Virus record (IMG/VR): IMGVR_UViG_3300028897_000279
Location: 1 to 36,329 of that record
DNA length: 36,329 bases
Origin: a virus
Direction: 5' to 3' (one strand)
Positions within the stretch are counted from its first letter, which is position 1. Each line of letters begins with the position of its first letter. The notes beneath the pieces are model-generated. The model did no database searches. It saw nothing but the letters and a program-made list of their open reading frames with translations, and was not told the origin of the DNA. The position numbers and the translations under genes are program-made. Shown piece after piece: positions 1 through 36,329 of the stretch.

Positions 1-514
1 CATCATAAGGCAATCCAACGTTTAAAATTCCATTTCTAAAATAAGAATAGAGCTTGTATGTTGTTTGCAATTCCTGAAGAACCTGAATCATTGTTGATCC
101 TTTTTCAATAGAAAATCCTCCTAAATCACAATCTGAAACCTTTATTTCTCCCGAATAATTGTCTTTAATTAAAGTTTCTAATGTTACAGGCTTTTTTGAA
201 TAAGATTCTAAAAATTCCTGTTTCAGTTTAAAAGCTTCATCTTCACACATTACTTTAAGCGGTGATTCTGGAACAATCTTAGAAACATATCCTGTAAATC
301 TTGTAACAAGATTAGGATGATAGCCTAATTTAATTGTAACCTGATCGTTTACTTTTATTATATCTTTTATTTGTTGATTTTTCCTTGTTATTTTATTTGG
401 CAACTCAATAATAGCAGTATCTGTTAACGTTTCCCAACTTTTATTTATTTGCAAATTAGTTACAAACGTAAATCTTAAATTTCCTATTGTTATTTCTGAG
501 TTTAATCTTATCAT
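1..514 (-). CDS. Baseplate hub / late control D-like protein, partial
   Basis: The minus-strand frame opens at ATG 514 and stays open to the window edge (171 residues seen, C-terminus missing). The N-terminal part has the beta-rich pattern of tail hub proteins of the gpD / Mu gp44 / T4 gp27 group: a short strand, then SWETLTDTAIIELP, then a segment with VNDQVTIKLGY and FTGYV, which is typical of their first barrel. Its ATG overlaps the stop of the tape measure gene (ATGA), the usual place for a hub gene in contractile-tail phages. The hub would sit at the centre of the baseplate. The family call rests on pattern and position, not on a full-length match. Confidence 0.6.
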   Translation of the reverse strand, partial: MIRLNSEITIGNLRFTFVTNLQINKSWETLTDTAIIELPNKITRKNQQIKDIIKVNDQVTIKLGYHPNLVTRFTGYVSKIVPESPLKVMCEDEAFKLKQEFLESYSKKPVTLETLIKDNYSGEIKVSDCDLGGFSIEKGSTMIQVLQELQTTYKLYSYFRNGILNVGLPYD

Positions 515-2010
515 GATACTGCCTGTAAATCTGCTAATTCACTTAATAAAACATCTGCAAAAGCTTTGCCTATATCTTGTGATGATTCGGCTAAATTTTT
601 ATTAATATTGGTAAAATTTTCTACTCCGTTTAATTTAGATATATTTATATTAAATGTTTTAGGAGCCGCCGCTTTGATAGCAGTTATACCTTCTGCTAAT
701 TCAGGACTTGGAATCGCTGTTGTTTTTATTTTAGCTGCTTCCGATTGCTGCATTTTACTAAAATCCCCTAAAGATTCTTGTAATTTTAAAAGCTCCTCAT
801 TCCTTTTATTAGATTTTTTTTGACGTCTTTCTATTTGATCTAAAATCCCTAATTCTTGTCTTGCCGCTTCTCTACGTATATTAGAATTTTCATTTTGTAA
901 ATCTAACCTTATTCGTTCTAGTTCTAATTGCGATTCAAATAATTTTTTATTTGCTTTTGCAGCTTTATTTATTGCTTCTTCTAATATTTCTTGTTTAGCC
1001 TGTATTTCAATTCTTTTAAATAATTCATTATTTGCAGCTTTTTGTGCTTCTTCAATATCTTGTAATGAACTTTTTTCATTCAATAAATTAGGCAGATAAT
1101 CTTTATATTTAGTATTTATGTCTGTTATTAATTGCGATCTTTGTTCGGCAGTTATATTCCCTCTTTTTAATAAATTAAATTCTGCATTTAATTCAAATCT
1201 TGTTTTTCTTAATGTTTCGCTTATTGGAACTTTTACTATGCCAATTAATCCTTTTGTTAAAGTATTTAATCTATCGCTTAAATTACCAGTACTTTTTATC
1301 AATCTTTCTCCTATAACCTCTTGTAAATCGCCGAACGTATTTTTTAATGCTTTAAATCCACCTAGTCCAGCTTTTCTGGCAGCAGCAGCACTTCCTCCGT
1401 ATTGCCTTTCTAATTCCGTTAATATTATATTTTGCGCATCTGCTAAACGTCCTGATTCAGCTAGTGTTTTAATTACTTCTTTTTGTTTTTTTGAAAACTG
1501 AATTCCCGATCGACTTAATGCGCTTAAATTAGCTATTGGATCATTAAGTGCTTTTCCTAATTGTATCGATGCACTTTTTAAGTCTACTCCAATTCGTGAA
1601 GCCAAATCTAACGCGGCTCTCTGTGTTCTATCAAATTGACTTTCTGTTATATTTGTAAATGTAAGCAATTGAGATGTTACTCCCTTTAATATTTCTTCAT
1701 CTCCGAAAATAGTTTCATCTTGTAATTTACTAGCATCTTTTGTTAATTGGTCTAATGTTCTTCCGACTGTTCCACCTGTACTTTTCAAGCCCGCTTCAAC
1801 CTGCGCAATTGCTTGAGATTGTTTATCGAATAGTTTTGCTGTATTACCTATGCCTTTCAGCATTATTCGTCCAGCAAATATGCCTCCAATTAATTTGCCA
1901 ACATTTAATATTTTATTTTCAAAAGTAGATACATTTTTGCTAGACTTATTTAAAGTATTATTAAACTTATCTTCTAAACTAATTTTATATTTTACTTCTT
2001 TTTCAGCCAT
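511..2010 (-). CDS. Tail tape measure protein
   Basis: 499 residues, rich in helix and Ala/Lys/Glu, with a tape-measure-like first part: a short N-terminal helix, a Gly-rich hydrophobic stretch near residues 38-55 (GKLIGGIFAGRIMLKG), then LASRIGVDLKSASIQLGKAL, LSRSGIQFSKKQ and YGGSAAAARKAGLGGFKALKNTFGDL, a signature seen in many phage tape measures. Residues about 270-420 look coiled-coil. It is short, implying a short tail if length scales with protein length. Its ATG overlaps the end of the frameshifted chaperone frame (TAATG), and its TGA overlaps the next gene. Position between chaperone and hub supports the call. Confidence 0.85.
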   Translation of the reverse strand: MAEKEVKYKISLEDKFNNTLNKSSKNVSTFENKILNVGKLIGGIFAGRIMLKGIGNTAKLFDKQSQAIAQVEAGLKSTGGTVGRTLDQLTKDASKLQDETIFGDEEILKGVTSQLLTFTNITESQFDRTQRAALDLASRIGVDLKSASIQLGKALNDPIANLSALSRSGIQFSKKQKEVIKTLAESGRLADAQNIILTELERQYGGSAAAARKAGLGGFKALKNTFGDLQEVIGERLIKSTGNLSDRLNTLTKGLIGIVKVPISETLRKTRFELNAEFNLLKRGNITAEQRSQLITDINTKYKDYLPNLLNEKSSLQDIEEAQKAANNELFKRIEIQAKQEILEEAINKAAKANKKLFESQLELERIRLDLQNENSNIRREAARQELGILDQIERRQKKSNKRNEELLKLQESLGDFSKMQQSEAAKIKTTAIPSPELAEGITAIKAAAPKTFNINISKLNGVENFTNINKNLAESSQDIGKAFADVLLSELADLQAVS

Positions 2011-2476
2011 TATAATTTAATAGGTATTATTTGCATTTTAGATAAATATTTTAATTCGCATTCTAATTTAATGTATTTATCCATATTCAAATCTTCCGGG
2101 TCAATTTTATAAAAAAATCTCATAAGAGCATCAATATGCCTATATGAGACTTCATCATTTAAATTATATTCCTCTAATTTTTTTTTACATCAGTAGCAAA
2201 ACCAATATATAAATTTTCATATGCCTCTATACATAACGAAGCATATGCAGTTGCTATATCTGGATTAATTGTTTCATCACCTGATCGTAATTCTTCATCA
2301 CCTTTCAACCAACAATGCTGCACTAATGAAGAACCACATCCTAATTTATCAATATATCCATCTGATGTTTGAAGCATCATAGAAGCCATTCTGTATTCCT
2401 TAAATAAAGGTTTTTTTAAAATAACTTCATATTTTTTTTTATCAGTTTTTACAATTACAGTAATCGTGTTTTCCAT
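2010..2476 (-). CDS. Tail assembly chaperone, -1 frameshift fusion (gpGT analogue)
   Basis: If ribosomes slip back one base on the A9 run at 2178-2186, translation leaves the 100-codon frame just before its TAG and continues for about 56 codons to a TAA at 2010-2012. The extension begins KLEEYNLNDEV and ends MQIIPIKL; it contains no stop codon, has no ATG near its start, and is acidic and helical like known T domains. The stop overlaps the tape measure ATG. Conserved frameshifting between the two chaperones is established for many long-tailed phages; here the slip site and the open frame are seen, the slip itself is inferred. Confidence 0.72.
2174..2476 (-). CDS. Tail assembly chaperone, short form (gpG analogue)
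   Basis: 100 residues between the tail tube and the tape measure. It has no recognisable catalytic motif and starts MENTITVIVKTDKKKYEVILKK. Size and position match the first of the two tail assembly chaperones (lambda G/GT, Mu equivalents) that bind the tape measure before tube polymerisation. The last codons GTA-AAA-AAA-AAT-TAG lie in a run of nine A's (minus strand), followed by an open frame in -1, so this product is probably the unshifted form. Function is inferred from context. Confidence 0.7.
   Translation of the reverse strand: MENTITVIVKTDKKKYEVILKKPLFKEYRMASMMLQTSDGYIDKLGCGSSLVQHCWLKGDEELRSGDETINPDIATAYASLCIEAYENLYIGFATDVKKN
2178..2186 (-). promoter_or_regulatory. Slippery A9 run for programmed -1 frameshift
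   Basis: Nine consecutive A residues on the minus strand, immediately before the TAG of the short chaperone. Slipping one base back joins the frame to the open extension that ends at 2010. No obvious downstream pseudoknot was identified by eye. Confidence 0.65.
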
Positions 2477-2477
2477 T

Positions 2478-2891
2478 TTATCTCCATTTTATTTCTGCTG
2501 CAACAAAATCTAATGTCAGTTTTATATCGGTATCTCCTTGTGACGATGAAGGTCGATCTGTTGTCCACACTAAATTCTTTATTACATGAGTTAAAGGTTT
2601 TTGCGGATTTGTGAATACTATTAATAAATCTCCAGGAGGTATAAATAACAAGCTTCCATTAGGAGCTACATCTCTCAATGCCTCTATGTCATTCATTGAT
2701 AATTCTATCGAGCCACTGGCATTTATCGCTCCATATCCTAAAGAAACAGGTCTATTGCCAGTTCCATGATTAAAGGCTTTATCCTGGTCTTCACCATAAT
2801 CTATGCTTGTAGCGCTTGGTAAAGGCACTCCAAGATAGATGATTTGAATTTCTGAATGCGAATATGCTCTTCCGTTTACAAGTATTGGCAT
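2478..2891 (-). CDS. Tail tube protein
   Basis: 137 residues directly downstream of the sheath gene and upstream of the chaperones, the standard place for the tube protein of a contractile tail. The sequence is beta-rich, with alternating hydrophobics and a GSIELSMNDIEAL segment and a final DIKLTLDFVAAEIKW strand, consistent with the gp19/Hcp-like tube fold. It would polymerise as hexameric rings inside the sheath. Assignment is mainly by size, order and beta character; no diagnostic catalytic motif exists for this family. Confidence 0.72.
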   Translation of the reverse strand: MPILVNGRAYSHSEIQIIYLGVPLPSATSIDYGEDQDKAFNHGTGNRPVSLGYGAINASGSIELSMNDIEALRDVAPNGSLLFIPPGDLLIVFTNPQKPLTHVIKNLVWTTDRPSSSQGDTDIKLTLDFVAAEIKWR

Positions 2892-2906
2892 AATATTTTA
2901 TTTTTT

Positions 2907-4241
2907 TTATTTTATCCTAATGAAACAGGCTAGAGACAATTTGCCTGTCGTTGGATTAACATATAAAGGCGAATTTATTTTTGGAACCAAGTTCTCTCTG
3001 ACAAGCCTTGCAGCTTTATCAATTGTCCTGTTATTTTCAACAAACGCATAATCGCTTGTTATCAATGTCGAAGTAGGTGCATCGTTATAATAAGAACCAT
3101 TAACATTGATTTCCTTTGTCAAATAGATATATCCTTTATTTGTTAATTGAGTTAATGTAGTTTGAGATTGAATCTTATAATCTTCACCTGTCACAAATTG
3201 CAATCCTTCATATTCAGAATCATGAATTTGATTAAATTTTTGTCTCCATCCTAAATTTTCATGAACTGACGCATTTGCTAATGTTCCCATTGCCGCTCCT
3301 AAACACGAAATTGATATGCCTGTTATTCCTGTCAATGCACATCCATTACATCCTTTATCTTCTCCTATTACAACTGTTACATTTTTAGAATTTAAAGCTC
3401 TCATATCTGCTAATGCAGATAGTGTTGTAGCTGTAAAATCCGCTGTGATTAATACTGATAAAGGCTGATTTTCTGTTTCTAAAGTTGTACATGTAGTTTG
3501 AGACCCAGTAACCATACTTGATGCAAACGTATCAGGCAAAAACACTCCGATTTGTCGAATCTTACCTTCAGCATAATCTTGTAATAATTTTAATTGTGAA
3601 CCATCATATGCCGTATATATTCCTATGTATAATATTCCTTGAGCTAATCCTGTAATTTGTTCAGCTAATGCAAAAAACTCAGATACATGATAATAAATTA
3701 TAGCTATTACTGATCCTACCCCCCCTGTAAATTGAGTATCTGTCGAAGTTCCTGATCCTGTAGAATCTGATACTAATCCTGACGCATTTATAGAAGCACC
3801 TAATTTTGCAGGCGCTATAAGAGCCACTTCTGAAGCTACAGAGTTAGTTGCTGTAAATCCATGATTAATTGTGTTAAGATTTACATTATTATATAATCCT
3901 GTCGCTATTAATGCTGTTGTATCTCCGCTTTGTTCTGTATAAGTTCCAAGCGTTATTTCTGACGCTCCGACAGGTGTTATTTTAATTGTCCACACGTCGC
4001 CCGTTGCACCTGATGCTGTTATTGCTACATTTCCTCCTGTTGCTTTTGTTTCGTCAGAATGTGAATTGTCAATGCCCAAAGATTCTGCTTCTGCTAAAGT
4101 TGTTACTTTTTTAATTCTATCATCTGTCTCAAATCCTGATGGTAAAGCAGCCTGTTTGAAAATAAGCCCTGAAATATAATCTTCGCCCGGCTGTTGCCTT
4201 CCCAAGCCACCGCCTAATCTGTTAATTGTTATTCCAGCCAT
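2907..4241 (-). CDS. Contractile tail sheath protein
   Basis: 444 residues. The N-terminus (MAGITINRLGGGLGRQQPGE) followed by ISGLIF and an LAEAESLGI segment, and the later NGSYYNDAPTSTL plus DYAFVENNRTIDKAARLVREN, match the pattern of the DUF2586-type sheaths found in Bacteroidota phages. The final region, with the conserved asparagine-rich 'R..DKA.R..R..L.P', is the usual C-terminal sheath domain. An internal Ala/Ser/Gly/Thr-rich insertion (about residues 70-175) is the protruding domain. Its presence makes the particle a contractile-tailed phage. The tube gene follows closely. Confidence 0.85.
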   Translation of the reverse strand: MAGITINRLGGGLGRQQPGEDYISGLIFKQAALPSGFETDDRIKKVTTLAEAESLGIDNSHSDETKATGGNVAITASGATGDVWTIKITPVGASEITLGTYTEQSGDTTALIATGLYNNVNLNTINHGFTATNSVASEVALIAPAKLGASINASGLVSDSTGSGTSTDTQFTGGVGSVIAIIYYHVSEFFALAEQITGLAQGILYIGIYTAYDGSQLKLLQDYAEGKIRQIGVFLPDTFASSMVTGSQTTCTTLETENQPLSVLITADFTATTLSALADMRALNSKNVTVVIGEDKGCNGCALTGITGISISCLGAAMGTLANASVHENLGWRQKFNQIHDSEYEGLQFVTGEDYKIQSQTTLTQLTNKGYIYLTKEINVNGSYYNDAPTSTLITSDYAFVENNRTIDKAARLVRENLVPKINSPLYVNPTTGKLSLACFIRIK

Positions 4242-4244
4242 ATC

Positions 4245-4517
4245 TTATTTTTTTATAGTTACTTTTTTTACCGGCTTTTCTTCTTTTGATTCTGCTTTTT
4301 TAGGAACTTCTATTACATTTTTTATATCCTTGATTTCAGATTTTTTTTCAAAATCTATTTTCTGGAAATAAAAATATTTTTTATCTGTTTTACAGTAATA
4401 TTCTACATCACTTTTTGTGTTAAAAAAATGTCTGTCTTCCGTTCCGTAAATTTCAGTTCTTTTAGGATCTGAATCAAAATATGTTTTTGCCAATGGCATT
4501 AAATCTTCTTTTGTCAT
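4245..4517 (-). CDS. Small charged protein between capsid and sheath
   Basis: 90 residues, not recognised. The first two thirds (YGTEDRHFFNTKSDVEYY, KYFYFQKIDF) could be a small folded domain; the last 30 residues are Lys/Glu-rich with PKKAESKEEKPVKK, probably disordered. Four bases separate it from the sheath gene. In related phages small proteins at this place act at the head-tail junction or are minor virion parts, but nothing in the sequence proves that. Confidence 0.6.
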   Translation of the reverse strand: MTKEDLMPLAKTYFDSDPKRTEIYGTEDRHFFNTKSDVEYYCKTDKKYFYFQKIDFEKKSEIKDIKNVIEVPKKAESKEEKPVKKVTIKK

Positions 4518-4531
4518 AACAAATAATTTTA

Positions 4532-4548
4532 AGGGGCATTACGCCCCT
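4532..4548 (-). terminator. GC hairpin after the major capsid gene
   Basis: AGGGGC, 5-base loop, GCCCCT: a perfect 6-bp stem in the 35-bp gap between the capsid stop and the next gene. On the minus strand it is followed by TTAAAATTATTT, a weak U-tract. It may be a leaky terminator or a 3'-end stabiliser that raises capsid mRNA relative to the tail genes. Confidence 0.5.
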
Positions 4549-4552
4549 GATT

Positions 4553-5491
4553 TTATGCGTTAGTCTCAACAAGAGCTACAATACCTTTTTGATCTAAACG
4601 GTCAAATGTTGCTCCGAATCTTACTACTGATTCAATAATTGTTGCTCCTAAATAGCCTGCTGGTTTCCTGTTGATAATTGTTTCGGCATGTCCTTCAGCA
4701 TGTCGAACCATGTCCATATGCCAGAATATTGCTGCTGCATTATCTGTAGCTGCTAAAGCTTCGTCAACGGTTCTTTTTACAGTAGCATCAACATTATACA
4801 TTACACCTGTTGAATTAATTTGATTGTTTCTCATCATTAAATTCATACCTAAAATGTAACCTATTTCGCCATTTTTTAATTTAGAAAGCTCCCCAGTTTT
4901 GTCGGCATCTACAAACTCATCAATCAACAGTAAATCTTCTGCCATTTCAGGAGTTAGTAACCCCCAAATTGCATTTCTTCCCATTGGAAGATTCATTTTG
5001 TTGAATTTTAATCTTACGTTCTGCATATCAACATCAATAATTCTTTTTCTATTTCCGGTTGTTCCTGTTACAGCCGATGCTCTTGCAGTTGATCCTGTTG
5101 TTCGTACTATATTGCTTGAAAGTGTAGCTCCCCATTCTGTTGCCGCGATATTACCAGCTCTTGTTTCGATAGAAAGAGATAATGATCTTGCTAAATCAAC
5201 AATCTTATCATAGTTCAACACTATACTTTCCTCTCTTGTTACAAGGTAAGGTTGTGTGTAAAGCTGTTCTACAGTATAAGATTTTTTTGTATCAGTTCGT
5301 GCAGTGATTGCAACTGGCAAGGTAGGATTCCCGGATAATGCAGAACCAACATCTCCTGCTATTGGTATTTCTACAGTTTCCACGTCTGCTCCGATTCCTG
5401 TTTCAGTTCTTGATTTTTTATAGAATGAATTGTCAGGAAATAACTGCTTTTGCAGTTCGTTTGAAAATTTGATTGGACTTATTTGTGCCAT
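4553..5491 (-). CDS. Major capsid protein
   Basis: 312 residues, downstream of the protease/scaffold gene and a decoration-like gene. Composition and pattern fit a HK97-fold major capsid protein: an N-terminal arm (MAQISPIKFSNELQKQLFP), an extended-loop region with VETVEIPIAGDVG, a long helix around IVDLARSLSLSIETRAG, and a C-terminal domain with GYLGATIIESVVRFG. It forms the icosahedral shell. It is the only protein in the virion module with this size and position. A GC hairpin follows the stop codon. Confidence 0.82.
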   Translation of the reverse strand: MAQISPIKFSNELQKQLFPDNSFYKKSRTETGIGADVETVEIPIAGDVGSALSGNPTLPVAITARTDTKKSYTVEQLYTQPYLVTREESIVLNYDKIVDLARSLSLSIETRAGNIAATEWGATLSSNIVRTTGSTARASAVTGTTGNRKRIIDVDMQNVRLKFNKMNLPMGRNAIWGLLTPEMAEDLLLIDEFVDADKTGELSKLKNGEIGYILGMNLMMRNNQINSTGVMYNVDATVKRTVDEALAATDNAAAIFWHMDMVRHAEGHAETIINRKPAGYLGATIIESVVRFGATFDRLDQKGIVALVETNA

Positions 5492-5509
5492 TTTATTATA
5501 TTTTTTAGA

Positions 5510-6085
5510 TTATGCAATTGATTCCCATTCAATTACAACAGTCCCAGATATAGGGCATGCGGTTTCACCACTTGCAGCCCATCCGTCTGCTACATTGAAA
5601 TAAATTGTATGCGCTGCTCCTGATGCAATCTCCAAAGGAATACCTGCTGTAGGGCCTGCTGTTTTAACTGTTGCTGTTCCTGTACAGTTTGTAGCTGTTT
5701 GTCCTGTTATGAGATTTTCAAATGTTGCAGTTCCACCCAGTACGGCAACCGCTCCTGAAGCTATTACTGTTCCTATACCTACATCTGGAGTATCTGCATC
5801 GATATTTCCGTCTGCTGCTGTTAAAGCCATACTCATATAGCTGACCATGACGGCATGTGCGCCTGCGGGTAGTGTATAAAGAAGTTTTCCGACAGCTAAA
5901 TCCGCACCTCCTGCTATAGCTGGGAGTGTTGAACTTACTGTTAAAACGGTTTTATGTTTAATTCCGTCTCCATATTCTACAGCAGTTACACCTGTAGCTG
6001 CTGCTCCAACGCCTAATGTAGTTAAAGGTAACTGATTAGTTCCTGATTCTCCGAAAGGCTGTCTGATTGTTGCTGAATTTGGCAT
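5510..6085 (-). CDS. Capsid decoration-like structural protein
   Basis: 191 residues, very rich in Ala, Gly, Thr and Val, with repeated short beta-strand patterns and almost no Lys/Arg. The gene lies between protease/scaffold and major capsid, where decoration or capsid-stabilising proteins are found. It ends GTVVIEWESIA. No family was recognised by motif. Minor fibre or head protein are other options. Confidence 0.6.
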   Translation of the reverse strand: MPNSATIRQPFGESGTNQLPLTTLGVGAAATGVTAVEYGDGIKHKTVLTVSSTLPAIAGGADLAVGKLLYTLPAGAHAVMVSYMSMALTAADGNIDADTPDVGIGTVIASGAVAVLGGTATFENLITGQTATNCTGTATVKTAGPTAGIPLEIASGAAHTIYFNVADGWAASGETACPISGTVVIEWESIA

Positions 6086-6091
6086 GTTATT

Positions 6092-7798
6092 TTATTTTAA
6101 ATTATTCCAAGCTTCCACATATGCTTCATATTTGGCAGGTTCTTCATTGCGAATCCTTAATGCTTCTGCTTTATTGTTAGTAATTAAATCCTGCCATTCT
6201 TCACCAAGCTTCTGATCTTTGGTTTTCTTTTCGCCTCCTTCAGGTTTTTTAATTTGGTTCAAGATATTTACAGATTTTAGTGATACATTTTCTGAAAATG
6301 TTTTATAAGCTTCTATTCCTATTTTTTTTGCATTTTCAATTAACGAAGCTTCATTTTCTTCCAAGAATTTACCTGCTTTGATATCTGCTTTTACAGCATC
6401 CTCAATAGCTTCATTTTGATGCCTTTCTATTTCCTGTTTTAAATTGGTAATTTCAGCATCTTTTTCACTCTCTTTTGTTTCGAGAGCTTTAACCTTATTT
6501 TTATAAAGTTCTAATTCACTCCTATCCTTTTGAGCTTCTTTAAGGATAGCAGCTTCACTAGCTTCATCTGAAAGGTTGTAAAATTTTGTTAAATCGCTCA
6601 TTTTTTTTAAAATTTGTTTGTTATCTGTTAAACCTAAATCTTTTCTATGTTTATTTAGATGATTAATAATATATTCGTCTGCTTTTTCTCCTGTTCTTGC
6701 TCCTTGAGCCGCTGCCCAAGCTGCATTCAATCCACCTTTATGAAGATACATCTGACCTGTTTCGTAGCGTCCTGTTTCTTCATTGATTTTACCATCTTCT
6801 ACAAAATGATGAGGATAAGACCATTCGCTTGCATTTTCTGAACGTCCATCCGCATAAGCTTCTGAAGGTAATTTTCTTTTATCAACAGCTCCCCAATTTG
6901 GTTCTGATTCTGCGGTTTTTGATGATTCGCCATTGAAAATATTTTGAAATTTACTCTTGTCATTGCAAATATTCATAATTTCAGAATAACTCATATTTTT
7001 TGTTAACGATGGTTTCATTTTGCTTGGCAAAACCTTATCTATCAATCCTTTAGATAACTGTTCTTGGGCATTTAGTAATACATCTTCAGTCATCATTTTA
7101 CCAGCTTCCCATTTCGTCATATTGGTATTATTAGCATAAATCTGAACTAGCGAATCTTTAAATTTTTGCGTTTCGGCTTTTGCTTTTTCATCTTTAATAT
7201 CTTTTAGCGTTTCACCATCAAAAGAAGGATCGTGAATTACAGCTAAAGAAAAATCATATGCAAATCTCTTACCTGGAGTTCCTGTTGCCAATATAAGACT
7301 TGCTATACTTCCTGCCATTCCTTCGTTATATGTGTGAATTTCTGCTGTACTGTTTAAATTGGCAGAGATAATTGAAAATCCATTAACGATTCCCCCACCC
7401 ACACTATTAATTCTCTCTTTTATTATCTTAGCCCCTGTTTCGTTTAAATGTTTTATTTCAGAAGCAATATCGTCTCCGTTTATTGATTCGTCTACAATCC
7501 CTTTTAGGTTTATTTCGAAAATGCCATCTCCTTTATTTTCGAAATATTTTAAATTTTCTGTGGCTTTTTCAAACATAATATATTCTATATCATGATCTTT
7601 TAACCATTCTTTTGCTTGTTGAACTGTAAATTGATCTTTCGGGAATCTATATGCCTGTGGCTTACCTGAACCTTGAGGATCGCTTTTCAAAGGTCCTCCG
7701 TATATCATTATTCCATTTGGCAATGTCTGTAAAACCACTATCCTTATAAAATCGTCAGGGTCTTGAATTCGTGCTGCATGAAAATTTGGATATGGCAT
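6092..7798 (-). CDS. ClpP-type prohead protease fused to scaffold-like C-terminus
   Basis: 568 residues in three parts. Residues about 95-260 form a ClpP/S14-like serine protease: GSIAS at 163-167 (S167 the likely nucleophile) and VIHDP with H189. Residues about 300-390 are a compact insert with SYPHHFVED, MYLHKGGLNAAWAAAQGARTG and HLNKHRKDLGL, a module seen in phage protease/scaffold proteins. Residues about 400-568 are Lys/Glu-rich coiled coil, as expected for an internal scaffold removed by the protease during head maturation. A possible weak -7 box (TAATTTTG, 7841-7848) lies upstream, without a clear -33 partner. Neighbours are capsid and decoration genes. Confidence 0.82.
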   Translation of the reverse strand: MPYPNFHAARIQDPDDFIRIVVLQTLPNGIMIYGGPLKSDPQGSGKPQAYRFPKDQFTVQQAKEWLKDHDIEYIMFEKATENLKYFENKGDGIFEINLKGIVDESINGDDIASEIKHLNETGAKIIKERINSVGGGIVNGFSIISANLNSTAEIHTYNEGMAGSIASLILATGTPGKRFAYDFSLAVIHDPSFDGETLKDIKDEKAKAETQKFKDSLVQIYANNTNMTKWEAGKMMTEDVLLNAQEQLSKGLIDKVLPSKMKPSLTKNMSYSEIMNICNDKSKFQNIFNGESSKTAESEPNWGAVDKRKLPSEAYADGRSENASEWSYPHHFVEDGKINEETGRYETGQMYLHKGGLNAAWAAAQGARTGEKADEYIINHLNKHRKDLGLTDNKQILKKMSDLTKFYNLSDEASEAAILKEAQKDRSELELYKNKVKALETKESEKDAEITNLKQEIERHQNEAIEDAVKADIKAGKFLEENEASLIENAKKIGIEAYKTFSENVSLKSVNILNQIKKPEGGEKKTKDQKLGEEWQDLITNNKAEALRIRNEEPAKYEAYVEAWNNLK

Positions 7799-7895
7799 AG
7801 TTAAATTTTTTATAAAAATAATTAATTAATATTTTATTTACAAAATTAACTGTCTTATTATCATTAAGTTATACAATGTAAATATTAATTATACA

Positions 7896-8168
7896 TTATA
7901 CATATAGCCCAAAATCAGTTATCAATATCGGGCTTGATCCTGCTACTACTTTTTTTACGATTGCATTCATATCACTTAATACTTGGGCGTCAATGTCTGT
8001 ATCAGTTGTTCCGTCTAAATATGTTACTGTTACATTTCCAGCTACTGGATTAATTAATTTAAATAACGCCCCATTTTCTCCCGGAACTGTATTTCCATAT
8101 GCATATGAAAGCTTGCCTGTTATTTGTAAAAAAGCTATTGCACCATTTTTACCTCTAAATTGTGTCAT
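7896..8168 (-). CDS. Small virion-module protein
   Basis: 90 residues, beta-rich, not recognised. It starts MTQFRGKNGAIAFLQI and contains a GNVTVTYLDGTTD strand-turn. The ATG overlaps the stop of the upstream tail-terminator candidate by four bases, so the genes are co-translated. A structural role is inferred from the operon only. Confidence 0.55.
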   Translation of the reverse strand: MTQFRGKNGAIAFLQITGKLSYAYGNTVPGENGALFKLINPVAGNVTVTYLDGTTDTDIDAQVLSDMNAIVKKVVAGSSPILITDFGLYV

Positions 8169-8671
8169 GATATTTGTTTATTTATTGTTAATACTACCGG
8201 AGTTGCATCTTGTTGTCCAAGACTTACGCCACATTCTGTTACCATTGTACTAAATGTTATTTGCCAATCTCTAATATTTTCATTATTTATATCATCTATT
8301 TCAGAAACTCTTTGTAATGGAGTATAATTATCCCCACTCATATTTGATAATTTACGATATACTGTATTAATCAATGTTAAATCAGGCTTCCATGTTGTTT
8401 CATTTCCCGATAATGAAAATTGTTCAATATGAATTGTTATTAATATAGTTCCTTTTTGTTCTTGTGTTAAATTTTGGTCATAAGCAGTTAAATGACTAGG
8501 CAACCAAGATATATCTGAAAAGTGAATCCATGCTTGGGGATATTGCTTAGGAATTATTTTATCCTGATTTATATCCTGAGAATTATATTTTAATACATTT
8601 CTTACTGAAACAATTTCTTTTAAAACAGTTTCAATATCATTATATAAATCTAGTTTTACATTATCTGTCAT
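8165..8671 (-). CDS. Tail terminator / neck protein candidate
   Basis: 168 residues. An N-terminal helix (LYNDIETVLKEI), a central PQAWIHFSDISW and a beta pattern with GTILITIHIEQFS and WQITFSTMVTE resemble the alpha/beta tail-terminator fold (Mu gp37/gpU-like proteins). It overlaps the Mu G-like gene by four bases, matching Mu-type order (G-like, then terminator). The fold is inferred from order and pattern, with no signature residue. Confidence 0.55.
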   Translation of the reverse strand: MTDNVKLDLYNDIETVLKEIVSVRNVLKYNSQDINQDKIIPKQYPQAWIHFSDISWLPSHLTAYDQNLTQEQKGTILITIHIEQFSLSGNETTWKPDLTLINTVYRKLSNMSGDNYTPLQRVSEIDDINNENIRDWQITFSTMVTECGVSLGQQDATPVVLTINKQIS

Positions 8672-9108
8672 AATACTTTGCGTAATAACTTATCTAATAG
8701 TTTTATATTTTGTTTGTTTAATTCTTTTGAATGACCGGCAAATTCACGCTTAGGCATTTTGCGCCCTAATCTATCGGTCGTTCCTTCATTGTGCCTAACG
8801 GCATAAGGTATATCACTAGTTCCTAATACTATATTCCCCCAGACTGCTTTTAATACCTTAAATCCCCTTCTTAATGCACCTCTTTTTATCAAATTCGATC
8901 TTTGCATTCCTGTTTCATTTTTTCTTGGTTTTCTCTTTTCCCAGCCGCTTTTACTTGCATCTGTTTGATAACCTCCCTTTCTAAATCCTTCCAAAAACCA
9001 ATTCAATGAGTTATTTGCTATTATTTTTGGCGCGGTTTGCTTGAATATGGTAAACTTTTGTTTACTTTTATCAAATTCAAATCCCTTTCCTATTCTTTTT
9101 ATACTCAT
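8668..9108 (-). CDS. Mu gpG-like virion morphogenesis protein
   Basis: 146 basic residues. Features of the phage virion morphogenesis family (Mu gpG / P2 gpS): GWEKRKPRKN near the middle, then a conserved region with IPYAVRHNEG, and MPKREFAGHS (the P-R-x-F-x-G-x-S element) before a C-terminal helix. These proteins act in tail completion or head-tail joining. It overlaps the Mu F-like gene by four bases. Confidence 0.8.
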   Translation of the reverse strand: MSIKRIGKGFEFDKSKQKFTIFKQTAPKIIANNSLNWFLEGFRKGGYQTDASKSGWEKRKPRKNETGMQRSNLIKRGALRRGFKVLKAVWGNIVLGTSDIPYAVRHNEGTTDRLGRKMPKREFAGHSKELNKQNIKLLDKLLRKVL

Positions 9109-9917
9109 TTTTCAGGCATTTTAAAACCAAAATTGTCATCCATCATAGGCTTGAATCGTTTTTCAACTTTATAATAAGGATGTACTTTTTCATCAAAAAT
9201 ATAATTCACTTTGCCGGGGTTCATATCAAACATTTTATCCTTATTTTTCAAATTAGGAATTAATGGCAACCCCCTTTTTTTTTGTTGTTTATTAAAATCT
9301 TTTAAATGTTTTTTTAGATTTGTTGATTTTCCTTCTGTCAGTTTTATCACAATGCATCGGCAATTCCAACCATTTGGCGGCATTCGGGTATCCCAAAAAG
9401 GGTCATCAACGGGGCGCACAATATTATCATAAGCAGCATGTTCATCTCTCACCTTATTATCTGCTGCTGTCTCATATTTCAACATCGGGAACAGCTCTTT
9501 ATCTTCTTCAATTTCCATCCATTTTTCTGCACTCTGAGCCATCCCAAATGCTGTATCTTGTTCCGTTCTTAACCAATCTACATTATATTTATTGTTTATT
9601 TCTAAAGCTCGTTCGCGGAATTCTTTAAATGATCGTTTAATGCCATTTTCATCGAATACATATAACGACAAGTCTTTAACCTCGTTAAAAATTTTTGCCC
9701 CTGAAAATGTAAAAATATTTTGTCTGTAATCTATTGCCCTTGTTGCTCGCAAGCTTCCGGCAGGGAAACTTCCAACACCTCCGCCAAAACCACTTTCAAC
9801 AGAGTTTATAAGCTCTGCGAATGTAAATTTGAAAATATTTTCAGGTAAATTAAAAAGAGACGTCTCGCCCGAATAAATATCTTGTAAAAGTTTTTCTATT
9901 TCTTTTTTAGTTAACAT
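9105..9917 (-). CDS. Mu F-like head morphogenesis protein
   Basis: 270 residues. The C-terminal half has the hallmark of the Mu F / SPP1 gp7 minor head protein family: YETAADNKVRDEH, then DNIVRPVDDPFWDTRMPPNGWNCRC, i.e. R-x-E/D-H, a D-D-x-F-W element and PPNGWNCRC. The protein is a minor head component linked to portal and DNA packaging. The preceding fibre-like gene overlaps its start by 11 bases. Unusually, baseplate and fibre genes lie between it and the portal. Confidence 0.88.
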   Translation of the reverse strand: MLTKKEIEKLLQDIYSGETSLFNLPENIFKFTFAELINSVESGFGGGVGSFPAGSLRATRAIDYRQNIFTFSGAKIFNEVKDLSLYVFDENGIKRSFKEFRERALEINNKYNVDWLRTEQDTAFGMAQSAEKWMEIEEDKELFPMLKYETAADNKVRDEHAAYDNIVRPVDDPFWDTRMPPNGWNCRCIVIKLTEGKSTNLKKHLKDFNKQQKKRGLPLIPNLKNKDKMFDMNPGKVNYIFDEKVHPYYKVEKRFKPMMDDNFGFKMPEK

Positions 9918-10671
9918 ATTCTACTTTTATCCATCCACGATTATAAGATGTCGAATCATAATTTGTATTATCAAAAACACCTCCGGTAACTCTTGAAAGT
10001 ATGACATAAGTACTATCGACTGAAATTAAGCCGCAATTATCCTGTCCAAAGTTTACTTGCAAAAACGGAACTACCCCGCTATCAGTTCTTACAATTGCCG
10101 ATAATCCTCTAATTTTTGTCTGATCAAGCCCATGAACAACCGATACGGTTATCGTGGCATCCATATCCCAATCTCCAATGTCTACTATTTTAGTTAGCAA
10201 TCCGCCGTTTACATCCGCCAATGTCGATGGTGTTATAAATTTCGTATCAATTGTTAATGCTTGAGCTTCTACTGTAGAGGCTTTATTTATTGTTACTATT
10301 CTTTCATTCAATCTTTCTGCTGTTGCATATGCCAAACTTCCCGATCCAGCTGTTATAGTAGCTCTGTTTTTTTGCCATGTTTGGCGTGGTGTTGAGTCGT
10401 TAAAAGTTTTGTCTCCTCCGGCTTCATATGTTGTTACCTTAACAAAATGAGTTCCTGTTTTTGTATGTGCATCAACTTTTAGTATTTCACCATCTAACAT
10501 AACATATCCTGCTGTTATTGACGGGTCCCCTGTTATCCCTTGAATTATATAATTATCTCCAAATGCCCTAAATACTTCTATAAAAGCATCCCGTGTAGCG
10601 TTTGGGGTTCTTAATATATCATCAAAATTAATTAAAGGTTCTCCACCTGTAAATGTTAATTTTTTATCCAT
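9907..10671 (-). CDS. Tail fibre / baseplate wedge-associated protein
   Basis: 254 residues, beta-rich and Thr/Gly-rich. It has a fibre-like N-terminal region (FTGGEPLINFDDILR, then FRAFGDNYIIQGI, and GYVMLDGEILKVDAHTKTGTHFVKV), a pattern seen in phage tail-fibre anchor proteins where a tail spike attaches to the baseplate. No catalytic motif or chaperone gene is apparent. Immediately upstream genes are baseplate components, so it is probably the fibre anchor or short tail fibre. The receptor-binding tip is not identified. Confidence 0.6.
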   Translation of the reverse strand: MDKKLTFTGGEPLINFDDILRTPNATRDAFIEVFRAFGDNYIIQGITGDPSITAGYVMLDGEILKVDAHTKTGTHFVKVTTYEAGGDKTFNDSTPRQTWQKNRATITAGSGSLAYATAERLNERIVTINKASTVEAQALTIDTKFITPSTLADVNGGLLTKIVDIGDWDMDATITVSVVHGLDQTKIRGLSAIVRTDSGVVPFLQVNFGQDNCGLISVDSTYVILSRVTGGVFDNTNYDSTSYNRGWIKVEYVN

Positions 10672-10673
10672 GT

Positions 10674-11195
10674 TTAAAATGTTACTATATTAAATGTTTT
10701 TGCCGCTTCGCTATAATTTTTTACTTTTTTAGTCATTTCATTTGTATCGAACGAAATAGAAACAGGAACGTTGATTGTAAAATTATACGTCGCTCCTATA
10801 GTTTCTCCTTGTAAATAAAGAGAAAACGGAATTCCTCCGCTTTCTCCTTGCAAATAAAAACTTATAGGAGTGGGGTCGGTTTCCCCCTGTAAATATAAAT
10901 CGAGATATACATAGCCATTAATTATGTTATTTTCTGTTATATATATTCGACGCTGAGTACTATCCCATTTGTCATTTAACATATTTTCAAGAGAAAGATG
11001 TTGTCCGCAATAATTTAAAAATAACATTGTCTGATACTGAAATGTATATAAAGTATCTGAAAGTTCTTGAATCGGAGTAATTACTGATCTTAAATAAGGG
11101 ATAAGTTTTGATTCTTGCTCTGTTTTTGTTTTTCTCCAAAAACTAGGGGTCAAATTTTCGACAACATTATACCAATTAATATTAAAAATACTCAT
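10674..11195 (-). CDS. Baseplate protein with triple YLQGE motif
   Basis: 173 residues. The N-terminal 80 residues (SFWRKTKTEQ, YLRSVITPIQELSDTLYTFQYQ) resemble small baseplate-wedge proteins that follow the J-like gene. Residues about 95-140 hold three copies of a F/LYLQGE motif spaced by 13-14 residues, likely a small beta repeat. Four bases overlap the J-like gene. Probable baseplate part; the repeat region is discussed as a finding. Confidence 0.6.
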   Translation of the reverse strand: MSIFNINWYNVVENLTPSFWRKTKTEQESKLIPYLRSVITPIQELSDTLYTFQYQTMLFLNYCGQHLSLENMLNDKWDSTQRRIYITENNIINGYVYLDLYLQGETDPTPISFYLQGESGGIPFSLYLQGETIGATYNFTINVPVSISFDTNEMTKKVKNYSEAAKTFNIVTF

Positions 11196-12076
11196 CCCGC
11201 CACATAAGTTATTGTTGAACTTAAAGGGAATGAAGGATCAACCTTCATATATCCTGCATAAGAATTATATGTTTGTGATGATATTGCAAGAATATCAATA
11301 TAAACCCCACCGTCTGGTTTAGCTTCTATGTTAGTTGCAACTGGATTAATTACTCCTGTTGCATTTAATATTGCATTTGTCAACTTGACAACTTGCATAG
11401 AACCATTAAAATTATCAACCTGAAATGTTTGTAAAAACTCATTAATAGCAACTTCAACTGGTTTAGTCACTCCATCGCTTATTAAAATACCTGAACTATC
11501 TAATATTTCAGGATCGTAATATACTGTATATTCTGCTTTTATAAGATCGGGATTGGAAGAGACATATATGATAGGTGTACCTGCAAAACGCTTTGATCTC
11601 CAATAATCTTCAAAAGCCGCCAGCTCCCCTGCTGTCAAAGGTTCGGCTATTCCTGATGTTATTTTAGCTACTTTTATGGTAGTTAAACCACTTGATTCGT
11701 CTGCTGCTGCCAGACTAACAATTCTTTTATCTATATCTATAATCGGATAAACTACATTATTACCTTTTAACTGAACAGTTTGATTGTTTTCGTCTACATA
11801 CGAATCCTGGAAAACTAGCGAATCTCCATATTGAAACAATAAACTTTCAGAGGCGTACCATTTCAATACCCCGGTAGGTATTTCAAGTTTGCGCTCTTCA
11901 ACATCAGCCCGCAAAACATCGTATAAATCTTCAATAACTTTTATAGCTACGGCGCAAATATAAAATATCAAATTCCAAATAGCTGTAGAGCTTGTTGATG
12001 TTAATCCGGATAAACCAGATTCTGTATTTTTCTGATCTATCATTGATTGTTTTATTTGAGCAACCGTCCTAGCCAT
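11192..12076 (-). CDS. Baseplate J-like protein (Mu gp47 analogue)
   Basis: 294 residues. The N-terminus (ARTVAQIKQSMID), a hydrophobic helix around TAIWNLIFYICAVAIKVIEDLYD, the central IYVSSNPDLIKAEYTVYYDP, and NEFLQTFQVDNFNGSMQVVKLTNAI in the last third are characteristic of the baseplate J family, which builds the wedge ring of contractile tails. It overlaps the portal gene by eight bases. Family membership is likely; the J family is divergent in Bacteroidota phages. Confidence 0.72.
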   Translation of the reverse strand: MARTVAQIKQSMIDQKNTESGLSGLTSTSSTAIWNLIFYICAVAIKVIEDLYDVLRADVEERKLEIPTGVLKWYASESLLFQYGDSLVFQDSYVDENNQTVQLKGNNVVYPIIDIDKRIVSLAAADESSGLTTIKVAKITSGIAEPLTAGELAAFEDYWRSKRFAGTPIIYVSSNPDLIKAEYTVYYDPEILDSSGILISDGVTKPVEVAINEFLQTFQVDNFNGSMQVVKLTNAILNATGVINPVATNIEAKPDGGVYIDILAISSQTYNSYAGYMKVDPSFPLSSTITYVAG

Positions 12077-13382
12077 TTTTTAATTCTTTTTTATACATAT
12101 TCTGAACTTTATTCATTATAGATACCACTTTGTTTTCAGAAGCAGGTAAAATATTACTGTCTAATTCATAGCTTGTTTTTTTAGTAACTTCTTCAACTGG
12201 TATCATATATCCAGACTGACTTAATTTCTGTATGTTCTCAACGTGCTTGCTTATATCTATTTGTTCAGAAAAATCCCATTGCCCATATAATTTCTTTTCG
12301 CTTGATATCATTCCTATTTTTTTCATTCTAGGAATTAAGTCATTGTTTATTGTTGTTGATATATCCAGTTTGTCTGCTAAAATAACATCTCCCAATATAC
12401 CTTTGTGGACTTCTGCCGATCCCGCATATGATTTTTCATCTGTCGTCCCCGTTTGTGAAAGTATTATTTTTGAAATTGCTTGATCGCATTTTTCTATCAG
12501 CATTCCATAAATATTATGAGGGTCATTGCCTCCTTTTTGTTCGATAAACTCTATTTCATCTTGCGGATCTTGAATAACATATGTAGAACCTGTCATGGCT
12601 TCAAACATATCTATCAGGTTTTGACGCCTTAAATTGTCTTTTAAGTCCGTTTTGCCAACTCTTAACGGCATGCCGAATCTATCCGCATGTTCTGCCCAAG
12701 AGCCAAAAACGTTTTTATAAATAATATAAGGTGCGCACTTGTTGATTAGTCCTAAATCTGTTTCGCTTCCCATTCCTATTAACCAAGTGTTTTGAGGGGC
12801 TTCATCTATATTTACCTGGTTGATTGTGTCTCCCTGTATAAAAGAACGTCTCACATCTAACATAATAGTGTGATGATAAGGGATAAGATTTTCTTCAGGA
12901 AATTTTTTCACCCACTCAAAACTGTCATTAATCACATCTCCTAATTGTACAATCTCATACCCATAAAATTTTGATAACATTTTTATGATCATAAAAGATC
13001 GAAACCATGGCAAAGGAAATCCCTTTGGATCGAGAAATTTTTTTGTTTCTTCTTCATCGATTTCACCATCTTCGTTCATTATTTTAAACGATCCTGATGT
13101 CGCTTTGTTTATGCGAGTTTGCATTGCTGAGAAAAGTTGATAATCATCTATAAAATCTCTATACATTTTAATAAGCTCTTCACGGCCTGGATTGTCTATG
13201 TCTTCTGCGTTTTCAACGGCATCTCTCCAATCTCCTATATCTTTTGAAATCCTATCTAGTGTTTCTGGCTTTATTTGATGAAGTATATTAGATTTTTTAG
13301 GAATAGATGTAGATATATTTTCAAATCTGCTTTTTAAAGTTTGATTTATTCGTTTGTTTATATAGTTGTCTAATATTCCCAT
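12069..13382 (-). CDS. Portal protein, Mu gp29-like (DUF935)
   Basis: 437 residues, the usual length of the DUF935 portals. Recognisable blocks: DYQLFSAMQTRINKA, FPLPWFRSFMIIKMLSKFYGYEIVQLG, YIIYKNVFGSWAEHADRFGMPLRVGK and ISKIILSQTGTTDE followed by GSAEVHKGI. Such portals form the dodecameric ring at the head vertex through which terminase packages DNA. It lies three bases after the gp36-like gene. The WAEHADRFG-x-P block is highly typical of Mu gp29 homologues. Confidence 0.88.
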   Translation of the reverse strand: MGILDNYINKRINQTLKSRFENISTSIPKKSNILHQIKPETLDRISKDIGDWRDAVENAEDIDNPGREELIKMYRDFIDDYQLFSAMQTRINKATSGSFKIMNEDGEIDEEETKKFLDPKGFPLPWFRSFMIIKMLSKFYGYEIVQLGDVINDSFEWVKKFPEENLIPYHHTIMLDVRRSFIQGDTINQVNIDEAPQNTWLIGMGSETDLGLINKCAPYIIYKNVFGSWAEHADRFGMPLRVGKTDLKDNLRRQNLIDMFEAMTGSTYVIQDPQDEIEFIEQKGGNDPHNIYGMLIEKCDQAISKIILSQTGTTDEKSYAGSAEVHKGILGDVILADKLDISTTINNDLIPRMKKIGMISSEKKLYGQWDFSEQIDISKHVENIQKLSQSGYMIPVEEVTKKTSYELDSNILPASENKVVSIMNKVQNMYKKELKNG

Positions 13383-13384
13383 GA

Positions 13385-14137
13385 TTAATATTTATATGGG
13401 TTTGTTGTCGATGTTCCAAAACTAAATCTTTCTGTATTTTGTTCGGTTAATCCATCTTCATCTACTTTTACATCAAGATTTGGTGTTATTATACCTTTTT
13501 GTACTTTTTCGAGCCACCCAATTGCATGTTCTGATTTATCTTTATTGCCAGCTCCATCATATCTTATCTGTCTTATTTCAGGAATATCTCTTGGCGTTAT
13601 TCTTGAATGAATATTATAAAGAACGATGTCAATTACTACTGTTTTAAGTTTGGGTTCTCGATTATCCCCTATTGTAAATTTTAGTGTATCAGTTGGTAAA
13701 TCCCCGTCTATTGTTGCAGCTTTACAAACATAAAAAGTATTGTTGTCTGCTTTAAAATCCCACTTTGCAGGATGTGTCAAAGGTGTTTCTCCAGCATTTA
13801 CAGATTGATTTGCTATATAAATTTTTTCATCAATTACAGGACTAGTTCCTATGTCGAAACTTATTTGATCACCTGTTACGTATGTTGATAATGGGTTGTA
13901 AGCTGTCGGTGACCAAAAGACCCTGTCTCCTATTGCATATGTTGCTGTTTTGCTATATGTCTGAACAACACGAAAAGCTTTGTCTTCATCATATCTGTTT
14001 CTGATATATCCGGCAGCTTCAGAAATGGCTTCATCAATAGAATCATTTATAAGGCGATCTGTAGAATTTGTGATTTCATCCAGGTTTATTTCTTGAATTA
14101 ACGTTTCAAAATCATACTTTACTAGAAATTTATCCAT
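13385..14137 (-). CDS. gp36-like head-tail adaptor with inserted CBM-like repeats
   Basis: About 250 residues from ATG 14137; the frame extends upstream to a TTG at 14158, but the ATG gives a typical start (MDKFLVKYDFETLIQEI). The first 70 residues (SDEAISEAAGYIRNRYD-like helices) and the last 90 (VIDIVLYNIHSRITPRDIP, then R-Y-D-G-A and LEKVQKGIITPNL) match the Mu gp36/DUF1320 family, which is normally about 140-160 residues long. The middle (about 65-145) is an insertion with two Y-x-x-G-D-x-V/I units (YAIGDRVFW, YVTGDQISF) like a carbohydrate-binding module of the chitinase type, which may project from the neck. Confidence 0.68.
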   Translation of the reverse strand: MDKFLVKYDFETLIQEINLDEITNSTDRLINDSIDEAISEAAGYIRNRYDEDKAFRVVQTYSKTATYAIGDRVFWSPTAYNPLSTYVTGDQISFDIGTSPVIDEKIYIANQSVNAGETPLTHPAKWDFKADNNTFYVCKAATIDGDLPTDTLKFTIGDNREPKLKTVVIDIVLYNIHSRITPRDIPEIRQIRYDGAGNKDKSEHAIGWLEKVQKGIITPNLDVKVDEDGLTEQNTERFSFGTSTTNPYKY

Positions 14138-14227
14138 TGCAAAAAGTATTTTTTTCAAAATTAAAACAATTTAAAGATATTAACAAATTGATTTATAATT
14201 AATTAACTATTTACTTTGTACAATTTG

Positions 14228-14259
14228 TTTGCATAAATGCATTTAATTTAATATTTTTG
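14228..14259 (+). promoter_or_regulatory. Bacteroidota-type promoter for the HTH pair
   Basis: TTTG at 14228-14231, exactly 20 bases, then TATTTTTG at 14252-14259, matching TTTG-N20-TAnnTTTG. The first HTH gene starts 14 bases after the -7 box, so its leader is very short. It lies opposite the leftward virion operon start. Confidence 0.75.
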
Positions 14260-14272
14260 CTTAAAACACCTT

Positions 14273-14455
14273 ATGAACGATAAGATCAAAAAACTTATAG
14301 AACATCAAGTGAAAAGTGAAATTTCGGAAACAAAAATGTGTACTGATATAGGTATTGCTAGAATGACTTTTTACAATTTAAAAAATGAAATTACACATCC
14401 TCACGAATCAACAATAGAGCAAATCAACAAATATATGTGTAAAAATGTCATTTGA
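14273..14455 (+). CDS. Small HTH protein
   Basis: 60 residues. MCTDIGIARMTFYNLKNEITHPHESTIEQINKYM has the layout of a minimal helix-turn-helix of the XRE/Cro type (recognition helix around RMTFYNLK). It has its own consensus promoter and overlaps the next gene by 11 bases. It lies on the strand opposite to all flanking genes, so a regulator of the divergent virion operon is a reasonable inference. Confidence 0.65.
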   Translation: MNDKIKKLIEHQVKSEISETKMCTDIGIARMTFYNLKNEITHPHESTIEQINKYMCKNVI

Positions 14456-14708
14456 AGATAATAAAATCAAACGGTATCAGGAAAGGAAGCCCTTTCGGGA
14501 TGCTGTACGAATCTTCTGTAAGATTAATTTAATTAAACAAAAAACTCTAGCTAGTTCATTAGGTATTACCAATTTAGAATTTGGGTATTTATTAACAGGA
14601 AAGCTAAGTTCTATACCATCGAAAGGGATTGAAAATTATTCTGATTTTGAATACAAAGTTATGAATTTATTGGGGAGCGATTTTACTGAGGGTCAATTAC
14701 AATATTAA
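14445..14708 (+). CDS. Small HTH-like protein
   Basis: 87 residues. The middle (KINLIKQKTLASSLGITNLEFGYLLTGKL) follows the helix-turn-helix spacing of XRE-type repressors, with KTLASSLGI as helix 2 and turn. It is translated in a different frame overlapping the first HTH gene and is convergent with the minus-strand gene at 14697, overlapping it by 12 bases. The two HTH genes probably act together as a regulatory cassette. Confidence 0.6.
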   Translation: MSFEDNKIKRYQERKPFRDAVRIFCKINLIKQKTLASSLGITNLEFGYLLTGKLSSIPSKGIENYSDFEYKVMNLLGSDFTEGQLQY

Positions 14709-14924
14709 TTCATTTGCCCTTGCCAATCTATCTGCTTTTGTTAAATAAATTATCTTAACAAACCTGCCTAATTGCCTATCATAGATTATTTGATGTTCAA
14801 CTTTTTTGTAACAAAACGCAACACTTCTGTATCTATTAGAGCTGCCTGGATTTAATGCTATTCTAGTTAAGTCTTTACGTTGTTTTTGATATTCATTTAC
14901 AAGTTCTTGTTCTAGGTTTGTCAT
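14697..14924 (-). CDS. Small basic protein
   Basis: 75 residues, basic, not recognised. It starts MTNLEQELVNEYQKQRKDL and has a central GSSNRYRSVAFCYKKVEHQIIYD segment. It is preceded by a structured RNA element (14939-15025) that ends 15 bases before its ATG, so it may be controlled by that element. It is convergent with the HTH pair. Confidence 0.5.
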   Translation of the reverse strand: MTNLEQELVNEYQKQRKDLTRIALNPGSSNRYRSVAFCYKKVEHQIIYDRQLGRFVKIIYLTKADRLARANELIL

Positions 14925-14938
14925 AGTTATTTGTTTTA

Positions 14939-15025
14939 AAAAGGAATATGTATCTTGCTCAAGGATCAGAATGCATTCAATATTCGGTTAGCATATGTCG
15001 AATACCTGTTTTGCATATTCCTTTT
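14939..15025 (-). ncRNA. Structured RNA element, 87 nt
   Basis: A perfect 12-bp outer stem (AAAAGGAATATG at 14939-14950 pairs with CATATTCCTTTT at 15014-15025) encloses about 63 nt with an inner 6-bp hairpin TATTCG/CGAATA (14981-14986 and 14999-15004). On the minus strand the 3' stem side is followed by an A-rich leader to the 14924 start codon, and the stem ends in CCTTTT, a terminator-like U-tract. It could be a small phage RNA or a cis element of the downstream gene. No known family was recognised. Confidence 0.55.
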
Positions 15026-15049
15026 GTTTGTTAATGCTTATCATTAATA

Positions 15050-15241
15050 TCATAAATTTTTTACTCTAAAAACCATATATCCATTAAATTCAAATAATCG
15101 TTTAGTATTATTATCTATTTCTTCAAATCTATATTTACTTATTGTATTATACTTAATTCCATAATGTTCACAGAACTTTTTTAGATTAGTCCAGCATTCA
15201 GGAATGGGAGTTAAGTATATTATTGATGTTTGTCTATTCAT
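15050..15241 (-). CDS. Small protein with promoter at its start codon
   Basis: 63 residues, starting MNRQTSIIYLTPIPECWTNLKKFCEHYGIKYN. The region WTNLKKFCEHYGIKYNTISKY resembles the helix-turn-helix start of small phage DNA-binding proteins. A TATATTTG box at 15246-15253 is placed so that the expected transcript start is the A of the ATG (leaderless); its -33 element is weak. A function in control of neighbouring genes is possible but unproven. Confidence 0.6.
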   Translation of the reverse strand: MNRQTSIIYLTPIPECWTNLKKFCEHYGIKYNTISKYRFEEIDNNTKRLFEFNGYMVFRVKNL

Positions 15242-15245
15242 ATTG

Positions 15246-15253
15246 CAAATATA
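15246..15253 (-). promoter_or_regulatory. -7 box (TATATTTG) of a leaderless promoter
   Basis: TATATTTG on the minus strand; its G is five bases before the A of the start codon at 15241. The same spacing occurs at 19931 and 28794. The -33 position carries only TGCG, so this copy is the weakest of the three. Confidence 0.5.
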
Positions 15254-15302
15254 ATAATAATATTTGAATTATACGCAACGAACTTCGATAATTTTTGCGC
15301 CT

Positions 15303-15908
15303 TTATTCTAATTCTTCAAGGTCTAAGACTACGTCACTTGATGCTGTAAAAGTAAAAGGTATTTCATTTCTAAAACCTTCTATTTGTGGCATACTGAATT
15401 GTTCCACAACAATTTGATTGACTTCTAAAATTTCATTTAAATACTGGCTTATTACATCTATTTGTTGTGGCACTTCCATTATTTCTCTAAATGTCCTAAG
15501 ATCATTTATTGGTAAGGCATTGAATATATTTGATATAAATCCTCGAGCATTAATTATCCAGTCTTGATCTGATACATATTCTTTTACTGTTCCATTACGC
15601 CCTTGAATTGCAGTTTTTACAATATTTTTTGCTTTTGACGCTTCAAAAATTATTGTTTCTATTCTTATGCCAGCAAATGTAATCGCATTACCTTCTAAAT
15701 CTATATACTCACCTGCCGGAATTTCTAACAAGTCCATAACAGGGGTGCGATACTTAGAAATGCTTACTGGTAGTTCGGGACCAGACAAAGGTATATTAAA
15801 AGATGGTTTACGAATTACTCCCAATGCCGCTCCTGTTATTAAAAAGTCTTTTTTTGTTTTTGGGAATATATCTGAAGGGTTTGGAGCTTTGAATATCTTT
15901 ACTGCCAT
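15303..15908 (-). CDS. DUF6046-like phage protein
   Basis: About 201 residues from ATG 15908 (the frame runs up to a GTG at 15947). The block IRIETIIFEASKAKNIVKTAIQGRNGTVKEYVSDQDW is strongly reminiscent of the DUF6046 domain of Bacteroidota phages, where the core is V-K-T-x-hydrophobic-x-G-R-x-G-T-V-K-E-Y. These proteins are thought to belong to the tail or baseplate, but their role is not known. The ATG start is favoured because a good promoter lies at 15923-15954, between GTG and terminase stop. It is separated from the other virion genes by the small-gene module. Confidence 0.75.
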   Translation of the reverse strand: MAVKIFKAPNPSDIFPKTKKDFLITGAALGVIRKPSFNIPLSGPELPVSISKYRTPVMDLLEIPAGEYIDLEGNAITFAGIRIETIIFEASKAKNIVKTAIQGRNGTVKEYVSDQDWIINARGFISNIFNALPINDLRTFREIMEVPQQIDVISQYLNEILEVNQIVVEQFSMPQIEGFRNEIPFTFTASSDVVLDLEELE

Positions 15909-15922
15909 GACTTTTGTTTTTG

Positions 15923-15954
15923 CAAATTTAAAATATTTAATAATCACTTACAAT
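15923..15954 (-). promoter_or_regulatory. Promoter for the DUF6046-like gene
   Basis: ATTG (15951-15954), 20 bases, TAAATTTG (15923-15930) on the minus strand, overlapping the end of the terminase gene. It supports the ATG at 15908, 15 bases downstream of the -7 box, as the true start. Confidence 0.6.
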
Positions 15955-18509
15955 TAATATCGTTTATTTCTATATCCGACAATTGGGGTTATATTCATAT
16001 CTTTTCTTTGAAATCTACTATATTCCGACTCGAACGCTCTGATTATCAGATAATCCAAGCTATCCGAGCAATGACCGTATCTTTCATACCTTATCTTTGT
16101 TCTTACGTCTGTTTCCAATTGTTTAAATTTCGTCCCGTCTGGCGCTTCTTTTACAAACCTTAAATCAGCTATTGAATTATGACATCTAGGATCAACATAA
16201 AAATAAATCCCATCTTGATTATTTGATAGAATTTCATTTATAAAATTTCCTCTCATAGCAACTGACGGGTTAGCCTTAGGAACTCTCATTGATGGATTAA
16301 ACTCCGAAATATATTTGCAAAATAATGTAAAAAAGTTTTGCCCCTTTTCTAATTTAGTATCTTGTTTTTTGCTTGTAGCATCACCATATACAAACACACC
16401 TGAATAATGACCACTATATCTCAAAGAAAACTCTAATGCTAATTCTTTAAGTGTATTTTTCGGATGAACCAAACATACTTCATCTATTTGATAAATCGTT
16501 TTTTCTTTTATTTGATAGATTGTGCCTGTGATATAGGGATGCACATTTTCATCTAATGATATGTGAATTGCTGAATTTGGATCATATTTGCATGATCTTA
16601 TATGTTTGCTTTCATTAAATTCTTTGTAAAATTCGTTTCCATATTCCATTACTTTAGGATTCTGCTGCTGCAATGCTTCAAATTTTATAGGATTACGCTG
16701 CCTTGCTTCCAATGCAGATTCTAAAGAATGTATTTCTGGCCACAACGCTTCACCTGTTTTTCTCGGATCATCAGGATTGGAATTGTCTACTTTTATTCGC
16801 GGAAATACTATAACTTCCCAATCTTTAGAAAATTCATCTTCACTATGTTTTAATATTCTGCCTGCTAAATCATCAATATTCCATCTAGTAAGCGTAATTA
16901 ATATTTGACTATTGTTATTTAATCTTGTTTCTAATTCTGAAGTATACCATTCCCATAATTTTTCTCTATATATTTGTGACCCTGCTTCTTCCGCTCCTTT
17001 AATCGGATCGTCAATTAAAGCGATATCAACAGGATTACCGGTAATGCCACCCCCTACTCCGACTGATATAAACGATCCATTTTTATCCACTATTTCAAAT
17101 TGTTCTGAATTTCTCAAATATGCCCCCTTTGAATCGGTAGCAACATTTTTCGAATTTAGTTGCGTATCCGGAAATATTTCTGAATATGATTTATCTGTAA
17201 TTATTCGCTGAACTTGTCTATTAAATTTACTGGCAAAAGTAGTGTTGTAAGCACATAAAGCGATTCTTAAATTCGGATTACGCCCCAACATGTACGCGGG
17301 TAAGCGTCTTGATGTTAGTTCACTATTATGAGTAGGTATTAAATCGTATCCAGCTAAATACATTCCATCTTCTACTTGAATACAATTCCCTTCAACTTCT
17401 CCGTGATTAATTATTTCTTTTATAAAAAACTTATACTTATCATTTCTGTCTAGCATTACTTTATTTGTTAATCTTTTCTGCTTCCTTTCTAATGCGAAAA
17501 TATTTTGCGTTTTATCTGGATTGAATAATATTCTTGTTTTATACCCTACTATTCGCCCATCTAATTTTGATTTATATGTTTTTTTTCTTGCTTTAATTCC
17601 TAATGTTCGTAATAAAATATAAACATCTTCAGCTAACCGCCCTTTTTTTTGTGTAAATTCACAATTGCCCCTTTTGTCTATACACCCATCAGTATCCATT
17701 AATCCTCTCAGTAAATTAAATCGTTGTTCTTTAGATGAAAGTATAAAATCTATTGGAATATGTTTATTTAATAATAAATTATTTTCTCTTAATTGCGTCG
17801 TTAATCCTTTTATAAGAACTCTATATATACCCGGTTTTACTTCTCTTGATTCGCCTAATTTGCTAAAATGAGAAATATCTTCTTTGCCTACAGTTAGTAC
17901 GCCCTGTCTCGAATGCCCATCTCCTAACCAACACCCTAATATATATGGATCTATCGGTATTTGACTTTGTTTTATATCCAATGGCGGGGATATGTCAATG
18001 TATGGCGATCTTCTATTTTTTCTTTTAAATATTTCTTGAGTCTCAAGTATTACACTTTTTCTTCCTTTGCGTTTGTCATATTCAACTTTAAGATTCCATA
18101 AATGTTCTTTTGCTGCAAATAAATAATTCCCATCATTAAATATTACTTTTTGAACATTCCAATTATAAATACCAGAATTTAATATGACTTTCTTAGGTTT
18201 TCCATCTTGTCCAAATACATAATCACTAGTTGTTAAATCTCCATGATTTTTCCATCCTTTAGTAGTTAAAATCGGAGTATCTGCACTAAGCAATTTGCCG
18301 TGTTGCGGACTCATAAATACCATCATTCGCTTAATTTCACCACGTGCAAATTTATTTAGTTTGTCGCACAATACTTTGTGATGCCAATTAACTATGTAAT
18401 CTTCTTTTGTATATAATGTAAAGGAAAGTATGTCATCTTTTGCTTTTTCACAAAGCTTTTGACGTTCTAATGTGTATAATTCTTCAAGTAACTCAAGCTC
18501 ATTCGTCAT
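15954..18509 (-). CDS. terL: Terminase large subunit interrupted by an intein
   Basis: 851 residues: N-extein 1-72, intein 73-395, C-extein 396-851, giving a 528-residue spliced terminase. The Walker A loop SPQHGK-S is split between Lys72 and Ser396. The C-extein has Walker B-like IALIDDP (about 496-502), a TRW motif (ITLTRWN), and a C-terminal RNase H-like nuclease part ending with GHCSDSLDYLI. It is the motor that packages DNA into the prohead. It overlaps the small-subunit gene by 11 bases. Without splicing the ATPase loop would be destroyed, so the phage depends on intein activity. Confidence 0.93.
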   Translation of the reverse strand: MTNELELLEELYTLERQKLCEKAKDDILSFTLYTKEDYIVNWHHKVLCDKLNKFARGEIKRMMVFMSPQHGKLLSADTPILTTKGWKNHGDLTTSDYVFGQDGKPKKVILNSGIYNWNVQKVIFNDGNYLFAAKEHLWNLKVEYDKRKGRKSVILETQEIFKRKNRRSPYIDISPPLDIKQSQIPIDPYILGCWLGDGHSRQGVLTVGKEDISHFSKLGESREVKPGIYRVLIKGLTTQLRENNLLLNKHIPIDFILSSKEQRFNLLRGLMDTDGCIDKRGNCEFTQKKGRLAEDVYILLRTLGIKARKKTYKSKLDGRIVGYKTRILFNPDKTQNIFALERKQKRLTNKVMLDRNDKYKFFIKEIINHGEVEGNCIQVEDGMYLAGYDLIPTHNSELTSRRLPAYMLGRNPNLRIALCAYNTTFASKFNRQVQRIITDKSYSEIFPDTQLNSKNVATDSKGAYLRNSEQFEIVDKNGSFISVGVGGGITGNPVDIALIDDPIKGAEEAGSQIYREKLWEWYTSELETRLNNNSQILITLTRWNIDDLAGRILKHSEDEFSKDWEVIVFPRIKVDNSNPDDPRKTGEALWPEIHSLESALEARQRNPIKFEALQQQNPKVMEYGNEFYKEFNESKHIRSCKYDPNSAIHISLDENVHPYITGTIYQIKEKTIYQIDEVCLVHPKNTLKELALEFSLRYSGHYSGVFVYGDATSKKQDTKLEKGQNFFTLFCKYISEFNPSMRVPKANPSVAMRGNFINEILSNNQDGIYFYVDPRCHNSIADLRFVKEAPDGTKFKQLETDVRTKIRYERYGHCSDSLDYLIIRAFESEYSRFQRKDMNITPIVGYRNKRY
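17325..18293 (-). mobile_element. Maxi-intein with LAGLIDADG endonuclease, class 3-like
   Basis: 323 residues. Start LLSADTPILTTKGW (Leu at position 1 where Cys/Ser/Ala is usual), block B AKEHLW with His64 and Trp66, homing endonuclease blocks ILGCWLGDG (119-126 region) and LLRGLMDTDG (194-203), block F beginning with Cys304 (NCIQVEDGMYLAG), and end PTHN before Ser+1. Trp, block-F Cys and block-G Thr321 correspond to the WCT triad of class 3 inteins, which splice without an N-terminal nucleophile. The endonuclease would spread the intein to intein-free terminase genes at the conserved Walker A site. Confidence 0.85.
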
Positions 18510-18972
18510 CTTTTATACCCAACTTGTCTTTAAGCTCTTTTATTCGTTGCTCACGCTCAGGAGCTGTAAGAGCTTTCATTTCCTTGTCTCCTGATGTATG
18601 ATCTTGTCTATCTGTCCATTTATGATTAGATTTCAAATTTACTATTCCTGTCGCTTCTTTTATGAATCCTTTTTTTGTGTTCGAATAACAATTTTGTTCC
18701 AAGTTGTTAATCAATAAGTTATACTTTCTTTGTAAGCTAGGAAATCTTTTTATTAAGTGCTTAAATATCTCATGAAAAGTACCTAATTCTCTAGCTATTT
18801 CTCCTATAAAATCAAATTCATAACCTGTTATAGTTTTTATTTCTGCTCCTTTTGTTACTGTTTGTGTTTTTTCTTTATTGGTAAGTTCAATAGCATCATT
18901 AAAAAGCATTATAGCTCTTTTAATTGTCCATTTTTCTGCGTTTTTATTACCGTACGGTGCTCCTGCTGGCAT
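18499..18972 (-). CDS. terS: Terminase small subunit
   Basis: 157 residues upstream of and overlapping the large subunit gene. The start MPAGAPYGNKNAEKWT is typical of small subunits in Bacteroidota phages. A central helical region (FIGEIARELGTFHEIFKHLIKRFP) and the end, with KWTDRQDHTSGDKEMKAL and a Lys/Glu-rich tail, fit the DNA-binding and large-subunit-contact parts. It selects phage DNA for packaging. Confidence 0.8.
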   Translation of the reverse strand: MPAGAPYGNKNAEKWTIKRAIMLFNDAIELTNKEKTQTVTKGAEIKTITGYEFDFIGEIARELGTFHEIFKHLIKRFPSLQRKYNLLINNLEQNCYSNTKKGFIKEATGIVNLKSNHKWTDRQDHTSGDKEMKALTAPEREQRIKELKDKLGIKDDE

Positions 18973-19154
18973 TATATTTTATTTATAGATTCAATCTTGC
19001 CTTTATTAAATTTAACAATATTGCATTGTATTAGGTTATTGCTTATTGGATAAGTTAATACTTCGATCTCTTTAACTTGCTTTTTGACTGATTTTTCATT
19101 AATATGTAAATTACAGCCACACCATAAATATTTACCGTCCCAATGTGTTATCAT
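18972..19154 (-). CDS. Small hypothetical protein
   Basis: 60 residues, starting MITHWDGKYLWCGCNLHINEKSVKKQVKEIEVLTYP. It has a CGC pair near the N-terminus but no full metal motif. It overlaps the 19132 gene by 23 bases and abuts the small terminase gene. Not recognised. Confidence 0.45.
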   Translation of the reverse strand: MITHWDGKYLWCGCNLHINEKSVKKQVKEIEVLTYPISNNLIQCNIVKFNKGKIESINKI

Positions 19155-19413
19155 GTCGTTTTAAATTAGATTGTCTTATGTAATCTTCAATTAGAACTTC
19201 TTTGTTTTGATTTACAAACGAAGCCATTTTCATATATTGAATATTTATTCTTAAATTTTCCATTGCCTGAGATGTAGATAAAGAACATTTTGATAAAGCT
19301 ACACATGCTTTTTTAATATCTTCATATCTTTTGCACGACTCTTTTAATTCAGCTTTTGTTATCCCGTATTTATTAATAAGCTTAATTTTCTTTTTATATT
19401 CTTTCCAAGTCAT
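19132..19413 (-). CDS. Small helical protein
   Basis: 93 residues, mostly helical and basic: WKEYKKKIKLINKYGITKAELKESCKRYEDIKKACVALS. The YGITKAELKE segment could be a helix-turn. It overlaps both neighbours by about 20 bases, which suggests tight translational coupling. Not recognised. Confidence 0.5.
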   Translation of the reverse strand: MTWKEYKKKIKLINKYGITKAELKESCKRYEDIKKACVALSKCSLSTSQAMENLRINIQYMKMASFVNQNKEVLIEDYIRQSNLKRHDNTLGR

Positions 19414-19657
19414 TATTTGTCAATTTCCTTAATATTTCTTTTTCATTTTCTTGAAGTTCTACATCAGAATGATGCCAGCTGTCAATAAAATCTATCCCTT
19501 CACATTCTACTACATGAGCAATATATCTTTTTAATAAATTTTTATAATCTATATTTTCTAGTTTTTTGACAAACTTATATCCTTTTATTTCATATTCTTT
19601 TATTAGATCGTCAGTGCACGAAATAATAATTTCATCAAACGATATAGTTTTATGCAT
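19394..19657 (-). CDS. Small hypothetical protein
   Basis: 87 residues from ATG 19657 (a GTG at 19675 would add six). Contains DDLIKEYEIKGYKFVKKLENIDYKNLLKRYIAHVVEC and a His/Asp-rich IDSWHHSDVE near residue 65. Not recognised; no transmembrane or metal signature is convincing. In the run of small minus-strand genes. Confidence 0.5.
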   Translation of the reverse strand: MHKTISFDEIIISCTDDLIKEYEIKGYKFVKKLENIDYKNLLKRYIAHVVECEGIDFIDSWHHSDVELQENEKEILRKLTNNDLERI

Positions 19658-19740
19658 TTCAGAAACACTTACCACCTTATTGCCTTTTCAAAAATTAAGT
19701 CTTACTGAATAACCGTTTTTATTTACAAAATATCCTTCGC

Positions 19741-19926
19741 TCATTCTACTTCAATTATCCGTGTTGGTCTAATCACTAATTCTTTTACTTGACTAGCCTC
19801 TAACCTTGTGCTAAATCTTCTAGCCTGAGTTATTTCAGTATCAAATACAGGAGTGTTTGTTTTTCTTAAAATAGTACCTACAAAATACATTGTTTCGTCT
19901 TGTGTTGATTGTAATATATATGCCAT
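19741..19926 (-). CDS. Small protein from a leaderless promoter
   Basis: 61 residues, starting MAYILQSTQDETMYFVG. The pattern VGTILRKTNTPVFDTEITQARRFSTRLEASQ resembles small phage proteins that read as a beta sheet followed by a short helix (Y-x-V-G ... A-R-x-F-x-T-x-x-E-A). Its ATG is five bases from a perfect TATATTTG box, with TTTG at exact N20 spacing, so transcription would start at the ATG. Confidence 0.65.
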   Translation of the reverse strand: MAYILQSTQDETMYFVGTILRKTNTPVFDTEITQARRFSTRLEASQVKELVIRPTRIIEVE

Positions 19927-19930
19927 AATG

Positions 19931-19962
19931 CAAATATAATTATTATTTATCTAATTATCAAA
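19931..19962 (-). promoter_or_regulatory. Consensus leaderless promoter
   Basis: TTTG (19959-19962), 20 bases, TATATTTG (19931-19938) on the minus strand: a full consensus match. It lies in the last codons of the lipoprotein gene and places the transcript start at the A of the 19926 ATG. Confidence 0.75.
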
Positions 19963-20262
19963 CTCTATTAAATAGATTTCGCATTTCTGCATGCATTTCT
20001 GATAACAAGACAGGTCGGCAGGAGCTTCTAAAATTACTGTATCTTGTTTTGCTTTTACGTTTTCCATTAATATAAAATTATCAAAATCATCATATAATTT
20101 TGCTTTGATTTCATCATAATACAAGCATCCTGTTATTGGTACTTCTATTATAGGATTCTTTTTTATATTCCATACTATTTCTATGCATACGCCACATGGG
20201 ATTTGACATGATTCAATTTCACAAGATGTTAATATTATTAATATGATTAATATTATTTTCAT
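19951..20262 (-). CDS. Small lipoprotein
   Basis: 103 residues. N-terminus MKIILIILIILTSCEI is a lipoprotein signal with lipobox L-T-S-C (Cys14). The rest contains several Cys (CQIPCGVC, CLYY, CYQKCMQKC), perhaps disulphide-bonded in the periplasm. Such phage lipoproteins often alter the host envelope (superinfection exclusion or lysis), an inference only. It follows the structured RNA at 20284-20382. Confidence 0.65.
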   Translation of the reverse strand: MKIILIILIILTSCEIESCQIPCGVCIEIVWNIKKNPIIEVPITGCLYYDEIKAKLYDDFDNFILMENVKAKQDTVILEAPADLSCYQKCMQKCEIYLIEFDN

Positions 20263-20283
20263 TTGATGTATTTTTTAATTTTA

Positions 20284-20382
20284 AAAAGATGCAACGGCCT
20301 TCCTCATGCCCAATTATACATCATCCAGGTAGCGGCGTGTGAACCATTTCTGGTAGGGCTCTCATTTTACATTGCATCTTTT
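20284..20382 (-). ncRNA. Structured RNA element, 99 nt
   Basis: Perfect 11-bp outer stem (AAAAGATGCAA at 20284-20294 with TTGCATCTTTT at 20372-20382) around a GC-rich core with nested pairings GCCC/GGGC (20308-20311 with 20356-20359) and CCAG/CTGG (20325-20328 with 20350-20353). On the minus strand the stem ends in TTTTT. It precedes the lipoprotein gene by about 20 bases and is far more GC-rich than its surroundings. It shares architecture with 14939-15025. Riboswitch, sRNA or attenuator are all possible. Confidence 0.55.
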
Positions 20383-20409
20383 ATTTTATTCATCTTTATT
20401 TTATATGTT

Positions 20410-20601
20410 TTAATCTTTTATAAATTCCATTTCCAAATCATCCAATGGAATTATTCTCTTTGTAAGTTTTATAATATATTTGTCTTTATCAGGAATAATA
20501 TTTTCAATTCCATAATTTCGTATTATTTTTTTATTTATTATTCTAGATATAGCTTTAAATATTAATTATTTATCTAAATCAAAATATTGTGTAGTTTCCA
20601 T
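20410..20601 (-). pseudogene. Short ORF interrupted by an in-frame TAA
   Basis: From ATG 20601 the frame reads METTQYFDLDK, then TAA, then continues open for 51 codons (LIFKAISRIINKK ... LDDLEMEFIKD) to a second TAA at 20410. The second part looks coding (charged helix, IIPLDDLEMEF), and it has no ATG near its start. Either a nonsense mutation broke a 63-residue gene or the downstream part uses a non-ATG start. A promoter lies upstream. Confidence 0.4.
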
Positions 20602-20646
20602 AACTCGGCTTTATTTTATTTTTCGTTCAATTATATTTTTACAATA

Positions 20647-20678
20647 CAAATATAATTACCTTTAAATTAATTGTCAAT
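20647..20678 (-). promoter_or_regulatory. Promoter upstream of the interrupted ORF
   Basis: ATTG (20675-20678), 20 bases, TATATTTG (20647-20654) on the minus strand. It would transcribe the interrupted ORF, the structured RNA and the lipoprotein gene. Confidence 0.65.
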
Positions 20679-20682
20679 TCTT

Positions 20683-20964
20683 TTAAATAAATTTATGTTT
20701 TTTTATTTTTCTTTTTAATCTTCGCTCAGGTGGATTATTTTTTATTTTTTCAATTATAATAATCGACATTGCGCTTATCGCAATTCCTGTTAAAGCTATC
20801 TGATCAAGTGTCTGTGTTTGAATTCCTTCAACATACCTTGCTGATACATCTACTGTTATTGCTGTTGATGCTAATAATATAGCAGGCAAAACATATTCTT
20901 TTGTATTTTGAGCATTTAAATTTATTATTGAAAATAGCAATAATATCATTGTTAAAGTTTTCAT
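20683..20964 (-). CDS. Small membrane protein with signal sequence
   Basis: 93 residues. N-terminal signal MKTLTMILLLFSIINLNAQ, a first hydrophobic part (YVLPAILLASTAITVDVSA), a second membrane segment (IALTGIAISAMSIIIIEKI), and a very basic C-terminus (RRLKRKIKKHK). Two membrane spans with a positively charged tail resemble class II holins, so a lysis role is possible; no endolysin gene is seen nearby. It overlaps the upstream gene by four bases. Confidence 0.6.
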   Translation of the reverse strand: MKTLTMILLLFSIINLNAQNTKEYVLPAILLASTAITVDVSARYVEGIQTQTLDQIALTGIAISAMSIIIIEKIKNNPPERRLKRKIKKHKFI

Positions 20965-21158
20965 TGATATGAATTTTTATATGTTAAACACCAATTATAC
21001 ATATGAATCGTATCAGGATGTTCATTCATCCAGCGTTTAGAGAATTGTTTATTTTCTTCTGTTTTCACCGTTACAGCATGATATATTATAACATCTTCGG
21101 TTTCATAATACAACTTTATTGCTGCCGGATGTCTCTTTGAATATGATAGGCATATCAA
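20961..21158 (-). CDS. Small protein, probable membrane-anchored or secreted N-terminus
   Basis: 65 residues from a TTG start at 21158; the frame is open further upstream and there encodes a hydrophobic stretch (KLILIIGSLICLSYS), suggesting a signal anchor and a non-ATG start. The soluble part contains VIIYHAVTVKTEENKQFSKRW. Overlaps the small membrane protein gene by four bases. Not recognised. Confidence 0.45.
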   Translation of the reverse strand: MICLSYSKRHPAAIKLYYETEDVIIYHAVTVKTEENKQFSKRWMNEHPDTIHMYNWCLTYKNSYQ

Positions 21159-21225
21159 AGAACCTATTATTAATATTAACTTTCTGATAATATATATTTT
21201 GGTTAATATTTGACAAAGATATGAA

Positions 21226-21618
21226 TTATTTTAATAACTCGGGATTTTCATAACTATTGCCTATTTTTTTATTTAAACTTCCTAGAGAATCAGCCAAAGA
21301 GACAATTATATCACTATCCTTAATATATCTACAATACCAAGCGGCTTTCCCTTCATTCCAATAAACAACTTGAAGCTCTTTTGTATCGCAATTTTCTATT
21401 ATATCAGTATCAAATATTTTCCGACCGTTTATATCTGCATCGTATTTTCCTGTAAATTGTATAATTTCCATATCTTCTATATAAATACCTTCAGGAACAA
21501 AGTAATCTTCATCAAAATCCTTAAATGTAAATTCATCTGTCATAAATGGTTTATACGATGATCTAAATTGCCTGCCAATTTTTGGTGCACACCAAGCTTT
21601 AAATTTTAGTTCTTTCAT
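21226..21618 (-). CDS. YopX-family phage protein
   Basis: 130 residues. It shows the YopX layout: N-terminal KELKFKAWCAP (normally R-x-IKFRAW), a central IIQFTGKYDADINGRKIFDTDIIE (the 'QFTG-x-D-x-NG-x-x-I-x-x-x-D-I' core), then VVYWNEGKAAWYC and a C-terminal IGNSYENPELLK. The family is common in phages and prophages; its role is not known. The match is good across the full length. Confidence 0.85.
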   Translation of the reverse strand: MKELKFKAWCAPKIGRQFRSSYKPFMTDEFTFKDFDEDYFVPEGIYIEDMEIIQFTGKYDADINGRKIFDTDIIENCDTKELQVVYWNEGKAAWYCRYIKDSDIIVSLADSLGSLNKKIGNSYENPELLK

Positions 21619-21639
21619 AATCTATGATATTTTGTTTAT

Positions 21640-21945
21640 TTAATTTATATTCATTACATCATTTAAAGCATCTCTTAATTCCATTACATCTTTTTCGAGA
21701 ATTGCTTCTGAAAGTCGTTTTTCATTTATCAAATCTATTCTTTTCATCATTCTTTTAGAACCTGGAATAGTTCTTTCTGTTGTAATTTCTATATCTAATT
21801 CGGCCTTTTGTTTTAGAATTTTTAGTTTTTCTTTTCTATTTTTAATAGTTTCATAGGCTTTATTTAAAAAATATAAAGCTATTCTCTTATTTCCGCGTTC
21901 TAAATGACGCTTTGCTTTTAAAAGCCATTTTATCGAATTTCTCAT
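21640..21945 (-). CDS. TPR-like helical protein A
   Basis: 101 residues. AKRHLERGNKRIALYFLNKAYETIKNRKEK is a TPR-like helix pair (small residue-Gly-Asn-hydrophobic-A-x-x-x-F/Y pattern), and the same pattern occurs in the upstream gene (21942), so the two look paralogous. The rest is charged helix. It overlaps the neighbour by four bases. Function unknown. Confidence 0.55.
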   Translation of the reverse strand: MRNSIKWLLKAKRHLERGNKRIALYFLNKAYETIKNRKEKLKILKQKAELDIEITTERTIPGSKRMMKRIDLINEKRLSEAILEKDVMELRDALNDVMNIN

Positions 21946-22277
21946 GATTCGGGGATTTCGTTAAGTGATATATATAACATATCTATATTATTTTGTAGAT
22001 ATATTTTCTTTTCAAAAGAATTGGTCGCTTCTTTAGCCTGCTTATAAAATTCAATTGCTTGCCTTTTATTACCTTTACTAAGCTGATACTCCGCATTATC
22101 AAGTAAATTCTGATAATCTTTTATATTATTGTTATACCACATTTGTATGTAATTCTTTAGTGATTCAACAATTATTTTATTCCGTTTAGATATTCTTTTT
22201 TTATCTAAACTTACCCGTTTTATTTTTAAAACTTCAGCCAATTGGCTTTTGTTTATTAATTTTTCTGGATCAAACAT
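21942..22277 (-). CDS. TPR-like helical protein B
   Basis: 111 residues. It starts MFDPEKLINKSQLAEVLKIKRVSLDKKRISKRN, which looks like a helix-turn-helix head, then AEYQLSKGNKRQAIEFYKQAKEATNSFEKK, clearly similar to AKRHLERGNKRIALYFLNKA of the next gene. A tandem duplication followed by divergence is likely. Function unknown. Confidence 0.55.
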   Translation of the reverse strand: MFDPEKLINKSQLAEVLKIKRVSLDKKRISKRNKIIVESLKNYIQMWYNNNIKDYQNLLDNAEYQLSKGNKRQAIEFYKQAKEATNSFEKKIYLQNNIDMLYISLNEIPES

Positions 22278-22333
22278 AATTACTCAATTTTAAAATTATT
22301 GTTTTCATAGCTCTAAGTTTTTAGTTATTGATT

Positions 22334-22786
22334 TTAATTATTTAATAGATACTGTAAAAATAATTTAGCTGTTAATTCTTGATATTTATTTGTACAAACT
22401 TTTATTTTCGTCCCGTAAGGGCCATCATCTTCAATCATTTCCATGTTAAAATTAAAATCATATAGTTCTTTTAAAATCGCTAATATATCTTCTTTTGAAT
22501 AATCTTCCAACCATTCATTTCCATCTACCAATATAGTTCCCCAAGAACTACATCCGAATTCCGCAACAACTTCGAAATCAGCATATGATCTTTCACAAAT
22601 AGCATCATGATTTGAAAACCTCAATTTTTTTACTCGATAATCATTTTCATTGGTTTCAAAAGGTATTTCGCCAAATTCTGAATTCCAAATGTACCAATAT
22701 GTAGATGTCTTACTTTCAACAATGTCTAATATCTGATAATTAATTCCTTCCAGTTCTCTTTTCAGTATTTTTGTTGTTTCGTTCAT
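22334..22786 (-). CDS. Hypothetical phage protein
   Basis: 150 residues, acidic, with FSNHDAICERSYADFEVVAEFG and IEDDGPYGTKIKVC. Asp and His near the middle are notable (RFSNHDAIC), but no enzyme family was recognised. The pattern of alternating beta strands (YWYIWNSEFGEI, TILVDGNEW) suggests an alpha/beta fold. In the accessory minus-strand operon. Confidence 0.55.
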   Translation of the reverse strand: MNETTKILKRELEGINYQILDIVESKTSTYWYIWNSEFGEIPFETNENDYRVKKLRFSNHDAICERSYADFEVVAEFGCSSWGTILVDGNEWLEDYSKEDILAILKELYDFNFNMEMIEDDGPYGTKIKVCTNKYQELTAKLFLQYLLNN

Positions 22787-22862
22787 GATTCTAAGCTTTA
22801 AGTTGTTGTTTCTAATTAATTATACGTAAATATATAACATTTGTTACATTTATGCAAATATT

Positions 22863-23099
22863 TTAACACTTATTTTTATGATATTTATCATGTTTTTTTC
22901 TTGGATTTTCTATATCTATTATATTCTCATGTTTTATAATGAGTTCGTTTAATTCCTTGTTCGGGAGAAACAATATATGTTGAATGCCGCTTGCTATAAT
23001 TATTCCTACCTGATTGTTTTCTATATCTTTTATTTGATATTTTAATCGAACCATTTTATTATTCACGAATGGTTTTATTTTTTTATTATTCCAGATCAT
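22863..23099 (-). CDS. Small hypothetical protein
   Basis: 78 residues, starting MIWNNKKIKPFVNNKMVRLKYQIKDIENNQ. A beta-rich body (VGIIIASGIQHILFLPNKEL) is followed by a basic end. Three bases separate it from the upstream gene. Not recognised. Confidence 0.5.
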   Translation of the reverse strand: MIWNNKKIKPFVNNKMVRLKYQIKDIENNQVGIIIASGIQHILFLPNKELNELIIKHENIIDIENPRKKHDKYHKNKC

Positions 23100-23101
23100 A
23101 A

Positions 23102-23284
23102 TTAAAGAATTTTGCTTAACGCTCTAGTAATTCGAGATTTAAATATCATCCTGTCATATCTTAGTAAAGATTTTAACTCTCTCATTAATTCCTGCTTACG
23201 ATCTTTACCTCCAAACTCGTCTACAATCATATAAATTAATTTAATTTCTGTGTTTGTAAATTCTGCATGTTTTTTTTGTGACAT
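23102..23284 (-). CDS. Small helical protein next to the helicase loader
   Basis: 60 residues, Lys/Glu/Arg-rich: NTEIKLIYMIVDEFGGKDRKQELMRELKSLLRYDR. It is in the same orientation and six bases from the DnaC-like gene, so it is probably co-expressed with the replication genes. Not recognised. Confidence 0.5.
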   Translation of the reverse strand: MSQKKHAEFTNTEIKLIYMIVDEFGGKDRKQELMRELKSLLRYDRMIFKSRITRALSKIL

Positions 23285-23290
23285 AATTTA

Positions 23291-23956
23291 TTATATTAAT
23301 CTATAATCATTACCGTTCATTATTTCAATATTACACATTTGACTTAATCTACTATGCACTCGTGAACCATATATATTTAATATTCCTTCCATGTCCAAAT
23401 TAGATGTAAAATGCGTTATTAATTCTTTTGAATATCGTTGTTCTATTATTTCTTCAATTACATTTAATTCGGTCCCGTAATGTTTCGCGTTGGCTGTTTC
23501 TGACCCTAAATCATCTATGCAAATGTTTGTTATCATAATATATTTCTGAATTGCATCATACCCAAGCGTTGAATACTGGCTAACAATATCTCTAGATGAA
23601 ATGATCTTGTAATTAAATTTAATCAATTTGCCATTTTTTATAAATTTAACGTCGTCTATTGTCATATATTCAGACATTATTTGCATCGTTTTAGTTTTGC
23701 CCGCGCCAGTTCGACCGATCAAAGCAATTGATCTATTTAAATCATATTTACAAGATTCATCACTATGAACATACTTTATTAATTCAGACCAAATGCTTTT
23801 ATTGAATTGATCATATCTCAAATTGTTTATATACTTTAATGCTATTTGATTCCAAACGTTTTTCGAAATAATTTCAGAATAAGGCATGTATTTAATTCTA
23901 CTAATTCCTGCCGGAATTTTAGAATTTTCATCAATTATGTTGCTTGTGATATCCAT
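23291..23956 (-). CDS. DnaC/IstB-like helicase loader ATPase
   Basis: 221 residues. Walker A GRTGAGKT (about residues 82-89), Walker B with ICIDDLG (about 146-152), an arginine-bearing HFTSNLDMEGILNIYGSRVHSRLSQMC (sensor/box VII region with GSRVHSRL) typical of DnaC-type AAA+ ATPases. It would load the host replicative helicase onto phage origin DNA. It overlaps the initiator-like gene by 22 bases, forming the usual initiator-loader pair. Confidence 0.85.
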   Translation of the reverse strand: MDITSNIIDENSKIPAGISRIKYMPYSEIISKNVWNQIALKYINNLRYDQFNKSIWSELIKYVHSDESCKYDLNRSIALIGRTGAGKTKTMQIMSEYMTIDDVKFIKNGKLIKFNYKIISSRDIVSQYSTLGYDAIQKYIMITNICIDDLGSETANAKHYGTELNVIEEIIEQRYSKELITHFTSNLDMEGILNIYGSRVHSRLSQMCNIEIMNGNDYRLI

Positions 23957-24648
23957 TTTGAATTAACGTCTTTTTTATTATTATTTGTTTGATTTTTCGG
24001 TATATTTTTATCACGGTGCATCCAACTTTGAAAAGCTTCTATCGCTTCGATTTTGGTTTTATTTAATCCATATCGTGAAATGAATTCGACGCAAAATTTT
24101 TGTTTTATTTCTTCTAAATTGCCGCGAAATAAAGTAAATTCTTTCATCTGTTCTATCTTTTCTTTTGGCAATTCATCTAATATTTTTTTTAATTGAGTTG
24201 CCGATGTTACAACTACTTCTACTTTACTTTTATTTACTTTACTTTTATTTACTTTACTTTTATTTACTTTAGTAATGTTACTTACGTTTTCGTAACGCGT
24301 TACATTTTTTGCATCCCTTTGATTATCACGCCATTGTTTAATACGTTCTGTGTTTTTTTCTTTTTTTATCTGATACTTTTTACTAAAGTTTAGTAATTGT
24401 TCGTTGAAAGTTTCACTATTGTTTGATGAAATTAATTCAATCTCTTCCATGAACTTCCAGCATTTATCTAATTTTTTGCCAACTTTTAATTGATGTTTTA
24501 ATACATCTGTTAATATTGGTTTTTCCTGTTGAGATAATTTTTCTAAAATAGTATAAAACAATCCTAATCCTTCATAACCGAAATTAATAAAAAGCTGCGT
24601 TATTTTCTCATCATTAAATGAATTCGAATCGTGTAAATAATATTTCAT
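23935..24648 (-). CDS. Replication initiator-like protein (DUF4373/DnaD-type)
   Basis: 237 residues. The start MKYYLHDSNSFNDEKI followed by QLFINFGYEGLGLFYTILEKLSQQ is the N-terminal winged-helix pattern of DUF4373 proteins of Bacteroidota, used in phage and plasmid replication initiation. Residues about 115-140 carry four tandem copies of K-V-N-K-S-like units (15-bp DNA repeats), then a C-terminal domain with ISRYGLNKTKIEAIEAFQSWMHRD. It is paired with the DnaC-like loader. A linker of variable length is likely. Confidence 0.75.
   Translation of the reverse strand: MKYYLHDSNSFNDEKITQLFINFGYEGLGLFYTILEKLSQQEKPILTDVLKHQLKVGKKLDKCWKFMEEIELISSNNSETFNEQLLNFSKKYQIKKEKNTERIKQWRDNQRDAKNVTRYENVSNITKVNKSKVNKSKVNKSKVEVVVTSATQLKKILDELPKEKIEQMKEFTLFRGNLEEIKQKFCVEFISRYGLNKTKIEAIEAFQSWMHRDKNIPKNQTNNNKKDVNSKWISQAT
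24222..24272 (-). repeat. 15-bp tandem repeat encoding K-V-N-K-S units
   Basis: Three and a half nearly identical 15-bp copies (plus-strand unit TTTACTTTTATTTAC) in frame in the initiator-like gene. They encode a Lys/Asn/Ser linker between the two domains. Because 15 is divisible by three, slippage would change linker length without breaking the frame. Confidence 0.85.
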
Positions 24649-24654
24649 TCCCTA

Positions 24655-25425
24655 TTATTCATTAAGTTCTTTTGGATTTATACCTAATTCTATCATTCCT
24701 TTAAATAAAGGTATAGCTGAATTAATAGACAATTCGCTTACAGTATTAAGATCAAATCCTTTATTAACCAAATCATCAGTAAATGACATTGCACATGCTA
24801 TTTCTGGTTTTATATGTCTTAATACTTCCTTTGCAGATGTTCTTTCAGTAGATTTTAATCCTATCTGTTTCCCGTATTCTTTTAATTGTTTAATTGTTTT
24901 ACCTGAATGCAATAAACAAGATTTTTTATTATAATCAATTATTGCAGATACTCCACCTTCTATATAATTTTTTGCGTTAATATCTTTTGAATTTTGCTTT
25001 TGTATTGATTTATGTGTATGTATTAATATTTTTTGTGTTTGATCTGCGATTGAATAATATCCATTCTTTCTAATAGAAGGTAAAACTTCTGAAGTTACCC
25101 AATCTCTAAATGGTTTGGCTTTATCCAAATTGGATGCTAAAGCTAATTTATATAAAGCACTTTCCGTAATCATCATTATACTAGAAGCATTTGAACTCTG
25201 TAACAAATTGTTACTTAGTAAAAGATATTTAAATTCTGGATAATTTTTAAATTTTATTACTTTATATTCATCATCATTGCATAATCTTCCAATAGCTTGT
25301 CTTAAATTTGTATGCCCCCACATTTTAGCAACTTCCTGACCAACAAACATTATAATTCCAGTTTTATCATTTACGATAGTTGTTAAAGTCCCGAATTCTT
25401 TTTTATTAAATTTTCTTATATCCAT
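24655..25425 (-). CDS. BRO-N domain antirepressor-like protein
   Basis: 256 residues. N-terminal BRO domain: IIMFVGQEVAKMWGHTNLRQAI, then a region with SSIMMITESALYKLALASNLDKAKPFRDWVTSEVLPSIRKNGYY, which is the classic BRO-N signature. The C-terminal part is a KilA/ORF6-type variable domain. Such proteins act as antirepressors or DNA-binding regulators in temperate phages. It is adjacent to replication genes and preceded by an attenuator-like hairpin. Confidence 0.88.
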   Translation of the reverse strand: MDIRKFNKKEFGTLTTIVNDKTGIIMFVGQEVAKMWGHTNLRQAIGRLCNDDEYKVIKFKNYPEFKYLLLSNNLLQSSNASSIMMITESALYKLALASNLDKAKPFRDWVTSEVLPSIRKNGYYSIADQTQKILIHTHKSIQKQNSKDINAKNYIEGGVSAIIDYNKKSCLLHSGKTIKQLKEYGKQIGLKSTERTSAKEVLRHIKPEIACAMSFTDDLVNKGFDLNTVSELSINSAIPLFKGMIELGINPKELNE

Positions 25426-25463
25426 CTGTTTACATATTTGTTTTTAGTTAATTTTTATTTCTT

Positions 25464-25502
25464 AAAAACCCCCTTTCGACTTCACATACCAACAGGGGGG
25501 GT
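25464..25502 (-). terminator. Terminator/attenuator before the BRO gene
   Basis: On the minus strand, seven C's, 21 bases, then GGGGG followed by TTTTT: a GC stem with a U-tract, 39 bases before the BRO ATG. It would end transcription from the upstream small-gene operon, or attenuate entry into the BRO and replication genes. Confidence 0.65.
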
Positions 25503-25545
25503 AACTTAATCTAGAACTTAGACAAAGTTAGTAATATTTTTTAAT

Positions 25546-25806
25546 TTAAAAAGAATTTTTTTGAAATTTATCATAAGGTTTTTGTTGATTTATTTTATTC
25601 CTGCTTAAATTAAGCAGCTTGCATTTACCTGGCATTGATTTCTCAAATCCTATTTTATTAGCTGTTTGAATAGCCAATGTTGATTTTTTTATCTGTTTTT
25701 TAGGATAGCACTTTATAACCGTGCATATATCACAATTATTACTCATCCATTCTTGCTTTTTTAATTCCGATTTAAAGGGATTAATCCTTATTTTTAAGTA
25801 TGTCAT
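25546..25806 (-). CDS. Small Cys-containing protein
   Basis: 86 residues. NNCDICTVIKCYP contains a C-x-x-C pair, with KCKLLNLSRNK later, perhaps a small zinc-binding module. Very basic. It overlaps the next upstream gene by one base. Not recognised. Confidence 0.5.
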   Translation of the reverse strand: MTYLKIRINPFKSELKKQEWMSNNCDICTVIKCYPKKQIKKSTLAIQTANKIGFEKSMPGKCKLLNLSRNKINQQKPYDKFQKNSF

Positions 25807-26024
25807 TAATTATCATTTATATTCCTTAAATAAATTACCAATTTGTCTTTTTTACAAGATTTTTCTTCGCGTTCTCTTTTGTAAAAATATTCATAACCAC
25901 ATCTTGCTGATTTCATTTCCTTCCTTGTAAATTCAAAAATTTGATTTCTGTTTTTAGGAAAATAAAATCTGTCTCCATTTTTGAGTTGAGAGAGCAAAGA
26001 TTGTTGAAATTTTTTTAATGCCAT
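25806..26024 (-). CDS. Small basic protein
   Basis: 72 residues, basic: KNGDRFYFPKNRNQIFEFTRKEMKSARCGYEYFYKR. The G-D-R-F-Y/F-F start of a beta strand resembles short phage proteins of unknown function. Overlaps the neighbouring gene by ten bases. Confidence 0.5.
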   Translation of the reverse strand: MALKKFQQSLLSQLKNGDRFYFPKNRNQIFEFTRKEMKSARCGYEYFYKREREEKSCKKDKLVIYLRNINDN

Positions 26025-26395
26025 CTGTTGATTTTTTTATCTTCAATATTAAGTTTGTCCCATTGTAATTTTTTAATTTTAATTTCTGGTGCGTCTCTTA
26101 TATTTATGGAATAATAGTCATCTCCATTACGTGTTTTTACATAATTTTTTGAAATTATTTGAATATTTTCCAACCCTTTAAAATTAGGTATGTTTAGATA
26201 TTTTGAATATGTTAAATATATATCCAGTATAAGTTTTTCTTCTTCTGTCATAAATTTTTTATCACTTCTGACGTCTATATATCCTAATTTTTTAATTATT
26301 TCAATATACGGTTTTGGAATTATCTTTATAAATAATCCTTCCGAGAAGGCCTTAGTTCTGCATCCTACATTTTTTAATATAATTTTTGTTTTCAT
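26015..26395 (-). CDS. Hypothetical phage protein
   Basis: 126 residues. Contains EEEKLILDIYLTYSKYL and GLENIQIISKNYVKTRNGDDYYSIN. Neither family nor motif was recognised. Part of the minus-strand early operon that starts at the 27261 promoter. Confidence 0.5.
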   Translation of the reverse strand: MKTKIILKNVGCRTKAFSEGLFIKIIPKPYIEIIKKLGYIDVRSDKKFMTEEEKLILDIYLTYSKYLNIPNFKGLENIQIISKNYVKTRNGDDYYSINIRDAPEIKIKKLQWDKLNIEDKKINRWH

Positions 26396-26398
26396 AAT

Positions 26399-26656
26399 TT
26401 AATTTAAAGTTTCAACTTGTTTTAAGATTTCTTCTAATTCAGGATATAAAATCCAACATGTATTTTCATCTCGAAATATCGTTTTTAAGTAACTTTCTTT
26501 TGAAAGTAGTATTTTACCTGTTTTTGGATAAAAAAATAAAAATCCATGATTTAAATCCATTGTATAACGATTTCTTTGTTCATCTTTTCTAATAGGTATT
26601 TGCATTATTCGTACTATACGATTATATATTGCTTGGTCTTTTTTATTCATAATCAC
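26399..26656 (-). CDS. Hypothetical phage protein
   Basis: 85 residues: IYNRIVRIMQIPIRKDEQRNRYTMDLNHGFLFFYPKTG, then a helix-rich end (WILYPELEEILKQVE). The D-L-N-H-G-F-L-F-F-Y block suggests a strand-turn-strand. Not recognised. Overlaps the next gene by 14 bases. Confidence 0.5.
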   Translation of the reverse strand: MIMNKKDQAIYNRIVRIMQIPIRKDEQRNRYTMDLNHGFLFFYPKTGKILLSKESYLKTIFRDENTCWILYPELEEILKQVETLN

Positions 26657-27026
26657 GTCCTCCTTTCATGCTATCTATATCATAATAATTATGACCATCT
26701 ATATAATTATTCTTTTCCCATTCATCTATAAATTGATAGAAACGCTCATCTAAACTTGTAAATTTCTTATTTAGGTTATTATCATATCTAATAATCTTAG
26801 TATCGTGATTTGGCTTATTTTCGATAGATACCCAGCTGTTTTTAAATTTAATCTTAGTATGTCCCGCGTTTTCAATTTCAAAGGGAACTAAAACATCATA
26901 TTTACCATTAAAATTAAAACGCGCTTCATATGATTTCTGGCGCTCGCCTTCATAATGTTTATCAAGATAATTTATGATTTCATCATTGATACGCTCTCTA
27001 GGAATTGTTACTTTTATTGCTTTCAT
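26643..27026 (-). CDS. Hypothetical phage protein
   Basis: 127 residues starting MKAIKVTIPRERINDEIINYLDKHYEGERQ; a beta middle (KYDVLVPFEIENAGHTKIKFKNSWVSIE) and an acidic C-terminus with DERFYQFIDEWEKNNYIDGHNYYD. Not recognised. It lies downstream of the 53-residue gene in the same operon. Confidence 0.55.
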   Translation of the reverse strand: MKAIKVTIPRERINDEIINYLDKHYEGERQKSYEARFNFNGKYDVLVPFEIENAGHTKIKFKNSWVSIENKPNHDTKIIRYDNNLNKKFTSLDERFYQFIDEWEKNNYIDGHNYYDIDSMKGGRDYE

Positions 27027-27086
27027 GATTATTTATGTAGTTTACCATTTGTTAATTCGCATAAAAATTGCAATACTTTTTCTAAT

Positions 27087-27248
27087 TCAGCCTTCATAAC
27101 CACATCCATCAGCAGCAGGAACTTGTTCTTTTGTTTGAACTTGAAAAAAGTACGGCATTGCAGTACATCTATGATCTTGAGTATTTAATTCTTTTGATAA
27201 ATTTATTAAGAATTCATACATTTCGTCATTAACTTTAATTGTTCTCAT
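27087..27248 (-). CDS. Short phage protein, 53 residues
   Basis: Opens at ATG 27248: MRTIKVNDEMYEFLINLSKEL, then DHRCTAMPYFFQVQTKEQVP and a C-terminal DGCGYEG. The D-H-R-C-T-A-x-P-Y-F-F-Q-V-Q-T block is a conserved feature of many short Bacteroidota phage proteins. A promoter (27261-27292) lies 13 bases upstream, so it is the first gene of the early minus-strand operon. Function unknown. Confidence 0.7.
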   Translation of the reverse strand: MRTIKVNDEMYEFLINLSKELNTQDHRCTAMPYFFQVQTKEQVPAADGCGYEG

Positions 27249-27260
27249 GGTTTTTTATTT

Positions 27261-27292
27261 CAAAATAAGTATATATAAATAAGAATGTCAAA
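27261..27292 (-). promoter_or_regulatory. Promoter of the leftward early operon
   Basis: TTTG (27289-27292), 20 bases, TTATTTTG (27261-27268) on the minus strand: the -7 box has one mismatch to TAnnTTTG. It is placed 13 bases before the 27248 ATG and probably drives the genes down to the hairpin at 25464. Confidence 0.6.
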
Positions 27293-27332
27293 TTAATTTT
27301 TATGTTTTGTAACATAACTGGCGATCAATAGA

Positions 27333-27404
27333 TTACATTGCATTTACTATAAATTCATCTATTCTTTGAAATAAATCTAATTGGTGATTAACTCCTTCAT
27401 GCAT
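27333..27404 (-). CDS. Possible tiny ORF, 23 residues
   Basis: ATG 27404 directly follows a stop (TAAATG) inside the 41-codon ORF, another frame: MHEGVNHQLDLFQRIDEF, amphipathic. Too short to be sure; listed because stop-start coupling with the ORF at 27377 is a common phage arrangement. Confidence 0.22.
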   Translation of the reverse strand: MHEGVNHQLDLFQRIDEFIVNAM

Positions 27405-27502
27405 TTAATGAATGCCTGTGCTAATTTGATCATAAATATATTTTTCCTTCCCTTTTTGCTTTTTCCAAAAGCATTAAAAATGTTTTGATAGATTTTTGTC
27501 AT
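27377..27502 (-). CDS. Possible small basic protein, 41 residues
   Basis: ATG 27502 to TAG 27377: MTKIYQNIFNAFGKSKKGRK, then KLAQAFIKCMKEL. Basic, helical. It is the only plausible ORF between the early operon and the G-poor tract. No promoter or family recognised. Confidence 0.32.
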   Translation of the reverse strand: MTKIYQNIFNAFGKSKKGRKNIFMIKLAQAFIKCMKELITN

Positions 27503-27519
27503 TTTTTCAAATCTTTTTT

Positions 27520-27985
27520 ACTTTTTTGTAAACATACCTTCTAGAATGCCCTGTTTATAAGGGGTAAATTTTCAGTTTTTTGGAGTTTTTCAGTCGCTCT
27601 GACACTTTTTCAAATTTGAAATTTTAAAAAAAGTTTTTTGTTCAACCGAGCAATCTCTAAAATTTTTTAATTCAATCTTCAATTTTTTGCTTCCAGGTCA
27701 AAAGTCAAATTTCAAAAAAAACTTTTAATTTTTTTGTTGCTCAACTGCTTTCCAATTTTTTTCAAAACACTTTTAGTTTTTTGTTCGTAAACTAACTTTC
27801 CAATTTTTGAAACTTAACTTTTAAAAATTTTGCATTTTAAAAAAAGTGTTCCATTCAACAAAAAACTTTTGCAAAAATGAAAAAAGCTATTTTTGAAACC
27901 CTTGTAAATAGGGCGTTTCAGAGAGTCGCTTTTTGAAAATCAAGCATAATTTAAGATTTTTGCTAAATTCTTAGAAAGTTTTTAT
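27520..27985. other. G-poor, T/A-rich non-coding tract, candidate origin region
   Basis: About 465 bases without a credible gene, made of T-runs and A-runs separated by short TC and AAC words, and unusually poor in G on the plus strand. It is bounded by an imperfect 16-bp inverted repeat (GCCCTGTTTATAAGGG at 27548-27563 and its complement at 27899-27914, 14 of 16 matching; the two mismatches could form G-U wobbles), and contains a 48-bp tandem repeat at 27721-27816. It lies near the divergent early promoters. Together these suggest a replication origin or transcription barrier, not proven. Confidence 0.5.
27721..27816 (+). repeat. Two 48-bp direct repeats in the G-poor tract
   Basis: ACTTTTAA-T7-G and CTTTCCAATTTTT words recur with period 48: copy 1 from 27721 (with CTTTCCAATTTTT at 27748) and copy 2 from 27769 (same word at 27796). 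Spacing of A/T runs is preserved but bases between diverge. Confidence 0.6.
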
Positions 27986-28040
27986 TTTTTTTTAAATATT
28001 CAAAGAACTTTTTAATAATATCCTTTTTTGCTTAAAAAAA

Positions 28041-28241
28041 TCAAGTTTCGTGTTCAGCTATCGTTTTGCCATCATCAACACCATCTTCATATCTTTTATT
28101 CCCCCACGCACGTATTAAATCAGCTATGTATTTTTGTGATTTTTCATTCATGCTTACCTCTGCATTTATCGATTGCCCATCACCAGTTTTCATAATTGGT
28201 ACTACTATTTTAATTTCTTTCACAATTTCATCAGGTGTCAT
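28041..28241 (-). CDS. Small phage protein with strong ribosome-binding site
   Basis: 66 residues from ATG 28241 (MTPDEIVKEIKIVVPIMKTG...), ending GVDDGKTIAEHET. The frame is open to a further ATG at 28301, but that region overlaps an attC-like palindrome; the inner ATG has a GGAGG ribosome-binding site 11 bases upstream, unusual for Bacteroidota and deciding the start. Pattern EVSMNEKSQKYIADLIRAWGNKRYE is a conserved short phage motif of unknown role. Confidence 0.6.
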   Translation of the reverse strand: MTPDEIVKEIKIVVPIMKTGDGQSINAEVSMNEKSQKYIADLIRAWGNKRYEDGVDDGKTIAEHET

Positions 28242-28268
28242 ATATTTTGCCTCCAAAATTTTACAGAT

Positions 28269-28361
28269 GCCTAACAAGCAGTCATAAAACATGCCAGTCA
28301 AGCCTTATAGATAATTTTAAACGTTTTACATCGGCACGTTTCTTATACCCATTCGTTAGCT
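28269..28361 (-). repeat. attC-like junction on the minus strand
   Basis: On the minus strand this region runs from an AGCTAAC word (28355-28361) to GTTAGGC (28269-28275), i.e. R''-like and R'-like 7-mers about 90 bases apart, followed by a gene with a GGAGG site. The internal pairing is weaker than in the right-arm junctions. Consistent with, but not proof of, a cassette junction. Confidence 0.35.
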
Positions 28362-28449
28362 GTAATGCCTATTCATCGGCAGGTACTTCTTGAATTATGC
28401 ACATAGGTATTATCTTTTTGCCAACGCCCACAACTTCAAATTAATTAAT

Positions 28450-28677
28450 TTAGGTTTCATAATCTTTTGTATTAAAGTTTAATTTATTATTTAAATGTAA
28501 ATATCTGCGTTTAATAATTCCATAAACACAATTATAGGTTAGGTAACCAAAGTACTTTTTATGAATTTCATATACATTAACATTAAATTCGTAATGTAAT
28601 TGTTTCATAAATAAAGCCTGCCTATCACTTACTCTTGATCTTGCATTTTTTTCGCCTTCGTTCTTCATAATTTTCAC
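28450..28677 (-). CDS. Small HTH-like phage protein
   Basis: 75 residues. SRVSDRQALFMKQLHYEFNVNVYEIHKKYFGYLTYNCVYGIIKRRYLHL follows a helix-turn-helix spacing with a conserved Y-L-T-Y-x-x-V-Y-x-I-I-x-R-x-x-Y pattern found in small phage regulators. The true start may be ATG 28668. It overlaps the C-terminal codons of the Cys-rich gene at 28625 by 53 bases. Confidence 0.6.
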   Translation of the reverse strand: MKIMKNEGEKNARSRVSDRQALFMKQLHYEFNVNVYEIHKKYFGYLTYNCVYGIIKRRYLHLNNKLNFNTKDYET

Positions 28678-28789
28678 ATATTTCGTTTGAATCTTTCCAG
28701 CATCTTTTTATATTACAATATATATAATCAGGCCTTACATTAGTCTTTTTATACTTGTTACGATTAATACAATTATCACATTTTTCCAT
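28625..28789 (-). CDS. Small Cys-rich protein, 54 residues
   Basis: MEKCDNCINRNKYKKTNVRP, then YIYCNIKRCWKDSNEICENY, basic C-terminus with KKCKIKSK. Six to seven Cys, including C-x-x-C near the start, suggest a zinc-binding fold. A promoter with TATATTTG five bases before the ATG makes it the first gene of a leftward transcript. Not recognised by name. Confidence 0.65.
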   Translation of the reverse strand: MEKCDNCINRNKYKKTNVRPDYIYCNIKRCWKDSNEICENYEERRRKKCKIKSK

Positions 28790-28793
28790 AAAG

Positions 28794-28825
28794 CAAATAT
28801 ACATATATAATATATATAAATCAAC
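28794..28825 (-). promoter_or_regulatory. Leaderless early promoter, leftward
   Basis: GTTG (28822-28825), 20 bases, TATATTTG (28794-28801) on the minus strand. The transcript start would coincide with the ATG at 28789. It is divergent with the rightward early promoter about 40 bases away. Confidence 0.65.
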
Positions 28826-28866
28826 TATTAAGCTTAATTTAAAATGATTCTAAATTAAGGTAAATA

Positions 28867-28898
28867 CTTGCATCGTGTCAATAATAACTTTATATTTG
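28867..28898 (+). promoter_or_regulatory. Rightward early promoter
   Basis: CTTG (28867-28870), 20 bases, TATATTTG (28891-28898). It is followed 23 bases later by the first gene of the recombination operon (28921). Confidence 0.7.
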
Positions 28899-28920
28899 TA
28901 AAAGAATTAATAAAAAGATC

Positions 28921-29079
28921 ATGGAAGCAGATTTATTTACAATCTTTGATACCGAAATCATAAGGGGTTTCTTTATGTATAAGGTATGGTATACTGACTT
29001 CAATAATGATTCATACGCTACGCAATTAACTGATGAAGTAGAATTAACTCCAGAAAGTTACGGGATATTTTTAAATTAA
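28921..29079 (+). CDS. Small acidic protein, first gene of early operon
   Basis: 52 residues: MEADLFTIFDTEIIRGFF, then YKVWYTDFNNDSYATQLTDEVELTPESYGIF. Too short for family recognition; it has its own promoter 23 bases upstream and precedes the recombination genes with a 6-base gap. Acidic phage proteins in this position are often host-interaction factors, an inference. Confidence 0.6.
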   Translation: MEADLFTIFDTEIIRGFFMYKVWYTDFNNDSYATQLTDEVELTPESYGIFLN

Positions 29080-29085
29080 TATATT

Positions 29086-29298
29086 ATGAAAAAACGAATA
29101 TTTTATTCAATCGAAGTAAAATGCAAAGACGAAGATTTAATGCATTTTATTGAATTACACAGACCTAAAGGTTTAATTTATGAATATGTCGAAGATGTTA
29201 ATCCAGAAATACATCCGTTATTTGAAGATATAATAGATTGTATTAATCCTGTAAAAAACCGAGAATTATTAGAACAGTGTAAAATTAAAACTAAATAA
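29086..29298 (+). CDS. Small early protein
   Basis: 70 residues: MKKRIFYSIEVKCKDEDLMHFIELHRPKG..., acidic middle with YEYVEDVNPEIHPLFEDIIDC. Not recognised. Two bases before the ERF-like gene, so co-translated with the recombination functions. Confidence 0.55.
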   Translation: MKKRIFYSIEVKCKDEDLMHFIELHRPKGLIYEYVEDVNPEIHPLFEDIIDCINPVKNRELLEQCKIKTK

Positions 29299-29300
29299 GC

Positions 29301-29903
29301 ATGGAAATTTATAAAAAAATTGCTAAAGCAAAAGAGCAAATAAAAAGTTCTAAACTTAAAAAGGAAGGTGAAAATAAATTTTCACATTATAATTATTTCA
29401 CACCCGAACAGGTGGAATCTTTAGTATTTGAAGCTTGTCAAACAAATGAATTAGTAACCAAATTTGATTTAAAAAGAAACGAGTTTGGAGTATTAGGAAT
29501 ATTAACAATAGTTGATCTTCATAGTGGTGAGAAATTAGAGTATGAAATGGCTACAGCTATTCCAGAAATAAAAGCAACAAATATTGCTCAGCAATTAGGT
29601 GGTTGTGTAACTTATACGGAAAGATATTTAAAAATGTCTGTGTTTGGAATAGTTGAAAATTCTTTAGATTTTGATGATAAAGATAATTCGCAAAAACAAG
29701 AATCAAAAACAGATGATAAAGCATGGTTAAGCAAGTCTCAATTTACAGATGCTATTCAAAAGATACAAAATGCAAATTTTGGGGGGTTATCTAAAGATGA
29801 GTGGAAAAAGAAATTATTTGATAGTTTTAAAATGAAAAACGAATATAAGGATCAAATATTGATAGAATTAAACAATCCGTTAAATGAAACTTTAAATCAA
29901 TAA
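29301..29903 (+). CDS. ERF-like single-strand annealing protein
   Basis: 200 residues. The N-terminal half has the ERF superfamily layout: FSHYNYFTPEQVESLVFEACQTNEL, GVLGILTIVDLHSGEKLEYEM, and IAQQLGGCVTYTERYLKMSVFGI followed by DFDD. These proteins bind ssDNA and anneal strands in phage recombination, usually with a NinG-like or exonuclease partner. The C-terminal third is variable and helical. The genes downstream (two helical proteins, then NinG) complete a typical recombination operon. Confidence 0.85.
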   Translation: MEIYKKIAKAKEQIKSSKLKKEGENKFSHYNYFTPEQVESLVFEACQTNELVTKFDLKRNEFGVLGILTIVDLHSGEKLEYEMATAIPEIKATNIAQQLGGCVTYTERYLKMSVFGIVENSLDFDDKDNSQKQESKTDDKAWLSKSQFTDAIQKIQNANFGGLSKDEWKKKLFDSFKMKNEYKDQILIELNNPLNETLNQ

Positions 29904-29905
29904 TT

Positions 29906-30370
29906 ATGGAAAATGCAATAAGTACGATTAATTTAATGCCATCTACACAGTCAGAAGTTGATAGGATGTATTTAATGATAAAAAATGAAATTTTATCTGG
30001 CTCAGAAAATCCATTAAAACTAGAAGTGCAATTAAAAGCAATGGAAGATTTAATAAAAAAACTTCGATCAGATGAAGAAATAAAAGACCAAATGATAATA
30101 GAAGGATATAAACATCCTGAAAAATCTTTTGAAATGTACGGGGCTAAGTTTACAAAAACAACAGTAAGTGTTAAATATGATTTTTCTGATTGCAATGATC
30201 AGGAATATTTAAACTTAAAACATATAACAGATTCTTACAAAAAAGAATTAAAAGAACGTGAAGATTTTTTAAAAGGATTAAAAAAATCAATGGCCGATCC
30301 AGAAAGTGGAGAGATTATAAATCCTCCTGTTAAAATAGGGAAAGAATCAATATCAGTAAAGTTATTATGA
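29906..30370 (+). CDS. Coiled-coil recombination-associated protein
   Basis: 154 residues. A long helical region (SEVDRMYLMIKNEILS ... DLIKKLRSDEEIKDQ), then GYKHPEKSFEMYGAKFTKTTVSVKYDF and a final helix pair with KELKEREDFLKGLKKS. A conserved neighbour of ERF-type genes in Bacteroidota phages; it may act as a recombination accessory. No enzymatic motif. Overlaps the next gene by four bases. Confidence 0.6.
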   Translation: MENAISTINLMPSTQSEVDRMYLMIKNEILSGSENPLKLEVQLKAMEDLIKKLRSDEEIKDQMIIEGYKHPEKSFEMYGAKFTKTTVSVKYDFSDCNDQEYLNLKHITDSYKKELKEREDFLKGLKKSMADPESGEIINPPVKIGKESISVKLL

Positions 30371-30786
30371 AAGATTACGATGAAGTAATAATTGAAATAA
30401 ATAAAATTGTTGATTGGTGGTATAGCCTAAAAAAAGGCTATACCGATTTAAATCATTTAGATGAAGTATTAAGACGTTTAACAGGACTTTATTATTATTT
30501 TAATGATATTGTAGCAGATTCATATAAAGTTTATTTAATGAGCTATGTTAGCCGAAAAGTAGGTTATTCAAAAAGAGTACAAGGATTAATTGAATCTGGA
30601 AATTCTGCAACATCAGCAAAAGAAGAAGCTATATCTGAAGAAGATTTAAAAGATGAAGCAGAACAGGAAGCTTTTTATAATATGCTAAAATTAAAAGGGT
30701 CTGCTATAACGAAAATAATTGAAGCTATTAGGCAAAGAATAAGTAATTTAAAATCTGAAATTAATGAAACTAGACAAACAACTTGA
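30367..30786 (+). CDS. Helical protein of the recombination operon
   Basis: 139 residues: DWWYSLKKGYTDLNHLDEVLRRLTGLYYYFNDIVADSYKVYLMSYVSRKVGY, then a long charged helix (KEEAISEEDLKDEAEQEAFYNMLKLKGSAITKIIEAIRQRISNLKSEI). It reads like coiled coil in the second half. It overlaps the NinG-like gene by 23 bases. Not recognised; context suggests a DNA recombination role. Confidence 0.6.
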   Translation: MKDYDEVIIEINKIVDWWYSLKKGYTDLNHLDEVLRRLTGLYYYFNDIVADSYKVYLMSYVSRKVGYSKRVQGLIESGNSATSAKEEAISEEDLKDEAEQEAFYNMLKLKGSAITKIIEAIRQRISNLKSEINETRQTT

Positions 30787-31165
30787 TGATATACATTCAC
30801 AATATATTCGATTATTGTTTGCTGATGAAAATGGGAAAGTAAAGTGCTATACTTGTACCAGTACTTTTCATTACAAAGTAATACAATGCGGACATTACAT
30901 TGATCGTGCAAATACGCAATTTCGATGGGACGAAGATTTCACACGCCCGCAATGTGAAGATTGTAATTGTTTTAAATCTGGAAGTCTTAAGAAATTTAGA
31001 TCAAATTTAATAGCCGAACATGGCTTTTCGAAAGTTGAAAATGCTGAAATACAATCGTTAAAGCCTTATAAATGGTCTAAATGGGATAAAGAGCAATTAT
31101 TAAAAAAAAGAAAAAAACAAGTAAAGAAACTTTTGGAAGAAAAAAACATTACTTATGAACCATAA
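30764..31165 (+). CDS. ninG: NinG-like recombination protein (lambda Rap family)
   Basis: 133 residues. It has the NinG layout: LDDIHSQYIRLLFADENGKVKCYTCTSTF (first Cys pair), QCGHYIDRANTQFRWDEDFTRPQCEDCNCFKSG (GHYI-D-R, and C-x-x-C-N), then a C-terminal basic helix. These HNH-like, zinc-binding proteins resolve recombination intermediates. The downstream placement behind an ERF-type annealer is the usual arrangement. Confidence 0.87.
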   Translation: MKLDKQLDDIHSQYIRLLFADENGKVKCYTCTSTFHYKVIQCGHYIDRANTQFRWDEDFTRPQCEDCNCFKSGSLKKFRSNLIAEHGFSKVENAEIQSLKPYKWSKWDKEQLLKKRKKQVKKLLEEKNITYEP

Positions 31166-31394
31166 AAAGCACAATCAATATATAGATCATATTATTACAG
31201 GTTTAACAGCATCAATGCTAGTAACAACAATAGGATATATGCTTGATATAACAAACGAAAAATGTACAAAGTCTTTAGCCAAAACAGAGCAATTAATAAA
31301 CACTTTAAAACTGATTAAGAAAACAAGAACATCTTATGACGAATGTAAGAAGTTGGTAACTATGTTTATTCTTGATTTAAAACTTGGATTGTAA
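31155..31394 (+). CDS. Small membrane-anchored protein
   Basis: 79 residues. ITGLTASMLVTTIGYML is a probable membrane segment (about residues 14-30), followed by a charged helical body with KCTKSLAKTEQLINTLKLIKKTRTSYDECKKLV. It overlaps NinG by 11 bases. Function unknown. Confidence 0.5.
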   Translation: MNHKKHNQYIDHIITGLTASMLVTTIGYMLDITNEKCTKSLAKTEQLINTLKLIKKTRTSYDECKKLVTMFILDLKLGL

Positions 31395-31410
31395 TTTTAA
31401 TATAAAAACA

Positions 31411-32325
31411 ATGACAATAGAAAGCACAAACAATAATACACCCACGACACCCGCTATTACTTATAGCGAGTATTACAGGCAGTACGGGATTAATGTACTA
31501 TCACTTTTTGATGGGATTTCTTGCGGACAAATTGCACTTGAAAGGGTAAAAACAAAAGTTAACGAATATTTTGCGAGTGAAATAAAGCCACACGCAATAA
31601 AATGTACGAAAGAAAATTATCCGAATACAAAACACATTGGAAGTGTAATTGATGTTAAGGCGATTGATTTACCAAAGATTGATTTATTAATTGGTGGCTC
31701 TCCTTGCAATGGAATTTCAAGGCTAAATAAAAATCAAGAAGGATTAGAGCATTCAGAAAGTAGATTATTTTGGGAGTATGTTAGACTGTTAAATGAATTA
31801 AAACCAAAATATTTTTTACTTGAAAATACACACGGAAACAAAGAAGCGACAGCTACAATAACTGAAACATTAGGAGTGAACCCAATTTCAATAAACAGTA
31901 AACTTGTTTCTGCCCAAAATAGACCGAGATATTACTGGACGAATATTCCAGGAGTTGAGCAGCCAGACGACAAAGGAATTACAACGGTAGATGTTTTTGA
32001 TTATGATGGACAAATTGCAGACGATTGTAGAATAAAGTGGCTCACAAATAAAAGTGGAATAAAGAGCATTGAAAAAGGCTATGCAAGAGTAAATCCATAT
32101 CCGAAAAGTGGTTGTTTAACAGCAAATGGGCATAAAAAATGGAATGAAAATTACTTATTAAAAGATGGTATATATTACTATCTTTCAAAAAATGAACTTG
32201 AAAAATTACAAACATTACCAACTGGATATACATCAATGTTAAATTACTATGAAGCGTATGATTGTATTGGCGATGGATGGACGGTTGATGTTATTGCACA
32301 CATTCTTAAATATGCACAGTGGTAG
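31411..32325 (+). CDS. C5-cytosine DNA methyltransferase
   Basis: About 304 residues from ATG 31411 (a TTG at 31384 is in frame upstream). Motif I VLSLFDGISCGQ, motif II ASEI, motif IV GGSPCNGIS with catalytic Cys, motif VI LLENTHGN (E-N), motif VIII QNRPRYYW, then GCLTANGHKKW, a motif IX-like ELEKLQTLPTGYT and motif X IGDGWTVDVI. It would methylate C5 of cytosine in phage DNA, probably against restriction or to mark DNA. Codons 1-20 form a separate leader not related to the enzyme: the inverted-repeat arm starts at codon 21 and there is no in-frame start codon between it and motif I. Confidence 0.9.
   Translation: MTIESTNNNTPTTPAITYSEYYRQYGINVLSLFDGISCGQIALERVKTKVNEYFASEIKPHAIKCTKENYPNTKHIGSVIDVKAIDLPKIDLLIGGSPCNGISRLNKNQEGLEHSESRLFWEYVRLLNELKPKYFLLENTHGNKEATATITETLGVNPISINSKLVSAQNRPRYYWTNIPGVEQPDDKGITTVDVFDYDGQIADDCRIKWLTNKSGIKSIEKGYARVNPYPKSGCLTANGHKKWNENYLLKDGIYYYLSKNELEKLQTLPTGYTSMLNYYEAYDCIGDGWTVDVIAHILKYAQW
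31452..31468 (+). repeat. Hairpin in the methyltransferase leader
   Basis: CGCTAT, 5 bases, ATAGCG: a perfect 6-bp hairpin three bases before the left arm at 31471. Hairpins occupy the corresponding position in the 35745 unit and the long palindrome at 33982. Confidence 0.75.
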
Positions 32326-32339
32326 TATTGCCTGTAATG
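31471..32339. repeat. Inverted repeat flanking the methyltransferase body
   Basis: Left arm TATTACAGGCAGTAC (31471-31485) against right arm GTATTGCCTGTAATG (32325-32339): 13 of 15 pair, the other two are G-T wobbles. The left arm starts exactly at codon 21; the right arm begins with the G of the TAG stop codon. It therefore encloses the enzyme body only. Confidence 0.85.
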
Positions 32340-32587
32340 CAGGTTATATGAGACGGAAATTTTAAATATAATTAATATGAGAAAAAGAGAAGAATTCGAA
32401 CAGATGACTGAAGTCGAATTATTTGACGAAATAATAGATGCTGTACAAGGCGACATGTGGGACGGGATGCGATCCAAAACTTTAATTAAAGAAGAAAGAT
32501 TAATGAAACAAGTATTCGCTGAAAAAATGCGCAAAGCTGGTATTAAGTGGGATTAATTTTATTTGGAATTTATGGCTTATAACCTGC
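32339..32587. repeat. Inverted repeat flanking the 59-residue ORF unit
   Basis: GCAGGTTATA (32339-32348) and TATAACCTGC (32578-32587), a perfect 10-bp pair with a GTT/AAC core. It begins at the last base of the methyltransferase right arm, so the two units are directly adjacent. Confidence 0.8.
32377..32556 (+). CDS. Small acidic protein in a cassette-like unit
   Basis: 59 residues: MRKREEFEQMTEVELFDEII, a middle with VQGDMWDGMRSKTLIKEERLM, and KQVFAEKMRKAGIKWD. Helical and acidic then basic. The ATG lies 38 bases after the left arm and the stop 21 bases before the right arm, so it has its own start codon, unlike three other units. Not recognised. Confidence 0.6.
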   Translation: MRKREEFEQMTEVELFDEIIDAVQGDMWDGMRSKTLIKEERLMKQVFAEKMRKAGIKWD

Positions 32588-32732
32588 GATGTTGTCGAAG
32601 CGTGAATAACCGATACAGTTGATTTGAAATACAAATAAAATTAAAAGCGATGGCACAAAAGTTTATAATTGGAAAAAGAATAATAATTAAATATTTTGAG
32701 GGTGGATTTTTTGACATTATTATTTAATATTA

Positions 32733-32764
32733 TTTGGCAATATAAAATATTATGATTATATTTG
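32733..32764 (+). promoter_or_regulatory. Promoter for the 212-residue gene
   Basis: TTTG (32733-32736), 20 bases, TATATTTG (32757-32764). Full consensus. The gene starts 27 bases later. The 32557-32732 stretch before it holds the end of the cassette-like junction and a 25-codon ORF too short to trust. Confidence 0.75.
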
Positions 32765-32790
32765 TACCGAACAATTAAAGTTAAAAGTTT

Positions 32791-33429
32791 ATGGAAACAC
32801 AAAAAATGACAATTCACAGAGCATTATCAGAATTAAAATTGATTGATGCGAGAATCGAAAAAGCAATTAATGTAGTTGAACCAACTGGATTAATGCAATT
32901 AAATAAACCTGTAAACGGATTTATAGCTAAAGAAGATTTTGAAAAAGATGTTTTGGCAAAATATCAATCTGTAACAGATTTGATTGAACGTAAAAATGCA
33001 ATTAAATCAGCTATTGTAAAAGCTAACGGAACTACTCTTGTAAAAATAGGATTAAAAGAAATGACTATTGCAGACGCTATTAACTTTAAAACAGTAATAG
33101 CCGTAAAAAAGAACCTTATTAACAGATTAACACAGAAACATAATTCTGTTAAGGCTAGATTTACGCAAGAAAATGAAAAAGTAAATAACGTTGCTTTAGA
33201 GAATGCCAAGATTATGATTGGCAAACAAGGCGATGATAGGGTTAAACCAACCGATGAAGATGTAAAAAACATTGTTGAACCATTTGTAAAAAGAAATGAG
33301 TTTCATTTAGTTGATCCTTTAAAGGTTGAAGAACTTACAGAAAAATTACAGGTTGAAGTTGATGAATTTGAAGCCGAAGTTGATGCTGTACTTTCAGAGA
33401 TTAATGCAATAACAATAATTAACATTTAA
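32791..33429 (+). CDS. Conserved helical phage protein
   Basis: 212 residues: MTIHRALSELKLIDARIEKAI at the start, then ANGTTLVKIGLKEMTIADAINFKTVIAVKKNLINRLTQKHNS and a C-terminus FEAEVDAVLSEINAITIINI. It resembles a class of phage and conjugative-element proteins with a long antiparallel helix and conserved A-I-x-x-x-N-x-x-T; the C-terminal D-A-V-L-S-E-x-N-A-x-T is striking. Function unknown, but the full-strength promoter suggests high early expression. Confidence 0.65.
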   Translation: METQKMTIHRALSELKLIDARIEKAINVVEPTGLMQLNKPVNGFIAKEDFEKDVLAKYQSVTDLIERKNAIKSAIVKANGTTLVKIGLKEMTIADAINFKTVIAVKKNLINRLTQKHNSVKARFTQENEKVNNVALENAKIMIGKQGDDRVKPTDEDVKNIVEPFVKRNEFHLVDPLKVEELTEKLQVEVDEFEAEVDAVLSEINAITIINI

Positions 33430-33468
33430 AATAAATTATAAGGAATGCCGATGCGAAAAACACAGACT

Positions 33469-33549
33469 TAACACCCAGCTTGAGGGTTAGAAAAGCAACT
33501 GTTTGCTAAACAGATTTACTTTCGGGTTCGAGTCCCGATTTCTCCACCA
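33469..33549 (+). tRNA. tRNA-Ser(GCT) lacking its 5' acceptor strand
   Basis: D-arm GCTT/AAGC (33478-), anticodon arm ACTGT-TTGCTAA-ACAGA with anticodon GCT (33505-33507), a variable loop of only 7 bases (short for Ser), T-arm TCGGG-TTCGAGT-CCCGA, 3' acceptor TTTCTCC, discriminator A and encoded CCA (33547-33549). The seven bases that should form the 5' acceptor strand (33469-33475, TAACACC) do not pair with TTTCTCC. Probably a decayed or rearranged tRNA. Confidence 0.6.
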
Positions 33550-33555
33550 AAAAAC

Positions 33556-33602
33556 GGAGAAATGGCGAAATTGGTAACCGCACTTGACTTAGGATCAAGC
33601 CG
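33556..33602 (+). pseudogene. 5' half of a tRNA-Leu(TAG)
   Basis: GGAGAAA acceptor strand, D-arm GCG ... CGC with AATTGGTAAC loop, anticodon arm CTTGA-CTTAGGA-TCAAG with anticodon TAG (Leu, CUA). The sequence then becomes unrelated to a T-arm; no T-arm or 3' acceptor is seen in the next 180 bases. Its acceptor GGAGAAA is the exact complement of TTTCTCC of the tRNA-Ser sequence six bases upstream. Confidence 0.65.
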
Positions 33603-33763
33603 TAAAAAATGACAAAAGAAAAGTTCAAGGATTAAAGATGAAGGCAAAAAGTTAAAAATTAAAAGTTCTTACGCATTAAAGATTAAAACGTAAAATGCAA
33701 AGTTCTTTTAAACCCCTGATAAAAGTTTATAAAAGTATTTGTTAATTGACTTAGTGTTTTGTA
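33603..33763 (+). other. Non-coding spacer with short A-rich repeats
   Basis: No gene, T-arm or promoter found. It contains several AAAGTTC and ATTAAAG words (for example near 33621, 33661 and 33701) and leads into the terminator. It may be the transcribed tail of the tRNA region. Confidence 0.4.
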
Positions 33764-33789
33764 CAGGGCTGCATCGGTAGCCCTTTTTT
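33764..33789 (+). terminator. Rho-independent terminator
   Basis: AGGGCT (33765-33770), 8-base loop, AGCCCT (33779-33784), then TTTTT. A clean terminator for the tRNA-region or upstream transcript, just before the RHH gene. Confidence 0.85.
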
Positions 33790-33800
33790 AATACAATATT

Positions 33801-33944
33801 ATGAAGATAAGAAGAAGCGTAACTATTGATTCAGAATTAGAAAAAGACATTGAAAAGCAAGCTAAAAAAGAAAATAGAAACTTTTCAAATATGGTTTCTG
33901 AAATGGTTAAAAAATATTTAACGGCTTTGAAAAAGCCGAAATGA
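33801..33944 (+). CDS. Ribbon-helix-helix DNA-binding protein, 47 residues
   Basis: MKIRRSVTIDSELEKDIEKQ, then a basic helix (KENRNFSNMVSEMVKKYL). The pattern (strand VTID, helix ELEKDIEKQA, turn NRNFSN, helix MVSEMVKKYL) is the ribbon-helix-helix fold of Arc/CopG-type regulators and antitoxins. It follows a terminator and has no toxin-like partner in the next gene. Probably a small repressor. Confidence 0.75.
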   Translation: MKIRRSVTIDSELEKDIEKQAKKENRNFSNMVSEMVKKYLTALKKPK

Positions 33945-33981
33945 GCGCAGGAGAAAAATATTTAATTATTTCAATTATGCA

Positions 33982-34045
33982 CAAACCAATACTACTTATA
34001 ACAAGCATAGCGTTTGATATGCTTGTTATAAGTAGTATTGGTTTG
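33982..34045. repeat. 28-bp perfect palindrome
   Basis: CAAACCAATACTACTTATAA... at 33982-34009 pairs base for base with 34018-34045 across an 8-base loop. A TGCA pair flanks it after a two-base bulge. The inner part has TTATAAC ... GTTATAA, like the R'' and R' core boxes of attC. It lies 37 bases after the RHH gene. Confidence 0.9.
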
Positions 34046-34153
34046 AGTGCATTATTGAGCGTGAAGCTTCGCTTACGCTTAGTTGTAAATGCACTCGTGC
34101 GATGAGGGTGTGTATTGGACGGTGTTGATGTGAGCGCAAATATTACTTATAAC
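34025..34153. repeat. Inverted repeat bounding a gene-free unit
   Basis: GTTATAAGTAGTATTGG (34025-34041) against CAAATATTACTTATAAC (34137-34153): 15 of 17 pair. The 95 bases between them are higher in GC (GAGCGTGAAGCTTCGCTTACG, CACTCGTGCGATGAG) and contain no trustworthy ORF. It ends with AAC (34151-34153) that is also the start of the next unit. Confidence 0.7.
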
Positions 34154-34466
34154 ACTCCGAAAGATATTGGAAGAATTTTTAATACATTAAATTATAAATT
34201 ATGGAAGAAAAATTATTAAATAAGATTAAGGATAATAACAGAATAATTGAAGAATTTTCTAAACATTTAATTAAAGATTTTAACGATCCTTATAAATACG
34301 GAATTCATAGAAATATTATAGCCGAAAGACTTGAAGAAAATTCTGTATTAGAACATGTATTAAAATATTACCTATTATCTTTTAGTTAGGCTTTGTCGCT
34401 TGTCATAGCACAAGTTTTACAGATACGTAGCAGGCAATGTGCGGAAGGTATATCTTTCGGAGTGTT
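34151..34466. repeat. 17-bp inverted repeat around the 62-residue gene
   Basis: AACACTCCGAAAGATAT (34151-34167) is perfectly complementary to ATATCTTTCGGAGTGTT (34450-34466). The two ends carry AAC and GTT, each shared with the adjacent unit. Confidence 0.88.
34201..34389 (+). CDS. Small helical protein, 62 residues
   Basis: MEEKLLNKIKDNNRIIEEFS then IKDFNDPYKYGIHRNIIAERLEENSVLEHVLKYYL. Acidic and helical. The ATG is 50 bases into the unit. Not recognised. A TPR-free helical hairpin; no membrane or metal motif. Confidence 0.6.
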   Translation: MEEKLLNKIKDNNRIIEEFSKHLIKDFNDPYKYGIHRNIIAERLEENSVLEHVLKYYLLSFS

Positions 34467-34500
34467 AGGCTCAATCGGTTTTGGATTAAAATTAGAATGT

Positions 34501-34704
34501 ATGAATAGAATAAAAGAAATATTACAGGAAAAAGGAATTAAACAAAATTGGCTTGCTAACAAATTAAGTAAAAGTTACAATATGGTAAATTCTTATGTAC
34601 AAAACAGAAGGCAACCGAGTATAGAAATTTTGTTTAAGATTTCAAAAATTCTAAGTGTAAATGTTAGAGATTTACTAAATGATAATTTTAATGAAGGGTT
34701 GTAA
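34501..34704 (+). CDS. XRE-family HTH protein
   Basis: 67 residues from ATG 34501: MNRIKEILQEKGIKQNWLANKLSKSYNMVNSYVQNRRQPSIE and LFKISKILSVNVRDLLNDN. Q-x-W-L-A-x-K-L-x-K-S-x-x-M-V-x-x-Y-x-x-N-R-R-Q-P is a clear Cro/CI-type helix-turn-helix. The frame is open further upstream to a TTG at 34393, through the repeat arm, but the ATG has the expected start. Probable repressor or plasmid-type regulator. Confidence 0.85.
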   Translation: MNRIKEILQEKGIKQNWLANKLSKSYNMVNSYVQNRRQPSIEILFKISKILSVNVRDLLNDNFNEGL

Positions 34705-34730
34705 GGAGGGAAATTAAAAATTATATACAA

Positions 34731-34940
34731 ATGGATATAGAAGATAAATTAAACAAAATTATTGAATATCAAAACGATAATTCAGTACATCCGCTAACTT
34801 GCGGAAATGATAGCTCACATACTCCGCTTATTCCTATACTACAAGGTGATAACATAGTTTTGATATGTGCTGATTGTAGTTACTCTCAAAGTTATATTCC
34901 TGATATAATTTTTAATAAAGGAAGGAGCGCAAGCGATTGA
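34731..34940 (+). CDS. Small Cys-containing phage protein, 69 residues
   Basis: DIEDKLNKIIEYQNDNSVHPLTCGNDSSHTPLIP, then ICADCSYSQSYIPDIIF. The H-P-L-T-C-G-N-D-S-x-H ... C-x-x-C pattern, typical of a short Bacteroidota phage family, looks like a zinc ribbon. Its last codons (GRSASD) lie in the right repeat arm and the TGA falls inside it. Co-directional with the HTH gene. Confidence 0.7.
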   Translation: MDIEDKLNKIIEYQNDNSVHPLTCGNDSSHTPLIPILQGDNIVLICADCSYSQSYIPDIIFNKGRSASD

Positions 34941-34952
34941 GCCTAACGGGCT

Positions 34953-35066
34953 ACGGCTATGAGCAGTAGCGGAATACGAAGAAATTAATAATCAAAAAAC
35001 AAATACTTATGATACGAGAACAGAACATTCAAATTAGCAGCAACACAGCTATTGCTTATGAGCCGT
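34953..35066. repeat. Imperfect palindrome between the HTH unit and the 35009 gene
   Basis: ACGGCTATGAGCA (34953-34965) pairs with TGCTTATGAGCCGT (35053-35066), 12 of 13 with a one-base bulge. It encloses the promoter-proximal region and first codons of the 35009 gene. With GCCTAAC upstream and GTTAGC downstream it resembles an attC of about 130 bp. Confidence 0.7.
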
Positions 35067-35398
35067 TGTTAGCTGCTGGGCTTTCTGAAATACCTGTGTA
35101 TGGTTCAGAAGCGGTGTGGGTGCAAAATGCGAATTACCCAAACAACTACACTCTTTGGAGACAAGACCTAATACTTGGTAAAAGTTGGCTACATGACAAA
35201 ACAAGAACTCGCATTTTTGGGTGGACTGAAGAAGTAGATTATGGAGAAAGAAAAGGAATGATTGAGGCTTCTATACCAAAAATACCCGAAGATGAAAACG
35301 ATGGTGATTGTGAAATAATAGGCTACTTTGATTCGGTTGCAAGTGCGATGGCAAACATCATTGAAAGAAACCACCCTAATTATGGAATAAGGACTTAG
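35009..35398 (+). CDS. Hypothetical protein expressed through a 20-codon leader
   Basis: 129 residues. First 20 codons form a leader ending AIAYEPL; the left repeat arm starts in codon 21 and the body (LSEIPVYGSEAVWVQNANYPNN...) has no Met until about residue 85, so it cannot start independently near its beginning. The body has a conserved look (NNYTLWRQDLILGKSWLHDKTRTRIFGWTEEVDYG) and a C-terminal DSVASAMANIIERNHPNYGI. Function unknown. The TAG stop coincides with the right arm. Confidence 0.65.
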   Translation: MIREQNIQISSNTAIAYEPLLAAGLSEIPVYGSEAVWVQNANYPNNYTLWRQDLILGKSWLHDKTRTRIFGWTEEVDYGERKGMIEASIPKIPEDENDGDCEIIGYFDSVASAMANIIERNHPNYGIRT

Positions 35399-35409
35399 CC
35401 TTGCAGCTA
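35070..35409. repeat. Inverted repeat flanking the 35009 gene body
   Basis: TAGCTGCTGGGCT (35070-35082) against AGCCTTGCAGCTA (35397-35409), 11 of 13. The left arm starts in codon 21 of the gene; the right arm starts one base into the TAG stop (35396-35398). Confidence 0.75.
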
Positions 35410-35490
35410 GTGTTGAGCGTAAGATGTCGTTGCGACCTGAACGCACAAACTTCGATTTGAAATACTAACGTAATAATTAAATATTTTTAT
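35410..35490 (+). repeat. Junction DNA with a GTCG/CGAC hairpin
   Basis: Higher-GC junction after the 35009 gene: a GTCG-TTG-CGAC hairpin (35426-35436), with weaker outer pairing, then a GATTTGAAATAC word that also occurs at 32620-32631 in the junction after the 59-residue gene. The shared word may be a conserved junction element. Confidence 0.5.
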
Positions 35491-35742
35491 ATGTATAATA
35501 AAAGAACTTGGTTAAATACAGAGACTTGTGATAGTACTAGCTCTATTGTCGCTTTTGATGGCACAGTGACTGATATTGATACAAAAAACGAATACACGCA
35601 AAGATTTTTAGAAATTGCGGATTGTAGAAATAAGGTAAGATTACACAAAACAAGTGATGATAGTGACAAAGATTTCTTAAATAAAATGAAGTTATTAAAA
35701 AGCGAAATAGAGCAATTTATATATTACTTAGAAAATATTTAA
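35491..35742 (+). CDS. Conserved small phage protein, 83 residues
   Basis: MYNKRTWLNTETCDSTSSIV then AFDGTVTDIDTKNEYTQRFLEIADCRNKVRLHKTSDDS, and a C-terminal helix with LLKSEIEQFIYYL. The start N-K-x-T-W-L-N-x-x-x-x-x-S-T-S-S-I-V and the FLEIADCRNKVRLH block are a familiar conserved pattern in Bacteroidota phages, function unknown. It starts with its own ATG. Confidence 0.75.
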   Translation: MYNKRTWLNTETCDSTSSIVAFDGTVTDIDTKNEYTQRFLEIADCRNKVRLHKTSDDSDKDFLNKMKLLKSEIEQFIYYLENI

Positions 35743-35744
35743 TT

Positions 35745-35915
35745 ATGGGCAAACAGCAGAAACCTAAAAACAACGCGATAACCCAGCAATGCATTTTACG
35801 CATTGTTAGGTTTAGCGAAGCGGAGGTTTGCAAGCTACGAGCTTACAAAAATGGCAAATGCACACTTTATACAAACAAAGATTGCTATAAATGCAGCTTT
35901 TACTTGCAAACTTAA
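35745..35915 (+). CDS. Small Cys-rich protein through a 20-codon leader, 56 residues
   Basis: Leader MGKQQKPKNNAITQQCILRI (20 codons) contains the CAATGC/GCATTG hairpin; the body VRFSEAEVCKLRAYKNG..., with three Cys in CTLYTNKDCYKC, begins at codon 21 and has no Met. The stop TAA is the start of the right repeat arm (35913). The C-x-x-x-x-x-x-x-C-x-x-C pattern may bind a metal. It opens two bases after the previous stop. Confidence 0.6.
   Translation: MGKQQKPKNNAITQQCILRIVRFSEAEVCKLRAYKNGKCTLYTNKDCYKCSFYLQT
35760..35813. repeat. attC-like hairpin in the leader of the 35745 gene
   Basis: Outer AAACCTAA (35760-35767) pairs with TTAGGTTT (35806-35813); inner CAATGC (35787-35792) pairs with GCATTG (35800-35805) over a 7-base loop. 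About 54 bp, close to the typical attC length. GTTAGGT at 35805 fits the GTTRRRY box exactly; the left box ends in AAA instead of AAC. Confidence 0.72.
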
Positions 35916-35921
35916 ACCTAA
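35806..35921. repeat. Double inverted repeat around the 35745 gene body
   Basis: TTAGGTTTA (35806-35814) with TAAACCTAA (35913-35921), and GTTTGCAAG (35826-35834) with CTTGCAAAC (35903-35911), both perfect 9-bp pairs nested. They enclose the gene body. The left arm starts at codon 21, the right arm starts with the stop codon. Confidence 0.85.
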
Positions 35922-35971
35922 TGGCTTGAGAAATATGGGAAGGAAGTTTTATAATAAATAAATATTGGAAT

Positions 35972-36217
35972 ATGAATAAAGATGAACAATTATTACCAGA
36001 CTTAGGATTTAAGAAACAAGATGATCCGATAGCACCATACGTTATGGAGCTAGGGGAAAATATTAAATTATCACTCGGAACGTATCCGTTTAATTCTACA
36101 ACCTTAAACATGATTTTACCTGATGGTACTATTATAGTTACTAATGCTAAAGAAATTGATGATATTATTGAATTGGGAAAAATGTTTAAGGATTGTCATG
36201 TTGATTTACCTTACTAA
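35972..36217 (+). CDS. Hypothetical protein, 81 residues
   Basis: MNKDEQLLPDLGFKKQDDPIAPYVMELGENIKLSLGTYPFNSTTLNMILPDG then acidic end with IIELGKMFKDCHVDLPY. Resembles short Bacteroidota phage proteins with an L-G-F-K-K-x-x-D start. Function unknown. The 36218-36329 end holds no gene that can be supported. Confidence 0.55.
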   Translation: MNKDEQLLPDLGFKKQDDPIAPYVMELGENIKLSLGTYPFNSTTLNMILPDGTIIVTNAKEIDDIIELGKMFKDCHVDLPY

Positions 36218-36329
36218 TACGTGGGGTTTATTTATTATAAAATTTATTACCTATAATTTCTTAGTTATGTTTTGCGATTTTAGGTTGGTAGAATTTAACA
36301 GATAACTACGGTGAGGGAAGGTATATTTC

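Follow-up and report, generated by a model that had tools for sequence, protein, structure and literature searches.

The DNA stretch analyzed here (the window) comprises positions 1 to 36,329 of virus record IMGVR_UViG_3300028897_000279 and raises the question of why three of its genes have bodies that open with an inverted-repeat arm and are preceded by a short leader carrying the start codon. The three open reading frames start at 31411, 35009, and 35745 in the program-made list. Their left arms begin at codon 21, at positions 31471, 35069, and 35805, respectively, as an earlier note on this sequence had described. The right arms are located at or just past the stop codons (Table 1). The stop codon of the first gene (TAG, 32323–32325), which encodes a C5 cytosine methyltransferase (MTase), overlaps its right arm, and that of the 35009 gene (TAG, 35396–35398) lies barely within its own. 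The MTase arms correspond to inverted repeat I8 (79% over 24 nt). The arms of the 35009 and 35745 genes are short (10–14 nt) and weak when taken alone; a relative with an intact form, L153, has the 35009 body bounded by GTTAGCTGC...GCAGCTAAC. The MTase body, which matches PF00145 of Pfam with an E-value of 3e-32, contains no ATG, GTG, or TTG ahead of motif I, and the 35745 body contains no methionine, so the observation that these bodies are without a usable start also stands. We interpret the three genes as remnants of an integron-like mobile cassette array in a Bacteroidota phage, and assign this reading a probability of roughly 85%.

Table 1. Features of the cassette array in the window; a slash within a sequence marks a boundary.
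Feature	Coordinates	Strand	Description
C5-MTase leader	31411–31469	+	Start codon and attC-like 3' arm (31450–31469, CCCGCTATTACTTATAGCGA); 5' arm absent, site truncated
Start-less C5-MTase body	31470–32338	+	Inverted arms G/TATTACAGGCAGTAC and GTATTGCCTGTAAT (to 32338)
Possible next site	32339–32587	+	Arms GCAGGTTATATGAG and GGCTTATAACCTGC, by eye; without clean AAC/GTT
Perfect-stem site	34154–34463	+	AAC/ACTCCGAAAGATAT ... ATATCTTTCGGAGT/GTTAGGC; inverted repeat I9, 18/18 complementary
Cassette body	34464–34947	+	GTTAGGCTCAATCG ... CGATTGAGCCTAAC; inverted repeat I20
attC-like site	34948–35067	+	AAC/GGGCTACGGCTATGAGCAGTAGC ... GCTATTGCTTATGAGCCGTT/GTTAGC
Start-less body of 35009 gene	35068–35411	+	129-aa fusion; left arm G/TTAGCTGC; right arm GCAGCTAGT (to 35411), AGCCTTGCAGCTAGT with AAC decayed to AGT
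Enlarged attC-like site	35412–35804	+	5' arm GAGCGTAAGATGTCGTTGC (35415–35433); 3' arm GCAATGCATTTTACGCATT (35786–35804)
Start-less body of 35745 gene	35805–35922	+	56-aa fusion; GTTAGGTTTA ... TTAAACCTAAT; right arm AAACCTAAT (to 35922)

A cassette of the proposed array would consist of an attC-like hairpin site of approximately 120 nt, followed by a body with GTTA...TAAC inverted arms. The copies in the window are partly decayed: several AAC boxes are mutated, and the MTase site lacks the 5' arm, which was not found within 700 nt upstream (best score of 18 versus a shuffled mean of 20.8). The site at 34948–35067 has a structural scan score of 38, with none in three whole-window shuffles, and a homologous site in L153. 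Its loop and 3' arm hold the start codon and leader (35009–35067) of the 35009 gene. The perfect-stem site scores 33, which shuffles reach only occasionally, and carries a 62-aa gene (34201–34389) in its loop. The cassette body behind it contains a small Cro/C1-type helix-turn-helix gene (34501–34704, with its own ATG) and a 69-aa gene (34731–34940). The stem of the enlarged site scores 33, compared to a mean of 23.0 and a maximum of 33 in 200 shuffles; its loop contains an 83-aa gene (35491–35742) and the leader ATG (35745), a layout identical in kind to that at 48153–48552 of phage Freya_9. The possible next site behind the MTase body, with a 59-aa gene (32377–32556) in the loop, was not recovered by the structural scan. 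The loop is occupied by genes in some sites, and certain bodies possess an ATG of their own. With the sites at 34154–34463 and 34948–35067, two degraded ones, and no integrase, the window holds a CALIN, defined as at least two attC sites less than 4 kb apart without an integrase, and detected by our own scan rather than by IntegronFinder or HattCI. The window record, which stops just after the array, yielded no recombinase, and an attI was likewise not found in the window.

Scans of IMG/VR, the contigs of which possibly include host DNA, identified a family of attC-like sites on Bacteroidota phage contigs. The sites are located 5' of the body and have the layout AAC/5' arm, ATG leader, 3' arm/GTTA. 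An attC site is recognized by a long loop and an imperfect hairpin that contains the R and L boxes (RYYYAAC ... GTTRRRY); correspondingly, AAC...GTT is invariant and the arms are paired in 55 aligned diverse sites. Among sites picked by the core motif only, the two outer arms of the stem show covariation (106 of 171 pairs versus 76 ± 6.6 after permutation, 0 of 2000); the structural scan selects complementary arms, so that pairing is not independently supported by its counts. Pattern matches without AAC/GTT (e.g., L138, L169, and L173) were set aside as chance. In attC, extrahelical bases or a comparable asymmetry cause one strand to be preferred for folding. In the present sites, the G.T wobbles lean to one strand (52 versus 11), and the window, L152, L153, and L172 have an extra base in the 3' arm. 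Folding energies display a clear strand difference in some sites only, and energy-based folding of the decayed window site gave no clear difference from shuffles. An Rfam search matched neither attC nor another RNA family to these sites. Neither the window nor the linker had a BLAST match in phage and plasmid collections, and the 35009 and 35745 proteins had none in the phage collections. One 20-mer of the linker matched only two GTDB genomes, and the chromosomal sites were recovered only with a gapped pattern. The CAGTAGCGG core is absent from Polaribacter phage P12002L (L184).

The chromosomal arrays of the same sites (119–121 nt) adjoin a XerA-like tyrosine recombinase, and virus contigs G007 and G031 contain the same kind of recombinase beside cassettes. 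The cultured Polaribacter phages Freya_1–9 differ from each other by whole cassettes beside a XerA-like recombinase, and every breakpoint is at AAC/. The whole-cassette differences in Freya_1, 2, 5, 6, 8, and 9 are mostly additions adjoining the integrase, and site and body are gained or lost jointly. An empty site, GTTTAC/AACACCCC, lies 50 nt upstream of the integrase ORF, has cassettes added beside it, and in this respect behaves as an attI. It is nevertheless conceivable that the XerA-like neighbors are incidental, and that a classical host IntI mobilizes bona fide integron cassettes, with the phages carrying CALINs. The attC-like architecture fits this explanation, as do the two host-type genomes with an IntI above the cut-off and, from Qi et al. 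2023 (PMC9892861), phage CALINs with MTases and the recombination of P12002L attC2 with IntI1. However, an IntI above the cut-off is present in only 2 of the 14 genomes having these sites, and the IntI loci that we read contain no such array; we rejected IntI as the cognate enzyme of the arrays read. IntI integrases possess an additional IntI-specific domain (PMC9668308, citing Messier and Roy 2001). The insert present in IntI L201 is missing from the array-adjacent recombinases L208–L210, L212, and L219–L221, which fall under the TIGR02249 cut-off, score 218.9–237.4 bits with the XerA/XerC-like model NF040815 (cut-off 220 bits), and have XerA (5hxy) as the best PDB match. Furthermore, the Freya phages have their own recombinase beside the variable site. 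We therefore consider mobilization by a host IntI unlikely.

The mobile unit is the site together with the body. Near-identical cassettes are present between unrelated flanks in L008 and L009 (99.9% over 1049 bp) and in L004 and L018 (99.7% over 982 bp); leader and body are common to both members of each pair, and the alignments end at AAC/ on both sides. Forty-seven alignments span exactly from unit end to unit end, and the arms match at 10 or more of 12 nt in 92 of the 112 units with both ends defined. Thus, units move with breakpoints at G^TT and AA^C, as expected of an integron. The earlier note had envisaged a plug-in, in which start-less bodies are received behind a fixed start codon and leader resident in the phage. 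The start-less bodies, the separable modules, and the sharp junction of this proposal are borne out: 26 alignments run from the junction to the right end and contain the body without the linker, the same MTase body has different leaders in the window, L003, L004, L008, L010, and L075, and the same leader class is found on many different bodies. The residence of the leader is not, since the leader is part of the traveling site: it moves with the body between unrelated flanks, and the Freya units, which contain the site, gain or lose both together. In addition, the leader makes up only half of a hairpin, and the complementary half is situated 5' of it. A resident leader is thus highly improbable. 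Homologous recombination between conserved repeats, such as MITE-like hairpins, could shuffle neighboring genes in the absence of a site-specific system, and sites within a class are similar enough for it. We regard it as very unlikely, because the breakpoints are at AAC/ even between unrelated flanks, the sites are uniformly 119–121 nt long and keep AAC/GTT across very different arms, and insertion is repeated at a single site beside the integrase.

The same DNA that mobilizes the gene would also provide its start codon and the N-terminal residues of its protein. One leader is joined to C5-MTase, N6/N4-MTase, PAPS-reductase-like, and Mom bodies, and at least 38 Pfam matches to the MTase, PAPS-reductase, or Mom families were obtained among 95 distinct cassette proteins. 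Among the 89 sites where a single long frame is open at the junction, 79 contain an in-frame ATG, compared to 37/89 and 10/89 for the other two frames. The AIT/AIAY-like element noticed in the leaders is real and is the translated 3' hairpin arm GCTATTRCTTATAG, whereas the fixed length of 20 codons is not general, as leaders of relatives mostly span 14–28 codons. All three reading frames are represented among the leaders, each in agreement with the frame of the body. Just past the junction, the C5-MTase bodies of the window, L003, and L004 vary in length (+1, about −10 nt), which restores the frame with differently phased leaders. In lipoprotein or secreted bodies, the leader reads as a signal peptide across the junction (L150, MKKFKISTVAAIAVYAMLAVVFTSC; L131; L093; L163). 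Some annotated Freya genes, among them the CDS Freya9_76, begin inside the attC-like site, and the predicted peptide junction of leader and body in Freya_2 and Freya_9 is MNTYSKKEQNEQCTIPS/VSSSLFDL. A homolog of the 35009 body outside cassettes has its own ATG aligned at the first residue of the body; the 35009 body is therefore an ordinary gene that lost its start. The absence of a start holds for the window but not as a general rule, as 49 of the 79 leader-carrying bodies have an ATG in the first 25 codons. These ATGs and the weak codon-level constraint on leaders (50 of 180 differences synonymous, 28% versus 19% expected) would fit an accidental leader frame with translation beginning within the body, but such chance read-through is very unlikely, given the excess over the control frames, the compensating length changes, the signal peptides spanning the junction, and the lack of methionine ahead of motif I in the window MTase.

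Returning to the integron-like array, we propose that recombination takes place at the AA^C and G^TT boundaries of folded single-stranded sites, most likely catalyzed by the XerA-like tyrosine recombinase adjoining intact arrays. The genes are flipped relative to attC; each points away from its site, so that the start codon sits in the unpaired loop. The leader peptide, encoded by the loop and the 3' arm, would be translated directly into the start-less body and may be kept in the mature protein. The gene would thereby be self-sufficient for translation, with initiation where the hairpin does not occlude it. The cassettes face the recombinase and may be read by a phage transcript passing through the array. 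We lean slightly towards the view that these arrays represent a distinct integron class of Bacteroidota and their phages, combining a XerA-like recombinase without the IntI domain with a site that serves as a translation-initiation module (start codon, leader, and sometimes signal peptide) for start-less genes, letting phages swap DNA-modification genes.

In classical integrons, the gene comes first and is followed by the site, the hairpin of which, according to the literature, impedes translation of the gene behind it; here, the site comes first and would itself be translated. The VCR sites of the Vibrio superintegron are likewise attC sites of large and nearly constant size (about 120 nt) that are associated with numerous unrelated genes; however, the genes lie 5' of attC, have their own start codons, and a true IntI catalyzes, whereas here the gene is 3' of the site and the start codon is inside it. 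XerA acts on dif-type double-stranded sites, in contrast to the XerA/XerC-like recombinase here, which neighbors an array of hairpin sites. ORF-11 in attI1 of class 1 integrons and related leader ORFs (reviewed in PMC8876359) resemble the leaders in that a recombination platform gives cassette genes translation signals, but ORF-11 is a separate short ORF that acts by translational coupling, whereas the leader described here is located in attC, fused in frame, and moves with each cassette. The claim that such a design is not described for phages was too strong, since phage cassettes of this type, including MTases, are partly published. Qi et al. 2023 (PMC9892861) describe phage integron cassettes and CALINs, for example in P12002L with two MTase cassettes, that share the attC-like hairpins, G/TT and AA/C boundaries, DNA-methyltransferase cargo, lack of an integrase in many phages, and, in one case, a Bacteroidota host. 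The arrays described here differ from those in that the ORF begins within the attC-like site and is directed away from it, and in that a XerA-like recombinase lies beside the array in some phages. In the parts of that paper covered here, we found neither start-less bodies nor leader classes nor signal peptides.

If our interpretation is correct, the cassettes would constitute a mobile element able to make any coding segment expressible on arrival, and would add an IntI-independent integron-like system for a major phylum. The array would give access to an anti-restriction gene pool common to phages. The Freya phages would provide a natural, testable system for the birth of new cassettes, an old question of the integron field.

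All three ORFs that the earlier note had described as meeting an inverted-repeat arm from codon 21, named 31411, 35009 and 35745 by the positions of their ATGs, are present in the window as claimed. The window, a 36,329-base IMG/VR virus contig, has Mu-like phage genes at its left (ORFs identified by eye). A terminase-like ORF seemingly contains an intein. Stop codons lie inside or close to the right arms of the three bodies. The leader DNA GCTATTRCTTATAG, common to the window leaders, is not free-standing; before the 35009 gene its pairing partner is CGGCTATGAGCAGTAGC, which lies roughly 100 nt upstream and immediately follows the GCCTAAC at the end of the previous body. The resulting site shares its layout with the attC site of integrons, AAC followed by the 5' arm and the 3' arm followed by GTT; in the window, the start codon lies in the loop, and the leader runs through the loop and the 3' arm. 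Several sites enclose a complete small gene in the loop, so the boundary can carry genes on either side. Positions 33520-33603 of the window hold a circularly permuted tRNA-Leu(UAG): ARAGORN found nothing in the native order and a tRNA-Leu (tag) with the halves swapped, and Rfam gave a weak permuted-tmRNA similarity.

Features of the window and of compared loci (L-numbers), contigs or genomes (G-numbers) and Freya phages; positions refer to the window unless another record is named
Feature	Position or locus	Sequence	Remark
MTase body	31470-32338		C5 DNA methyltransferase (Pfam, PHROGs)
Body of 35009 gene	35068-35411		no Pfam/PHROGs match
Body of 35745 gene	35805-35922		no Pfam/PHROGs match
Canonical site	34948-35067		35009 gene
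Perfect-stem site	34154-34463		gene in loop
Enlarged site	35412-35804		gene in loop; stem score equals the best of 200 shuffles
Truncated site	at MTase
Perfect 28-bp inverted repeat, 8-nt loop	33982-34045	CAAACCAATACTACTTATAACAAGCATA	just before 34154 site; includes site-like motif TACTTATAAC
Permuted tRNA-Leu, T arm and 3' acceptor with CCA	33520-33549		precedes other half
Permuted tRNA-Leu, 5' acceptor, D arm and anticodon arm	33556-33603
Terminase-like ORF	15954-18509, minus strand	SADTPILTTKGW ... LIPTHNS	seeming intein
MTase-body leader	L003	MSNRITEQPFCQTR
MTase-body leader	L004 and L018	MIEVNLKHQTPNDAKPV
MTase-body leader	L008 and L009	MNIDTTNAPNTTETAIGFIPC
MTase-body leader	L010	MIERDTELQITDEPAIAYSTC
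Signal peptide across junction	L150	MKKFKISTVAAIAVYAMLAVVFTSCDD	by eye
Signal peptide across junction	L131	MKKLKFTTMPAIALYAMLAAGLYGCSN	by eye
Signal peptide across junction	L093	MTKFKFNTKTAIALYAMLAVVLSSCES	by eye
Signal peptide across junction	L163	MKNFKLLTKAAIVGYILLANVFISNAQ	by eye
Freya9_76 CDS	Freya_9, 47839-48141	MNTYSKKEQNEQCTIPS, then VSSSLFDL	ATG within its site
Site with gene in loop	Freya_9, 48153-48552
Chromosomal arrays, 120-nt sites alternating with identical 80-nt or 91-nt hairpins	L208 (G213:C13) 5824-12725; L210 (G069:C33) 3360-15814	GTTGAAGAAGAA...TTCTTCTTCAAC	L210 hairpins flank this 36-bp palindromic mini-body

Linker-DNA scans uncovered a large family of sites. The core CAGTAGCGGA ... 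CCGCTATTG is present in about 95 of them; the arms beyond the core differ, yet are mutually complementary. Among the 171 outer stem positions of 19 non-redundant sites, 106 are paired, versus 76 +/- 6.6 with permuted partners (0 of 2000 permutations), and the gene-sense strand has most of the G.T wobbles (52 vs 11). A structural scan of all viral loci added many more sites, with arms less than 72% alike and an unchanged AAC ... GTT frame.

Leaders and bodies are combined in both ways that the earlier note had proposed to look for. Relatives of the MTase are encoded at 17 IMG/VR loci, and those in cassettes have the same body, with ends TTACAGGCAGTAC ... GTATTGCCTGTAAC, behind differing leaders. 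Many bodies follow the leader M(T/I)...EPAIAYSTC, including the C5-MTase, several other methyltransferase-like ones and a PAPS-reductase-like gene. Junction reading frames vary among the cassette MTase relatives, and the first bases of the body vary in length, with one more base in L003 and about 10 fewer in L004; the reading frame is therefore restored behind differently phased leaders. Non-cassette MTase homologues (e.g. L014, L016) begin with Met roughly six codons later, at NVLSLFDG. The only non-cassette relative found for the 35009 body, L217, begins with an ATG of its own where the body has its first residue.

The body arms agree at ≥10 of 12 positions in 92 of the 112 cassettes with both ends settable. 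Among alignments to other contigs, 47 span exactly from the AAC before the site to the AAC after the body, and loci L008 and L009 share 1,049 bp at 99.9% with no similarity on either flank. The mobile unit is therefore the site plus the body. The earlier proposal that bodies alone are plugged in behind a resident leader holds in part: 26 alignments span the junction to the right end, so bodies are, or were, also exchanged alone, but the 47 end-to-end alignments include the site in the unit. The 95 distinct cassette proteins include 26 N6_N4 MTases, five C5 MTases, four PAPS-reductase-like proteins, three Mom and one HNH; Methyltransf_11, Eco57I and AviRa have one match each, which may overlap the other counts. 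In contig IMGVR_UViG_3300046697_000236 (L021/L219), a tnpB-like ORF, seemingly of IS605 type, lies inside a cassette, right behind the body's short start.

The core pattern occurs in 15 of 395 sampled Bacteroidota genomes, and a reversed control pattern in none. Several of these genomes encode a 272-306-aa tyrosine recombinase 5-30 kb away, and the loci near these recombinases are arrays of 119-121-nt sites. Their genes are mostly on the other strand and point away from the recombinase, each with its own ATG first and the site after the gene, as in classical integrons. In viral contigs the genes are flipped: of 111 bodies, 93 have their longest ORF on the sense strand of the site, and the same automatic count gave nine minus and four plus in the chromosomal arrays. 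Flipped cassettes occur together with an array-type recombinase, downstream on the same strand, in viral contigs G007 and G031 and in the Bacteroidales chromosome G011; the window record, which ends just after the array, has no recombinase. For the array recombinases, NF040815 matches near its cut-off and the PDB match is XerA; the IntI-defining insert (PMC9668308) is missing. The cassette system works like an integron, but strict membership fails on this feature.

The array recombinase, used to search phages, pointed to the cultured Polaribacter phages Freya_1-9, with genomes of 44.0-48.9 kbp (PMC8776804). Around the integrase, Freya_1, 2, 5, 6, 8 and 9 differ by 0, 842, 1744, 2216, 4040 and 4635 bp. 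Freya_2 equals Freya_1 plus 842 bp, Freya_5 adds 902 bp adjoining the integrase, and Freya_6 a further 472 bp, also adjoining it. The 902-bp piece is missing from Freya_8, and a 307-bp cassette adjoining its integrase is absent from Freya_9. All breakpoints between the compared genomes fall directly after AAC. Another Freya site, whose loop encloses a gene and whose leader is MGKQKLHFDKAQALAMHYIPC, is laid out as the window 35745 gene (MGKQQKPKNNAITQQCILRI). A word search of the Freya description (PMC8776804) found neither 'integron' nor 'cassette'. Published work covers phage CALINs with MTases, among them a Polaribacter phage site on which IntI1 is active (PMC9892861).

Just one frame is open for ≥100 codons from the junction in 89 sites, and in 79 of these an ATG lies inside the site, in frame with the body and followed by no stop; the other two frames gave 37 and 10. 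Leaders occur in all three frames, with bodies matching each. In lipoprotein or secreted bodies, the signal peptide, judged by eye, spans the junction and is leader-supplied. Codon-level constraint in the leader loops is weak, though present. Leader ORFs of attI1 aid translation of cassettes (PMC8876359); translation starting inside attC, start-less cassette bodies and recombinases without the IntI domain adjoining arrays were not found in the open-access literature searched.

Cassettes most likely recombine next to the recombinase, at the AA^C of a single folded strand. The phage transcript would enter the array from the side far from the recombinase, so that the recombinase-facing genes would be the expressed ones. 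Since an attC hairpin at the 5' end would hinder a start codon behind it, the start would lie in the open loop, from which the ribosome would read on through the 3' arm. The bodies would then no longer need a start codon of their own.
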